Assembly (NCBI GenBank): GCA_020832495.1
Contig: JAFIEP010000059.1
Span: 1-53,619, forward strand
Reading direction: 5' to 3'
DNA length: 53,619 nt
Source: Acidimicrobiia bacterium
GTDB taxonomy: Bacteria; Actinomycetota; Acidimicrobiia; Acidimicrobiales; Acidimicrobilacustridaceae
In this document: positions 1-53,619 of the stretch, piece by piece
How positions within the stretch are numbered: the first letter of the stretch is position 1
Layout: each line of letters starts with the position of its first letter
The notes under the pieces: generated by a model
What the model saw: the letters and a program-made list of their open reading frames with translations, nothing else
What the model was told of the DNA's origin: nothing
The model's database searches: none
Position numbers and translations under genes: made by a program

Positions 1-298
1 ACCCTCTCACGGAGGCTGTGCGTACGCCGCCGATCCCATCGCCGTCGTTCAGGCCGATCGCAAGTATTGGATCGAGCCTCCACATTGCTGGTTGCGGGAA
101 CGGCGCTCCGACGCCGGAGTGCTCCGCGACAAGATCGACGCTCGATTGCGACAGGAGGACGTATTCCTGCAACTCAGAGTGTCGCCTGGGCGGGCGTTAC
201 GGAAAAGCGAACGCTGCGCCCCGCGTCCTCCTCGCGTCCTGCGACCGCAGGACGACGACGGCGCACATGCCCTGAGCTGGGCATATGCGCGGAAATCG
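1..298. other. No recognisable gene; two hairpins downstream of tmRNA
   Basis: I see no credible coding sequence here; the open frames on both strands are low-quality and match no family I know. Downstream of the tmRNA (reading the minus strand) lie two perfect inverted repeats: 267-272 with 279-284 (ATGCCC/GGGCAT, 6-base loop) and 236-242 with 247-253 (GTCCTGC/GCAGGAC, 4-base loop). Neither is followed by a T run. They are candidate tmRNA terminators or processing structures. The window edge may cut a gene here. Confidence 0.4.
236..284 (-). terminator. Tandem hairpins downstream of ssrA
   Basis: Two perfect stems of 6 and 7 bp lie 15 to 63 bases beyond the 3' end of the tmRNA. Their position suits transcription termination. 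The lack of a U-tract means they are not canonical intrinsic terminators, which is common in high-GC actinobacteria. Confidence 0.35.
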
Positions 299-684
299 CG
301 GTGGAGCTGGGGGGAATCGAACCCCCGTCCGCTGAAGAGTCACTGTCCGCGCTACGACCATTCCCGCGTGCTCGGCTCACGGCTGCCGATCTGCCGGGTC
401 AGACGGGCCGGGTGGCCCTGCCGCCGGGTCTTTCCCCGAGGTCAGCGGTCTTTCTCGCCGTCAGCGGTCTCTCCCTGCGGTCACCAGTGCTTCTGTTGCC
501 GGGCTGCACCGGTCTGGCCCCGCGTGCCATTGCTGGTCGCTGTGTCTCTCTAGGCCTGGGTTGAATCAGGCGGCGAGAGCGAACTCGCCATCGGCGGTTC
601 TTTGTGGTCCCCCGTTTAACGAGTCTGAGGAACTCGGGTCGCACGGTGCAGATCCCAGCATCAACGTCGAAACCGGTCAGCCCC
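299..684 (-). ncRNA. ssrA: tmRNA (transfer-messenger RNA)
   Basis: tmRNA rescues stalled ribosomes: alanyl-tmRNA bound to SmpB enters the A site and supplies a short reading frame that tags the nascent chain for proteolysis. Seen on the minus strand: the 5' end begins GGGGCUGACCGGUUUCGAC (684 downward), the hallmark tmRNA start. The 3' end carries the T-arm GGUUCGAUUCCCCCCAGCUCCA (about 323 to 302). The 5' GGGGCUG pairs with 3' CAGCUCC as the acceptor stem. After the discriminator A the genome reads CCG, so the final A of CCA is not encoded and must be added by CCA-adding enzyme. The length of about 385 nt is normal. smpB lies just upstream on the same strand. The tag frame is at 566-595. Confidence 0.95.
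566..595 (-). other. tmRNA proteolysis-tag reading frame (ADGEFALAA)
   Basis: Reading the minus strand inside ssrA, the codons GCC GAT GGC GAG TTC GCT CTC GCC GCC TGA give the tag ADGEFALAA. It ends in the protease-recognised ALAA. The GCC GAT resume position matches the mycobacterial tag, which also begins Ala-Asp, as I recall it. At nine residues the tag is short for the phylum. The exact resume codon is inferred from frame and homology. Confidence 0.8.
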
Positions 685-710
685 GTGAGCTGCTCGCTGG
701 CAGCGTCCCC

Positions 711-716
711 ATACTA
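711..716 (-). promoter_or_regulatory. Putative -10 element of ssrA
   Basis: The minus strand reads TAGTAT in a GCGC-TAGTAT-GGGG context. It predicts a transcription start near 704, about 20 nt before the mature 5' end of tmRNA at 684, leaving a short leader for RNase P to remove. I see no clear -35. Confidence 0.5.
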
Positions 717-776
717 GCGCGCCACCACCACGGTCCCCTCTGCGATTTCGACTGGCCCCACGTCACGCCGCGGGAA

Positions 777-1262
777 TCAGTCCATGCCCTTGGCCCGGCG
801 ACCCATGGCCCGACGTGCCTCGGCGGCGGCGTCCCGCTCGGCGATGGCACGGCGCTTGTCACCCTTCGAGCGCCCACGGGCGACGGCCAGGTCGATCTTC
901 GCCCGACCGTCTCGGAAGTAGATCGACATGGGTACCAGCGCCAACCGTTCCTGGTCGACCCGGGCGCGCAGCCGGTCGATCTCCACCCGGTGCGCCAGGA
1001 GCTTGCGGGCCCGGTCCGGTTCGGGTCGATCGTGGGTCCCGGTGGACTCCCACGGGGAGATGTGCAGTCCGTGCAACCACAGCTCGTGATCGCGCACCTT
1101 GGCGTGCGCGTCGGCCAGCTGCACCTTGGCGGCGCGCAGCGACTTCACCTCGCTGCCGCGCAGCGCGATGCCGACCTCGAGTGTCTCGAGGATGTCGTAG
1201 TCGCGGCGGGCCTGGCGGTTGGTGGCCACCACGGTGCGCGCGTCGTCGGAGCGGGTTGCCAT
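777..1262 (-). CDS. smpB: SsrA-binding protein SmpB
   Basis: SmpB is the protein partner of tmRNA. It binds the tRNA-like domain, mimics an anticodon arm and is needed for every trans-translation event. The 161-residue product has the family hallmarks: an N-terminal segment with NRQARRDYDILETLEVGIAL, then GSEVKSLR, the OB-fold strands ending in an LLAH region, YFRDGRAKIDLAVARG, and a basic tail ending RRAMGRRAKGMD. The ATG at 1262 is chosen because a TAGCCT hexamer (1277-1272) puts the transcription start about 3 nt before it. It is followed on the same strand by ssrA, the usual actinobacterial pair, and is divergent from mec with only 45 bp between them. Confidence 0.96.
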   Translation of the reverse strand: MATRSDDARTVVATNRQARRDYDILETLEVGIALRGSEVKSLRAAKVQLADAHAKVRDHELWLHGLHISPWESTGTHDRPEPDRARKLLAHRVEIDRLRARVDQERLALVPMSIYFRDGRAKIDLAVARGRSKGDKRRAIAERDAAAEARRAMGRRAKGMD

Positions 1263-1271
1263 GGGGGAGCG

Positions 1272-1277
1272 AGGCTA
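1272..1277 (-). promoter_or_regulatory. Putative -10 element of smpB
   Basis: TAGCCT on the minus strand. If this is the -10, transcription starts at about 1265, three bases before the smpB ATG, giving an almost leaderless mRNA. Confidence 0.45.
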
Positions 1278-1293
1278 CCCCCACGCGGAGCGA

Positions 1294-1299
1294 TACCGT
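1294..1299 (+). promoter_or_regulatory. Putative -10 element of the mec gene
   Basis: TACCGT on the plus strand predicts a start at about 1306, two bases before the GTG start of the JAMM peptidase gene. Together with the smpB element it forms a back-to-back promoter pair in 45 bp. Confidence 0.45.
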
Positions 1300-1307
1300 G
1301 TCGGCCT

Positions 1308-1730
1308 GTGCTCCACTTGGCTGCTGACGCGCACGAACTGCTCCTGGCCCACTCCTATGTCGGCCTGCCCGCCGAGGCGTGTGGCCTGCTCGCCGGCCTG
1401 CCCGCCGACGGTGATCGTCCGGCGGTGGCCGAGGTGTTCTACCCGTGTGAGAACCTGGCCGCCTCCACCAAGTACTACACGGTCGCACCACGGGACCACC
1501 TGCGAGCCGACCGTGACGCCGAGGATCGGGGCTTCGAGATCATCGGGGTGGTGCACAGCCACACCCACACCGACCCCTACCCGTCACCGACCGACGTGGC
1601 CGAGGCGCCCGACCCCGGGTGGCACTACGTGATCGTCTCGCTGCGGGAGGCCGAACCGATGGTGCGCTCGTACCGCATCTTCGGCGCGGACATCGTCGAG
1701 GAACCCATCCGCATCACCGGCGCCCCCTGA
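1308..1730 (+). CDS. mec: JAMM/MPN+ metallopeptidase, Mec-like (M67)
   Basis: Zinc metallopeptidase of the JAB1/MPN+ family. The mycobacterial homologue Mec removes cysteine from the sulfur-carrier protein CysO. The 140-residue product shows the full JAMM site: Glu23 in EACGLL, then H83-S-H85-T, Ser93 and Asp96 in HSHTHTDPYPSPTD, with correct spacing. The GTG at 1308 is chosen because everything upstream in the frame is antisense to smpB and tmRNA, and because a TACCGT box gives an almost leaderless start. cysM follows 242 bp downstream, as in Mycobacterium, but no cysO lies between them. The substrate is therefore inferred, and the partner may be encoded elsewhere. Confidence 0.85.
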   Translation: MLHLAADAHELLLAHSYVGLPAEACGLLAGLPADGDRPAVAEVFYPCENLAASTKYYTVAPRDHLRADRDAEDRGFEIIGVVHSHTHTDPYPSPTDVAEAPDPGWHYVIVSLREAEPMVRSYRIFGADIVEEPIRITGAP

Positions 1731-1817
1731 AGACGGGCGCCCAGCGGCGCCAGGTCCCAGTGCGGTCCCAGGCGAATGGGGAACGGCCGGAAATGCCGCA
1801 GTCGGGGGTCGGTCGGA

Positions 1818-1823
1818 TAGATT
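1818..1823 (+). promoter_or_regulatory. Putative -10 for cysM, long leader
   Basis: TAGATT in the mec-cysM gap would give a 5' leader of about 140 nt before cysM. Just downstream lies GTTGAC-N7-GTCGAC (about 1825-1843), a possible dyad operator. Both are weak inferences; I recognise no known riboswitch in the leader. Confidence 0.25.
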
Positions 1824-1972
1824 GTTGACAGGACTGGTCGACTTTCACCCGAGGTGCCCGTCCGAACCGGGCGAACCGTCCCGTCCGACGACACACCACA
1901 TCCACCAGGGGCGCTGCCCCACGCTGTCCGTCGCTGTCGGCCCCGTGGCCGGCCGACCCCAGGAGGACACAG

Positions 1973-2923
1973 ATGACCGCCGTGCCATCGGTGCTCGACA
2001 TGATCGGTGACACCCCACTGGTCGACGTCAGCGTGCTCAGCCCGAATCCGTCAGTGCGGATCCTGGCCAAGATGGAGGGCCAGAACCCCGCCGGGTCGGT
2101 GAAGGATCGCATCGCCCGACAGATGATCCTCGAGGCGGAGGCGGACGGCACCCTGACCGAGGGCAAGACGATCATCGAGCCCTCGTCGGGTAACACGGGG
2201 ATTGCACTGGCCATGATCGCCCGGATCCGCGGCTACCCCATCAAGATCGTCATGCCCGAGAACGTGTCCATCGAGCGCCGCCAGATGCTCGAGGTCTTCG
2301 GGGCGGAGATCATCCTCACCCCCGGAGCAGAGGGATCCAACGGCGCCGTTCGGCGAGCCATCGAGCTGTCCGAGGAACACCCTGACTGGGTCTTCCTGTA
2401 CCAGTACGCCAACGAGGCCAACCCACGGGCGCACTACACCACCACCGGCCCCGAGATCCTGCGCGACTGCCCGGAGATCACGCACTTCGTGGCCGGACTG
2501 GGTACGTCGGGCACCCTCATGGGGGTCGGCACCTATCTGCGTGAGCACAAGCCCGACGTCAAGATCATGGCCGTCGAACCGCCGCTCGGTGAACTGGTCG
2601 AAGGCCTCCGCAACCTCGAGGAGGGCTACATCCCGCCGGTGTACGAGAAGTGGGGGGGTCCCGACCTGCTCGACGGCAAGCGCATCGTGCGTCCCCGTGA
2701 GTCGATCGAGTGGACTCGCCGGTTGGTGGGGGAGTGCGGGCTGTTCGCCGGGATCTCCTCGGGGGCGGCGTTGGCCGGCGCAGCGCGGATCGCCCAGCAG
2801 ATCGACGAGGGCACCATCGTCTTCATCGTGTGCGACGGCGGTTGGAAGTACCTCTCGACCGGCGTCTACACCGACGACCTCGACGAGGTGTCGGAGAAGG
2901 CAGCCAAGATCATCTACTTCTGA
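1973..2923 (+). CDS. cysM: Cysteine synthase, CysM type
   Basis: PLP-dependent beta-replacement enzyme making cysteine. The mycobacterial CysM takes O-phosphoserine and thiocarboxylated CysO. This 316-residue protein has the PLP lysine K44 in GSVKDR, the substrate loop SSGNTG (71-76), the glycine-rich phosphate loop GLGTSGT (175-181) and the C-terminal GGWKYLSTG segment typical of CysM. Arg213 in the LRNLEEG segment matches the corresponding arginine of the mycobacterial enzyme linked with O-phosphoserine use. A strong AGGAGG (1961-1966) fixes the ATG at 1973. It sits downstream of mec and, after a YccF gene on the other strand, upstream of murI. The thiocarboxylate donor CysO is not in the window, so free sulfide could be the sulfur source. 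Confidence 0.9.
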   Translation: MTAVPSVLDMIGDTPLVDVSVLSPNPSVRILAKMEGQNPAGSVKDRIARQMILEAEADGTLTEGKTIIEPSSGNTGIALAMIARIRGYPIKIVMPENVSIERRQMLEVFGAEIILTPGAEGSNGAVRRAIELSEEHPDWVFLYQYANEANPRAHYTTTGPEILRDCPEITHFVAGLGTSGTLMGVGTYLREHKPDVKIMAVEPPLGELVEGLRNLEEGYIPPVYEKWGGPDLLDGKRIVRPRESIEWTRRLVGECGLFAGISSGAALAGAARIAQQIDEGTIVFIVCDGGWKYLSTGVYTDDLDEVSEKAAKIIYF

Positions 2924-2996
2924 GCGCGTCTGGTCGGCGTCTCGTCCGGTGGTCGCCTCCCACGCAGGTGTCCTCCCCCGTGAGGATGCCGATCGC

Positions 2997-3416
2997 TCAG
3001 GCGGGACGGGCAGCGATGCCGCCCTCGAGCGCCTGGGCCTCCTCCCGATCGGTGATGCGGTAGCCGAACGGCCACAGCGCCAGGCGAGAGAGTTTGAAGG
3101 CCTGCAGGCCGAAGGGGATGCCGATCACCGTGAGGCAGAGCACGAGGCCGGCCAGGAGGTGGAACAAGAAGATCTCCCAGCCGAAGAGCACCAACCACAC
3201 GACGTTGAACACAGTGCGCAGACAGCCGCCGCTGTTGTCGCGAGGGACGACACCTCGGCCGAAGGGCCACAGCGAGAACCGGGCCAGCTTGAAGGCCTGG
3301 ATGCCGAACGGAATGCCGATGACGGTGAGACACAGGGCGATCCCTGCCACCGCATAGCCCAAGGCCAGCCAGATGCCGGCCACGACGAGCCACAAGAAGT
3401 TCCCGATGGTGCGCAC
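2997..3416 (-). CDS. yccF: YccF domain membrane protein
   Basis: Small inner-membrane protein of unknown function (YccF/DUF307). The 139-residue sequence is an internal duplication: each half has a hydrophobic helix followed by a CLTVIGIPFG-type motif, then QAFKL.R..LWPFG. The two halves share the near-identical string CLTVIGIPFG and are joined by a short linker with RDNSGGCLRT. The start at GTG 3416 is supported by TAGTCT (3428-3423), which predicts transcription beginning exactly at the start codon. It lies between cysM and murI on the opposite strand, interrupting the otherwise conserved mec-cysM-murI order. Confidence 0.85.
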   Translation of the reverse strand: MRTIGNFLWLVVAGIWLALGYAVAGIALCLTVIGIPFGIQAFKLARFSLWPFGRGVVPRDNSGGCLRTVFNVVWLVLFGWEIFLFHLLAGLVLCLTVIGIPFGLQAFKLSRLALWPFGYRITDREEAQALEGGIAARPA

Positions 3417-3422
3417 GCCAGG

Positions 3423-3428
3423 AGACTA
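3423..3428 (-). promoter_or_regulatory. Putative -10 of yccF (leaderless)
   Basis: TAGTCT on the minus strand predicts +1 at 3416, the first base of the GTG start codon. Confidence 0.5.
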
Positions 3429-3478
3429 CAGCGCAGGGTCGGGGCCTGCCCCGGCGTCCCGGGTGGTCACGCCACCGG

Positions 3479-3484
3479 TACGCT
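3479..3484 (+). promoter_or_regulatory. Putative -10 of murI (leaderless)
   Basis: TACGCT predicts +1 at 3491, the A of the murI ATG. This favours that ATG over the GTG directly before it. It forms a divergent pair with the yccF element. Confidence 0.5.
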
Positions 3485-3490
3485 TCGGTG

Positions 3491-4339
3491 ATGGATGGTC
3501 GGCCGATCGGGGTGTTCGACTCAGGCCTCGGAGGGCTCACCGTGATCCGGGCGCTGGTGGACCTCCTTCCCGGTGAGGACCTCGTGTACATCGGCGACAG
3601 CGCGCGGTACCCCTATGGCCCGAAGCCGCTGGACGAGGTGCGTCGGTTCGCTGTCGAACTGACCGATCACCTGGTGCACGAGGTGGGTGTCAAGGCCGTG
3701 GTGGTGGCCTGCAACACCGCAACCGCGGCCGCACTCGAGGACCTGCGCCAGCGGGTGTCGGTCCCCGTCGTGGGGGTGATCGAGCCCGGTGTGCGTGCGG
3801 TGCTGGCCGCCTCGCAGTGGGGGCGGGTCGGTGTCGTGGGCACGGTGGGGACCATCGGCTCGGGGGCCTACCAGCGGGCGGTGCGCCGGTTGCGGCCCGA
3901 CGTGGAACTCACCTGCGCCGCCTGTCCGGGGTTCGTCGAGTTCGTGGAGCGTGGCGAGACCGACACCGACCAGGTACGGGTGTTGGCCGAGCGATTGCTG
4001 GCGCCGGTACGCGAGGCCAAGGTCGACGCACTGCTCCTCGGGTGTACGCACTATCCCTTCCTGGCTCGCACCATCAGCGACGTCATGGGTCGTGACGTGG
4101 TGTTGGTGTCCTCGGCGGAGGAGACGGCGTTCGAGGTACGTCGAGCGCTGGCCGATCCGGCGGCACCGAGTGGGTCGGGTCGACCGTCGGGCGGTCGGCG
4201 GACACTGCTGACCACCGGCGACCTCGGTGCCTTTCGGGCCATGGGTGCCACCCTGCTGGGCACGGATCTCGATGCGGCGGCCACCGTCGAGGTGCCTCCC
4301 GGCAGGAGCGGTGCCCACAGCCCCGGGTCCGGGACGTGA
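3491..4339 (+). CDS. murI: Glutamate racemase
   Basis: Converts L- to D-glutamate for peptidoglycan by a cofactor-independent two-cysteine mechanism. The 282-residue product has the N-terminal GVFDSGLGGLTV motif, catalytic Cys74 in VVACNTATAA and Cys185 in LLLGCTHYPF, and the conserved IGDSARYPYG segment. The ATG at 3491 is preferred to an in-frame GTG at 3488 because of a leaderless-type promoter box. The C-terminus overlaps the next gene by four bases (GTGA), so the two are probably translationally coupled. The murI-MBL-rph-rdgB order equals that of Mycobacterium. Confidence 0.95.
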   Translation: MDGRPIGVFDSGLGGLTVIRALVDLLPGEDLVYIGDSARYPYGPKPLDEVRRFAVELTDHLVHEVGVKAVVVACNTATAAALEDLRQRVSVPVVGVIEPGVRAVLAASQWGRVGVVGTVGTIGSGAYQRAVRRLRPDVELTCAACPGFVEFVERGETDTDQVRVLAERLLAPVREAKVDALLLGCTHYPFLARTISDVMGRDVVLVSSAEETAFEVRRALADPAAPSGSGRPSGGRRTLLTTGDLGAFRAMGATLLGTDLDAAATVEVPPGRSGAHSPGSGT

Positions 4340-5076
4340 CGAGCGGGCTGGAGCTCACGGTCCTCGGCTGCTCGGGGAGCTATCCGGGGCCCGGCCGAGC
4401 CTGTTCTGGCTACCTGATCCGCTCGGCCACCACCACGATCGTCGTCGACATGGGTCCGGGAACGGTGGCCAACCTGCAGGCCCATGTCGATCCCGCCTCC
4501 GTCGATGCCGTGGTGCTCTCCCACGAGCATCCCGACCACTGGGTCGATCTGACCTCGCTGCGCGTGTTGCTGCGCTACGGCCTCGGCCGCAGCGGGCTGG
4601 CCGTCTACGGCACCGCCGGCACCCGCGACATGGCCGAGCACGTCTGTGGCAGCGTGGCGCCAACCTTCGAGTGGACCACCATCGCAGACGGCGACCGGCA
4701 CACGATCGGGGATCTCTCGCTCCGCTTCGCGGCCACCGACCACTACGTGCCCACCCTGGCCGTGCGCGTGACCTCGGGCGCCTGCACGCTGGCCTACTCG
4801 GCCGACACCGGGCCCGGCTGGTCCTTCGCCCACCTCGGCGGCGACATCGACTTGGCCCTGTGCGAGGCGACCACCCTGGTTGACGGCGAAGGCGATGGCG
4901 TGCTCCACCTGTCGGCCCGGCAGGCGGGTGCCCTGGCTCGCGCCGGAGGCGCGGCACGGCTGGTGCTCACCCACCTGCTCCCGACCGTCGATGTCGCCGA
5001 GGCGCAGCGCGAAGCGGAGGAGTCGTTCGGCGCCCCGGTCGAGGTGGCCAGCGACGGGGCGACCTTCGTCCTCTGA
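4336..5076 (+). CDS. MBL-fold metallohydrolase (Rv1339-like phosphodiesterase)
   Basis: Metallo-beta-lactamase-fold hydrolase. By synteny and sequence it is the counterpart of mycobacterial Rv1339, reported as an atypical cyclic-nucleotide phosphodiesterase; the substrate here is inferred. The 246-residue product carries the metal-binding HxHxDH motif as H63-E-H65-P-D67-H68, further ligand positions near the ATDHYVP and YSADTGP segments, and a C-terminal LTHLLP histidine. There is no signal peptide, so it is cytosolic. GTG start inside the murI stop (GTGA). Confidence 0.85.
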   Translation: MTSGLELTVLGCSGSYPGPGRACSGYLIRSATTTIVVDMGPGTVANLQAHVDPASVDAVVLSHEHPDHWVDLTSLRVLLRYGLGRSGLAVYGTAGTRDMAEHVCGSVAPTFEWTTIADGDRHTIGDLSLRFAATDHYVPTLAVRVTSGACTLAYSADTGPGWSFAHLGGDIDLALCEATTLVDGEGDGVLHLSARQAGALARAGGAARLVLTHLLPTVDVAEAQREAEESFGAPVEVASDGATFVL

Positions 5077-5084
5077 GCGTCCCC

Positions 5085-5090
5085 TAGAGT
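5085..5090 (+). promoter_or_regulatory. Putative internal -10 before rph
   Basis: TAGAGT in the 41-bp MBL-rph gap predicts a start at about 5097, 21 nt before the rph GTG and upstream of its ribosome-binding site. It could give rph-rdgB a promoter of its own inside the operon. Confidence 0.35.
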
Positions 5091-5117
5091 GCAGGCTCGG
5101 CAACCCTGGAGGATCCC

Positions 5118-5855
5118 GTGACGCGAGCAGACGGCAGGAGCCCTGACGAACTCCGCCCCATCACCTTCGAGCGGGACTTCACCGCACAGGCCATCGGCTC
5201 GGTGCTCGTGCGCTTCGGACGCACGGTCGTGCTGTGCACCGCCTCGCTGGCCGACGACGTTCCCCGCTGGATGCGGGGCACCCAGAAGGGTTGGGTCACC
5301 GCTGAGTACTCCATGCTGCCCGGCTCCTCGGCGGAGCGGATCCGTCGGGAGGCCGCTGCTGGTCGGCCATCGGGACGCACCCAGGAGATCCAGCGTCTCA
5401 TCGGCCGCAGCCTGCGCGCCGTGTGCGACATGACGCTGCTCGGCGAGCGTCAGATCACCGTCGACTGCGACGTCCTCCAAGCGGACGGGGGGACGAGGAC
5501 GGCCTCGATCTGTGGCGGCTATCTGGCCTTGCACGATGCCTGCGCTCGGTTGGTGGCTGCGGGCACCTTGGCCGAACAGCCCCTCACCGACACCTGCGGG
5601 GCGATCTCTGTGGGCATCGTGGATGGGCAACCCTTGCTCGACCTCCCCTACAGCGAAGACGTACGGGCCGAGGTCGACATGAACGTGGTGATGACCGGAG
5701 CGGGCAGGTTCATCGAGGTGCAGGGCACCGCCGAGGGGCTGGCCTTCGCCCGCCACGAGTTGGACTCCATGCTCGACCTGGCACAGCAGGGCATCGAGGA
5801 GATCACCGAACTCCAACGATCCTTCACCGAACTCGTCCCGCCGCCACGACCGTGA
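5118..5855 (+). CDS. rph: Ribonuclease PH
   Basis: Phosphorolytic 3'-5' exoribonuclease trimming tRNA 3' ends. The 245-residue product begins [20 protein letters not shown], the conserved RNase PH opening. It contains the [18 protein letters not shown] segment, the phosphate-binding [16 protein letters not shown] motif and the catalytic aspartate region [14 protein letters not shown]. The GTG at 5118 has a good GGAGGA (about 5108-5113). It is followed after 7 bp by rdgB, as in Mycobacterium. Confidence 0.96.
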
Positions 5856-5862
5856 TCGCGGG

Positions 5863-6531
5863 GTGGGCGATGACGGGGCGCGACGGGTGGCGACGGTGAC
5901 CACGGGCGCCGCAACCGAATCGGTGGGTCACACCGAGGGTCTCCCTGTTGTCGTGTGTGCCTCGGCCAACCCCGGGAAGCTGCGCGAGCTCGACGATGCG
6001 TTGTCGGGCGTGTTCCGGCTGTTGGCGCGTCCCGATGACCTCGCCGATGTGGTGGAGGACGCACCGACGCTCGAGGGCAATGCCCGTCTCAAGGCGACGG
6101 CGGTGGGGGAATCCACCGGTCATGCGGCCCTGGCCGACGACACGGGCCTCGAGGTGGTTGCTCTCGACGGAGCCCCGGGGGTGCGATCGGCTCGCTACGG
6201 GGGTGAGCCCTCCGACAGTGCCCGGAACATCGCCCGACTCCTGGCCGCATTGGAGGAGCGCGGTGCGGTCGGGCGGAACCAGCGGCGGGCCAGATTCCGC
6301 ACGGTGTTGGTGCTGTTCCACCCCGACGGCCGCGAGGTGGTGGCCGAAGGCCGAGTGGACGGGGTCATCGCCTCGTCACCACGTGGGTCGAACGGCTTCG
6401 GCTACGACTCGGTGTTCGAACCCGACGGTGGCGATGGCCGCACGTTCGCCGAGATGACCTTGGAGGAGAAGCAGGCGCTCAGCCACCGGGCCCGAGCGAT
6501 CGAGTCACTCCTGGTCTGCATCTCAGGCTGA
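5863..6531 (+). CDS. rdgB: RdgB/HAM1 non-canonical purine NTP pyrophosphatase
   Basis: Hydrolyses ITP, dITP and XTP to monophosphates, keeping deaminated purines out of nucleic acids. The domain starts with VVVCASANPGKLREL and continues with the metal/substrate loop ALADDTGLEVVALDGAPGV, RSARYGG, GSNGFGYDSVF and EEKQALSHRARA, all family signatures. The first 25 residues or so are not conserved, so the true start could be GTG 5863 or a GTG near 5887; both are in frame. Last gene of the murI-MBL-rph-rdgB operon. A 15-bp tandem repeat lies immediately downstream. Confidence 0.93.
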   Translation: MGDDGARRVATVTTGAATESVGHTEGLPVVVCASANPGKLRELDDALSGVFRLLARPDDLADVVEDAPTLEGNARLKATAVGESTGHAALADDTGLEVVALDGAPGVRSARYGGEPSDSARNIARLLAALEERGAVGRNQRRARFRTVLVLFHPDGREVVAEGRVDGVIASSPRGSNGFGYDSVFEPDGGDGRTFAEMTLEEKQALSHRARAIESLLVCISG

Positions 6532-6541
6532 GTTCCCCGGT

Positions 6542-6598
6542 GTCGGGCCGGCCACCGTCGGGCCGGTCACCGTCGGGCCGGTCACCAATGGGCCGGCC
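6542..6598. repeat. 15-bp tandem repeat, 3 copies plus a partial
   Basis: Three copies of GTCGGGCCGG(C/T)CACC at 6542-6556, 6557-6571 and 6572-6586, then a degenerate partial. They fill the gap between the convergent rdgB and membrane-protein genes. The units are rich in GGCC and could fold into alternative hairpins, perhaps serving termination from both sides. Confidence 0.8.
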
Positions 6599-6615
6599 TG
6601 TCGTGGCGCCAGTGG

Positions 6616-7269
6616 TCAGCGGCGTCTGCCCAGCAGGCCGAGTCCGGTCATCGCCGCGGCGAGCGCCGCGACGGCGACCACCGCAGCGGTGGTCACGTCG
6701 GTCCTGACGCCCCCGAAGCGTCCTGCAGCCAGCATGGCCGAGGCGACAACCAACGTCGTGGCGAGGCTGCCCGGCGTGCGCACACGACCGAGACCCAGCC
6801 GCTGCCAGGCGAAGGGTGTGAGCGCCGGCGCAGCCATCAGCGCCATGATGGCGGCAACAGCGACGAGGACGTGCGTCCATCCGGCCGATCCCCCGATGCC
6901 GGCGAGCGCCACGGCGGCACCACCGAGCGCGGCCACCACCTCGGTCGGTGGCGCCACCCACCCCACGACGGTGGCAGCGAGCGCCACGGCCATCGCAGCA
7001 CCCACGCTGGTGATGAGCTCGGTGTCGGGCACCGTGACGAACACCGCCACCGCTGCTGCGGTGGCCACGGCCGCAGTCGTGCGGCCGCCAGCGACGCGGG
7101 TGGACCAACCGGCGGCCAGCCCACCGCCGACCACCAGGAGCGGCCCCCACAGCCCGATGGGCTGTCGCAGCGGGGTGAACGAGCTCACCATCGGAGCGAC
7201 GGCCAGGGCGCCGCCCGCCGCCAGCGCCAAGGTGCTCGTCCGCAGCAGCGGACGCCAGCGCGCCACCAC
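6616..7269 (-). CDS. Polytopic membrane protein of unknown function
   Basis: Very hydrophobic protein (217 residues from this GTG), rich in Ala, Val and Gly, with about six predicted membrane segments and an Arg-rich C-terminus (GLLGRRR). I do not recognise the family. The frame stays open upstream of the GTG and encodes another good membrane helix (LHWPFIAVGLATATLAV). It reaches a CTG at 7338 that overlaps the stop of the preceding dehydratase gene by four bases (CTGA), so the real start may be 7338 with a rare CTG codon. The genes are probably co-transcribed, linking it to polysaccharide synthesis. Confidence 0.6.
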   Translation of the reverse strand: MVARWRPLLRTSTLALAAGGALAVAPMVSSFTPLRQPIGLWGPLLVVGGGLAAGWSTRVAGGRTTAAVATAAAVAVFVTVPDTELITSVGAAMAVALAATVVGWVAPPTEVVAALGGAAVALAGIGGSAGWTHVLVAVAAIMALMAAPALTPFAWQRLGLGRVRTPGSLATTLVVASAMLAAGRFGGVRTDVTTAAVVAVAALAAAMTGLGLLGRRR

Positions 7270-7334
7270 GACGGCGAGTGTGGCGGTGGCCAGTCCGACA
7301 GCGATGAACGGCCAGTGGAGGACGGCCAGCGTGC

Positions 7335-9335
7335 TCAGCGCTCGTCCGCCGTGGTGCCCACGGTTCGAGGCGAGGGCTCTCCGCTGGCGAGCACACGGAG
7401 GGCCTCGACCAACGCTGCATCCTGCGACGACCGGTAGGCGGCTTCCTCACCGTCGGGGGTCTCCACGTCGGTACCTGCTCGACCAGGTGTGGTGGCGGCC
7501 AGCACCTCGTCGATGTCCATCAGTGGCACCCGCACGTGGGAGATGAGCGGATGTGACGGCCGTTCGTCGAGTTCGTCCGATCCGAGCAGCACCTCGTGCA
7601 GCTTCTCGCCCGGGCGCAGGCCGGTGTAGACGATCTCCACCGGGCGGGTCGACTCGGTCACCAGCCGGCGGGCGACGTCGTCGATCCTCACCGGTTCGCC
7701 CATGTCGAGTACCAGCGCTTCGCCGTCCCGCCCGACGGCACCGGCCTGGATGACGAGCTGCACCGCCTCCTCGATGGTCATGAAGTACCGGGTGACGTCG
7801 GGGTCGGTGACCGTGACCGGTCCGCCGGCGTCGATCTGGGAGCGGAAGGTGGTGAGCACCGAGCCCCGGCTCCCGAGGACGTTGCCGAAGCGGACGCTCA
7901 GGTAGGTGCCATCGCTGCGGGCGGCGGCGGCAGCGGTGAGGAGTTCGGCGATGCGCTTCGAGTAGCCGAGCACGCTGGTGGGGTCGGCAGCCTTGTCGGT
8001 CGAGATGTTGACGAAGCGATCGACACCGCTGGCGCTGGCGGCGTCGAGAAGACACTGGGTGCCGAGGATGTTGGTCTTGAGGGCCTCGGAAGGGTGCATC
8101 TCGAGCAGCGGGAGGTGCTTGAGGGCGGCTGCGTGGAACACCACGTCGGGTCGTGTGGTGGCGAAGACCTCGTGCATGCGTTGGCGGTCACGGATGTCGG
8201 CCACGATCAGGTTGGGCGTGTCGAGGAGGGCCTTGCCCTCGATGGAGAGTTGCACGCCGTGCAGTGCCGACTCGTCACGGTCGAGCATCAGGAGCGTGGC
8301 CGGAGCGAAGCGTGAGATCTGGCGGCACAGCTCGCTCCCGATGGAGCCGCCCGCGCCGGTCACCAGGACCCGCCGGTTGGTGAGATACCCGGCGATGGCC
8401 TCGATGTCGGTGTCGATCTCGTGGCGGCCGAGGAGATCGCGTTCCGACAGCGGCCTGATGTCGTCGATCCCGATGGGAGCGCCGAAGCGCTCCTCGATCG
8501 GCGGCAGCACTTGGACGTGGAGCTTGGCGTCCACCGCCAGCATGCTGATCTCGCGGAGGAGCTCCACCGATGCGCTGGGGATGGCGATGACGAGCAGGTC
8601 GGCGTCGTGCTCGCGGGCGACGTCTGCCATGGCGTGGCGATCGCCCACCACCGGCACCCCGCGGATGGTGAGCCGGGCGTTCGCCGGGTCATCGTCGAGG
8701 ATGGCGACCGGGACGTAGGGACTGGTGGGGCTGCGCAGCATCGAGGTGATGACCTGATACCCACCCTCGCCGGCACCGAAGATGATCGCCGGGCGACTGT
8801 CGGCGGTCGAAGGTCGCAGGGCCTGCTCGTAGAGGAGTCGCCAGGCGTAGCGGATACCACCCATCAGGCAGAAGGCGAGCACTGCCCCGACCACCGGCAC
8901 GCTCGAGGGGACGAGGGGGGTCTCGAGAGGAAGGAGCTGATTGAGCAGCGACACGGAGACGGCGGGGGTCATGACCACCGCGGCCAGGTGCGACAGCTCG
9001 TCGAAGGACCCGTAGTTCCACCGATTCCGGTAGAGCCCGGCCACGTGTCCGACGACCACCTGGAACAGCGCAGCGAACACACCCACCGCGGCCAGCCCCA
9101 GGTAGGTGAAGTCGGCCCAACGGTGCCCCGTTGCGCGGAAGTCGAAGCGGAGGAACTGCGCCACGGCCAGGCCGGCAATCCAGGCGATCATGTCGATGCC
9201 GACCTGGATGTGGGAGCGCCGGCTCACCGGGAACCGGCGAACGCGCTCGATGAACTCTGAACGGCTGTCGCGCGCGTCCATGGGTTGCCGTGAAGCTCCT
9301 TCGCCTGACTGGCCTGTGCGATCCGTGCTGTCCAT
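7335..9335 (-). CDS. Membrane-bound nucleotide-sugar 4,6-dehydratase (CapD/WbpM family)
   Basis: FlaA1/CapD/WbpM-type NAD-dependent UDP-N-acetylhexosamine dehydratase that makes deoxy-amino sugars for surface polysaccharides. The 666-residue product from ATG 9335 has about four N-terminal membrane helices (roughly 40-180), a first Rossmann-like region with FGAGEGGYQV, then the SDR domain with VLVTGAGGSIGSELCRQ, NISTDKAADPTS and YSKRIAELL. In the classical SMK triad the middle residue is Met; here the matching position reads VLGYSKR, so Leu appears to replace it. The open frame extends about 100 residues further upstream, but that part is low-quality and non-conserved. Divergent from the DUF4012 gene. 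Confidence 0.88.
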   Translation of the reverse strand: MDSTDRTGQSGEGASRQPMDARDSRSEFIERVRRFPVSRRSHIQVGIDMIAWIAGLAVAQFLRFDFRATGHRWADFTYLGLAAVGVFAALFQVVVGHVAGLYRNRWNYGSFDELSHLAAVVMTPAVSVSLLNQLLPLETPLVPSSVPVVGAVLAFCLMGGIRYAWRLLYEQALRPSTADSRPAIIFGAGEGGYQVITSMLRSPTSPYVPVAILDDDPANARLTIRGVPVVGDRHAMADVAREHDADLLVIAIPSASVELLREISMLAVDAKLHVQVLPPIEERFGAPIGIDDIRPLSERDLLGRHEIDTDIEAIAGYLTNRRVLVTGAGGSIGSELCRQISRFAPATLLMLDRDESALHGVQLSIEGKALLDTPNLIVADIRDRQRMHEVFATTRPDVVFHAAALKHLPLLEMHPSEALKTNILGTQCLLDAASASGVDRFVNISTDKAADPTSVLGYSKRIAELLTAAAAARSDGTYLSVRFGNVLGSRGSVLTTFRSQIDAGGPVTVTDPDVTRYFMTIEEAVQLVIQAGAVGRDGEALVLDMGEPVRIDDVARRLVTESTRPVEIVYTGLRPGEKLHEVLLGSDELDERPSHPLISHVRVPLMDIDEVLAATTPGRAGTDVETPDGEEAAYRSSQDAALVEALRVLASGEPSPRTVGTTADER

Positions 9336-9601
9336 GTTGAGGTCCTGCGACCCGGCTGCTGTCGTGCTGTGACTTCGTGCCGTTCCCGTGTGCTCGGCCC
9401 TCCCCGACCGGCTGTGCCGTTGGCGCTGTTTCGGCGGTGCGGACAGGTCTGCGCCAGAAAGCCCGTTCAGGTTCCGCCAGCGCCGGCCACGAAGTGTAGT
9501 CGTTCGGCCCGCCCGGTTCGTGTCGACCGGGGCGGCGTGAGGTCGCCATCGCGCGCGGGAGGTGTCCTCAGCGGTCGATGACCGACGGGAGGGGGGCCCG
9601 G

Positions 9602-12100
9602 GTGGCAGAGTTGGGTGATGAACGCCGGGCTTCGTCGGCACCTCGGGTCGACGCACTGATGTCAGACGCGGTGAAGTCGACCCGTCGCGCCTCAGGGCGT
9701 CGCACGCCGGTGGAGCCGGCGTCGGTCGATCGGGCGACCGAGGAGCAGCGTGGTCGGAGCCGCACGGCCCGCAGGGACCGGATTGGGGTGTGGGTCGTCA
9801 CGTCGGTGGCGGCCGTGGTGGCGGTACTGCTCTTGGATCCGAGCCCGACCGGGTCGGCGGTGGTCGACGCCGGGTGGCGGGTCGCTGGTGCCGTGCTCGT
9901 CGTGTTGGCCGCCTCGCGTGCTCGACGATGGGCGCTGCTGACGTCGGCCACGATCATCGCCTTGGTTGCCCCGTCGCTCGGGTGGACGATGGTGGGATCG
10001 GTTGCCGTGGCCGGCGCGTTCGTGGCCACACTGACCGGCCGACACCGCGTGCTGGGGGCGGTGATCGGGGCACTCACCTTTGCCGTGGCCTGCTCGTTGC
10101 AGCTCGACGGCCCGACGGGGATCGAGTCGGTCGTTGCCGTCGTCGCCTTGGCGCCGATGCTGGCGTCGGGCTACCTCAGCGCACCCTTGACGGTGCGCAA
10201 GAAGGTGCGGCCGGTGCTGCTGTGGGGGGTCGTGGTGGTGGGTGCGGCGGCGGCGGTCGCCGCTGTCTGCGCCGCCCTGGCCTGGCAGCCGAGTCGGGAC
10301 GCAGGTGCTGCCACTGAAGAGGGTCTACGACTCATCGGCGACGGCGACATCGTTGCAGGTACCGAGGCGTTGACGTCCGCCGAGAGCTCTTTCGGCCGGG
10401 CGGCCGTGCTGCTCGGCGGGCCATGGACGTGGCCGGCCCGCGCGCTGCCCGTCGTCGGGCCGCAGGTGCGAGCCGGTGCCGCCGCCGCGGTGCACGGTCG
10501 CCACGTCACCGAGGCGGCGGCGGTCTCCGCTGCGCAGGCCGACCCGGAGAACCTCCGGTATGTCGACGGTCGGGTGGATCTCGTCGAGGTGGCCGCCGCT
10601 GCGCCGCTACTGGAACGAACCGCCGAGGCGATGTCAGAGGCGGCCGCCGCGCTCGACGACGTCGGCTCACCGTGGCTGCTGCCACCCGTGCGGGCCGAGG
10701 TCGAGCGGTTCGTCGAGCGTCTCGACGACGTTGCCCCCCAGGCGGAGTTGGCGGCGGTGGCTGCCGCCCAGGCGCCGTTGTTGCTGGGCGCGGCGGGCCC
10801 GCGCCGCTATCTGGTGTTGTTCACCACGCCGGCGGAGATGCGTGGTGCCGGCGGCTTCGTGGGGAACTGGGCGCTCCTCGAGGCCACCGACGGATCGTTG
10901 GACCTGGCCGAGTCGGGGCGAGCACTCGACGTCAACGCCACGCCCGGGCAGCCCGAGCGGGTGGTGAGCGGCCCGGACGACTACGTGCGTCGTTGGGGCG
11001 ACCGCTTCGAAGTCGGACGATTCTTCCAGGACGTGACGTTGTCCCCCGATGTCTCTTCGGTGGCCGCGGCGGCCGCCGAGATCTTCACCGACGCCCGCGG
11101 GCCGTCCATCGACGGGGTGATCACCGTCGACCCCTACGGGCTGGCGGCCCTGTTGGAGCTGACCGGTCCCATGACGGTCGAGGGTCTCGACGAACCGCTC
11201 GACTCGTCGAATGCCGCCGACTGGCTGTTGCGGCGGCAGTACGTCGAACTCGACGACCGGGCCGAACGGGCGGATCTCCTCGACGAGGTCTCCGAGCGGA
11301 CGTTCCGCGCCTTGGTGGACGGCTCGATACCCGCTCCTCGGATCCTGGGCCGGGCGCTCGGTCCGGTTGCGGCCGAGGGCCGACTCACGATGGTGTCGTT
11401 CGACGGTGAGGCCGACGAGCTGCTCGACCTGTTGGGCGTCCGGGGTGAGTTCCCGCGGGCGGGTGACGGCGTGTCGGCGGGTGATCGACTGGCGCCGCAC
11501 GACCTGTTCGCCGTCGTGACCCAGAACGCTGCCAACAACAAGATCGATGCCTACCTGCAGCGCTCGCTCGTCTACGAGGCGGTGGCGCACCCCCATGCGG
11601 GCACGGTGGAAGCCACCGCCACGGTGTCGCTCTCGAACGAGGCGGACCCGGCCGTGCTCCCCGAGGCCGTGGTGGGGAGCAACGACCGGGGGCTCCCCGT
11701 GGGGACGAACCGGATGTTCTTCTCCGTCTACAGCCCGTTGAACCTCGTCGAGCTCCGCATCGACGGCCAGGTCGTCCCCCACGAACGCGATGTCGAGTTC
11801 GGCTGGTTCACCTACAGCACCTTCCTCGAGGTGCCGCCCGGCGCAACCGTGGTCGTCGAACTGATCCTCGCCGGCCGCGTCGAACCCAGCGACTCCTACC
11901 TGCTTGCTGTTCCCGCACAACCCCTGGTGCATGCCGATGACCTGAGGGTCGTGGTTTCCAACCAGGTGGGCCCCGGTCCGGTCGCCCCTGACGGGTGGAC
12001 GGCGACGTCGGATGGTGTGACCTGGTCCGCCACACACGACCGCCGTGCGTTGTTCGTCGTTCCCTTCGCCGCGGACGAGGACGAGCCCGGGTCCGGCTGA
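9602..12100 (+). CDS. DUF4012 domain-containing membrane protein
   Basis: About 832 residues. A basic N-terminus is followed by a group of hydrophobic helices (about six, within the first 250 residues), then a large extracytoplasmic part. The latter contains the DUF4012 core: YLVLFTTPAEMRGAGGFVGN, SIDGVITVDPYGLAALLELTGP, and a C-terminal beta-rich segment with NAANNKIDAYLQRS. The biochemical role is unknown; these proteins often sit in exopolysaccharide clusters of actinobacteria, as here. GTG 9602 is chosen because GGAGGGGGG (9588-9596) precedes it at proper spacing. An in-frame ATG at 9578 lacks a close ribosome-binding site. Confidence 0.85.
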   Translation: MAELGDERRASSAPRVDALMSDAVKSTRRASGRRTPVEPASVDRATEEQRGRSRTARRDRIGVWVVTSVAAVVAVLLLDPSPTGSAVVDAGWRVAGAVLVVLAASRARRWALLTSATIIALVAPSLGWTMVGSVAVAGAFVATLTGRHRVLGAVIGALTFAVACSLQLDGPTGIESVVAVVALAPMLASGYLSAPLTVRKKVRPVLLWGVVVVGAAAAVAAVCAALAWQPSRDAGAATEEGLRLIGDGDIVAGTEALTSAESSFGRAAVLLGGPWTWPARALPVVGPQVRAGAAAAVHGRHVTEAAAVSAAQADPENLRYVDGRVDLVEVAAAAPLLERTAEAMSEAAAALDDVGSPWLLPPVRAEVERFVERLDDVAPQAELAAVAAAQAPLLLGAAGPRRYLVLFTTPAEMRGAGGFVGNWALLEATDGSLDLAESGRALDVNATPGQPERVVSGPDDYVRRWGDRFEVGRFFQDVTLSPDVSSVAAAAAEIFTDARGPSIDGVITVDPYGLAALLELTGPMTVEGLDEPLDSSNAADWLLRRQYVELDDRAERADLLDEVSERTFRALVDGSIPAPRILGRALGPVAAEGRLTMVSFDGEADELLDLLGVRGEFPRAGDGVSAGDRLAPHDLFAVVTQNAANNKIDAYLQRSLVYEAVAHPHAGTVEATATVSLSNEADPAVLPEAVVGSNDRGLPVGTNRMFFSVYSPLNLVELRIDGQVVPHERDVEFGWFTYSTFLEVPPGATVVVELILAGRVEPSDSYLLAVPAQPLVHADDLRVVVSNQVGPGPVAPDGWTATSDGVTWSATHDRRALFVVPFAADEDEPGSG

Positions 12101-12203
12101 TGTGTCGCTGTTCGACGAGGTCGGACGACATTCTGCAGGGTGAGCAGGAGGCGCCTGCGAGCTGTGAACGGGGTGGGTGATGCTCTGGGCCGCTCTGGTG
12201 CGC

Positions 12204-12209
12204 TATCCT
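12204..12209 (+). promoter_or_regulatory. Putative -10 of the LPVTG protein gene
   Basis: TATCCT predicts a start near 12216, giving a 29-nt leader that contains the GGAGG (12233-12237) ribosome-binding site of the next gene. Confidence 0.4.
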
Positions 12210-12244
12210 CCAAGCTGATCGAAGGCGATGTCGGAGGACTGACG

Positions 12245-13084
12245 GTGACACGAGCCAACGAGAGCCTCGACGAGGACTCGGCAGCTGGCCGGCGCGAGGC
12301 GCTCCCTCGACCGCGTCGCCGCACCCCGCTCATCGCAACGGCACTGTGTCTCTTCGGCATGCTGGCGGTCTTCGCGGCCCCTGCCGGTGCGCAGTACACC
12401 CCCGGGCAGACGGCATTCATCCTCGACCCGTCGACCACCGGGCCCGGCGACACCGTGTTCGCGGTCGGCACCGGTTGCCCCGACGGTGGGACGGTCGAAC
12501 TCTTCGTCGACGGGGTGCCGGCAGGCGTCGGGACGGCATCGGGCGCCGGTGGGGCCTTCGAGATCAGCTTCATCGCGCCGACCGTGCCGGGTCAGTACAC
12601 GGTCAGCATCCTCTGCGGCGGCGTCACCGCCACGCAGATCCTGTCCGTGCTCGAGTCGGCGTGTGGGTTCATCGTGCAGGGCGTACCCGGCACCCAGGTC
12701 TCCGTCAACGCTCCTGGTTTCCAGGTCGGCACGCCGTTCGAGCTGCTGTTCGCCCCCGGGAACCGCCCGCTGGGCACGGGCACGATCGACTCCGACCCCC
12801 AGGCGTTCACCTTCACCATCCCGAGTGATGCGACGCCGGGCAACTACGAACTGATCATCAACGGCGTGGCCCGCAACGACGCCACTCGCTCGATCGAGTG
12901 CCCGGTGGTGGTGCTGGCCGGCCCCACGGTCACCCCGGCAGCCGTCACCCCGGCGGTGACCACCACGCTGCCGGTCACCGGCGGCGAAGCTGCGCAGATC
13001 GCCAAGGCAGCGCTGGCCATGCTGGCCATCGGAGGGCTGCTGGCCCTCGCCGCTCGGCGCGGTCGCCGGTCCTCGGCAGCCTGA
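12245..13084 (+). CDS. Secreted surface protein with LPVTG sorting signal
   Basis: 279 residues. Layout: basic N-terminus, signal-peptide hydrophobic core ending APAGAQ, two or three beta-sandwich-like repeats (GPGDTVFAVGTGCPDGGTV...; GTQVSVNAPGFQVGTP...) resembling extracellular Ig-like modules, a Thr/Pro/Ala linker, then LPVTG (residues 242-246), a hydrophobic helix and a RRGRRSS tail. This is the layout of a sortase-anchored or membrane-tethered protein. No sortase gene is in the window. The GTG at 12245 is fixed by GGAGG at 12233-12237. The function of the ectodomain is unknown. Confidence 0.75.
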   Translation: MTRANESLDEDSAAGRREALPRPRRRTPLIATALCLFGMLAVFAAPAGAQYTPGQTAFILDPSTTGPGDTVFAVGTGCPDGGTVELFVDGVPAGVGTASGAGGAFEISFIAPTVPGQYTVSILCGGVTATQILSVLESACGFIVQGVPGTQVSVNAPGFQVGTPFELLFAPGNRPLGTGTIDSDPQAFTFTIPSDATPGNYELIINGVARNDATRSIECPVVVLAGPTVTPAAVTPAVTTTLPVTGGEAAQIAKAALAMLAIGGLLALAARRGRRSSAA

Positions 13085-13213
13085 ACGCCGCCTGACCTCG
13101 TCCGGCCGCACCCAGCGGTCGGCTCGACGCCGACCTACCATGGACGTGTTCGCTGATCGAGCGATCACTTCGGGCGCGTCGGCATCGCACGCCTGTCGGG
13201 AAGGGGGACGGAC

Positions 13214-13825
13214 ACGGCCACTCACTACGAGGTGCTGGGGGTTCGGCCCGACGCCAGCCACGACGAGGTGAAGGCCGCGTTCACGGCCAAGTCCCTGAAG
13301 TGGTCCCGGTCCGGCGATGACGAGACGGCGCGCTATCGCCTGGACGAGGTGCGTGCCGCCTGGGCTGTGCTCCGGAGCCCGGCGGAGCGGGCCGCCTACG
13401 ACCGAGCGCTGTCCGATGCACGCGTCGCCGCCGCTTCCGACGGAACGGCGGCGCCCGACATCGCAGCCGGCGCCGCGCCGTTGACACCTGCGGGGACCGT
13501 CACTCCGTCGAGCGCCAACGGACGGCGCAGGACGGCATGGCTCCTCGGCACCGTGGGGGTGCTCGTCGCCCTCCTGCTGACCGGGCGATGTGCAGTCGTG
13601 GACGACGAGCGAGTCGAACTCGACACCACCGAGCCCTTCGCCGAGGGCTCGTGCATCGCCTGGCCGGTGATCGACCAGCCGGTCCACGCCGAGTGTGGCT
13701 CGACCGATGCAGCCCGTGTGCTCGAACGATCGCTGACCTGGCGGACGTGTGGGGCTGGCACGCAGGCCATCCACGTCGAGTCACCGCGAGCACTGCTGTG
13801 TGTGCGGCCGCCGCCGACACGCTGA
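13214..13825 (+). CDS. J-domain-like membrane protein, apparent ACG start
   Basis: About 203 residues. The N-terminal 65 residues resemble a DnaJ J-domain (THYEVLGVRPDASHDEVKAA ... LRSPAERAAYDRAL), but the HPD tripeptide that stimulates DnaK is absent; KWSRSGDDE occupies its place. A linker, one membrane helix (TAWLLGTVGVLVALLL) and an extracytoplasmic domain with four cysteines (SC..W, EC, TC, LC) follow. The J-domain would naturally start M-A-T-H-Y, but the codon at 13214 is ACG, six bases after an AAGGGGGA ribosome-binding site. The first standard codon (GTG 13232) would cut helix I. Not a working co-chaperone by sequence; role unknown. Confidence 0.65.
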   Translation, partial: TATHYEVLGVRPDASHDEVKAAFTAKSLKWSRSGDDETARYRLDEVRAAWAVLRSPAERAAYDRALSDARVAAASDGTAAPDIAAGAAPLTPAGTVTPSSANGRRRTAWLLGTVGVLVALLLTGRCAVVDDERVELDTTEPFAEGSCIAWPVIDQPVHAECGSTDAARVLERSLTWRTCGAGTQAIHVESPRALLCVRPPPTR

Positions 13826-13850
13826 GGAGCGTTCGGCGCTGGCCGCGCTG

Positions 13851-14654
13851 TCACCGTCGTGCGCGCACGAGTCCTTCCTGCGCCACCGAGGCGACGTGGC
13901 GGCCGGCGAGATCGTAGACCTCGGCGCGAGCCAGTCCTCGGCCGCCGGCGACGCCGTGGCCAGCCAGCACGAACAGGAGCCACTCGTCAGCGCGTGTCGG
14001 ACGGTGGTACCACACGGCGTGGTCCAAGCTGGCTGCCATGAGTTCGTCCCACCGGTCACCGAGGCTGTGCGGCGCCACGGCCACGCCGAGGGGGTGCTCG
14101 TCGGAGAGGTAGGCCAGGGCGCAGGCATGGAGGACGGGGTCGTCGCCGAGATCAGCGGTGACCCTCATCCAGGTCGCTGCCTCGGGACGAGGGTGGCGAT
14201 CCCACCGGGCGATGCGATGCTCGAAGAACAGGTCGGTGGTCACCGAGTCGAGTTCCTCGGGGCCACGAACCCCCGGTGGAGGTTCCACCGTCTGGTGGTT
14301 CTCGCCGGCCTCGTCGACCTGGAAGCTGGCGATGAGGTTCAAGATGGCCCCGCCCGCCTGGTAGGCCACCACCTGGCGGGTGGTGAACGAGCGACCGTCC
14401 CGGATGCGTTCGACTTCGAACAGCACGGGTTGCTGCTCGTTGCCGGCCCGCACGAAGTAGGCGTGGAACGAGTGGACCGCCACGTCGTCGGAGGTCGTCA
14501 GCGCAGCAGCCCGCACGGCCTGGGCCACGATCTGTCCCCCGTAGATCCTGCCCCAGCCCAGGTCGGGCCCGGTTCCCAGGAAGGCGTCGGGTTTGACGGG
14601 CTCGAGGTCGAGCAGCGCCGGGAGGTCGGTCACCGAGCGGAGTGTGATGGTCAC
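13851..14654 (-). CDS. tesB: Acyl-CoA thioesterase II (TesB family), copy 1
   Basis: Double hot-dog thioesterase that hydrolyses medium- and long-chain acyl-CoA. The 267 residues contain the first hot-dog motif GRIYGGQIVAQAVRAA with HSFHAYFVRAG and RDGRSFTTRQVVAYQ. The second half has SLDHAVWYHRP.RADEWLLF and GGRGLARAEVYD.AGRHVASVAQEGL; the Asp of the SLDHAVW motif is the usual catalytic Asp. Starts with GTG at 14654. It is divergent from a clear paralogue starting at 14732 and convergent with the J-like gene. Confidence 0.92.
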   Translation of the reverse strand: MTITLRSVTDLPALLDLEPVKPDAFLGTGPDLGWGRIYGGQIVAQAVRAAALTTSDDVAVHSFHAYFVRAGNEQQPVLFEVERIRDGRSFTTRQVVAYQAGGAILNLIASFQVDEAGENHQTVEPPPGVRGPEELDSVTTDLFFEHRIARWDRHPRPEAATWMRVTADLGDDPVLHACALAYLSDEHPLGVAVAPHSLGDRWDELMAASLDHAVWYHRPTRADEWLLFVLAGHGVAGGRGLARAEVYDLAGRHVASVAQEGLVRARR

Positions 14655-14719
14655 GACACCAAGCCTGCCATGTGGCGCGCAACGACGGCGACGAGGGTCG
14701 GAGCCGCAGCCACCGCCCC

Positions 14720-14725
14720 TATGCT
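14720..14725 (+). promoter_or_regulatory. Putative -10 of second tesB (leaderless)
   Basis: TATGCT predicts +1 at 14732, exactly the G of the GTG start codon. Confidence 0.5.
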
Positions 14726-14731
14726 GCCCCG

Positions 14732-15571
14732 GTGAGCGCCGAACGCCGTCCCCGCACGCTGGCCGAACTTCTCGACCTGGTGGATCACGGTCCCGACACC
14801 TTTGTGGGGGTCAGCGCGCCGACACCGTGGGGGAGGGTGTACGGCGGGCAGGTCGTGGCCCAGGGTCTGCGTGCGGCGGCCGCCACCGTGGAGGGCGACG
14901 TCGCCGTCCACTCGGTGCGCGCCTACTTCATCAGGGGCGGCGAACTGTCGGAGCCGATCCGTTTCGAGGTCGACCGCATCCGCAACGGACGCTCCTTTGC
15001 CACCCGTCGTGTGGTGGCCCGGCAGTCGAGCGGCGCCATCTTGAACCTCGACGCCTCGTTCCAGGCGCCCGAGGACCGCGCCGACGTCCAGGTGGTGGCG
15101 TTTCCCGACGATGTGCCGGGACCCGAGGAGAGCGAACCCACCACCTGGAGTGATCTCCACGAGCGGCGCATCGCCACGGTGGACCTGGCCGGCGGCCGTC
15201 TGGTCGCCTGGCAGCGTGTGCCCGGACCCCACGCACCCGGTTGGACGGGCGCCGCCTGTGCGCTGGCCTGGGCATCGGACGACGTGCCCATGGGTGCTGC
15301 CCGCACGGTGCATCCAGTCGCCTTCCAGCGTGGCCCGAACCCAGCGGTCGCCATGAGCGCCAGCTTGGACCATGCCGTGTGGTTCCATCGGCCTCACCGG
15401 GCGGACGAGTGGTTGCTCTACGACCTGAGGGCACAGAACTGGGTGGGAGGTCGAGGGCTGGCCTTCGGTCACGTCTTCACTGCCGAGGGGGTGCACGTGG
15501 CGTCGGTGGCCCAGGAAGTGCTCGTGCGCGAGCGAGGCGACGGGGCCCCGAGCGGGGCCGAGGGTGTCTGA
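14732..15571 (+). CDS. tesB: Acyl-CoA thioesterase II (TesB family), copy 2
   Basis: 279 residues. It is laid out like its divergent neighbour: GRVYGGQVVAQGLRAA, HSVRAYFIRGG, RNGRSFATRRVVARQ, then SLDHAVWFHRP.RADEWLLYD and GRGLAFGHVFTAEGVHVASVAQEVL. The two proteins look like products of a local inverted duplication with substantial divergence. The GTG at 14732 is chosen because TATGCT predicts leaderless transcription from it; the frame is open further upstream but non-conserved. The spare C-terminal tail (GDGAPSGAEGV) is not typical. Confidence 0.92.
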   Translation: MSAERRPRTLAELLDLVDHGPDTFVGVSAPTPWGRVYGGQVVAQGLRAAAATVEGDVAVHSVRAYFIRGGELSEPIRFEVDRIRNGRSFATRRVVARQSSGAILNLDASFQAPEDRADVQVVAFPDDVPGPEESEPTTWSDLHERRIATVDLAGGRLVAWQRVPGPHAPGWTGAACALAWASDDVPMGAARTVHPVAFQRGPNPAVAMSASLDHAVWFHRPHRADEWLLYDLRAQNWVGGRGLAFGHVFTAEGVHVASVAQEVLVRERGDGAPSGAEGV

Positions 15572-15618
15572 CCCCGGGGCCCGATCCCGCTGACCGGCCT
15601 CCGCCACTGTTGGACAAC

Positions 15619-15624
15619 TACTGT
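15619..15624 (+). promoter_or_regulatory. Putative -10 of acylase gene
   Basis: TACTGT predicts +1 at 15631, two bases before the acylase ATG at 15633. Confidence 0.45.
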
Positions 15625-15632
15625 CGTCGGCC

Positions 15633-18014
15633 ATGTCCTCCCCCGGCTCGAGTGCTGCCTACGACGTCGACATCTGCTGGACGACCAACGGGGTTCCCCA
15701 CATCACGGCGGACGACTGGGGATCACTCGGCTTCGGGCAGGGCTATGCCTGTGCCCGTGATCGGGGACTGGGCATCGCCGACCACGTCCTGAAGGTGCGG
15801 AGCGAGCGCAGCGCATTCTTCGGCGCAGGGCCTGACAACCGGCACCTCCACAGTGACCTGGGCTATCGGGTGCTCGACATCGGCCGGCGGGCAGCCGTGG
15901 CCATCGAGGGCCGCTCCGAGGAGATCCGGGCACTGGTTGCCGGGTATGCCGCCGGCTACAACCGCTGGCTCGAGGAGCTCGATCGAACGACGTTGCCCGA
16001 CTGGTGTGGGGACGGCTCGTGGATCCGGCCGATCGACGAGTTGGATCTGTCCGCGGTGTACGTGGACCTTGCGCTGTTGGGCAGCGGCCGCAACCTGGTG
16101 GAGTACCTCGGCGCGGCAGACGCGCCCGGGGTCGGGGACCATCCGCTTCCCCCGCCGATGCCACCGGCAGGTACCGACCTGGCGGGGTCGACCGATCACG
16201 GCAGCAACGGCTGGGCGTTCGGAGGTGACGCCACGGTCAACGGTCGTGGCATGGTCATGGCCAATCCTCACTTCCCATGGCACGGGGAGGGGAAGCTCTG
16301 GGAGTGCCACCTGCGGATCCCAGGGGAACTCGACGTCTACGGCGCTGCCCTCGTCGGCTGCCCCGGCGTCCAGATCGGCTTCAACGACAGCGTGGCCTGG
16401 ACGCACACCTTCTCCCGGGGGCACCGGTTCTGCGTCTACAAGCTGGCCATCGCCCCGGGAGCACCCACGCGCTACGTCCACGGTGGAGCCGAGCACGACA
16501 TGGTGGCCACCGAGGTCGAGGTCGAGGTCCTCGGCGCTGACGGCGAGCGCACGGCGCACCGCGCGACCCGTTGGCGCACCCACCACGGCCCGGTGCTCAA
16601 CCTGCCGCTGTTGGGTTGGACCTCGGACATGGCGTTCTCCTACCGCGACGCCAACATCGACAACGACTGGTTCCTCGAGCAGTCATTGGCCCAGTGTCAG
16701 GCCCGATCGGTCCCCGAACTGGCCGAGTCCTACGAACGGATCGGCGGTCTGCCCTGGGTCAACACCTTGGCCGCCGACCGGGACGGTCGTTGCTGGTACA
16801 TCGATTCGAGTGCCACCCCGGCACTGTCGGCGAGCGCACAGGAGCGGTACGACCATGCCGTCGACACCGACCCGCTGGTGGCGTTGCTGGCCGGACTGCG
16901 GGTGGCCCTCCTCGACGGGTCTGACCCCGACGACGACTGGGTGGACCACCGGGGTGCACCTGCTGGGGGACTGGTGCCGTTCGATCAACTTCCCCAGATG
17001 CACCGACGGGATCACGTCTTCAACGCAAACGACCCCTACTGGCTGCCGCACCCCACCGAACAACTCCCGCGTCACTCCCCGATGCACGGGCTGTACCACC
17101 GTCCGCTCGGGGCGCGGACCCGGGCCAACGCTTTGGCGCTGGCCGGACATGGGGTGATCCGCCCGGCCGATCCCGACGGTCGATTCACGCCCGATGAGGT
17201 GGAACGTCTTCTGGCAGCCAGCGAGTCGCTGGTGGCCACTGAACTCCGGGCACCGGTCGTGCAACGGCTCCGCAGGGCCGCCACCGATTCGGCGCTGGAC
17301 ACCGCCACCGCGCAGGTCGTCCTCGACGTGGCGGCAGTGTGGGACCAGTGGGACGGCTGCTTCACCCTCGACGCGCCGGGTGCCCCGCTGTGGCGAGAGT
17401 TCCTGGCCGGCTTCGACGAGGGTGCGCTCACCGCTGCGGGGCCGCTGTGGTCCGAACCCTGGTCGGCGCACGAACCGACGACCACACCCCGCCGATTGGC
17501 TCCTGCCCCGGACGGGGCCGACCCCGTGGTGGTCGCCGTGCTCGCCGCCTGCGAGGCGTTGGCTGCCGCCCGCCTCGAGCCGTCCAGCACCTTGCGACAG
17601 TGTCAGTGGGCCTGGCGCGGCTCGGTCCGCGCCGCCTTGCCCGGGGGTGGGGAGGTCGAGGGCGTGATGAACATCTCCATGCCCGTCGGATCATTGAGCA
17701 GGGCAGACCTGGCGCCCGACGATCCACCGTCGGGGCCGGTACCGGGTCGCACCGAACGAACGGGGCTCACCGAGGAGGGCTACCGCATCACCTACGGCGC
17801 CAGCTTCGTCATGGTGGTGAGCTTCGATGACACGGGGCCCGTCGGTCGAGGGCTGCTGGTGTACGGCCAGAGCGACGATCCGGCCCGACCCGAGCACGCC
17901 GATCAGGTCGATGCCTTCGGTCGAGGGGCGCTACGTCCGCTGCTGTTCCGCGACGAGGACATCGAGGCGGATGTGTCGCTGCGGCGGGTGCGGATGCGCG
18001 GCCCGGCGCGCTGA
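15633..18014 (+). CDS. Penicillin-acylase-family Ntn hydrolase (PvdQ/AHL acylase-like)
   Basis: Ntn amidohydrolase of the penicillin G / acyl-homoserine-lactone acylase family, 793 residues. Such enzymes are made as one chain and self-cleave before a Ser that becomes the N-terminal nucleophile. Here Ser191 in DHGSNGWAFGG fits, followed by NGRGMVMANPHFPW and the GFNDSVAWTHTFS segment, close to PvdQ. That gives an alpha chain of about 190 residues and a beta chain of about 600. Unlike the periplasmic enzymes there is no signal peptide: the protein begins directly with the substrate-domain strand. The true substrate (AHL, fatty-acyl peptide or siderophore precursor) cannot be read from sequence. 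Confidence 0.85.
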   Translation: MSSPGSSAAYDVDICWTTNGVPHITADDWGSLGFGQGYACARDRGLGIADHVLKVRSERSAFFGAGPDNRHLHSDLGYRVLDIGRRAAVAIEGRSEEIRALVAGYAAGYNRWLEELDRTTLPDWCGDGSWIRPIDELDLSAVYVDLALLGSGRNLVEYLGAADAPGVGDHPLPPPMPPAGTDLAGSTDHGSNGWAFGGDATVNGRGMVMANPHFPWHGEGKLWECHLRIPGELDVYGAALVGCPGVQIGFNDSVAWTHTFSRGHRFCVYKLAIAPGAPTRYVHGGAEHDMVATEVEVEVLGADGERTAHRATRWRTHHGPVLNLPLLGWTSDMAFSYRDANIDNDWFLEQSLAQCQARSVPELAESYERIGGLPWVNTLAADRDGRCWYIDSSATPALSASAQERYDHAVDTDPLVALLAGLRVALLDGSDPDDDWVDHRGAPAGGLVPFDQLPQMHRRDHVFNANDPYWLPHPTEQLPRHSPMHGLYHRPLGARTRANALALAGHGVIRPADPDGRFTPDEVERLLAASESLVATELRAPVVQRLRRAATDSALDTATAQVVLDVAAVWDQWDGCFTLDAPGAPLWREFLAGFDEGALTAAGPLWSEPWSAHEPTTTPRRLAPAPDGADPVVVAVLAACEALAAARLEPSSTLRQCQWAWRGSVRAALPGGGEVEGVMNISMPVGSLSRADLAPDDPPSGPVPGRTERTGLTEEGYRITYGASFVMVVSFDDTGPVGRGLLVYGQSDDPARPEHADQVDAFGRGALRPLLFRDEDIEADVSLRRVRMRGPAR

Positions 18015-18026
18015 ACGGCGTCCCGG

Positions 18027-18032
18027 TAGCAT
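18027..18032 (+). promoter_or_regulatory. Putative -10 of the GGDEF-EAL gene
   Basis: TAGCAT predicts +1 at 18039, one base before a GTG at 18040. This favours the GTG over the ATG at 18076. Confidence 0.4.
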
Positions 18033-18039
18033 CTGGGCG

Positions 18040-20769
18040 GTGGCGGCTGCAAGGTCGCCCGGGGCGGAAGGTCGCATGGACGGAGCAGCTGCCGAGCGCA
18101 CGGACCCGGAGGCAGTCGACGGTGGGATCGTGGGCCACCTGCGCCCTGGGCAGCGGATCGTGCTCGCTGGCGGCTACCTGGCCCTGACCGCCGCCGGCAG
18201 CTGGGCGGCCATGCAGTTCGAGGTCGATCAGTTCTCGGTGTTGTTCCCTCCTGCAGCCTTGGCACTGGCCTACCTGGTGCTCGTCGGCCCCAAGGGTGCC
18301 CCGGTCGTGATCGTGGCCCGCCTGGCCTTCGTCACCCCGCTCTCGGCCGGGGTGAGCTGGCCGGACTCGTTGCCACGAGAGTTGGGTCGCGCCCTGGTGG
18401 TGACGGCGGTGTACCTGGCTGCTGCCATGATCCTGCGCCGGATCGGGATGCACCACGCCCGGCTGCGTCAGTTCGGCTGGTTCGCCGTCGTGGGGGTGTT
18501 CGGTGCGCCGCTCGTCGCAGCCGCGGGTGTGGCGGTGGTCGACGTGGCCGTGGGCGATGCCACGCTGGCGAGTGCTGGCGAAGGTGCTCGGGTGTTCTGG
18601 ACGGGGGACGCGGTGGCGGTGGCGACCATCACGCCGGTGATCCTTTTGGCGGCCTGGCGGTGGAGGTTCGGGCAACCTGTTCGGCGACCACCCCTGACGT
18701 GGACCCGACGCGTGGAGGCAGCGGCCCAGGCCCTGGCGGTGGTGCTGGTCCCGGTGGTGGCCTTGGCGCTGGGCACGGCCCGCGGTCCGACGCCGTTGCT
18801 CGGCCTGGCGGTGCTGCCCGCGCTGTGGGTGGCGCTGCGCCACGATCTCCTCGTCGGCGCCGTGGGCGTGCTGGTGCTCAACACGGTCATCGCTGCTGCG
18901 ATGGCCCATGGGGTGGGCGTTGACCTGGCGTTGGTCGAGTTGCAGACGGTGATGCTGGCCGGCGCCCTCGGGGCGTACTACGTCGGGGCGCAGACCCATA
19001 CGACCGAGGTGATCGTCGACGAGCTGCGGTCTCGGGAGGAGCGTTTCAAGGCGCTGCTCGACAGCCTGCCCGAACTGGTGGTGACGTTCGATCGGAACGG
19101 CTCGGTCATCAGCTCCAACTCGCCCCCGGCCCGCTGTGGCACCGAAGCGACGGACCGGGCCATCGTCGACCAGCTCCGCAGCTCGTGGCGTCAGCAGGGC
19201 GCGTCAGTGGCGGCGGGTGGGGGCCCGCGCCAGCACGAGTGGGCACTCGACGACGGCGATGGCCAGCGATGGTTCGACACCCACTTCGTCCCCCAGCACA
19301 GCGGTGCAGGTGAGGTGAGCGGGATCATGACGGTGACGGCCAACCTCACACCCGAGCGGGAGGCTCGGGCACGTCTCGAACACGAACGGTTGCACGAGGC
19401 ACTGACCGGCCTCCCCAACCGGCGGGCCGGCACGATGCTGCTCGAGGAACTGCTGGCGTCGGAGGAGGCGACCACCGGCGCGTCGGTCGCTGCGGTGGTC
19501 GGCGTCGACCTCGACCGGTTCCACCTGCTGAACCAGTCGTTGGGCCACGCCGTGGGCGATGCCGTGCTGGGCGACGTGGCGAGGCGGTTGCAGCAGTGCG
19601 CCGAGCGCAACCGAGCACATCTGATGCACCTCGGTGGTGACGAGTTCGCCCTGGCCGTGCTCTGTCCTCCCGACGGTGCAGCGGCCCAGCGCTGTGCCGA
19701 CGATGCGTTGGACGCCGTGCGTGCGCCACTGCACCCGGCGCTCGGCGGGAGCGCCGAGGGGATCGGGGTGATCCTCACCGCAAGCGTGGGGGTGCGGGTG
19801 GCCGGTGACGCCGACATCGCTCCCGACCAGCTCCTCCACGATGCCGAAGTGGCGGTGAACGCAGCCAAGGAACTCGGTCGCGATCGCGTGGTCGTGTTCG
19901 ACGACGAACAGCGACGCGAAGCACGGGACCGGCAACGTCGCATCGCAGGCCTCCATGCCGCGCTGGCCAACGACGAGTTGATCGTGCACTTCCAGCCCGA
20001 GGTGGACCTCCGCAGCGGTGACATCGTCGGCTTCGAGGCGCTCGTGCGGTGGCGGACCGCGGACGGGCTGGTTCCTCCTGGGGAGTTCGTGCCGCTGGCC
20101 GAGGAGCTCGGACTGGACGTGGACCTGGGGACCCGCGTCTTCGACCGCTCCTTCGCCGCCGCTGCGGCGTGGCCGGAAGGCGATCGGCAGTCGCGCCCGA
20201 CGCTGAGCGTGAACGTGACGGCGCGTCACATGGTCACCGCGGGCTTCGTCGACGATCTCGTGGCGCTCGCCGAGCGCCACGGGTTGGACCCGTGCGATGT
20301 GCGCCTCGAGCTGACCGAGACCTCGATCATGACCGATCCCGAACGGGCGGCAGCGGTCATCGCCGAGGTCCGACGCTGTGGTGCCACGGTGGCACTCGAC
20401 GACTTCGGCACCGGCTATTCCTCGATCAGTCAGCTCCAACGCCTGGGTGTCGACGTCCTCAAGATCGACCGCAGCTTCGTGGCCGGCCTGCCCGACGACA
20501 GCGGCGCCCGAGCGATCGTGTCGCTCGTCGTGGGGCTGGGCGAGGCGTTGGGCATCGCAGTCACCGCCGAGGGGGTCGAGACCGAGGCTCAGCGACAGTG
20601 CCTGGTCGAGTTGGGCTGCGGGGTGGGCCAGGGCTACCTCTTCGACCGACCTGCCGACCACGCCTCGACACTCGACCTGCTGGCGCGCGTGCACCGGTAC
20701 CACGTCGGGCGGCCAGCCGACGTGGCCGCACCCACACCCGACCGGGACGCCACTGCCATCCTGCGATGA
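18040..20769 (+). CDS. MASE1-PAS-GGDEF-EAL cyclic-di-GMP enzyme
   Basis: Membrane-anchored c-di-GMP signalling protein of about 909 residues. N-terminal eight-or-so helix MASE1-like sensor (LFPPAALALAYLVLVGPKGA, WPDSLPRELGRALVV), a PAS-like segment (EERFKALLDSLPELVVTFDRNG), a GGDEF domain with LTGLPNRRAG and intact HLGGDEFAL, and an EAL domain with GFEALVRW, ELTETSIM, DDFGTGYSS, KIDRSFV and AEGVET. Both catalytic motifs look intact, so it could make and break c-di-GMP. Start: GTG 18040 is preferred on the leaderless box; ATG 18076 with GGAAGG before it is the alternative. It follows the acylase gene by 25 bp. Confidence 0.92.
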   Translation: MAAARSPGAEGRMDGAAAERTDPEAVDGGIVGHLRPGQRIVLAGGYLALTAAGSWAAMQFEVDQFSVLFPPAALALAYLVLVGPKGAPVVIVARLAFVTPLSAGVSWPDSLPRELGRALVVTAVYLAAAMILRRIGMHHARLRQFGWFAVVGVFGAPLVAAAGVAVVDVAVGDATLASAGEGARVFWTGDAVAVATITPVILLAAWRWRFGQPVRRPPLTWTRRVEAAAQALAVVLVPVVALALGTARGPTPLLGLAVLPALWVALRHDLLVGAVGVLVLNTVIAAAMAHGVGVDLALVELQTVMLAGALGAYYVGAQTHTTEVIVDELRSREERFKALLDSLPELVVTFDRNGSVISSNSPPARCGTEATDRAIVDQLRSSWRQQGASVAAGGGPRQHEWALDDGDGQRWFDTHFVPQHSGAGEVSGIMTVTANLTPEREARARLEHERLHEALTGLPNRRAGTMLLEELLASEEATTGASVAAVVGVDLDRFHLLNQSLGHAVGDAVLGDVARRLQQCAERNRAHLMHLGGDEFALAVLCPPDGAAAQRCADDALDAVRAPLHPALGGSAEGIGVILTASVGVRVAGDADIAPDQLLHDAEVAVNAAKELGRDRVVVFDDEQRREARDRQRRIAGLHAALANDELIVHFQPEVDLRSGDIVGFEALVRWRTADGLVPPGEFVPLAEELGLDVDLGTRVFDRSFAAAAAWPEGDRQSRPTLSVNVTARHMVTAGFVDDLVALAERHGLDPCDVRLELTETSIMTDPERAAAVIAEVRRCGATVALDDFGTGYSSISQLQRLGVDVLKIDRSFVAGLPDDSGARAIVSLVVGLGEALGIAVTAEGVETEAQRQCLVELGCGVGQGYLFDRPADHASTLDLLARVHRYHVGRPADVAAPTPDRDATAILR

Positions 20770-20889
20770 GCGTCGGTGCCGCCCACCGGAGGGTCGGTTC
20801 CGCTGTCCACGGCGCGTCCGCTCGGCGGACACCCCGTGTTACCGTTCGAGTCGTCCCGAGTACAGGCTGCGGAGAGGGGTTCGTCCGAC

Positions 20890-21429
20890 ATGCGTTCGAA
20901 GTTGCTTGCGATCTTGATGGCCACGGTTGTCGTGTTCGGCGTCGGTGCGTGTGGCGGTGACGACAGCGAGCCGGCACCGGCGGATGATGCCGCTGACGCC
21001 CCGTCGGCGCCGGTCGAGCCCGGGCAGGGGGAGGATCCGGTGGACCCCGGCACGGACCCGGGTGCGGACACCATCGAGACGGTTCCCGTCAACGCTGCAG
21101 CGTGCGATGCCGTGGCCGCCTATGTCGATCTCGGAGCGGTTGATGCGTCGGACCCAGCGGCGTTCGAAGCCGGGATCCGTGCCAACAACGAGGTGATGCA
21201 GCAGTTGGCGGCGGCGGCAGAACCGAGCTGGGAAGCCCAGGCGACCTCCGGTGCCGAGGGCTACGCGTTCCTCATCGAGCAACTGGGGCCCTACGACTTC
21301 GAGATGGACGCGCTTCCCTCCGACGTACGCCAGGAGGTGGGCCAGCGCATGCTCGGCAGCGAGGGTGAGCAGTTGCTCCGGCTGCTGGCATCGGTGCAGG
21401 TCAGCTGCGCCGAGATCGCCGAGGAGTAG
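20890..21429 (+). CDS. Putative lipoprotein of unknown function
   Basis: 179 residues. Signal peptide with lipobox GVGAC (Cys21), then an acidic, Pro-rich linker (about 25-65) and a small helical domain with cysteines near AACDAVAAYVDLG and VSCAEIAEE, probably disulfide-linked. The family is not recognised. The ATG at 20890 follows GGAGAGGGG. Its last 29 bases overlap the 3' end of the convergent membrane-protein gene. Confidence 0.7.
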   Translation: MRSKLLAILMATVVVFGVGACGGDDSEPAPADDAADAPSAPVEPGQGEDPVDPGTDPGADTIETVPVNAAACDAVAAYVDLGAVDASDPAAFEAGIRANNEVMQQLAAAAEPSWEAQATSGAEGYAFLIEQLGPYDFEMDALPSDVRQEVGQRMLGSEGEQLLRLLASVQVSCAEIAEE

Positions 21430-22957
21430 AGCCCGCACCGAGGGCGGACCGCTGGCCTGGTCCCGTGCGATCGGGCAGCACCGTGTCGGGGAGCACGGTG
21501 TCGGGCTGTCCGGTGTCGACCTCCACCGTGGCACGGCGGCGCCCACTCGTGCCGGACACCATCGACGGTTCCTTGGTTCGCTCGCTGGTGGCCCTCACCA
21601 CGCGGCTGCCGGCCGTGACCGCCAGGAGGCACAGGACCAGCGGCAACACCTGCGTTCGCTGGCGCGCCAGGATCCCGAAGTTCCCGATGGCGGAGAAGGC
21701 GTAGACGAACAGCATCGTGTACGTGGCGGCGTAGATGAGGTAGGGCTGGACGCGTGCGACGCGAACGGCGGCCACCACCCGGGGGATCGACACGGCGATC
21801 ACCAAGGCCAACAGCACACCCTCGGCCGAGGCCACCAGTGAGTCGAGCGACCTGGCCTCGAACGGGAGTGGTCGGAACAGCACCGTCGCCAACGCCGGCG
21901 GATAGTGCAAGGGTGTGCTGACGCGCACTGGCTCGAAGCCGGCGCCACCCTGGGTGGTTCGTTCGGCTGCGAACTCGAGGGTCGTGCCCACCTCGGTGGT
22001 GCCCAGGTTGTCGACGTCGAAGTGCTCGGCGGTGACGTTGGCCAGCGCGATCCCAGCGACGAGGGCCACGGCCGCCAGTCCGACGCGACCGGCCGCACGT
22101 GTCCGGCGCTCGGCGCCGGCGCTGCGCAGCACGACCGCCACGACGAGGCCGACGACCACGATGAGGGCGACATGCGGCCGCACCATTGCGGCGATGAGGA
22201 GTCCCCCGGCCAGCTGGGCGAGGCCGAGCGCTGCCCGGTGGGTCAGCAGCCGCGCCACCCCCAGGCTGGCCAGACCCAACCCGAGGAGCATCACTGACTC
22301 CTTGCCCAGGCTGTTGGGCCAGTACCACAGTGCAGGCCACAGGGCGATGAGCACTGCGTACCGCTTCACGTCCCCTGAGGGGACCGCAATCCGAAAAGCT
22401 CGGTGGAAGAGGAACATCGAGCCGATCGAGAACAGCGTCACCGCACAGAAGACGGCGTAGGGGTCGTCGAAAAGTATGGCGTTGAGCGCGCCGCTGAGGA
22501 GGCGGATGGTTCCCGTGCCCGGGACGCTGCGCTCCGGGTCGACGTCGAAATCGAAACGTCGGAAGGACGCGGCCAGGTCTTCCCCGACCCGTTGGTAGAC
22601 CCGGGCGTCGACCGCGTCGCGGTAGCGAAAGAACATGCCGATGAACCGGAGCCCGACACCGGTGGCGAAGATGGCGGCCAGATCCACCCCGGCAGGGGCG
22701 TCCCGACCGGCGCGAGCACACAGCGCGAGCGCCAACATCATGGCGACAGGGAGGACGTACGGCGTGGACAGCGGTGCCGGATTGGCGAAGAACATGCCGA
22801 CGAACCCGACGACCAGCGCGACGGCCAGCGTGCAGGCCGCCACGATCCGCCAGCCGTTGTTCGAGCCCCGACCCGATGCTGCCGGGTCGGCCCCCTCGGG
22901 CGACGTGTCAGGGTCGGTGGCCACCGCCTCCCATCGTCGGGAGATGCCGAGCGTCAC
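21401..22957 (-). CDS. Polytopic membrane protein of the polysaccharide operon
   Basis: 518 residues with about ten to twelve predicted membrane helices. A large loop carries RFIGMFFRYRDAVDARVYQ and YWPNSLGKESVMLLGLGL, then VRPHVALIVVVG, a pattern seen in uncharacterised polymerase- or glycosyltransferase-like (GT-C/Wzy-type) proteins. No firm family. The last 60 residues are hydrophilic with a repeated PDTVL motif encoded by degenerate 15-bp repeats (about 21465-21515). It is the last gene of a four-gene operon: its start overlaps the stop of the nucleotidyltransferase gene by four bases. A Wzy-like polymerase or chain-transfer protein is the natural guess. Confidence 0.65.
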   Translation of the reverse strand: MTLGISRRWEAVATDPDTSPEGADPAASGRGSNNGWRIVAACTLAVALVVGFVGMFFANPAPLSTPYVLPVAMMLALALCARAGRDAPAGVDLAAIFATGVGLRFIGMFFRYRDAVDARVYQRVGEDLAASFRRFDFDVDPERSVPGTGTIRLLSGALNAILFDDPYAVFCAVTLFSIGSMFLFHRAFRIAVPSGDVKRYAVLIALWPALWYWPNSLGKESVMLLGLGLASLGVARLLTHRAALGLAQLAGGLLIAAMVRPHVALIVVVGLVVAVVLRSAGAERRTRAAGRVGLAAVALVAGIALANVTAEHFDVDNLGTTEVGTTLEFAAERTTQGGAGFEPVRVSTPLHYPPALATVLFRPLPFEARSLDSLVASAEGVLLALVIAVSIPRVVAAVRVARVQPYLIYAATYTMLFVYAFSAIGNFGILARQRTQVLPLVLCLLAVTAGSRVVRATSERTKEPSMVSGTSGRRRATVEVDTGQPDTVLPDTVLPDRTGPGQRSALGAGSTPRRSRRS

Positions 22958-24012
22958 GAGCGTCCCATCCGCTCGCCGGTCCTGCGGAGCTTGTCGAACG
23001 TCGAGGGGCCCAACACGCTGAAAGCGTAGAGCACGCGTTCGCGCACGGTGGGTAGGGCCTCAGCAGCCAGAAGGGTGCGGGTGCGTGACCCCGAGGCGCC
23101 GCGGTCGTAGCCGGCCAGCCAGCGACGGTCCCTCGCCGTCGGTCGGAGCGCCGTGGCCCAGCGGAGCAACTCCCCGCGAAAGCCCTCTGGCTGCCACGAG
23201 AGCAGCTCGCCCGCACAGGCCACGGCGCGTGCAACCACGGCGACACCGCCGGACCGCTCGGCGATGGAGATGGCGTGGTGGGCATCGTCGGGGGTGGCCG
23301 GGAGCAGTTGGGCGACGTCACGCACGGCGGACAGGCGCCGGTGCGGTCCGCTCAGCGATGTGTGGTAGCAGGCGTGCAGGAAGCGCCAGGAGGGGTCCAG
23401 CGCAGGCAGTTCACGGGTGGCCAGGGTGAACCGACTGACACCGGAGAGGAGGTCGTCGAGGTCGATGGCCAGGCCGTAGGGCCCGAGACAGAGCGTTCGA
23501 TGGACGTCCACCTCGATGGCGCTGGGAAGCGTGAAGGCGGCTCCCTTACCGAAGCGCCGGTCGAAGACGGCGCCTGGGTGGTGATGGCGTCGGCCGCCAA
23601 TCCCTTCGAGCAGGGCGTAGACCCGTTCGATGTCGGACCCGGCGACGAGGAGATCGATGTCACCGAAGGAGCGCAGCGCCGGGTCGTCGTAGTCGAGGTG
23701 CGCGCTGGCCACCCCCTTGAGGACACGCCAGCGGAGGCCGGCCTCGTCAAGGTGGTCGGCCATCTCGAGCGCGGTTCGCTCGAGGAGCAGTGCGGTGGAC
23801 ATGGCGCGGCGGTGGGTCTCCGCGGCGGAACGGCGCTGCGCTTCGGTGCAGGGCCATCCAGCGGCCAGCGCAGCCACGAGGAGACCTTCGATGCGGTGTC
23901 GGCGGACGTTGGCGAGGAGGCGTTGCCATGCCCGGTCCTCCAGTGGAGCCGAGAGGCCCGCGTCGTCGTTGTCGACCAAGCCCCACCGGGCGACGAGCGT
24001 CGTCGGGTCCAC
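22954..24012 (-). CDS. Nucleotidyltransferase family protein (PF14907-like)
   Basis: 352 residues resembling the uncharacterised nucleotidyltransferase family NTP_transf_5. Seen: an N-terminal helical region, WRVLKGVASAHLDYDDPALR, the metal-binding SFGDIDLLV (the D-x-D of a pol-beta-type site), a later IEVDVHRTL, then a helical C-terminal part. Members are found in exopolysaccharide clusters and next to PqqD-like genes, as here. The transferred group and acceptor are unknown. GTG start at 24012, two bases after the PqqD-like gene; the stop overlaps the next start by four bases. Confidence 0.75.
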   Translation of the reverse strand: MDPTTLVARWGLVDNDDAGLSAPLEDRAWQRLLANVRRHRIEGLLVAALAAGWPCTEAQRRSAAETHRRAMSTALLLERTALEMADHLDEAGLRWRVLKGVASAHLDYDDPALRSFGDIDLLVAGSDIERVYALLEGIGGRRHHHPGAVFDRRFGKGAAFTLPSAIEVDVHRTLCLGPYGLAIDLDDLLSGVSRFTLATRELPALDPSWRFLHACYHTSLSGPHRRLSAVRDVAQLLPATPDDAHHAISIAERSGGVAVVARAVACAGELLSWQPEGFRGELLRWATALRPTARDRRWLAGYDRGASGSRTRTLLAAEALPTVRERVLYAFSVLGPSTFDKLRRTGERMGRS

Positions 24013-24014
24013 GG

Positions 24015-24290
24015 TCAGGGCGGCGGGACCGCAACGACCTCGAGTGCGCCGTGGTCCACGAGCATACGGGCCACCGACTCGACATCGGCGCCGATGTCGG
24101 CATCGTGTCCGTACACCTCGGCGATCTCGGAGGCGACCTCAGCCGGTCGACGCGATCCGTTCCAACGGCGCCACACCTCGGCGGCGGACTCGTTCAGTGC
24201 CAGGGGATCATCGGCCCCCGAGGGGAGGATGAGCACACCGTCGAGCAAACTGCGGCTCAGCACCAGCGGACTCCGTCGCAGGAGCGACAT
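24015..24290 (-). CDS. PqqD-like small protein
   Basis: 91 residues. PqqD folds are small winged-helix modules (RiPP recognition elements) that bind peptide leaders, but many stand-alone copies occur in polysaccharide loci with unknown roles. Here: RSPLVLSRSLLDGVLILPSG, the typical LNESAAEVWRRW, a helix with VASEIAEVYG, then DIGADVESVARMLVDHGALE. The open frame extends far upstream but antisense-like; the ATG at 24290 follows the kinase stop by four bases. No radical-SAM enzyme or precursor peptide gene is nearby, so a classic PQQ or RiPP pathway is not supported. Confidence 0.75.
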   Translation of the reverse strand: MSLLRRSPLVLSRSLLDGVLILPSGADDPLALNESAAEVWRRWNGSRRPAEVASEIAEVYGHDADIGADVESVARMLVDHGALEVVAVPPP

Positions 24291-24294
24291 CGGC

Positions 24295-26355
24295 TCAGCG
24301 TCGCCCCGACGGTCGGCCCTCGATCCGAGCACCGTCGCCCTCGACGACGCCCGCCGGCACTGTGTCGGCATCGGCATCGGCATCGGCATCGGTGTCAGGG
24401 GTACCGGCGGTCGGAGCCTCGACGGTGTCGGCATCAGCCGACTCGGGGTCAGGGGCGTCCGGGTCAGGGGTGCCGGTGTCGGCGTCACGGGTCTCACTGT
24501 CAGGAGCCTCGTCGGCGTTGGCGTCGGCGCCGGTGTCATGGGCGCCGGTGGTCGGAGCCTCGACGGTGGCAGCGTCGGGTTCAGGGGTCTCGGCGACGGG
24601 GGCGTCAGCGGCTGGGGTGTCAGCCGCCGAAGTGTCGGAGGTGGAGGCTTCTGCAGCGGACGTGGGATCCGGCCCCGACGGATCCGGCTCGGCGGAGGTG
24701 TCGCTGCTGGACGGGGGCTCGCGTCGCGGAGGCCCGCTGGCATCGTCGTCGAGGTAGTAGTCGCCGTAGTAGTAGTAGCGAGCGGACGGTGCCTCGGTGG
24801 CGGCGACGAGGACCACGCCGAGGACGGAGGCGTCGCGGCGGTCGAGAGACTCCGCGCAGCGGTCGGCACTCTCACGTGTGGTCTTGCCGGCGCGGGCGAC
24901 CACCACGACGAAGTCGCAACTCGACAGGATCTCGTTGGCGTCGTTGGTGGTGAGCAGCGGAGCCGAGTCCAGGATCACCCAGTCGAAGCGGCGCCGGGCC
25001 TCGTCGATGACCTGGCGCTGCAGGTCCACGATCTCGGCCGGGTTGGCCTCAGACGCCCCCTCGCGGACCTGCGCGAGGAGGTGCACGTTGTCGTACTGGG
25101 TGTCGATCACACGCGGGGGAGCGTTCTCGACGCCCATGTACCCGCCCAGCATCGGTCGGCGGAAGTCGCAGTTGACCACGAGGATCCGCCGGCCGGTCTC
25201 ACCGAGTACCGATGCCAGGTTTGCGACGGTGGTCGTCTTTCCTTCGGCCGGGCTGGCCGACGTGATGAGTAGCACGTGACCCTGGGGCTGCGAGCCCTCG
25301 GCCGGTGCGGCCCCGACCGACGCCGAGTCGCCGTCGCCCCCCTCTTCGGACGCTCGCTGACCGGCGACGAAGAGCAGCGCGGAGCGCAGCACACGGTAGG
25401 CCTCAGCGGTGCGAGAGCGAGGCGCATCATGGGCCAGGATGACGTGTTCCTGTTGTTGGGCGCGGGTGAGCGGAGGGATCTCGGCCAGCACCGGCCACCC
25501 GAAGGTGCTCTCCACGTCGGCCTTCAGTCGGAGGCGGGGATCCAGCCGGTCGACGACCAGCGCAGCGGCCAGGCCCATGGCCAGGCCGCCCATCAGGCCG
25601 AGGACGATGCGCGGGAAGAGACCGATGGCAATCCCGGGCTCGAGCGCCGCGGCCGCCTCGTCGTCGGCGGGCGCCGGTCCGTCCTCCGAGGCGAACAGCT
25701 GCCGGAACTCCGGCCCGCTGATGGGAATGGCCTCTGCCGGATCGACCGAGACGAGCGTCGACGTGCGCTCGAGTTGGTTGACGGTCCGGTCGCGCTCGCT
25801 CTCGAGCGCAGCGAGCTGGCTGACCACTTGTTCGCGCTGTTGCACCTGCACCAGCGCGTCGAGGTCGGTGGCAGGTTCGGTGGCCACGATATTCGCCAGG
25901 ATGGCCTCGAGGTCGCTGATCTCGGCTTCGAGTCGGGTCAGCTCCGAGCGTTGCTGCTGGGAGAGGATCTCGTCCATGTAGCCGGTGAGCTCGTCGGCGA
26001 AGGTGTTGGCCAGCACCACGGTCCGTTCGGGGTCGACACCCAGGGCGGTCACCTCGAGAAAGCCCACGTCGTCGCGGACCCGCGAACGGATCTGGGCGGC
26101 CAGCTCGACCGGCTGGCCGTCGAGATTGGCCGCGACTCGTTCTGGTACCTCGGCAGTCCGCAGGAACGCTGCGGCCTGGGCAAGGTTCACCGAGCCGCCG
26201 GGTGGGACGGCGAGAGTGTGGGTGGCCTGGTAGAGGCTGGGGTCGTCGCCGCGCAGGATCCACGAGGTGAGCGCGGCGAACAGTCCGAGAAGGGTGATTG
26301 TCGCCACGATCGCCCAGCGGCGTCGGACGATGCGAAGTGTGGCGACGAAATCCAT
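24295..26355 (-). CDS. Wzz-type chain-length regulator fused to BY-kinase
   Basis: 686 residues combining polysaccharide co-polymerase and bacterial tyrosine kinase, controlling capsule/exopolysaccharide chain length and export. Two membrane helices (about 14-34 and 248-268) flank a coiled-coil-rich extracytoplasmic part (120-200). The cytoplasmic kinase has Walker A SASPAEGKTTT (366-376), A' LVVNCDFRRP (392-401) and B WVILDSAP (459-466). A tyrosine cluster RYYYYGDYY (526-534) is the likely autophosphorylation site. Then comes an unusual 150-residue acidic tail rich in Ala, Asp, Pro and Thr, ending in DADADADADAD from 6-bp repeats. First gene of a four-gene operon. Confidence 0.9.
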   Translation of the reverse strand: MDFVATLRIVRRRWAIVATITLLGLFAALTSWILRGDDPSLYQATHTLAVPPGGSVNLAQAAAFLRTAEVPERVAANLDGQPVELAAQIRSRVRDDVGFLEVTALGVDPERTVVLANTFADELTGYMDEILSQQQRSELTRLEAEISDLEAILANIVATEPATDLDALVQVQQREQVVSQLAALESERDRTVNQLERTSTLVSVDPAEAIPISGPEFRQLFASEDGPAPADDEAAAALEPGIAIGLFPRIVLGLMGGLAMGLAAALVVDRLDPRLRLKADVESTFGWPVLAEIPPLTRAQQQEHVILAHDAPRSRTAEAYRVLRSALLFVAGQRASEEGGDGDSASVGAAPAEGSQPQGHVLLITSASPAEGKTTTVANLASVLGETGRRILVVNCDFRRPMLGGYMGVENAPPRVIDTQYDNVHLLAQVREGASEANPAEIVDLQRQVIDEARRRFDWVILDSAPLLTTNDANEILSSCDFVVVVARAGKTTRESADRCAESLDRRDASVLGVVLVAATEAPSARYYYYGDYYLDDDASGPPRREPPSSSDTSAEPDPSGPDPTSAAEASTSDTSAADTPAADAPVAETPEPDAATVEAPTTGAHDTGADANADEAPDSETRDADTGTPDPDAPDPESADADTVEAPTAGTPDTDADADADADTVPAGVVEGDGARIEGRPSGRR
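24365..24388. repeat. 6-bp microsatellite in the BY-kinase tail
   Basis: Four perfect GGCATC copies on the plus strand, coding alternating Asp-Ala on the minus strand. Any change in copy number would keep the frame and change tail length. Confidence 0.8.
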
Positions 26356-26399
26356 GAAGGGGACAGCTCAGCGGCTCACGCGAGTCGAGACGAACCAAC

Positions 26400-26405
26400 A
26401 TTCTA
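26400..26405 (-). promoter_or_regulatory. Putative -10 of the Wzz/BY-kinase operon
   Basis: TAGAAT on the minus strand (GTGTG-TAGAAT-GTTGG), close to consensus, predicts a start near 26393 and a 38-nt leader before ATG 26355. No convincing -35. Confidence 0.45.
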
Positions 26406-26530
26406 CACACCGCCCCTGACGTGACCGGCATCACCGGACGGGGTCCGACGCCCCGGTGCCCGGCGGCCTAACGTGGGTAGATCACCAGACAGAACACTGC
26501 CCGGTGACGCCGAGCAAGGAGATGACTGCG

Positions 26531-27562
26531 ATGAAGGTGGCCATGCTGACCGGTGGTGGCGACTGCCCCGGCTTGAACGCCGTCATGAGGGCGGTGACCC
26601 GCAAGGCGGTTCGTCACCACGGCGACGAGGTCGTCGGCTTCCGGGATGGCTGGCGCGGTGTGCTCGAGGCCGACGTGATGGACCTGTCCGTGGACACCTT
26701 CCGGGGCACGCTTCCTCGGGGCGGCACCGTACTCGGGTCGTCGCGCACCAATCCGTTCAAGGTTGACGGCGGCGTCGAGGCGTGCAAGGAGGCGTTGGGC
26801 GACCTCGGGATCGATGCACTGGTGGCCATCGGTGGTGAGGACACCCTTGGCGTCGCCCACAAACTGGCCGAGCTCGGCGTGCGGGTCGTCGGCGTGCCCA
26901 AGACCATCGACAACGACCTGAGCGGCACCGAGCTCACCTTCGGCTTCGACACCGCAGTGTCGATCGCCACCGAGGCCATCGACCGGCTCCACACCACCGC
27001 CGAGTCGCATGACCGCGTCATGGTGGTGGAGGTCATGGGTCGCCACGCCGGCCACATCGCCGTGTGGTCGGGGATTGCCGGAGGTGCCACCTATGTGCTG
27101 ATCCCCGAGGTGCCCTTCGACATCGACGAGGTGTGCGACGCCTTGCGCCGACGCCACGCTGCGGGGCGCTACGCCTCGATCGTGGTGGTCTCCGAGGGAG
27201 CGACCCCCACCGAGGGCACGATCCAGGTGGCAGCCGACGAGGTCGACGAGTTCGGTCACGTCCGACTCGGCGGCATCGGTTCCACCGTGGCCGACGAGAT
27301 CAAGCAGCGCACGGGCTTCGACACGCGGGTCACCATCCTCGGTCACGTCCAACGCGGTGGCACCCCCACGGCCTACGACCGAGTGCTGGCCACCCGCTTC
27401 GGCGTCGCCGCCATCGAGGCCGTGCACGACGAGGCATGGGGGACGATGGTGGCGCTGCAGGGCGGTGAGATCGTCCGGGTGTCGTTGGCCGAGGCCGTGG
27501 GCACGCTCAAGCTGGTCGATCCGTCGCTGTACGAGGTGGCCCAGGTGTTCTTCGCAGGTTGA
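26531..27562 (+). CDS. pfkA: 6-phosphofructokinase, pyrophosphate-type active site
   Basis: 343 residues from ATG 26531, chosen because AAGGAG (26516-26521) lies 9 bases upstream; the in-frame ATG at 26522 touches it. Phosphorylates fructose 6-phosphate. The donor can be read from two positions: ATP enzymes carry Gly104 and Gly124 (E. coli numbering), PPi enzymes Asp104 and Lys124. Here the loop is IGGEDTLG with Asp104, and PKTIDND has Lys124, so pyrophosphate is the likely donor and the step would be reversible. Other motifs: GGGDCPGLNAV, MGRHAGHIA, LGHVQRGGTPTAYDR. Followed after 7 bp by an acyl-CoA ligase. Confidence 0.92.
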   Translation: MKVAMLTGGGDCPGLNAVMRAVTRKAVRHHGDEVVGFRDGWRGVLEADVMDLSVDTFRGTLPRGGTVLGSSRTNPFKVDGGVEACKEALGDLGIDALVAIGGEDTLGVAHKLAELGVRVVGVPKTIDNDLSGTELTFGFDTAVSIATEAIDRLHTTAESHDRVMVVEVMGRHAGHIAVWSGIAGGATYVLIPEVPFDIDEVCDALRRRHAAGRYASIVVVSEGATPTEGTIQVAADEVDEFGHVRLGGIGSTVADEIKQRTGFDTRVTILGHVQRGGTPTAYDRVLATRFGVAAIEAVHDEAWGTMVALQGGEIVRVSLAEAVGTLKLVDPSLYEVAQVFFAG

Positions 27563-27569
27563 GCCCGAC

Positions 27570-28922
27570 GTGTCGGGTCCCGTCCTGCTCGGCGCAGCGA
27601 GCGCCGAGCAACGTCAACGTCGGTTGGCCGGGGGGCTGCGCTCGATGGGCCTGCGTCCGGGCGACCGGGTGCTGGTGTCCGCGTCGCTCGACGCCGACCG
27701 TCTCCTCGTGGTGCTCGCCGCACTGCGCACCGGCATCGTGCCGCTGGTGCTGCACAGCGGACTTCTCGAGCACGAGCGTCAGCGCCTGGTGGACGATGCC
27801 GAGGTCGCCCTCGTCGTGGACGACGTCGTCGTGGCCGATCTCGACGCTGCGGCACCGACCGAGGTCGCGCCGTGGCCCCTGGCCCGCCCCATGCACTACA
27901 CGTCGGGGACGACCGGCGTCCCGAAAGGTGTGTTCAGCGGCGTCCTGAGCGAGACCGAGGCAGCCGCGCTCTTCGCAGCCGAGGCTGATCTGTGGTCCTT
28001 CGCGCCGACCGATCGACACCTCGTCTGTTCACCGTTGCACCACTCTGTGTCGATTCGCTTCGCCGGACACACGCTGTTGCGCGGTGGCGAGGTGGTGCTG
28101 CCGGGACCGTTCGACGCCCGGCGGGTCGCCGCACTGCTCGCTCGAGCGGAGGTGACCACCACCTTCATGGCCCCCGCCCACCTGCAGCGCCTGGCCGAGG
28201 TGTGGTCGGGAGGTGCTCCCGACACGCTGCGGTTGCTGGCACACGCCGGGTCTCCCTGCCCCGAGGGGCTGAAGCGATGGGCCATCGACGGGTTCGGCGC
28301 GCCCGTGGTGTGGGAGTTCTACGGGTCCACCGAGGGTCAGTTCACCGTGTGCTCGGCGCCCGAGTGGTTGGAGCGGCCCGGGACCGTCGGACGATCCCGC
28401 CCTGACCGGCGCGTGACGGTCGACGAGGAGGGCACGATCTGGTGTGACGTGCCGTCCGAGGCGCGTTTTCGCTACTGGGGTGATCCGACACGCACTGCCG
28501 AGGTGTGGCGGGCGCCGTCGGCGGAGCACCTGCCGAACGGAGCACGGGCGACAGGGGCCTTCACGGTGTCGGATCTGGGGCGGTTGGACGACGACGGCTA
28601 CCTCTGGCTCGACGGCCGGCGCAACGACCTCATCATCAGCGGCGGGGTGAACGTGTATCCCGCCGAGGTGGAACAGGCGCTGCTCGGGGTGGTCGGCGTG
28701 GTCGACGCCGCGGTGTTCCCCACCGACGACACCCGATGGGGGCAACGAGTGTGCGCTGCGGTCGTGGGCGACGTCGATGTCGAGCAGCTCCGCGTCGAGC
28801 TGCGATCGCGTCTGGCGGCGTACAAGTGTCCCAAGACGGTGCTGGTGGTCGACGAGGTGCCTCGTTCGAGCACCGGCAAGGTGCAGCGGTACCGGTTGGC
28901 CACTCAGCTCGGTCTGAGCTGA
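27570..28922 (+). CDS. AMP-forming acyl-CoA ligase
   Basis: Adenylate-forming enzyme activating an unknown carboxylic acid as its CoA thioester. 450 residues, short for the family because the N-terminal subdomain is reduced. Seen: P-loop YTSGTTGVPKGV, CSPLHHSVSIRFAG, EFYGSTEGQFTV, the hinge LDGRRNDLIISGGVNVYPAEVE, and the catalytic lysine in PRSSTGKVQRYRL. The GTG at 27570 lies 7 bp after pfkA, suggesting co-transcription. The longer open frame begins inside pfkA and is not real. A MenE-like role is possible but not indicated by neighbours. Confidence 0.85.
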   Translation: MSGPVLLGAASAEQRQRRLAGGLRSMGLRPGDRVLVSASLDADRLLVVLAALRTGIVPLVLHSGLLEHERQRLVDDAEVALVVDDVVVADLDAAAPTEVAPWPLARPMHYTSGTTGVPKGVFSGVLSETEAAALFAAEADLWSFAPTDRHLVCSPLHHSVSIRFAGHTLLRGGEVVLPGPFDARRVAALLARAEVTTTFMAPAHLQRLAEVWSGGAPDTLRLLAHAGSPCPEGLKRWAIDGFGAPVVWEFYGSTEGQFTVCSAPEWLERPGTVGRSRPDRRVTVDEEGTIWCDVPSEARFRYWGDPTRTAEVWRAPSAEHLPNGARATGAFTVSDLGRLDDDGYLWLDGRRNDLIISGGVNVYPAEVEQALLGVVGVVDAAVFPTDDTRWGQRVCAAVVGDVDVEQLRVELRSRLAAYKCPKTVLVVDEVPRSSTGKVQRYRLATQLGLS

Positions 28923-28958
28923 GGTGCTGCCGTCGATGTGGGCATCGGCGGTGCTGCT

Positions 28959-28973
28959 CGGCCCGTCGGGCCG
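28959..28973. terminator. Hairpin between convergent genes
   Basis: CGGCCC-GTC-GGGCCG, a perfect 6-bp stem with a 3-base loop, lies in the 65-bp gap between the convergent ligase and GerMN lipoprotein genes. It could end transcription from both sides. No T run. Confidence 0.4.
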
Positions 28974-28987
28974 GGTGTCCCCAGGGC

Positions 28988-29824
28988 CTAGTTGGCGCCA
29001 CCTGGTCCACCAGAGGACTCCGGTTCGTCGGCGCGGTCGCGCTCTGCGGTCTCGGCTGCTTCCACGGCGGCGAGGTACCGGAGCAGGTTGTCGACCTCCT
29101 CGGCGGTGAGTTCGCTCTGCGCAGCCGCCGAGCGGTTGAAGCGGGGGAAGTCGGACCGGGTGACCGCCGCGCCTGGTTCCGCCGTGGCGTCCTCGAGGGG
29201 CACGGCTCGTCGTTCGCCGTCGATCGAGAACCGCACGGCGCTCACCTCTGGGTGTTCGGTGGCGGTGAACACGATCTGGGCGACGGCCAACCGTTGGGCG
29301 GTGGCGCTCACCGTACCGAGCGCCGACAGGTCGAGGTCCAAGATGTTGCCGCTCAGCGAGGAGGCCACGATGGTGAGATCCGGGGGCAGGCTGTTGGTCA
29401 GCGAGGTGGCGCAGTTCTCGTCCTCGGCCGGGTTCAACTGGACGAGCTCGCGGAGCATGTTGAGCACCCGGTCGGCTGTCTCGGCGGCCTCCGGTACGGG
29501 CACCTCACAGGCCACGAGTTGTTCCTCACCGCCGTCGGGCCCGACGAACCACAGGGCAGCACCGGTGGTTGGCACGTCGGTCGGCAGCGTCGTCGGAGGT
29601 GACGTCTGCTCGGTCAGCTCTGCCGGGATGAGTTCGGACGGGAGCGCCACTGGTTCACTGTCGTCGTTGATCGCAGTGCAGCCTCCGGCCACGAGAGCGA
29701 CCAGGACGGCGAGGCTGGCCGTCAGCCGTCGGTGGCCCGCCGCCGAGGTGCTCGATCTACTCGATCTGCGCGATCTGCGCGATCTGCGCGATCCGTGCGA
29801 CGTGTGCGATCTGCTCGACGTCAT
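28988..29824 (-). CDS. GerMN-domain lipoprotein (short LpqB-like)
   Basis: 278 residues. In actinobacteria the mtrA-mtrB operon ends with lpqB, whose lipoprotein product modulates the sensor. This gene has that position and the GerMN core (LNMLRELVQLNPAE..., LDLDLSALGTVSATAQRLAVAQIVFT, VRFSIDG), but lacks the C-terminal beta-propeller-like half of LpqB. Lipobox VAGGC (Cys49). The 33 residues before the hydrophobic core are Ser/Arg-rich (RRSRRSRRSSRSS), encoded by a 9-bp tandem repeat, an unusual lead for a signal peptide. The ATG overlaps the kinase stop (ATGA). Confidence 0.75.
   Translation of the reverse strand: MTSSRSHTSHGSRRSRRSRRSSRSSTSAAGHRRLTASLAVLVALVAGGCTAINDDSEPVALPSELIPAELTEQTSPPTTLPTDVPTTGAALWFVGPDGGEEQLVACEVPVPEAAETADRVLNMLRELVQLNPAEDENCATSLTNSLPPDLTIVASSLSGNILDLDLSALGTVSATAQRLAVAQIVFTATEHPEVSAVRFSIDGERRAVPLEDATAEPGAAVTRSDFPRFNRSAAAQSELTAEEVDNLLRYLAAVEAAETAERDRADEPESSGGPGGAN
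29762..29788. repeat. 9-bp tandem repeat in lipoprotein N-terminus
   Basis: Three perfect copies of CGATCTGCG with degenerate flanking copies. It encodes the Arg/Ser repeat at the start of the GerMN lipoprotein. Confidence 0.85.
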
Positions 29825-31347
29825 GGTCCGCTCCCGTCGGCAGCAGCGAGCGCCCCGGATTCGGTGGGTCGTGCAGCGGACGAGGCACTGTCGGCGTCGA
29901 CGCTGTCGAGGGTGTCTCCCTCGTCAGGGTCGTCCGTCTCGGGGAGCACGGGCAGTTCGACGACGAAGCGGGCACCGGCCTTCCCGTCGAGGCGATCCTC
30001 CACCCATACCCGACCACCGTGGAGTCGGACGTGCTCGTCGACGAGCGCCAGCCCCAGACCCGTGCCGCTGTCGGCGCCGCGGTTGCCCCCTTCACGTCCG
30101 CGTGAGAACCGGTCGAAGATGGGGACGCGCTCCTCCTCGGGTACGCCGTGGCCGGCGTCCTCCACGGCGAGGCGGACCGTCGGAGGTCCGCCGGTCCCGG
30201 GTCCGTGCAGTTCGATGGTGATCGAGGTGGCGCCTCCGGCGTACCGATCGGCGTTCTCGAGCAGGTTGTCGATGACCCGCGAGAACCGTGTCCGGTCCAC
30301 GTTGACGACGACTTCCGCGGCATCCTCCTCGTAGTGGACCGGCACCCGCGGGTGACCCGACGCCGCTGCCGAATGGATGACCAGTTCGGTCAGGAGCGTG
30401 GGGGCGGCGTGCAGCCGGACCGCGCCGACGTCGAAGCGACTGATCTCGAGGAGATCCTCGACCAGCTGGTGGAATCGCCGCATGTCTGCGCTGAGGAGGT
30501 CCAAGGCGGTCTGGGCCCGGGGGGAGAGGTCGCTGCGGGCGTTCTCGAGGACCTCGATGGACGCGGCCACCGTCATCAGCGGCGAACGGAGCTCGTGGCT
30601 GACCTCCGAGGCGAAGCGGGCATCGCGCTCGATGCGGTCCTCGAGGGCCTCCACCATGCGGTTGAAGGAGTCGATGAGACGGTCGAGGTCGGGATCATCG
30701 CCGGTGGAGAGGCGCGTGTCGAGTTCACCGGCAGCGATGGCCTCGGCGGCCCGACCGATGCCGCTGAGCGGGACGAGCACCCGCCGACTGGCCCAGAACC
30801 CCATCAGTCCCCCGGCCAGGGTGGTGACCACCGAGGCCCCGAGGAGCGAGATCGACAGGCTCTGCAGCGTGCCCTGGACCTGGGCCAAGGGAATGCCCTC
30901 GTAGTACTGGCTGCCGGTGGCGGCGATCGGGACGCCGACGACCAGGTACGGCTCGTTGTTCACCGTGACCCGCATCCGAGCCGCCTCCCCGTCGTTCACC
31001 AGTTGCTGCAGTTCGACGGGCAGGTCGTTCTGGCTGAACTCGACGGGGCTGAGCGAACGCCACGAGCCGTCGTGGAAGACCATGGGGAGCCCACCCTCGG
31101 GGGTGGGGAGGGTACCGAGCAGTGTCTCGATGTCGGCCGAGGGTCCGGCCAGGCTGCGCCGCAGGGCCATGGCGTTCGAGAACACTCGGGTGGCGCCGCT
31201 CTCGTCGCGTTGGCGGAGCAGGTTCTCGCGGGTGAGGCTCCAGGTGATCACCGAGAGCACGATCGAGATGAGCGCCGCCCCGAGCGCGAAACTGACGACG
31301 AGACGTGCCCTCAAGCCCATCTTGGGAAACTGCGAGAACAGGCTCAT
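29821..31347 (-). CDS. mtrB: Sensor histidine kinase, MtrB-like
   Basis: 508 residues from ATG 31347. Membrane helix at 15-36, an extracytoplasmic sensor of about 125 residues, second helix at about 163-186, HAMP linker, HisKA domain with phospho-acceptor His251 in SEVSHELRSPL, and an HATPase domain with NLLENADRY, DAGHGVPEEE and GTGLGLALV. The last 50 residues are an acidic disordered tail. Order with the response regulator upstream and the GerMN lipoprotein downstream equals actinobacterial mtrA-mtrB-lpqB, which tunes cell-wall metabolism and division; the assignment rests on synteny plus sequence and could be another OmpR-type pair. Confidence 0.85.
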   Translation of the reverse strand: MSLFSQFPKMGLRARLVVSFALGAALISIVLSVITWSLTRENLLRQRDESGATRVFSNAMALRRSLAGPSADIETLLGTLPTPEGGLPMVFHDGSWRSLSPVEFSQNDLPVELQQLVNDGEAARMRVTVNNEPYLVVGVPIAATGSQYYEGIPLAQVQGTLQSLSISLLGASVVTTLAGGLMGFWASRRVLVPLSGIGRAAEAIAAGELDTRLSTGDDPDLDRLIDSFNRMVEALEDRIERDARFASEVSHELRSPLMTVAASIEVLENARSDLSPRAQTALDLLSADMRRFHQLVEDLLEISRFDVGAVRLHAAPTLLTELVIHSAAASGHPRVPVHYEEDAAEVVVNVDRTRFSRVIDNLLENADRYAGGATSITIELHGPGTGGPPTVRLAVEDAGHGVPEEERVPIFDRFSRGREGGNRGADSGTGLGLALVDEHVRLHGGRVWVEDRLDGKAGARFVVELPVLPETDDPDEGDTLDSVDADSASSAARPTESGALAAADGSGP

Positions 31348-31400
31348 CGGTTCGCGCCACCTCGAGCGCAGGGGCGACCCGTGGTCCGGTGTCGCAACCC

Positions 31401-32090
31401 TCAGGTCTGCAACTTGTAGCCGAGGCCCCGCACCGTCACGACGTGACGGGGGTTGGCGGGGTCGGACTCGATCTTGGTGCGGAGACGCCGGATGTGGACG
31501 TCGACCAGCCGACCGTCCCCGAAGTAACCGTACCCCCACACACGCTCCAAGAGCACCTCGCGCGAGAACACGCGGCCCGGCGACGAGGCGAGTTCGACGA
31601 GCAGGCGGAACTCGGTCTTGGTGAGGTGGAGTTCCTCCCCGTTGCGCAGCACCATCCCTTGTTCGGGCAGGATCTCGAGGTCACCGAACGTGAGGTGCGT
31701 GATGGCGGGGTCGTGGGTCCGTGCGCGGCGGAGCAGGGCACGGATGCGAGCGGAGAGTTCCTTGGGGGCGAACGGCTTGGTGAGGTAGTCGTCGGCGCCG
31801 GCCTCGAGGCCCGCCACGACGTCATGGGTGTCCGCTCGGGCCGTGACCATGACGATCGGAACGTCGCTGGCCCGACGAATGGACCGGCAGACCTCGAACC
31901 CGTCGATCCCGGGCAGCATGATGTCGATCAGGACCACGTCGGTGGGATGGCGGTTGAAGATCTCGAGCGCGGCCTCGCCGTTGTCGGCTTCCTCGACGGC
32001 CCAGCCCTCGTCCTCGAGGGCCATCTTGACCGCGGTGCGGATGCGTTCGTCGTCCTCGACGGTAAGGATGCGCGTGCCCACGGCCATCAT
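31401..32090 (-). CDS. mtrA: OmpR-family response regulator, MtrA-like
   Basis: 229 residues, the same length as mycobacterial MtrA. The receiver domain has acidic residues in LTVEDDE, phospho-acceptor Asp56 in VVLIDIMLPGIDG, and Lys in DDYLTKPFAPKEL. The winged-helix DNA-binding domain has VFSREVLLERVWGYGYFGDGRLVDVHIRRLR and ends VTVRGLGYKL. ATG 32090 (or the adjacent ATG 32087) is chosen; the open frame upstream is non-conserved. The gap to the kinase is 53 bp. It probably controls envelope genes and its own operon. Confidence 0.88.
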   Translation of the reverse strand: MMAVGTRILTVEDDERIRTAVKMALEDEGWAVEEADNGEAALEIFNRHPTDVVLIDIMLPGIDGFEVCRSIRRASDVPIVMVTARADTHDVVAGLEAGADDYLTKPFAPKELSARIRALLRRARTHDPAITHLTFGDLEILPEQGMVLRNGEELHLTKTEFRLLVELASSPGRVFSREVLLERVWGYGYFGDGRLVDVHIRRLRTKIESDPANPRHVVTVRGLGYKLQT

Positions 32091-32184
32091 CGTGCCGCAT
32101 CCGCACCACGATGTGGCAGATACCCCCGAAAAACCTGCCAGTTCGCCTGTTGCAGCTCGCTCGTCACGGCCGGAACACCGTTGC

Positions 32185-33024
32185 TCAGACCTCCCGTGCG
32201 CCGGCGGTGGTGAGAAGTGCACGCAGGTCCGAGGCCAACCACGGCGCCGCAGCGACGGTCATCTGGGTCGAGGGAGCGCCGCCGTCGAGGTCGCCGACCC
32301 ACGCTCCGGCCTCGGCTGCGATGAGCGCGCCTGCCATGTGATCCCACGGGGCGAGGCCAGCCTCGAAGTAGCCGTCCACCCGCCCGCAGGCCACCGAACA
32401 CAGGTCCACCGCCGCTGCGCCCATCCGGCGCAGGTCCCGGACCTGACCGAGCAACTCGGTGACGACCTTGCCCTGGCGAATCCGCCGCTCGGCATCGTAG
32501 GAGAAGCCGGTCGCCACCAGGGCGCCAGCCACGGTGCCTGCGGAGGTGGCCCTGATCGGCTCGCCGTTGCAGGTGGCGCCTCCGCCCAACCGGGCAGCGA
32601 ACTCCTCGCCGAGTGTGGGGACCAGCACGGCACCCGCCACGGTGACGTCGGCCACCCGGGCTGCGATCGAGACGGCATAGCCCGGGTGGCCGTAGACGAA
32701 GTTGGTGGTCCCGTCGATGGGGTCGATGAACCAGCAGACCCCCGATCCGCCGTCTCCTCGCCCTCCCTCTTCCCCGACGATGGCGTCGTCGGGTCGGGCA
32801 CCACGGAGTTGTTCGACGATGAGGGCCTCGACCGCCTGGTCCATCTCGGTGACGAGGTCGGTGGCCGAGGACTTGGTGTCCACCCGCAGCGACGGTCGCT
32901 CCGGCGCGGCGCGGAGTAGCTCGGTCGCCCGGCGCCCCACGTCGAGCGCCAGCTCGAGCAGTTCTTCCGCCGGCACGATCCCCTCCGTCGAGCGAGTCGC
33001 CGCCCGGGCCGTCGGTTCTGACAC
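32185..33024 (-). CDS. suhB: Inositol monophosphatase family protein
   Basis: Mg-dependent sugar/inositol phosphatase, 279 residues. Metal-site motifs: IVGEEGG, WFIDPIDGTTNFVYG and the C-terminal APWDHMAGALIAAEAGA. In actinobacteria such enzymes supply inositol for phosphatidylinositol, mannosides and mycothiol, or dephosphorylate histidinol phosphate. The substrate is not decided by sequence. It starts 3 bp after the stop of the small membrane-protein gene, so the two form an operon. Upstream of the mtrA-like gene on the same strand, with a 94-bp gap. Confidence 0.9.
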   Translation of the reverse strand: MSEPTARAATRSTEGIVPAEELLELALDVGRRATELLRAAPERPSLRVDTKSSATDLVTEMDQAVEALIVEQLRGARPDDAIVGEEGGRGDGGSGVCWFIDPIDGTTNFVYGHPGYAVSIAARVADVTVAGAVLVPTLGEEFAARLGGGATCNGEPIRATSAGTVAGALVATGFSYDAERRIRQGKVVTELLGQVRDLRRMGAAAVDLCSVACGRVDGYFEAGLAPWDHMAGALIAAEAGAWVGDLDGGAPSTQMTVAAAPWLASDLRALLTTAGAREV

Positions 33025-33027
33025 TGC

Positions 33028-33390
33028 TCAGCGGACCCTGGGCGGTCGGGACTGCCGCGCTGCCCGCGGGTCGCCCCGCTTCGACATCCGGAGCTGCTCG
33101 TCGGTCACACCGCGAGCCGCCATTGCGCCCCACTCGCTCATGGCACGCAGGGCCAGGACGGCCACGATCCCCACGCCGATGGCAGCGCCGACCGCTCCGA
33201 CGAGCCCGGCCCCTCCGGCGGCGAGCGTGCAGTCGCCGGTGCACTGCAGGTCGACGAAGGCCCAGCCGATGAAGCCGCCGGCTGCGCCGCCGAGGACGAT
33301 GGAGCCGAAGGCCAACAGGCGCGCCAACGGCGAGGGAGCGGCACTCGGTGCCGCCGATCGACGGGGTGTGCTCTCTGCGCTGTCGCTCAC
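33028..33390 (-). CDS. Small two-helix membrane protein
   Basis: 120 residues. A Ser/Pro/Ala-rich N-terminus, two Gly/Ala-rich hydrophobic helices (LLAFGSIVLGGAAGGFIGWAF; GLVGAVGAAIGVGIVAVLAL) separated by a loop with two cysteines (QCTGDC), then a basic tail. Function unknown. The GTG at 33390 is supported by TAGCAT (33403-33398), which predicts transcription starting one base before it. Confidence 0.65.
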   Translation of the reverse strand: MSDSAESTPRRSAAPSAAPSPLARLLAFGSIVLGGAAGGFIGWAFVDLQCTGDCTLAAGGAGLVGAVGAAIGVGIVAVLALRAMSEWGAMAARGVTDEQLRMSKRGDPRAARQSRPPRVR

Positions 33391-33397
33391 CCCACCG

Positions 33398-33403
33398 ATG
33401 CTA
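33398..33403 (-). promoter_or_regulatory. Putative -10, minus-strand side of divergent pair
   Basis: TAGCAT predicts +1 at 33391, one base before GTG 33390. It shares the 50-bp gap with the plus-strand element at 33426. Confidence 0.45.
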
Positions 33404-33425
33404 CCGGCGGAGGCTGAGCGCACCG

Positions 33426-33431
33426 TAGAGT
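33426..33431 (+). promoter_or_regulatory. Putative -10 of the glycosyltransferase operon
   Basis: TAGAGT predicts +1 at 33438, three bases before ATG 33441 of the mannosyltransferase gene. Confidence 0.45.
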
Positions 33432-33440
33432 TGGCCTGCC

Positions 33441-34187
33441 ATGAAGACGCTGGTGATCCTCCCCACCTACGAGGAGGCCGAGAACATCGAAGAGGTGCTG
33501 CGTCGCGTGCGTCTGGCGGTGCCCACGGCGGACGCCCTGGTGGTGGACGACGGCAGCCCCGACGGCACCGCGGACCTGGCCGAGCGCTGGGGTCGGGAGC
33601 ACGGCGGCGTGGCGGTCCTGCGACGCTCGGGCAAGCAGGGCCTGGGGTCCGCCTACCGGGCAGGCTTCGCACTGGGTCTGGCCGAGGGCTACGACGCCAT
33701 GGTCGAGATGGACTCCGATCTCCAGCACGACCCGGCGATGTTGCCTGCGTTGCTCCATGTCGTGGAGGACGGCGCCGAGTTGGCCATCGGGTCTCGCTAC
33801 GTCCCGGGTGGGTCGGTGCCGGGTTGGACCTGGAGTCGTCGCTTCATCTCGCGGGCCGGCAACCGCTACGCCTCGGCCGTACTGGGGTTGGCCATCAGGG
33901 ATGCCACCGCCGGGTTCCGGGCCTACTCGGCGGCTGCCCTCGATGCCGCCGACATCGACACGGTTCGGGCCGACGGCTACGGGTTCCAGGTGGAGATGGC
34001 GTACCGGGTGAGTCGAGGGGGTGGGCGCATCGTCGAGGTGCCGATCGTGTTCGCCGATCGGGTGCGGGGCGACTCCAAGATGAGCTGGCACATCGTGGGC
34101 GAGGCCCTCCGCCTTGTCACCTGGTGGGGGCTGCGCGATCGCGTGCTGCGCCCGATGGCGGCGACGCTCGCTCGGTGGCGACGGTGA
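33441..34187 (+). CDS. ppm1: Polyprenol monophosphomannose synthase (Ppm1 catalytic type)
   Basis: GT2 glycosyltransferase that moves mannose from GDP-mannose to polyprenyl phosphate, supplying lipid-linked mannose for lipoglycans and protein mannosylation. 248 residues: VILPTYEEAENIEEVL, VVDDGSPDGTADLA, the DxD site EMDSDLQHDP, GSRYVPGG, DATAGFRAYS and RGDSKMSWHIV, all typical of dolichol-phosphate-mannose synthase. It lacks the fused Lnt-like domain of the mycobacterial form. Its stop overlaps the next start (GTGA). Confidence 0.9.
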   Translation: MKTLVILPTYEEAENIEEVLRRVRLAVPTADALVVDDGSPDGTADLAERWGREHGGVAVLRRSGKQGLGSAYRAGFALGLAEGYDAMVEMDSDLQHDPAMLPALLHVVEDGAELAIGSRYVPGGSVPGWTWSRRFISRAGNRYASAVLGLAIRDATAGFRAYSAAALDAADIDTVRADGYGFQVEMAYRVSRGGGRIVEVPIVFADRVRGDSKMSWHIVGEALRLVTWWGLRDRVLRPMAATLARWRR

Positions 34188-34753
34188 CCAGCGGGACCGA
34201 GCCGGGCGGGGTCGCTCGGGGCGGGGTCGAGCGGTCCCCCGATTCGCTCCGGCGCTGGAGTGTCGCCGGTGCCGTACTCCGCACACCCACCGCGGTCGAT
34301 AGCGGCTCTGTGCTGTTGGTCCGCAACAGGCGGCGCGACGGCCGCGAGGACTGGACGCCGCCGGGTGGGGTGATCGAGCACGACGAGGTGGTGCTGGACG
34401 GCTTGGCCCGTGAGGTCAGGGAGGAAACCGGACTGGCGGTCGCTCGCTGGGAGTCGGAACCGCTGTACCGGGTCGGGGTGGAAGCGGTCGGGCTGGGGTG
34501 GCACCTCGAGGTGACGGTGTTCGCCGCCGCGAACTGGGAGGGCGAGTTGTGCACCGGCAACGACCCCGACGGCCTGGTGGTCGAAGGGCGCTGGGTGGAC
34601 CCGTCGACCTGCCGAGCGTTGCTGCGTGGTGGTGATCCGTGGGTCCGAGAGCCGCTCGAGAGCTGGCTCGACACCCCGTGGTCGGGCACCCGGCGATTCG
34701 ACTACCGCTTGAGCGGCCGCAGCCGCGCCGAGCTGCGCGTGGAGCGGCGGTGA
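34184..34753 (+). CDS. Nudix hydrolase
   Basis: 189 residues with a perfect Nudix box: GGVIEHDE, then seven residues, then REVREETGL (pattern GX5EX7REUXEEXGU). The substrate is not predictable. The C-terminal 50 residues (WVREPLESWLDTPW...) are outside the core. It overlaps both neighbours by four bases (GTGA on each side), so ppm1-nudix-dinB are translationally coupled. Next to a translesion polymerase a nucleotide-pool cleaning role is tempting but unproven. Confidence 0.88.
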   Translation: MTSGTEPGGVARGGVERSPDSLRRWSVAGAVLRTPTAVDSGSVLLVRNRRRDGREDWTPPGGVIEHDEVVLDGLAREVREETGLAVARWESEPLYRVGVEAVGLGWHLEVTVFAAANWEGELCTGNDPDGLVVEGRWVDPSTCRALLRGGDPWVREPLESWLDTPWSGTRRFDYRLSGRSRAELRVERR

Positions 34754-36108
34754 CCGACGCAGGTGGGTCGTGGGCCGCCGTGGGAAGCGGCGAGCGGACC
34801 ATCCTGCACGTCGACATGGACGCCTTCTACGTCGGGGTCGAGCTCCTCGACCGACCCGAGCTGGTGGGTCGGCCCGTGGCCGTCGGTGGCACCGGCGCGC
34901 GGGGTGTGGTGGCGTCGGCCAGCTACGAGGCACGGGCGCACGGTGTGCGGTCCGCCATGCCGACGGCGCAGGCGCGCCGCCTGTGTCCCGACCTGGTGGT
35001 GCTGGCAGGGTCGCACCCTCGCTACGCGGAGGTCTCGACCCGCATCATGGCCATCTTCGCCGACGTGACCCCCCTGGTGGAGCCACTGTCGCTCGACGAG
35101 GCGTTCCTCGATGTCACCGGGGTGCGTCGCCGGTGGGAGAGTCCGCTGGCGTTGGCCGCCGTCATCAGAGAGCGGGTGGCGGCATCGGAGGGTCTCAGCT
35201 GCTCGGTGGGGATCGGGCCGAGCAAGTTGGTGGCCAAGCTGGCGTCGCAGGCGGCCAAGCCACGTCCCACGGCCACAGGGCCGGTGGTGGTGTCGGGCGG
35301 CGTCCGTCGGGTGTCGCAGGCCGAGCAGGAGGCTTTCCTGGTCCCCCTGCCGGTGGGGGCACTGTGGGGTGTCGGGCCTGCCACCGAGCGCCGACTGGCC
35401 CGCCTGGGTGTGCGTACCGTGGGTGACCTCGCCGCGCTCCCACACGACGCCGTGGCCCAGGCGCTCGGCCCGAACCTCGGACCCCACCTGCGGGCGCTGG
35501 CCAACGGCGTCGATGAGCGGCCGGTCGTCGTCGAACGGGACCAGGTCAGCATCGGCCATGAGGAGACCTACGCCGTCGACCTGCACGAGCGAGCAGAGGT
35601 GGACCGTGCCATCCTCGAGTTGGCCGACGGGGTGTCCCACCGCTTGCGGACCGCCGACCAGCGAGGCCGGACCGTGACCCTGAAGGTGCGGTTCGGTGAC
35701 TTCCGCACCGTCACCCGCTCGCGGACCGTCCGCGCACCCACCGACGACGCGGCGGTGCTGCGGGCCGTTGCCGGTGCGTTGGCAGATGACGTGGACCTGA
35801 CCACGGGGATCCGCCTGCTCGGGATCAGCGTCACCCAGTTCGGGCTCGCTGGTCCGGAGCAACTCAGCTTCGACGACCACGCCGGTGACCAGGGGCCGGG
35901 CGTGTCGGGAGCGGGGTGTGTTGGGTCCGCCCCCTCGGTGGCACGACCGTCGGCGGGTGATGTGACCCACGCCATACGGAGGAGGTTCGGTCACGGGGCG
36001 ATCGGTCCGGCGGCGCTGGTCGCCCGGCGTAGCGGGGCAAAAGGTAGCGGCGGTGGCGCAGGAGGGGCACCCGACGACCCGACCGGAGACGGGTCGAGGA
36101 AGGTCTGA
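34750..36108 (+). CDS. dinB: DNA polymerase IV (Y family)
   Basis: Error-prone translesion polymerase, 452 residues. ILHVDMDAFYVGVEL carries the first catalytic Asp; SYEARAHGVRSAMPTAQA and the steric-gate region follow; SLDEAFLDVTG holds the Asp-Glu pair; CSVGIGPSKLVAKLAS and the helix-hairpin-helix GVGPATERRLARLGVRTVGD are intact. The little-finger domain ends with a beta-clamp-binding QLSFD. After this an extra Gly/Pro/Ser-rich 80-residue tail with HAIRRRFGHGAIGPA is present, as in several actinobacterial homologues. No LexA box seen. Confidence 0.93.
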   Translation: MTDAGGSWAAVGSGERTILHVDMDAFYVGVELLDRPELVGRPVAVGGTGARGVVASASYEARAHGVRSAMPTAQARRLCPDLVVLAGSHPRYAEVSTRIMAIFADVTPLVEPLSLDEAFLDVTGVRRRWESPLALAAVIRERVAASEGLSCSVGIGPSKLVAKLASQAAKPRPTATGPVVVSGGVRRVSQAEQEAFLVPLPVGALWGVGPATERRLARLGVRTVGDLAALPHDAVAQALGPNLGPHLRALANGVDERPVVVERDQVSIGHEETYAVDLHERAEVDRAILELADGVSHRLRTADQRGRTVTLKVRFGDFRTVTRSRTVRAPTDDAAVLRAVAGALADDVDLTTGIRLLGISVTQFGLAGPEQLSFDDHAGDQGPGVSGAGCVGSAPSVARPSAGDVTHAIRRRFGHGAIGPAALVARRSGAKGSGGGAGGAPDDPTGDGSRKV

Positions 36109-36215
36109 GCCTCGCTCGCGTTGTTGCCCGTCAGATTCCGTGCGATGATGGGGCGACGGGGATGCACCCGACTGCACGGTCGGAGCGATGGCCACCGAAC
36201 GAAGGGGTGGAAGGC

Positions 36216-36596
36216 GTGCCGCTCTCGGAAGAAGAACAGCGGATTCTCAGCGAGATCGAGTCGCAGCTCTACGCGTCCGACCCCGCGCTGGCCAAGGAGA
36301 TCGCTGACAGCACGATCTACCGCCACGCGGCGAGGAACCTCAAGTGGGGCATCGTCGGCTTCGTGGTCGGCACCGCCATCATCCTCGGGACGCTGCACAT
36401 CAACTTCGTGCTCTCGTTCCTCGGGTTCCTGGTGCTGCTCGGGTCCACGCTGTCGATCGTCCGTGACATCCGACGCATGGGTCGGGCCGGGATGGAACAG
36501 CTCAGCAGTTCCGTACGGGCATCGGGGCTGCGCGAGCGGTTCGGGTCGAGCGGCGACCGCATGCGGGACCGCTTCCGCAAGAGCGAAGAAGACTGA
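36216..36596 (+). CDS. DUF3040 membrane protein
   Basis: 126 residues. The conserved opening PLSEEEQRILSEIESQLYASDP is the DUF3040 signature, followed by two hydrophobic helices (WGIVGFVVGTAIILGTL and VLSFLGFLVLLGSTLSIV) and a basic tail. Small, widespread actinobacterial membrane protein of unknown role, often near division or wall genes. GTG 36216 is chosen because conservation starts there; GTGGAAGG just upstream may serve as ribosome-binding site. Confidence 0.85.
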   Translation: MPLSEEEQRILSEIESQLYASDPALAKEIADSTIYRHAARNLKWGIVGFVVGTAIILGTLHINFVLSFLGFLVLLGSTLSIVRDIRRMGRAGMEQLSSSVRASGLRERFGSSGDRMRDRFRKSEED

Positions 36597-36611
36597 CCCG
36601 CCGCCGCCCGT

Positions 36612-36675
36612 TCAGCGGACGGCAGTGTCAGCGGACGGCAGTGTCAGCGGACGGCAGTGTCAGCGGACAGCAGTG
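36612..36675. repeat. 16-bp tandem repeat, 4 copies
   Basis: TCAGCGGACGGCAGTG at 36612, 36628 and 36644, with a one-base variant at 36660. It fills the gap between convergent genes, and the last copy supplies the stop codon and the last codons of the transglutaminase gene. Each copy contains TCA (TGA on the minus strand), so copy number could alter the stop context. Confidence 0.9.
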
Positions 36676-38960
36676 GCTCGGTGGCGGGTGATCCGGGCGT
36701 TCTTCGTCGGTGAGGACCTCAGCAGCGGACGCGGATCGAACCACTGCAGCGCTCGTCGTAAGGGTGTGAGCCTGCTCTCGACGGTCGACACCACGGCCGC
36801 GCTGGCGGTTTCTGCGTCGTCGGCCACTGCGTCGTCGAGCGGGGGCGGCGCGAAGCGGGCCGCATCGGGGGCCTGTGCCAGGAGTCCCAGGGCGGCGCCG
36901 TCGGACCGGAGCCGCCGACCGGCGCGCTCGAGGAACTCGCTGGCGGTTTCCGAGCGGAGCGGCACGGCGCCGACGAGGGCCAGGGCGTCGAGCGTGTCAT
37001 CCCACGCCGCGGCGATGCGGGCCGGGGGGTCCGTTGCCCGTCGCCGGCGGTCCTTGCGGAGCTTCAACGCGCCGGGGACGACCAGCAGGTAGGCCAGCGC
37101 CCCGAGCAGGACGAGCACGAGCGCAGCCGGTGGACCGCCGCTGTCCGTCTCGTCGGTGGGGAGTGCGCCACGGGCGACCTCGTCGGTGTCGAGCGCCGGC
37201 GGGCTGGTGGGCGGGCCTGGCTGGTCGGGAGTCGGCGCCAGGGTCGTCGTGGTGGTGGGCTGCTCGGTGTCGAGTCCGTCACCTCCGCTGACCACCTGTT
37301 CCTCGGGCACGCCCGTGTAGGCCTCGGCCCCCGGTGCACCGCGTCCGGGTGTCGGTTCGAAGGGCACCCAGCCGTAGCGTCCCAGCCACACCTCGGGCCA
37401 GGCGTGAGCGTGTTCGCCACGCACCCGGTAGAGGTCGGGCGAGGCTGGATCCACGATGCCGGGGGTGAACCCCACCGACACCCGGGCGGGGATGCCGAGC
37501 GAGCGAGCCATGACGGCATAAGTGCCGGCGAACTGCTCGCAGTACCCGGCGCGAGCGTCGAGGAAGGACTCGATGGCATCGCCGTCATGGCCGGGAGGCA
37601 CCTCGAGGCTGTAGGTGAACTCGCTGCGGAACCACTGTTGCAGTGCCAGTGCCGCCTCGTAGGGTGAGGCGGCGTCGCCTGCCACCTCCTGGGCCACGGC
37701 TCCGGCGACGGGGGTGAGGTCGGCGGGTAGCTCGAGGTAGCGCTCGGCCACGTCCTCGGGGGGTGGCTCGTCCGCCGCGACCAGCAGATCTGCGGTCAGC
37801 ATCGGCACCTCGGAGGTCACGCGGTAGGAGAAGCCGTCCGATGTGGGCACGTCGGTGTCCACGATCAGCGTCGAGGAGTCCTCGTGAAAGCGGACGTCCT
37901 GGGGAGCGTCGATGCGGCGAGGCTCGAAGGCGGCGGGCAACCACAGGGCGCTGAGCGCCGAGACCTCGACGAACTGGTCGACGGCGGTGGTCGGGGCGCG
38001 GGTCGACCCGGACGAGGGGAGTGGTCCGTTGATCGCCCGATAGCGGCCACTCGAGCGCCAGATCCCGTCGTCGAAGGTCTCGAGCGAGGTGAGCCGCCAG
38101 TAGGAGCGTTCGTTCGAGAACACGGTGAACAACTCGATGTCGCTCTGCTCGACCAGCCGTCGTTGGATGTCGACGAGCGGGCTGATCGTGACTCGTTGAC
38201 CGTCACCCGCCGAGGCGGACCCGAAGTCCAGGACCGGTTCGTCGTCGGCGCCGGGCACCTGCGGGCCGACGACGATACCGGCGATCACCGCCACCGACCC
38301 GAGCACCGCGCCGACCCGCAGCAGCCGTCGACTGCCGGGTGCGGACTCCCGGGTCACCCAGCCCGCAGCGCCGGCGGTGACCGTCACACGATGGAGGAGC
38401 CAGAAGGCAAGGGTGGTCGCCGCGAAGAACGCGGTGGTGACCACTTGGTGGTCGCCCGAGCCGAGCACGGAGCAGAAGACGAACAGGGTCAGGGCCGGCA
38501 CCAGGGCTTCGATGGGGGCCCACAGTCGGAAGGCCGCCCAGTCGGCCAGGAACACGCCGAACGCCAGGGCGACCCCGGTGGCCAGGAGTAGGCCCGGCTC
38601 GGCCGGTGCGGGTGGCGCAGTGTCCTGGAACAACAACCATGCGCTGCGCAGGGAGTCGCTGGCAGCCTCGAGCGTGGCTGCGGTGGGCAGGAGGGCGGCG
38701 GTGGTGTCCATGAAGAACAGCCACGTGCTCATCAGGGCGGCGAGTGCGGCCACCATGAGGCCGGTCACGGCAATGCCGAGCCCAGACCGGCGCGCCACCA
38801 CCACTGCAGCGGTGCTGGTCACCACCATGAGGGCAAGAGGGAGGAACCAGTCGCCACTCAGCACTCGGACGAAGCTGGCGGTCACCACCAGGTGGACGGC
38901 GAGCAGGGCGACGGCAGCACCGGCCTGGTACCGCTCGGCACGTGGGTGCTCATTCGTCAT
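36660..38960 (-). CDS. TgpA-like membrane transglutaminase
   Basis: 766 residues. About six N-terminal membrane helices, an extracytoplasmic domain, a transglutaminase core with catalytic Cys in ARAGYCEQFAGTYAVMARSLGIP, His in HAHAWPEVWL and FEPTPGRG (Glu at the usual Asp position), a Thr/Pro linker, another helix (AALVLVLLGALAYLLVV) and a cytoplasmic DUF4129-like C-terminus. ATG 38960 overlaps the DUF58 stop (ATGA). With MoxR and DUF58 it forms a widespread operon thought to assemble or remodel envelope proteins; the exact reaction is not known. Confidence 0.9.
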   Translation of the reverse strand: MTNEHPRAERYQAGAAVALLAVHLVVTASFVRVLSGDWFLPLALMVVTSTAAVVVARRSGLGIAVTGLMVAALAALMSTWLFFMDTTAALLPTAATLEAASDSLRSAWLLFQDTAPPAPAEPGLLLATGVALAFGVFLADWAAFRLWAPIEALVPALTLFVFCSVLGSGDHQVVTTAFFAATTLAFWLLHRVTVTAGAAGWVTRESAPGSRRLLRVGAVLGSVAVIAGIVVGPQVPGADDEPVLDFGSASAGDGQRVTISPLVDIQRRLVEQSDIELFTVFSNERSYWRLTSLETFDDGIWRSSGRYRAINGPLPSSGSTRAPTTAVDQFVEVSALSALWLPAAFEPRRIDAPQDVRFHEDSSTLIVDTDVPTSDGFSYRVTSEVPMLTADLLVAADEPPPEDVAERYLELPADLTPVAGAVAQEVAGDAASPYEAALALQQWFRSEFTYSLEVPPGHDGDAIESFLDARAGYCEQFAGTYAVMARSLGIPARVSVGFTPGIVDPASPDLYRVRGEHAHAWPEVWLGRYGWVPFEPTPGRGAPGAEAYTGVPEEQVVSGGDGLDTEQPTTTTTLAPTPDQPGPPTSPPALDTDEVARGALPTDETDSGGPPAALVLVLLGALAYLLVVPGALKLRKDRRRRATDPPARIAAAWDDTLDALALVGAVPLRSETASEFLERAGRRLRSDGAALGLLAQAPDAARFAPPPLDDAVADDAETASAAVVSTVESRLTPLRRALQWFDPRPLLRSSPTKNARITRHRATAVR

Positions 38961-40261
38961 GGTGGCAGTGTGACGTGTCGACCGGCTCGTTCGTGCGCGC
39001 CCCAACGATCCTCCGCCGGCTCGTCGTCGATCTCTCCGGCGCTGGTGCTGACCCCGGAATGCCCGGCGGTCGGCGTGGGTCGGGGCTGCGGCGAGCGGAC
39101 CGGACGTCGGGTGATTGCTCGTCGCCACGCCTCGGCGAAGGGGCGACCTGCGCCGATGCGGAGTTCCCCCGAGGCGCTCGGTTCGCTGGGGTCGACGGTC
39201 GACGACGCCCCGAAGCGGACGAGGTGCAAGGCGCTGAACGTCCGGCGCAGTTGGCGGATCTGCGAGAGCTCCACATCGGTCGTCCTCCCCACGATGGCCA
39301 CCAACGCACCGCCGCCGGTGGTGCGAGCCAATCGACCGACGACTCGTGGGAAGGCGAGTTCGTGGCAGGGTTCCACCACCGCCAGGTGCTCGAGCATGCT
39401 CTCGACGTGTGCGTGCCCGGCCGCCATTGGTACGTCAGTGCCGTCGGTTGTGAGCAACCGCAACAGGTCACCGCGGCGCGCCGAGGCCACGACCAGGCTG
39501 GCGGCCGCAGAGATGGCGATCTCGAGATCCTCGTCGGTTCCCGCCGTGCGTCGGACGTCGAGGAGGATGGTGGTGCGTCCCTGCCACGGCAACTCGTCCT
39601 GGCGGACCATGAGCTCGTCGTGGCGTGCAGTTGCTGCCCAGTGGACCCGGCGGAGGTCGTCGCCCACGACGTAGTGGCGGAGCGCATAGAAGTCCTCGCC
39701 GGCTCGTCCGAGCGCATTGGGGTGGACCGCGCCGGCCATGGGGTCGCTCCCCGAGCTGAGTGGCACGGCGGGGACGTGGTCGACGTGCGGATAGACCGTC
39801 AGGTCCGACGGCCCGGTCACCTCCATGCGCAGGCGGCTGAGTCCGAACGGATCGCCCATGGTGACGTGCAACGGGCCGATGACCAGGATGCCGCGACGCT
39901 CGGTGGGCAGGCGGTAGGCCGCCCGGACCAACCCGCCCGGCGGGAGGGGTCCCACGGTGAGGTGCGCACCGCGGGTGCCCGAGACGGCGTCGTGCAGCGC
40001 CAGCACCGGCGAGCTACGGCCGCCGCGGTTCTCGACCCGCAGGTCGACCCGCGCCGGGGTACCGGCGTGGACGCGCGCCGGGTGGACCTCTCGAGCGATG
40101 TGCACGCTGAGGCGGGTCAGGCCGGTGTAGGCCGCGGCTGCGGTCACCAGGAGGATGCAGATCGCGCCGAGGATGAAGAGCTCGAGTGTCCCGAGCACAC
40201 GACCCGATGCCACCAGCACGGCACCGCCGCCGAGCAGCAGCCAGCCGGACCGGGTCAGCAC
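38957..40261 (-). CDS. DUF58 domain protein
   Basis: 434 residues. Two N-terminal membrane helices (WLLLGGGAVLVAS; LFILGAICILLVTAAAAY), a beta-rich domain (RGILVIGPLHVTMGDPFGL), then the DUF58 core with GAGEDFYALRHYVVGDDLRRVHWAATAR and a vWA-like fold (TILLDVRRTAG). Standard partner of MoxR ATPases. The last 60 residues are disordered. GTG start four bases after the moxR stop. Confidence 0.9.
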   Translation of the reverse strand: MLTRSGWLLLGGGAVLVASGRVLGTLELFILGAICILLVTAAAAYTGLTRLSVHIAREVHPARVHAGTPARVDLRVENRGGRSSPVLALHDAVSGTRGAHLTVGPLPPGGLVRAAYRLPTERRGILVIGPLHVTMGDPFGLSRLRMEVTGPSDLTVYPHVDHVPAVPLSSGSDPMAGAVHPNALGRAGEDFYALRHYVVGDDLRRVHWAATARHDELMVRQDELPWQGRTTILLDVRRTAGTDEDLEIAISAAASLVVASARRGDLLRLLTTDGTDVPMAAGHAHVESMLEHLAVVEPCHELAFPRVVGRLARTTGGGALVAIVGRTTDVELSQIRQLRRTFSALHLVRFGASSTVDPSEPSASGELRIGAGRPFAEAWRRAITRRPVRSPQPRPTPTAGHSGVSTSAGEIDDEPAEDRWGAHERAGRHVTLPP

Positions 40262-40265
40262 GGTG

Positions 40266-41324
40266 TCACCCGTCGGTCGGTACGGGGAGCGAGCCGAGCA
40301 GGTCGTTCAGCACGGCCTGGGGTGTCAGCCCGCTCAGCTGTGCCTCGGGCGTCAGGACCAGACGGTGGCCGAGCACCGGCTCGGCCATGGCCTTGACGTC
40401 GTCGGGAACCACGTAGCTCCGGCCAGCAGCGGCAGCCCGGGCCCGACACACGCGCAGCATGCTGAGCGTCGCCCGGGGTGACATGCCGAGCGTGAGGTGG
40501 GGGTGTCGCCGACTGGCTTCGGCGAGGTCGACGAGGTAGGCGCGCAGCGCAGCGGCCACGTGGACCGTCCGGGCCGCCGCCACCATCCCGCGGACCTCGG
40601 CGACCGACGCCACCGACGCCAGGTCGTCGATCGTGCTGGTCTCGCCGTGCGCCTCCAGTACCTCGAGCTCGGCATCGCGGTCGGGATACCCGACCGAGAC
40701 CCGCATCAGGAAGCGGTCCATCTGGCTCTCGGGGAGCGGATAGGTGCCTTCGTGCTCGATGGGGTTCTGCGTGGCGATCACCATGAACGGTGATCCCAGG
40801 GGATAGGTGGTGCCGTCCACCGTCACCTGCTGTTCGGCCATGGCCTCGAGCAATGCCGACTGCGTCTTCGGCGATGCCCGGTTGATCTCGTCACCCAGTA
40901 CGACCGAGGCGAAGATGGGCCCGGGTCGGAACTCGAACACCCCTTCGTTGCGGTTCCAGACGTTGACGCCCACGACGTCGGAGGGAAGGAGGTCGGGGGT
41001 GAACTGGATTCGACCGAACGAGCAGTCGAGGCTGCGGGTGAGGGCCTTGGCCAGGCTGGTCTTGCCCACGCCGGGCACGTCCTCGATCAGCAGGTGCCCC
41101 TCGGAGATCAGGCACAACAGGGCCAGGTTCACGACGTCGGCCTTGCCCCGGATGACGTGCTGGGCGTTCGCGCTGATGGCGTTGAACAGTTCGGGGAAGG
41201 TCCGGGGAGTCGAGAGCGAGGCGCCCGCACCGGCGTCCCCGATCGGGGCGGGCGGGCCATCGGAGCGGTTCCGGTCGGCGGCATCGTTGGTGGCCAGACG
41301 TCGATCAGCCGTCGATTCGGACAC
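40266..41324 (-). CDS. moxR: MoxR-family AAA+ ATPase
   Basis: 352 residues. Walker A EDVPGVGKTS (81-90), Walker B VVLGDEINRASPKTQSALLEAM, sensor 1 IATQNPIEHEGTYPLPESQMDRF, and the C-terminal lid with LGMSPRA. MoxR proteins act as chaperone-like ATPases loading cofactors or assembling complexes with vWA/DUF58 partners. The first 40 residues are a disordered extension. A GGAGGA lies just before the GTG start, and TAGCCT (41379-41374) could be the operon promoter. Confidence 0.93.
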   Translation of the reverse strand: MSESTADRRLATNDAADRNRSDGPPAPIGDAGAGASLSTPRTFPELFNAISANAQHVIRGKADVVNLALLCLISEGHLLIEDVPGVGKTSLAKALTRSLDCSFGRIQFTPDLLPSDVVGVNVWNRNEGVFEFRPGPIFASVVLGDEINRASPKTQSALLEAMAEQQVTVDGTTYPLGSPFMVIATQNPIEHEGTYPLPESQMDRFLMRVSVGYPDRDAELEVLEAHGETSTIDDLASVASVAEVRGMVAAARTVHVAAALRAYLVDLAEASRRHPHLTLGMSPRATLSMLRVCRARAAAAGRSYVVPDDVKAMAEPVLGHRLVLTPEAQLSGLTPQAVLNDLLGSLPVPTDG

Positions 41325-41373
41325 GTGTCCTCCGTGCGGTGTGTGGCTGTGTCGGCGGCGCCGACCCGCGTCC

Positions 41374-41379
41374 AGGCTA
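41374..41379 (-). promoter_or_regulatory. Putative -10 of the moxR operon
   Basis: TAGCCT on the minus strand predicts a start near 41367 and a leader of about 43 nt containing the GGAGGA ribosome-binding site. Confidence 0.4.
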
Positions 41380-41453
41380 GGCCATGAACGTGCGGTTGCC
41401 CCGAGGGTGTCGTCAGACCTGCGACGGTTCCGGTCGCACGTCGCGCCGGCCCG

Positions 41454-41459
41454 TAGGCT
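41454..41459 (+). promoter_or_regulatory. Putative -10 of the ROK leader ORF
   Basis: TAGGCT predicts +1 at 41466, one base before a GTG that opens a 32-codon frame coupled to the ROK gene. Confidence 0.4.
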
Positions 41460-41466
41460 CGTCGCC

Positions 41467-41565
41467 GTGCCCGCTCGACCCTCGTTGCTCCCGTGGCGCT
41501 CGACCCGCTCGCCGGATCACTCGCCGGATCACTCGCCGGATCATCGGCGCGGTGCCCTTCGATGA
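41467..41565 (+). CDS. Possible 32-residue leader ORF before ROK gene
   Basis: GTG at 41467, one base after a predicted transcription start, opens a 32-codon frame. Its TGA (41563-41565) overlaps the ATG of the ROK gene (ATGA). The product carries three SPDH repeats encoded by the 12-bp tandem repeat. No family known. Translational coupling of the kinase to this short frame is the likeliest role; it may equally be a chance frame. Confidence 0.35.
   Translation: MPARPSLLPWRSTRSPDHSPDHSPDHRRGALR
41508..41543. repeat. 12-bp tandem repeat, 3 perfect copies
   Basis: CTCGCCGGATCA at 41508, 41520 and 41532, just upstream of the ROK start and inside the short leader frame. Confidence 0.9.
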
Positions 41566-42470
41566 CCGCTCCGCTCGTGCCAGAGGTGCACACGTCCGAC
41601 GTGGCGCTGGCCATCGACATCGGTGGCACCAAGCTGGCGGCCGGCTTGGTCGACGGGTCCGGCCGGCTCGAGGTCTCCCGGCAGGTTCCCACCAGCGCGG
41701 AGGACGGAGAGGGGCTGTTCGCCGTCCTGGCCGGGCTCGTGGACGAGGTGCGGGACGAGGGGCGTCGGCGATCGCTGGCCGATCCGACGGTGTGCGGTGT
41801 CGGTTCGGGCGGGCCGATGACATGGGGAGGTGCGGCGGTGTCACCGGTCAACATCCCCCAGTGGCGCGGGTTCCCCCTGCGTGACCGTCTGGCCGACCGG
41901 GTGGGGTTGCCGACCTTCGTGGACAACGACGCCAAGGCCCTGGCCCTGGCCGAGGGTTGGCAGGGTGCTGCACGAGGGGTGTCGGGGTTCGTGGGCATGG
42001 TGGTCTCGACCGGGGTCGGTGGGGGCATCGTGCTCGACGGCCGCCTCCTCGACGGGGTCGACGGCAACGCCGGCCACATCGGCCACGTTGTCGTCGAGCC
42101 GGACGGACACCGCTGCGGCTGCGGAGGCCGTGGCTGTCTCGAGGCGGAAGCCTCGGGCACGGCCATCGCCGCTCGTACCGGCGCACCCCCCGCCGAGGCC
42201 AGCATCGAGGTCCGAGAGCACACCGGGCGGTTGGTGGGGCGAGCCGTGGCCTCGGTGGGTGCCTTGCTCGACCTGCGTCTGGCCGTGGTGGCGGGGTCGG
42301 TGGCGCTCGGCTTCGGTGAGGTGTTCTTCGCCGCCGCCCAGCGTGAGATCGACGAGCGGGCTCGGCTGGAGTTCGTCCGCGACTTGCGCATCGTGCCTGC
42401 CGAGCTGGGTGCCGAGGCGCCGCTGGTGGGCGCAGCGGCCGTCGGCTGGCGGGGCCTGGTTGGTGGCTGA
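41562..42470 (+). CDS. ROK-family sugar kinase (glucokinase-like)
   Basis: 302 residues. The ATP phosphate-binding motif VALAIDIGGTKLAAGLV is near the N-terminus. The catalytic base is in FVDNDAKALALAE. The zinc motif GHIGHVVVEPDGHRC-GCGGRGCLE is complete, so this is a ROK kinase rather than a repressor: there is no N-terminal helix-turn-helix. Glucose is the commonest substrate in the phylum. No ribosome-binding site is visible before the ATG; instead it overlaps the stop of a 32-codon frame. Confidence 0.9.
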   Translation: MTAPLVPEVHTSDVALAIDIGGTKLAAGLVDGSGRLEVSRQVPTSAEDGEGLFAVLAGLVDEVRDEGRRRSLADPTVCGVGSGGPMTWGGAAVSPVNIPQWRGFPLRDRLADRVGLPTFVDNDAKALALAEGWQGAARGVSGFVGMVVSTGVGGGIVLDGRLLDGVDGNAGHIGHVVVEPDGHRCGCGGRGCLEAEASGTAIAARTGAPPAEASIEVREHTGRLVGRAVASVGALLDLRLAVVAGSVALGFGEVFFAAAQREIDERARLEFVRDLRIVPAELGAEAPLVGAAAVGWRGLVGG

Positions 42471-42557
42471 CCGCCGGCGGGCCCGTCAGCGGACCGGCAC
42501 GTCAGGAGCCCAGCCCGCCGGTGAGCCGACACGACGGGAGCCCGGCACGTCGGCCGC

Positions 42558-42563
42558 TACTGT
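42558..42563 (+). promoter_or_regulatory. Putative -10 of a small gene
   Basis: TACTGT predicts +1 at 42570, one base before GTG 42571. Confidence 0.4.
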
Positions 42564-42570
42564 GGACGGA

Positions 42571-42927
42571 GTGATCGAGCACACGGCCGCTGGCCCCGCA
42601 CTCGTCGAGGCCCCGGAGCGGCCGAGTCCGAGCCAGGTCGGGCGCAGCGAGGGTGCCGCTTCCACACGAGGGCGTGGCTGGGGGGCAGTGGTGGCCGCCG
42701 TGGCCCTGCGCCCGACACTGTGGCCCACGGCCCTGCGCCAAGCGGTGGTGTTGGCCGAGCCGGGCTGGTGGCGTCGAGCGCCTCACATCCCCCGTCCGGA
42801 CCCGGCCTACCTGCGCTTCCGTCAGGTGACGGCCTATGGCGGGACGGGCGACGACGGTGCCCCGGCCGCCGAGGATGTCGTCACCTACCTCCGCTGGTGC
42901 CGGGCATGGCCGGCGGCCTCCCGCTGA
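42571..42927 (+). CDS. Small conserved actinobacterial protein
   Basis: 118 residues. The N-terminal 45 are variable; then RPTLWPTALRQAVVLAEPGW, WWRRAPHIPRPDPAYLRFR, TAYGG and DVVTYLRWCRAWP, which I recall as a pattern of small uncharacterised actinobacterial proteins. No membrane helix or enzyme motif. The GTG at 42571 is supported by a leaderless-type box; the longer open frame upstream is antisense-like inside the ROK gene. Role unknown. Confidence 0.7.
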   Translation: MIEHTAAGPALVEAPERPSPSQVGRSEGAASTRGRGWGAVVAAVALRPTLWPTALRQAVVLAEPGWWRRAPHIPRPDPAYLRFRQVTAYGGTGDDGAPAAEDVVTYLRWCRAWPAASR

Positions 42928-42928
42928 C

Positions 42929-42958
42929 CGTCCGCTGCCCGTCCGCTGCCCGTCCGCT
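42929..42958. repeat. 11-bp tandem repeat
   Basis: CGTCCGCTGCC twice (42929, 42940) and a partial third copy, between the small gene and the HNH gene. Confidence 0.75.
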
Positions 42959-42995
42959 CGTGACGAAACGCCGAGCGTCGTCGATCCGTCACCGC

Positions 42996-43001
42996 TAGCG
43001 T
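42996..43001 (+). promoter_or_regulatory. Putative -10 of the HNH operon
   Basis: TAGCGT predicts +1 at 43008, two bases before the HNH ATG at 43010. Confidence 0.45.
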
Positions 43002-43009
43002 GTCTGGCC

Positions 43010-43609
43010 ATGGCTCGGACCCTGGTGCTCAACGCCACCGAGGAGCCGTTGGCGATCGTCTCCGGCCGGCGCGCCGTGGTGCTGGTCCTCGAGGAGAAGG
43101 CCGACCCGGTGCACCTGACCGAGGACTATTGGCGTGCCGAGCGTCTGGCGATGGTCGTGCCGAGTGTCATCCGATTGCGGTACTACGTGCGCGTGCCCTA
43201 CCGCCGCCGTGCGGCGCTCAGCCGGCGCGGGGTGTTCCTGCGTGACGGTGGCGTGTGCCAGTACTGCGGACGGGCCGCGGAAAACATCGACCACGTCGTT
43301 CCCCGTTCCCGAGGGGGAACCCACACCTGGGACAACGTGGTGGCCTGTTGCGCTCGCTGCAACGGTGCCAAGCGCGACCGTCTCCTGTCCGAGACACGGA
43401 TGCGGCTGCGGCGACCGCCCGACACCCCCCGACACCTCAGTTGGGTGACGGTTGCGGTGGGCTGCGTCCCCTCGGCGTGGGCTCCCTACGTCGCCCCCGC
43501 CGCCGGTGGGTCCGACGCACGCCGAGATCGACGGTCACCGCAGCACGCTGCTGGGCCGGCCGAGCGGACACCACCGGAGTGGGATCCCCTCGTGGCCGCG
43601 GCCGGGTGA
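43010..43609 (+). CDS. HNH endonuclease family protein
   Basis: 199 residues. The first 70 residues (TLVLNATEEPLAIVSGRRAVVLVLEEKA) are typical of a widespread actinobacterial HNH subfamily. The nuclease part has zinc cysteines in CQYCG and CARC, the catalytic NIDHVVPRSRGG and TWDNVVACCARCN. The biological role of this subfamily is unknown. Its TGA overlaps the menC GTG start (GTGA). A chromosomal, mobile-element-free context argues against a homing function. Confidence 0.88.
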   Translation: MARTLVLNATEEPLAIVSGRRAVVLVLEEKADPVHLTEDYWRAERLAMVVPSVIRLRYYVRVPYRRRAALSRRGVFLRDGGVCQYCGRAAENIDHVVPRSRGGTHTWDNVVACCARCNGAKRDRLLSETRMRLRRPPDTPRHLSWVTVAVGCVPSAWAPYVAPAAGGSDARRDRRSPQHAAGPAERTPPEWDPLVAAAG

Positions 43610-44748
43610 CCGCCGAAGACCCAGCGGCGCTGACAGACCTGGCCGCGCCGACAGACCTGGCCGCGCCGACGACGCCCATCGCCCGGTGCGAGCTGTGGTT
43701 CGTCGAGTTGACGCTCCGTCGGCCGTTCCGCACGGCGAGGGACACGACCGATCACCGCCCCCTCACCCTGGTGCGGCTGATCGACCACGACGGTGCCGAG
43801 GGCTGGGGTGAGTGCGCCGCGCTGGCGGCGCCCGGCTACAGCACCGAGTGGGCTGACGGCGCATTTGTGGCGCTGCGGGACCACCTCGTGCCCGCGCTGC
43901 TGGCCGGGGTGACGATCGCCCCGGCCGCTGCCCCGATGGCGGCGGCTGCGGTGGAGATGGCCCGCGTCGACCTGGCGCTGCGACGCAGCGGTCGGTCGCT
44001 GGCGTCCCGAGTCGGGGCACGCAGACCGGCGGTGCCGTGGTGCGCGGTGGTCGGCCGCCAGCCGGACATCGATGCCCTGCTCGGCGTGGTCGGCGATCGT
44101 GTGGCCATGGGCGCCGCCATGGTGAAGCTCAAGGTCGAACCGGGGTGGGACGTCGTCGCGGTGACGGCGGTGCGCGAGGCGTTCCCCGGCCTCGACGTGG
44201 CCGCCGACGCCAACGGGGCCTACGACACACGGCCGTGGGACGCCGTGGCGCTGGCCGACGCCGGGATCGTCTACCTCGAACAACCGGTCGCACCGACCGC
44301 CGTGCTGCGCAGCGCCGAGATCGCCCGTGTCGGGGCGGCTCCCGTCGCCCTCGACGAGACGCTCGGCGACCCCGCCGGCGTGCGGGCGGCGTTGGCAGCC
44401 GGGGCCGGTTCGGTGTGCAACGTCAAGCCGGCCCGCGTGGGAGGGCTTGGCCCGGCGATGGCCTGTTTGGCCGAGGCGCGTGCGGCCCGCTCGCGGTGCT
44501 TCGTCGGTGGGATGCTCGAGAGCGGCCTGGGGCGGGCAGCAGCGGTGGCCCTGGCGGCCGTTCCGGGCTTCGACCTGCCCTGCGACCTGGGGCCCTCGGC
44601 GGCGTACGTCGACGACGACCTGACCGAGCCGATCCGCACCGATGCCTCGGGTGCCGTCGTGGTGCCCGACGGGCCCGGTCTCGGCCGGTGCCCTGACGTC
44701 GAGGAACTGCTGCGTCGCGGTGCTCGTCGAACGGTCGTCGAACCGTGA
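43606..44748 (+). CDS. menC: o-Succinylbenzoate synthase-like enolase-superfamily enzyme
   Basis: 380 residues. MenC dehydrates SHCHC to o-succinylbenzoate in menaquinone synthesis. Enolase-superfamily residues: KLKVEP (the KxK base), DANGAYD, YLEQPV and DETLGD as metal ligands, KPARVGGL as second base, and GGMLESGLGR. Members may also racemise N-acylamino acids, and no other men gene is in the window. Start GTG overlaps the HNH stop. The N-terminal LTDLAAPTDLAAPTT comes from an 18-bp duplication (43633-43668). Confidence 0.8.
   Translation: MTAEDPAALTDLAAPTDLAAPTTPIARCELWFVELTLRRPFRTARDTTDHRPLTLVRLIDHDGAEGWGECAALAAPGYSTEWADGAFVALRDHLVPALLAGVTIAPAAAPMAAAAVEMARVDLALRRSGRSLASRVGARRPAVPWCAVVGRQPDIDALLGVVGDRVAMGAAMVKLKVEPGWDVVAVTAVREAFPGLDVAADANGAYDTRPWDAVALADAGIVYLEQPVAPTAVLRSAEIARVGAAPVALDETLGDPAGVRAALAAGAGSVCNVKPARVGGLGPAMACLAEARAARSRCFVGGMLESGLGRAAAVALAAVPGFDLPCDLGPSAAYVDDDLTEPIRTDASGAVVVPDGPGLGRCPDVEELLRRGARRTVVEP
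43633..43668. repeat. 18-bp direct repeat at menC N-terminus
   Basis: ACAGACCTGGCCGCGCCG twice in tandem, lengthening the non-conserved start of the protein by six residues. Confidence 0.85.
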
Positions 44749-45488
44749 GCAGCCGGCGGCGCACCGGGGAGGGAGCGGACGGGCGACAGCTGCGGGCGAC
44801 GCTCCGGGTACTGAACGAGCACCCGGCCGCTCTCCACGAGCGGCCGTTCCCGTCAACGGTCCCCTCACGGGTCCCCTCGCCGATCGAGGTCGAGGTCGAC
44901 GAAGCTCAGGTGTGGTGGTGCCGACCGACGGTCGATGCCGTGGTGCTCGGCAGCACACAGCGGAGCCACGCCCACCACGTCACCCCTCCGCCCCTCGCAG
45001 CCACCGTGGTGCGGCGCAGCGGTGGCGGTGCGGTGTGGGTGCGCTCGCAGGCCCAGGTGTGGATCGATGTCCTCATCCCACGTCGGTGGCCCGGCTGGAG
45101 CGACGACGTCCACCATGCCTCGGTATGGCTCGGGGAACGGTGGGCGGCCACGCTGGGACGCCTCGGCCTGGCCGCCGAGGTCCATCGGAGCGGTGTGCAT
45201 TCGGACGAGGCGGGTCGCCTGGTGTGCTTCGCCGGACTCGGACCCGGTGAGGTGCTCGTCGAGGGCCGCAAGGTGGTGGGTGTCTCCCAGCGCCGGGCTC
45301 GTGACGGCGCTCGCCTGCAGTCGATGGCGTACGTGGGGGAGTTCCCCTCGGTGACCACGGCCGCCGCGCTCGGACCGCTCGCCGAGCCGCTGGGTGGCAC
45401 GGCCGCCCTCGCCGGCCTGCTCGATCGGCGTGCGGCGGCCCTCCCGCTCGCGGAGGACGTGCTCTGCTCCACGCTGACCGAGGAGGTG

Positions 45489-45586
45489 CTCGACGGCCTG
45501 CTCGACGGCCTGGTCGACGGTCTGTCCATCGGGCAGTCCGACAACCGCTCCGACAACCGCTCCGGCAACCGCTCCGGCAACCGCTC
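45489..45586. repeat. Two adjacent 12-bp tandem arrays
   Basis: First CTCGACGGCCTG x2 plus a variant (45489-45524), then CG(A/G)CAACCGCTC x4 (45539-45586). Together they encode the low-complexity C-terminus of the lipoate-ligase-like protein just before secA. Confidence 0.9.
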
Positions 45587-45632
45587 CGACGGCCTCGGTG
45601 GTGGCGCGATTCCCGGGGACGGAGTGCACCGG

Positions 45633-45638
45633 TACAGT
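45633..45638 (+). promoter_or_regulatory. Putative -10 of secA
   Basis: TACAGT predicts +1 at 45645, four bases before the secA ATG. No Shine-Dalgarno-like sequence precedes that ATG, in line with leaderless or nearly leaderless initiation. Confidence 0.45.
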
Positions 45639-45648
45639 GGTGCGCCAC

Positions 45649-48462
<2,814 letters not shown>

Positions 48463-48467
48463 GCGAC

Positions 48468-49610
48468 GTGCGCGACTTCTCCGAGAACCTCGGGGCCCTC
48501 CGCAAACGACTGGACGAGGCCGGCGAGTACCTCCGTATCGACGAGCTGCGGGCCAACCTGGTCCAGCTCGAGACCGAGGCCAGCCGACCGGACCTGTGGG
48601 ACGACCCCGACCAGGCTCGCAAGATCACCTCCGAGCTGTCGGCGGCCAACGACGACCTGGCGCTCCACGCCGAGCTGGAAACGATGCTCGAGGATGCCGA
48701 GACGTTGGCCGAGCTGGCTCGCGAAGAGGGCGACGATTCCGTCGAGTCCGAGGTCGACACCATCGTGGCGAACCTCGACCGGCGCTTCGGCGAACTCGAA
48801 CTGCGGGCGCTGTTCCGCGGCGAGTGGGACGATCACGACGCCGTGGCCGAGGTGCACGCCGGTGAAGGTGGCACCGACTCTGCCGACTTCGCCGAGATGC
48901 TGCTGCGCATGTACCAGCGTTGGGCGGAGCGATCGGGCTTCGGCTTCGAGCTCGACGACGTCACCCCGGGCACCGAGGCGGGGATCTCCTCGGCCACGTT
49001 CATCATCCGTGGCCGCCATGCCTACGGCCGGCTGCGCAGCGAGAAGGGCACCCACCGGCTGGTGCGCATCTCGCCGTTCAACGCCCAGGGCAAGCGGCAG
49101 ACCGCTTTTGCCGCCTTCAGCGTGGTGCCCCTCATGCAGGAGGGGGAGGTGGACATCGAGATCGACGACAAGGATCTGCGGGTCGACGTCTATCGCTCCT
49201 CGGGCGCGGGCGGGCAGCACGTGAACAAGACCGACTCAGCGGTGCGCCTGACCCACCTGCCCACCGGGGTGGTGGTGGCCTGCCAGAACGAACGCAGCCA
49301 GACGCAGAACAAGGCCAAGGCGATGCAGATCCTCCAGGCGCGCCTCGCCGACCTCGAGCGCCAGCGGCGCAGCGACGAGCTGGCGGCCATCGCGGGCCCG
49401 AAGGACGGGGCCGGCTTCGGCAACCGCATCCGTTCCTACGTCCTGCACCCGTACCAGCAGGTGAAGGACGAGCGCACCGGCTACGAGGTGGGTGACGTGT
49501 CCGGCGTACTCGACGGCGACGTCGACGGACTCATGGAGGCGTTCCTGCGGTGGGAGTCGGCGGGATCCACGGACACCGCCGATGACGTTGGTAACCTTTC
49601 TGCAACATGA
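48468..49610 (+). CDS. prfB: Peptide chain release factor 2
   Basis: RF2, 380 residues from GTG 48468. Terminates at UGA and UAA. Recognition motif SPF at 202-204 ([10 protein letters not shown]) and catalytic GGQ at 248-250 ([17 protein letters not shown]). The frame is continuous: the early in-frame UGA with programmed +1 frameshift, found in many bacteria, is absent. The stop overlaps the ftsE start (ATGA). prfB-ftsE-ftsX is the standard actinobacterial order. Confidence 0.97.
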
Positions 49611-50284
49611 TCCGTCTCGACAACGTCACCAAGGTCTACAAGGGCGACGTCCCCGCCTTGCGCGAGGCGAACGTCAACATCGACAAGGGCGAGTTCGTCT
49701 TCCTCGTGGGCGCGTCCGGCTCGGGGAAGTCGACGTTCATCCGCCTCCTCAACCGCGAGGAGGTGCCCACCGAGGGTCAGATCTGGGTGGCGGGCAAGGA
49801 TGTCAGCAGCCTCAGTTCCTCCAAGGTCCCGTTCCTGCGACGGAACCTCGGCTGCGTGTTCCAGGACTACAAGCTGCTCACCAACAAGACCGTGACCGAG
49901 AACGTGGCCTTTGCGCTCGAGGTCATCGGCCGACCGAAGTCGGTCATCCGCTCGCAGGTGCCGGCCATCTTGGAGCTGGTGGGCCTGGCCGACAAGGCTC
50001 GCAGCTTCCCCCACGAGCTCTCCGGTGGCGAGCAGCAGCGGGTCTCGATCGCCCGGGCCTTCGTCAACCGACCCCTGATCCTCCTGGCCGACGAACCCAC
50101 CGGGAACCTCGACCCGGCTACGTCGGTGGGCATCATGCGCTTGCTCGAACGCATCAACAAGACTGGCACGACGGTGGTGATGGCCACCCACGACCGGTCG
50201 ATCGTGGACAAGATGCGTCGCCGGGTGATCGAACTCGAACGCGGCAGCATCATCCGAGACCAGGCCCGCGGGGTCTACGAGTGA
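49607..50284 (+). CDS. ftsE: Cell division ATP-binding protein FtsE
   Basis: ABC ATPase that with FtsX activates peptidoglycan hydrolases at the septum. 225 residues: Walker [10 protein letters not shown] (35-43), Q-loop VFQDYKLL, signature [14 protein letters not shown], Walker [16 protein letters not shown]-loop ATHD. Its ATG lies in the prfB stop. A 112-bp gap separates it from ftsX, wider than the usual overlap. Confidence 0.97.
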
Positions 50285-50396
50285 TCCCTCCCGACAACGA
50301 AGCCTGCACCCCCAGCGCGGCGGCATTCCGCTCCGGCCGATCGTGCTGCCACCCGAGCGCCACGGCGCCACGACTCCGGTGAACGACTGACCTCAC

Positions 50397-51290
50397 ATGG
50401 CACTTCGACTCGACTACACGGTCCGCGAGACCGCCAAGAACGTCCAACGCAACGTGGTCATCACGGTGGCGTCGGTGCTCTGCGTGTCCGTCTCGTTGGC
50501 ACTGGTCGGCTTCGCGCTGATGGCCCGCCAAGGAGTCGAGCGCGCCACGGGCTACTGGCAGGGCGACATCCAGTTCATCGTGTGGATGAACGTGGAGTCG
50601 ACGAGCGATCAGATCGAAGGGATCTCCCGCAGCCTCGACGAGAACCGCGGTGTCGAGGATCTGACGTTCTTCGATCAGGAGGCTGCGTACGAGGAGTTTC
50701 TGGATCTGTTCGCCGACACCCCCGAGATGGCCGAGACCGTGACAGCGGCCGATCTCCCGCCGTCGTTCCGGGTGGTGCCGGTCGACAAATCACCTGAGGC
50801 GGTGGCCGAACTGGTCAGCCAGTACCAGGGCCAGCCGGGGGTGATGCGCGTCAGCACGGCCACCGAGGCCATCGAGGCCATCCAGGCCATCAGCAACTTC
50901 TTGACGAGCGTGGGCTTGGCGGTGGCGGTCATCCTGCTCGTGGTGGCGGTGCTCATCATCCTGACCACCATCCAGTTGGCCATCTACACCCGCCGGCGGG
51001 AGATCGAGGTGATGCGCCTCGTCGGGGCATCGAACTCCTTCATCCGCATCCCGTTCATGCTCGAAGGACTGTTGCAGGGACTCGTGGGTGCGGTGCTGGC
51101 CATCGGCGCCTTGGCTATATTCAAACCGTTCTTTGAGGATTCGCTGCCTGCGGAGGAGTTGCCGCTGTTCAGCGAACTCACGTTCAGCAGTGTGGAGATG
51201 TTCGGGACCTACCTGTTCCTCACCTCGGTGGGGATCCTGGTGGGCACGGTGGCGGCCGCAATTGCGGTGTCGTACTTCCTCGACACCTGA
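50397..51290 (+). CDS. ftsX: Cell division protein FtsX
   Basis: Membrane partner of FtsE, 297 residues. First helix (VVITVASVLCVSVSLALVGFAL), an extracytoplasmic loop of about 120 residues that contacts hydrolases, then three helices (VAVILLVVAVLIILTTIQL; LQGLVGAVLAIGALAIF; YLFLTSVGILVGTVAAAIAV). The EVMRLVGAS coupling helix is present. Next comes an M23 peptidase with coiled coils, the expected FtsEX-regulated hydrolase or activator. Confidence 0.96.
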   Translation: MALRLDYTVRETAKNVQRNVVITVASVLCVSVSLALVGFALMARQGVERATGYWQGDIQFIVWMNVESTSDQIEGISRSLDENRGVEDLTFFDQEAAYEEFLDLFADTPEMAETVTAADLPPSFRVVPVDKSPEAVAELVSQYQGQPGVMRVSTATEAIEAIQAISNFLTSVGLAVAVILLVVAVLIILTTIQLAIYTRRREIEVMRLVGASNSFIRIPFMLEGLLQGLVGAVLAIGALAIFKPFFEDSLPAEELPLFSELTFSSVEMFGTYLFLTSVGILVGTVAAAIAVSYFLDT

Positions 51291-51557
51291 CCGTTTCTCG
51301 AGGTGTGTTCCGTGGGGCCTTGGCCGTGGCGTGTGTGCCGTGAGTCTCAGTCCGTCGCTGCCCCCTGGCCACGGCTCCTTCCTGGCAGTGCCGTGGTGTG
51401 TGTTCGAGCCCGCTGGGGGGGTTCGTTGCGGCCTGCCTGCGCTTCCGTTGCACCGAGGCGTAGATTGAGCCGATCGTCGCTGGTCCAGCGTCGAACCCGC
51501 TACTCCGATCCGACCTGACCTTTGTCAGGGATCACCCATGCTTGGGAGCGCCACCGA

Positions 51558-53114
51558 ATGGTTGGGGGACCATCACGTCGAGCACCGTCGTCGGCACCGT
51601 CGTCGGCACCGTCGATCGGTCTGACGCGCCGCGCCTCCAGGGGGCGTCCTGTTGGAACTCGCCGTCGGGCAGCGGTTGCGGTCGTGATCGCCGTCGTGCT
51701 CACGCTGGTCGCTGGCCCCCCGGGTCTGCCGGCTGCCGGGCAGGACCCGACCACTGTGCCGCCTCCACCCCCGACCCCGCCGGTGAGTGAGCCGACCACC
51801 ACGACGTCGATACCGGTGGAGCCGATCGATCCGCCCCCGACATCAGCGCCGCCGACGACGTCGACCACGTCGACGACCGAGCCACCCGGCGAGGGACCTG
51901 ACGAGGGGGAGGAGCCTGGCGACGACCCGGTGCTGGAGGTCCCCCCGGACGCCGAACCGCCGCCCCTGCCGCCGGTGCCCCCAGGACTCACCCCCGATCG
52001 CGCCGCCATCCTCGAGGAGCTGCGGAGCGACTTCGAAGGGGCGACAGCCGACGAACTGGAGTTCTTCGGGCGCCTGTTGGCCGCCCAGACCCTCGCAGAG
52101 AACCTGGCTGGCGAGATCGAACTCCTCGACGGCGACCTCATGACACTGGCCCGGCAACTCGACGAGGCACAGCGTCGGCTCGACGAGGTGGAAGCCCGAC
52201 TGGCCGCCACCCGTGAGCGTCTCGCCGAACTCGACCGACAACTCGACGAGTCCAACGAGTTGCTGCGTCGTCGGGCCGTCGACGTGTATGTGACTGGCGG
52301 TGCAGGTCGCAGCTCGGCAATCGCCTTCCTGCGCTCGGCCGACGCCAACGAAGCCGACCTGGTGTTGACCTACTCCGCTGTCATCCTCGGCGATCAGCAG
52401 GACGTCATCGACCGGTACCGACGCCTCCGCGACGACGCCGAGGAGGAGCGACGGCGCGAACAGGCCGAGGTGGCCGAGGCTCGTGCCGCTCGGGACGACG
52501 TCGATGTTCGGCGGCTCGAGCTGCAGGAGCGTCGAGACGCTCAAGAACGAGCACGTGGCCTCGTACTCATGTCGGCCACGGAGAACGAGGGCTTGCTCGC
52601 CGAGGCGTCGCAGCGTCGCACCGAGTTCGAGCGGCGCATCGCTGCCGTCGCCGCCGTGTCCGATGGCATCGCTGGCACCCTGCGAGCGCTCCAGGAGGGC
52701 CAGAGACCGCCCCCGATCTCGACGGGGATCTTCCAGTCGCCACTGGCCAACATGCGGATCACCTCGCCGTTCGGGCCGCGTGTGCACCCGATCTACGGGA
52801 TCGCGCGGATGCACAACGGTGTCGATCTCGCTGGTTCCATGGGAACCCCGATCCTGGCGGCGGGTGACGGCGTCGTGGTCTTCGCCGAGAACCAAGGCGG
52901 CTACGGACTCACGGTGGTCATCGATCATGGCAACACGTTGGGCACCCTGTATGCCCACATGAGCTCGTTCGCCGTTCGGCCCGGCGACATCGTGTCGGCG
53001 GGCGACGTCCTCGGAGGTGTTGGTTCGACTGGCCTGTCGACCGGGCCGCACCTGCACTTCGAAGTGCGGATCCTGGGTCAGCCGGTCAACCCGATGCCGT
53101 ACCTGGGAGGCTGA
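51558..53114 (+). CDS. Coiled-coil M23 (LytM) peptidase, EnvC-like
   Basis: 518 residues. Basic signal region with VAVVIAVVLTLVAGPPG, a long Pro/Thr/Glu-rich linker, two coiled-coil stretches (about 180-260 and 285-365), then a C-terminal LytM domain. Zinc ligands look intact: HNGVDLA and HLHFEVR with ITSPFGPRVHP and AHMSSFAVRPGD. So it may be an active endopeptidase, unlike E. coli EnvC, which lacks these residues. Placed after ftsEX, as in many actinobacteria. ATG 51558 is chosen (GGGAG 9 bases upstream); TTG 51522 is the alternative. Confidence 0.9.
   Translation: MVGGPSRRAPSSAPSSAPSIGLTRRASRGRPVGTRRRAAVAVVIAVVLTLVAGPPGLPAAGQDPTTVPPPPPTPPVSEPTTTTSIPVEPIDPPPTSAPPTTSTTSTTEPPGEGPDEGEEPGDDPVLEVPPDAEPPPLPPVPPGLTPDRAAILEELRSDFEGATADELEFFGRLLAAQTLAENLAGEIELLDGDLMTLARQLDEAQRRLDEVEARLAATRERLAELDRQLDESNELLRRRAVDVYVTGGAGRSSAIAFLRSADANEADLVLTYSAVILGDQQDVIDRYRRLRDDAEEERRREQAEVAEARAARDDVDVRRLELQERRDAQERARGLVLMSATENEGLLAEASQRRTEFERRIAAVAAVSDGIAGTLRALQEGQRPPPISTGIFQSPLANMRITSPFGPRVHPIYGIARMHNGVDLAGSMGTPILAAGDGVVVFAENQGGYGLTVVIDHGNTLGTLYAHMSSFAVRPGDIVSAGDVLGGVGSTGLSTGPHLHFEVRILGQPVNPMPYLGG
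51583..51612. repeat. 12-bp tandem repeat at M23 N-terminus
   Basis: CACCGTCGTCGG twice and a partial third copy, coding the Ala-Pro-Ser-Ser repeats near the start of the M23 protein. Confidence 0.75.
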
Positions 53115-53120
53115 GCTGCT

Positions 53121-53453
53121 GTGTGGCACGTCGTTCCGGGGGCGTCGACGCCCTCGGCAGGGGACGTGCGCGCCGTCGAGCTCGAGGACCGCCGACTTGC
53201 GCTGTGGCGCACGGAGTCGGGCGTCGTGGTGGCCTGCGAAGCGCGTTGTCCTCATCAATGGGCGGACCTCGCCACCGAGGGGGTGGTGGCGGGCGAAGAA
53301 CTCGTGTGTACTGCTCATGGTTGGCGCTTCTCCACCGACGGATCCGGCAGCAAGCTGGCGGGGAACGGCCGGCGTGACGACAAGGCACCGGTCGAGGTGT
53401 TCCCGGTGCGAAGCGAGACCGGGTGCCCGGTGATGATCTGGATCGGCCCGTAG
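53121..53453 (+). CDS. Small Rieske [2Fe-2S] protein
   Basis: 110 residues. Rieske ligands: C-P-H in EARCPHQWADL and C-T-A-H in LVCTAHGWRF, correct spacing for a 2Fe-2S cluster with two Cys and two His. No transmembrane helix or signal peptide, so a soluble ferredoxin-type electron carrier or small subunit. The GTG follows the M23 stop by six bases. The partner oxidoreductase is not visible; it may lie beyond the window. Confidence 0.85.
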   Translation: MWHVVPGASTPSAGDVRAVELEDRRLALWRTESGVVVACEARCPHQWADLATEGVVAGEELVCTAHGWRFSTDGSGSKLAGNGRRDDKAPVEVFPVRSETGCPVMIWIGP

Positions 53454-53497
53454 CAGACAGCGGGCGTGACGTCGCTTCCGGCGTCGCCGTCGTCCGC

Positions 53498-53532
53498 GTC
53501 ACCCGAGCCTGCTGCGAGCAAAGCTCGGTGAC
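53498..53532. terminator. Hairpin after the Rieske gene
   Basis: GTCACCCGAGC at 53498-53508 pairs with GCTCGGTGAC at 53523-53532 (one bulged C), loop 14 bases, 45 bases after the Rieske stop. A smaller CGAGC-AAA-GCTCG (53515-53527) is an alternative fold of the same right arm. Probable terminator without U-tract. After it, a GTG at 53529 opens a frame to the window edge, but nothing identifies it. Confidence 0.4.
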
Positions 53533-53619
53533 GGGGATCCGCCGGGTCGAGCGTTCGGCACTGAGGCGCGTTCGTGCGAGCAGGCGCGTCGGTGTGTGTC
53601 TGGTCAGGGCGTTGCGTGG

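Follow-up and report, generated by a model that had tools for sequence, protein, structure and literature searches.

A conserved kinase, PqqD, nucleotidyltransferase and membrane-protein operon of Actinomycetota as a possible half of a Tat-linked protein-modification system

Introduction

The window, a stretch of 53,619 nucleotides on contig JAFIEP010000059.1 of an Acidimicrobiia bacterium (GCA_020832495.1), contains four consecutive genes in its ORF reading, all on the minus strand, in which a PqqD-like protein and a nucleotidyltransferase stand between a Wzz/BY-kinase-like protein and a polytopic membrane protein. The operon is read here, at a probability of roughly one half, as one of the two parts of a RiPP-like system that modifies proteins and is connected with exopolysaccharide; the chemistry of this system is deduced from related ones. 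By computation, a conserved KIN-PqqD-NTP5-MEM unit was observed, and an HprK-related kinase (HprK) was observed to track a class of Tat-exported proteins with a W-x-x-P signal genome by genome.

The four-gene operon

The features used throughout were as follows.

21401..22957, minus strand: MEM, polytopic membrane protein, 518 aa, predicted GT-C glycosyltransferase fold (structure model)
22954..24012, minus strand: NTP5, NTP_transf_5 nucleotidyltransferase-fold protein, 352 aa (PF14907, structure model)
23653..23673, minus strand: RSFGDID, containing the Asp pair D118/D120 of NTP5 (sequence alignments)
24015..24290, minus strand: PqqD / RiPP-recognition-element protein, 91 aa, start ATG (PF05402)
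24295..26355, minus strand: KIN, Wzz/BY-kinase-like protein of 686 aa whose tail is acidic and of low complexity (AAA_31, eps_fam, Walker motifs)
24742..24780, minus strand: Tyr cluster RYYYYGDYYLDDD in the KIN tail (translation; similar clusters in relatives)

An earlier note on this DNA had described what is almost certainly a single four-gene transcript, devoid of radical-SAM enzyme, peptidase and precursor gene. Recomputed coordinates reproduced its spacing (+4 bases for KIN/PqqD, +2 for PqqD/NTP5, and a 4-base overlap, −4, for NTP5/MEM), the single operon was upheld, and none of the three gene types was found inside the operon. In the region 21000–26600, no match to a sigma-70-like promoter was obtained and five terminator-like matches were counted (1.1 expected), none at the boundaries between the four genes and two, on the minus strand, inside MEM.

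BY-kinases are marked by Walker A, A' and B motifs together with a Tyr cluster in the tail. All of these general features were read from the KIN translation (Walker A SASPAEGKTTT, A' ILVVNCDFRRP, B DWVILDSAP, and the Tyr cluster listed above). In profile searches, KIN matched Pfam AAA_31 with 34.7 bits (cut-off 27); its best NCBIfam match was eps_fam TIGR01007 with 89.8 bits, below the curated cut-off of 108.05, and Pfam Wzz PF02706 remained under its cut-off (12.7 vs 25.5 bits, E = 0.17).

The small gene, proposed in the earlier note as PqqD-like, was confirmed by sequence as a true PqqD: it matched PF05402 with 39.0 bits (gathering score 23.4), and the PqqD family profile (A6) matched the solved lasso B1 protein TbiB1 (E = 2.1e-11) as well as PqqD structures.

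NTP5 matched PF14907 with 115.2 bits (gathering score 31.2). When the NTP5 sequence was searched against solved structures, nothing was returned at E ≤ 1; the closest solved folds to its structure model (pLDDT 88) were MenT1 (Z 14.6), ANT(2'') (Z 12.3) and LnuA, and a plasmid search gave four distant matches at 26–31% identity. D118 and D120 were invariant in 15/15 and 17/17 aligned sequences, and are likely to be the metal-binding Asp pair, with a putative catalytic role. As judged from the model, the fold would fit nucleotidylation equally well as sugar transfer.

MEM matched no Pfam family at E ≤ 1. Its structure model (pLDDT 72.7, pTM 0.75) is predicted to be a GT-C fold; fold comparison aligned it with ArnT (Z 20.2, 291 aligned residues, rmsd 3.8), ALG12 (Z 18.2), OST/AglB (Z 17) and Pmt4 (Z 16.5), and Foldseek matches were weak (best E 0.018). 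The likeness to GT-C glycosyltransferases (ArnT, oligosaccharyltransferase, PMT) extends over approximately residues 84–450, at 6–13% identity in the fold alignments. D117 and Y121 were invariant in 9/9 aligned sequences. One of the nine MEM family members, not that of the window, matched Wzy_C (1.6e-4).

Conservation of the cassette and its HprK partner

The KIN-PqqD-NTP5-MEM order was found again in other Actinomycetota genera, often followed by HprK and a second PqqD; because of this recurrence, the gene order is not due to chance. Among the carriers of the cassette is the culturable Tetrasphaera australiensis. In the non-seed genome G076 (L090), KIN-PqqD-NTP5-MEM-HprK-PqqD lie on one strand. 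The cassette with HprK and a second PqqD was also found at L068 and L088, and at L059 the PqqD precedes HprK. Loci were annotated with local profiles built in part from some of the same loci. NTP5 was found at 36 loci, ten of which have a BY-kinase and/or MEM, and the PqqD-NTP5 pair adjoins these at nine of the ten, so the conservation of the pair near BY-kinases in relatives, on which the earlier note had made its reading depend beforehand, was observed. Kinase, PqqD and NTP5 are consecutive and share a strand in the window, as they do at eight other loci (L055, L059, L067, L068, L088, L090, L091 and L094); at L027, L075 and L082 the pair occurs without a kinase in the examined stretch.

UDP-glucose dehydrogenase genes stand beside several relatives, with genes for a PMT_2-type protein and Polysacc_synt_2 nearby. 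The polysaccharide context suggested before was borne out by these genes and by the predicted fold of MEM.

The genome of the window has a single strong HprK match (2.4e-69; next best 4.4e-5). This HprK is fused to a PqqD and is encoded on a different contig from the operon, with a W-x-x-P Tat gene at a distance of 2.0 kb, and no W-x-x-P Tat gene was found beside the operon in the window. The separation of the operon from the HprK-PqqD/Tat half counts against the proposal. As in the HPr-rel-A system of NCBIfam (TIGR04352 kinase, TIGR04353 PqqD), an HprK-related kinase adjoins a PqqD in the cassette. TIGR04352 was the best NCBIfam match of the three cassette HprKs scanned, with 56–107 bits vs a cut-off of 200, and the fusion protein scored 56.1 vs 200 for TIGR04352 and 22.5 vs 35 bits for TIGR04353. 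Since the scores are below the cut-offs, the cassette HprK and PqqD are placed outside the curated HprK_rel_A and PqqD_rel_X families.

Tat proteins with a W-x-x-P signal

Proteins with W-x-x-P-x-[I/V] within the Tat signal are the likely candidate substrate class of the system. They were detected (E < 1e-5) in at least 12 of 61 related genomes, and all 12 have HprK at E ≤ 1e-20. HprK of this strength occurs in at least 15 of the 61, three of them without a W-x-x-P Tat signal. Both counts are lower bounds (at most 119 Tat and 39 HprK candidates were scored per genome), and the strict HprK count used 25 of 42 matches. The co-occurrence gave a Fisher p of 2.6e-10 (6e-7 at genus level, 5.8e-8 for genomes ≥3 Mb), and 7.8e-7 when all 23 genomes with HprK matches were counted. 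In one genome (G035), a W-x-x-P Tat match just outside the threshold (1.5e-5) was found without HprK or PqqD matches.

The presence of NTP5 and the linkage to PqqD and NTP5 were counted on 45 of 70 Tat (E < 1e-5), 58 of 62 PqqD (over cut-off) and 18 of 25 NTP5 (E < 1e-10) matches. On this basis, NTP5 was present in 10/12 Tat W-x-x-P genomes vs 2/49 others (p 4.5e-8), the two without a strong NTP5 being G012 and G060. Among the 39 non-seed Tat W-x-x-P genes listed, five have an HprK gene no further than 3 kb away (0.11 expected), six a PqqD gene (0.21 expected) and one an NTP5 gene, a weak linkage (p 0.08). Owing to this weak linkage and to the two genomes without strong NTP5, HprK and PqqD support the cargo link more than NTP5 does.

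The motif W-x-x-P-x-hydrophobic was read in 35/37 Tat proteins of the class, including 22/23 non-seeds. Cassette neighbours supplied the Tat model, and some of them had been collected by means of a pattern requiring '[AGST]AP' but not W, so the AP part of the motif is partly selected. Forty generic Tat signals served as controls, hand-picked from 127 entries with the omission of at least nine that coincided with W-x-x-P Tat matches; none has the motif and one has Y/F-x-x-P. No co-occurrence link of generic Tat signals to HprK was found across the related genomes.

Alternatively, the operon could be an ordinary exopolysaccharide operon whose link to the Tat class is indirect, matrix proteins, HprK and polysaccharide genes occurring together by way of a common lifestyle, with PqqD-NTP5 acting on another protein or a glycan donor. 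The sugar-nucleotide dehydrogenase, PMT_2-type and Polysacc_synt_2 genes near relatives would suit this, as would the 34 of the 39 listed genes that are not within 3 kb of HprK. It leaves unexplained the 12/12 profile of HprK, the linkage far over expectation and the common aromatic-x-x-P-x-hydrophobic leader motif, and is considered unlikely, if still deserving of weight.

Relation to lasso peptides

The phosphorylation and hexosylation of lasso peptides by HprK-like and nucleotidyltransferase proteins are reported in PMC9266682, in which the nucleotidyltransferase PsmN puts hexoses on the phosphorylated peptide. The window's NTP5 family is also present in Pseudonocardiaceae lasso-peptide clusters. 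Given this family and the PsmN report, the earlier statement that the function of the PqqD-NTP5 pair is undescribed holds only in part.

Lasso leaders adjoining sister NTP5s read YVAPAV, YVAPVV, YAAPGI and YVAPEI, i.e. Y-[A/V]-A-P-x-[I/V]. By sequence, the W-x-x-P-x-[I/V] of the Tat signals resembles YxxPxL, the motif to which PqqD proteins of lasso systems bind in the leader. Recognition by B1 is reported to require Tyr(−17), Pro(−14) and Leu(−12), and one lasso precursor was still phosphorylated after a single Ala change at Tyr(−17) or Leu(−12) (PMC10368454), for which reason HprK may not need the motif.

The pair could also serve a true RiPP pathway, in which the substrate would be a short precursor peptide encoded at another place in the genome and so far overlooked, and the Tat proteins would be bystanders. 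PqqD, HprK and NTP5 do all occur in lasso clusters, and an asparagine-synthase-like cyclase was found at 15/35 scanned NTP5-family loci (L054–L088, with L089 outside the scan), whose NTP5s are 39–45% identical to that of the window over the best segment. KIN, MEM or a Tat protein was found at none of these 15 loci, however, the whole genome of the window gave no match to PF13471 (lasso B2-type peptidase) at E ≤ 0.01, and the local cyclase model gave none in 17001–32000 of the window. This reading is improbable. A lasso cluster acting in trans in the window's genome was likewise rejected on the absence of PF13471.

As proposed in the earlier note, PqqD might instead recognise the tail of the BY-kinase, or direct the nucleotidylation of a polysaccharide-pathway carrier, consistent with the consecutive kinase, PqqD and NTP5 genes of the window and eight further loci. 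Against this, the pair occurs at three loci without the kinase in the examined stretch, its relatives in lasso clusters have a peptide substrate, the two aromatic-x-x-P words of KIN (FGWP and FRRP) are both in the folded part and a scan of the tail translation found none; profile and neighbourhood indicate HprK as the absent enzyme and the Tat proteins as substrates, and the kinase tail was given up as target, little probability being left to either version. A toxin–antitoxin pair with a MenT-like NTP5, as its closest solved folds might suggest, is very improbable and was rejected on neighbourhood, since NTP5 keeps a stable place in a biosynthetic cassette in several families, and in lasso clusters as well, and PqqD is not known as an antitoxin fold.

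Proposed mechanism

In the two-part modification system, PqqD proteins would attach to the W-x-x-P stretch while the Tat protein is still inside the cell, in the manner of lasso B1 and its leader, with one PqqD serving HprK and another NTP5. In the cytoplasm, HprK would phosphorylate a hydroxyl group on the cargo, and NTP5 might attach a sugar to this phosphate, by analogy with the reaction reported for PsmN. The phospho-sugar-tagged protein would leave via Tat; outside, MEM as a putative GT-C enzyme would lengthen the tag or join it to a lipid-carried glycan, and the Wzz/BY-kinase would set chain length. Exported proteins covalently bound to surface polysaccharide would be the outcome.

Phosphorylated and hexosylated lasso peptides (paeninodin PadeK; pseudomycoidin PsmK/PsmN, the latter likened by its described reaction) share with this scheme an HprK-like kinase, PqqD/B1 and a nucleotidyltransferase on a leader-bearing substrate. 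In contrast to lasso clusters, PF13471 is absent from the genome and a cyclase from the vicinity of the operon, the candidate substrates are Tat-exported proteins, and a BY-kinase and a predicted GT-C enzyme are added. The PEP-CTERM/exosortase (EpsH) system, as described in Haft 2006 (PMC1569441), likewise has a short sorting signal on diverse exported proteins per genome, machinery that matches the signal in phylogenetic profile and a link to exopolysaccharide; its signal is C-terminal, whereas here it is N-terminal in the Tat peptide, in Actinomycetota hosts and with HprK/PqqD/NTP5 as partner.

Tentatively, and at somewhat less than even odds, this is a new system by which Actinomycetota sort proteins and attach glycans to them, in which a Tat signal doubles as a RiPP leader that PqqD reads through W-x-x-P-x-[I/V], a sugar is linked by phosphate to a whole protein by HprK and NTP5 before export, GT-C enzyme and BY-kinase connect it to exopolysaccharide, and lasso phosphoglycosylation is a relative. 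If so, RiPP recognition elements would not be confined to small peptides and would guide the modification of whole Tat-exported proteins. PF14907 and HprK-related kinases would gain a substrate outside lasso clusters, cargo could be found in any genome by a short signal, and an actinobacterial counterpart of the exopolysaccharide-linked PEP-CTERM system would be at hand.

Candidate cargo proteins

The candidate Tat cargo proteins are 81–555 aa long. When seven of them were scanned against NCBIfam, nothing beyond the generic Tat model and a single match of chance-like appearance came up. At their other end, viewed for 35 of 37 proteins (of the other two, one is ended by the contig and one contains masked or unknown sequence), a C-terminal Cys was noticed in Tat W-x-x-P proteins as a possible second cargo signal.

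The operon and its conservation

The window is an entire contig (C5) of a genome of 4.46 Mb in 147 contigs. The observation of the earlier note was sound: four genes lie on the minus strand at 21401-26355 with gaps of +4, +2 and -4 bases, and family profiles made the membership of the PqqD (RiPP-recognition-element) protein and the PF14907 nucleotidyltransferase-fold protein (NTP5) clear. The Wzz/BY-kinase-like protein (KIN) carries BY-kinase motifs at a score under the curated eps_fam cut-off, and the polytopic membrane protein (MEM) matched no Pfam family. The puzzle of a PqqD-NTP5 pair between two polysaccharide-type genes is real, and its solution likely sits beyond these coordinates. Downstream, on the plus strand, a small family-less gene and a MASE1-PAS-GGDEF-EAL protein (17827-20769, near the operon 3' end) are located; exopolysaccharide is often under control of c-di-GMP enzymes. 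The divergent upstream gene reads like a phosphofructokinase.

Matches to NTP5 were found in 16 of 61 related genomes, and a genus belonging to the window's own family (G004; L029 = L059) has the four genes in identical order. GTDB contigs were scanned with a five-sequence NTP5 alignment, yielding 36 loci, whose parts were annotated with one local profile per part: PqqD was present in 30/36, an HprK-related kinase (HprK) in 28/36, KIN in 9, MEM in 8, either in 10 and both in 7. In nine of the ten KIN-or-MEM loci PqqD adjoins NTP5; HprK is present in 8 of the ten and a W-x-x-P Tat protein in 5, and the loci lacking a part include ones on short contigs (L055, 7.4 kb; L080, 8.3 kb; L063, 11.8 kb). 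KIN or MEM occurs, among others, in Acidimicrobiia, Nitriliruptorales, Propionibacteriales, Pseudonocardiales and Tetrasphaera. Elsewhere the pair, or a lone NTP5, occurs without KIN and MEM, so the association is frequent, not universal. In the cleanest case, independently found in G076 (L090), KIN-PqqD-NTP5-MEM-HprK-PqqD follow on a single strand; the operon in the window thus resembles a divided version of this longer unit. Near the cassette, a gene for UDP-glucose/GDP-mannose dehydrogenase is found repeatedly (Pfam-confirmed in L068 and L090; by local model in L057, L063, L067, L071, L080 and L092), which suggests a uronic-acid polysaccharide.

The partner kinase and its candidate substrates

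The window's genome contains two PqqD genes and one convincing HprK (2.4e-69; next match 4.4e-5), which is part of a fusion on contig C84:

L051:8481-9866, minus strand, PqqD-HprK fusion, 461 aa
L051:5782-6483, Tat-signal protein gene, 2.0 kb from the fusion

This HprK retains the GKS P-loop and the T-D-E motif, and other genomes repeat PqqD-HprK as fusions or neighbours. Tat signals ending W-A-A-P were seen repeatedly near HprK-PqqD genes; in 14 aligned signals (A3), R, R and P are invariant, and W and two A's reach at least 90%. Across the 61 genomes, at least 45 matches to this special signal had E below 1e-5; they fall in 12 genomes, with as many as 10 in a single one and at least 7 in the window's own, the Tat and HprK counts being lower bounds. 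All 12 have PqqD over cut-off (25/61 overall) and a strong HprK (15/61 overall; Fisher 2.6e-10; by genus 6e-7; in 32 genomes of at least 3 Mb, 5.8e-8), the p-values serving as guides since the genomes are mutually related. NTP5 occurs in 10/12 vs 2/49 others. Seeds of the Tat model came from four of the 12 genomes, and the other eight are seed-free. Three genomes of the 61 have a strong HprK without the special signal; as a counter-example, G035 has a Tat match at 1.5e-5, just beyond threshold, and neither HprK nor PqqD partner. As control, a generic Tat model matched in 52/61 genomes and showed no association (p 0.18). Among 198 broadly sampled Actinomycetota, the special signal was found in 8, with PF14907 in 7/8 (66/198 overall; p 0.002); in the eighth (G187), PqqD-HprK directly adjoins two W-x-x-P Tat genes.

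With seeds excluded, 39 Tat genes remain, of which 5 lie within 3 kb of HprK (0.11 expected); the same distance from PqqD takes in 6 (0.21 expected). Physical Tat-NTP5 linkage is weak (1/39, p 0.08). Of 35 candidate cargo proteins, 22 have a Cys among their four C-terminal residues, vs 30/374 other called genes, and some have LPxTG-like ends (L034, L071), so final anchoring may vary. The unit, its partners and this cargo profile are established by computation. The W-x-x-P Tat proteins of the window's genome are diverse (L051:5782-6483, L096, L097, L107 and L108, on C84, C101, C116, C17 and C75). One open frame, L034:9594-11552, contains in order a W-x-x-P Tat signal, an LPRTG-like sorting end and a PqqD-like domain; it represents a fused gene, or else two genes lacking an intervening stop. 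At a polysaccharide/Tat locus, L035:4249-6873 encodes a large repeat protein whose C-terminus is LPYTG-like.

The W-x-x-P motif and lasso-peptide clusters

W-x-x-P-x-hydrophobic follows the twin Arg in 35/37 special Tat proteins (22/23 non-seeds), where the collecting pattern required [AGST]AP, only W and the spacing were free of selection, and later matches came via a model containing the motif itself. It was found in 0/40 generic Tat signals of the same 61 genomes, hand-picked after removal of rows overlapping special signals. At Pseudonocardiaceae loci with lasso-type NTP5, precursors (found by pattern in 6/16 loci) read YVAPAV, YVAPVV, YAAPGI and YVAPEI, the last being:

L081 near 9714-9511, minus strand, lasso precursor, leader YVAPEI

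The Tat signals read WVAPQI, WAAPVI, WAAPSV and similar. From this resemblance, the best clue, the Tat signal may be a leader read by PqqD. For lasso leaders, PMC10368454 reports that B1 recognition requires Tyr(-17), Pro(-14) and Leu(-12), yet in the system studied there, single Tyr or Leu changes did not abolish phosphorylation.

A lasso-type asparagine synthase was detected by local model in 15 of 35 loci scanned, and Pfam confirmed Asn_synthase in both loci examined and, in one locus each, Transglut_core3 and an ABC transporter. KIN, MEM and the Tat protein are absent from all 15. In a tree of 51 NTP5 sequences, midpoint-rooted and thus giving no direction of change, lasso rows and one unlabelled row form a single well supported group among polysaccharide/Tat rows, beside L063; the window's NTP5 forms a pair with that of L059 (96/71, not starred). 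Lasso clusters and polysaccharide/Tat loci are regarded as two contexts in which a single toolkit is used. Amycolatopsis, Prauserella, Actinophytocola and Haloechinothrix contain lasso-type clusters that carry HprK and/or NTP5 (Pseudonocardiaceae loci within L056-L083, among them L066, L061, L077 and L081).

Proposed mechanism and predicted folds

The system-level claim is well supported; for the chemistry of modification a hypothesis is put forward. PqqD would bind the Tat signal of the cargo, HprK would phosphorylate the cargo, NTP5 would hexosylate the phosphate by analogy to PsmN, Tat would export the product, and MEM, with KIN, would link it to glycan. For pseudomycoidin, the review PMC9266682 reports phosphorylation by PsmK and attachment of one or two hexoses by PsmN; it also leaves room for nucleotidylation by PsmN and then action of a host glycosyltransferase. 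A search of open-access literature (PF14907, PqqD, HPr kinase, exosortase, twin-arginine, exopolysaccharide) returned no paper on this system, the hits including, by title, a Pantoea genome, three lasso-peptide papers and a Streptomyces chassis review; few subscription papers were within its scope, and a description elsewhere is possible.

The NTP5 model (pLDDT 88) is closest to MenT1 (Z 14.6), ANT(2'') (12.3) and LnuA (11.5), with FKRP, a phospho-alditol transferase, lower at 7.8; the predicted fold is compatible with nucleotide transfer or sugar phosphate transfer. For MEM (pLDDT 72.7, pTM 0.75), Foldseek matches were weak (best E 0.018, an oligosaccharyltransferase). ArnT uses a phosphate group as acceptor, and proteins are the substrates of OST and PMT; both properties suit the tagging model. 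Upon realignment, MEM scored Z 20.2 with ArnT, 18.2 with ALG12, 17 with OST/AglB and 16.5 with Pmt4, all GT-C, and unrelated structures scored Z of 7.2 or less, well under the GT-C rows.
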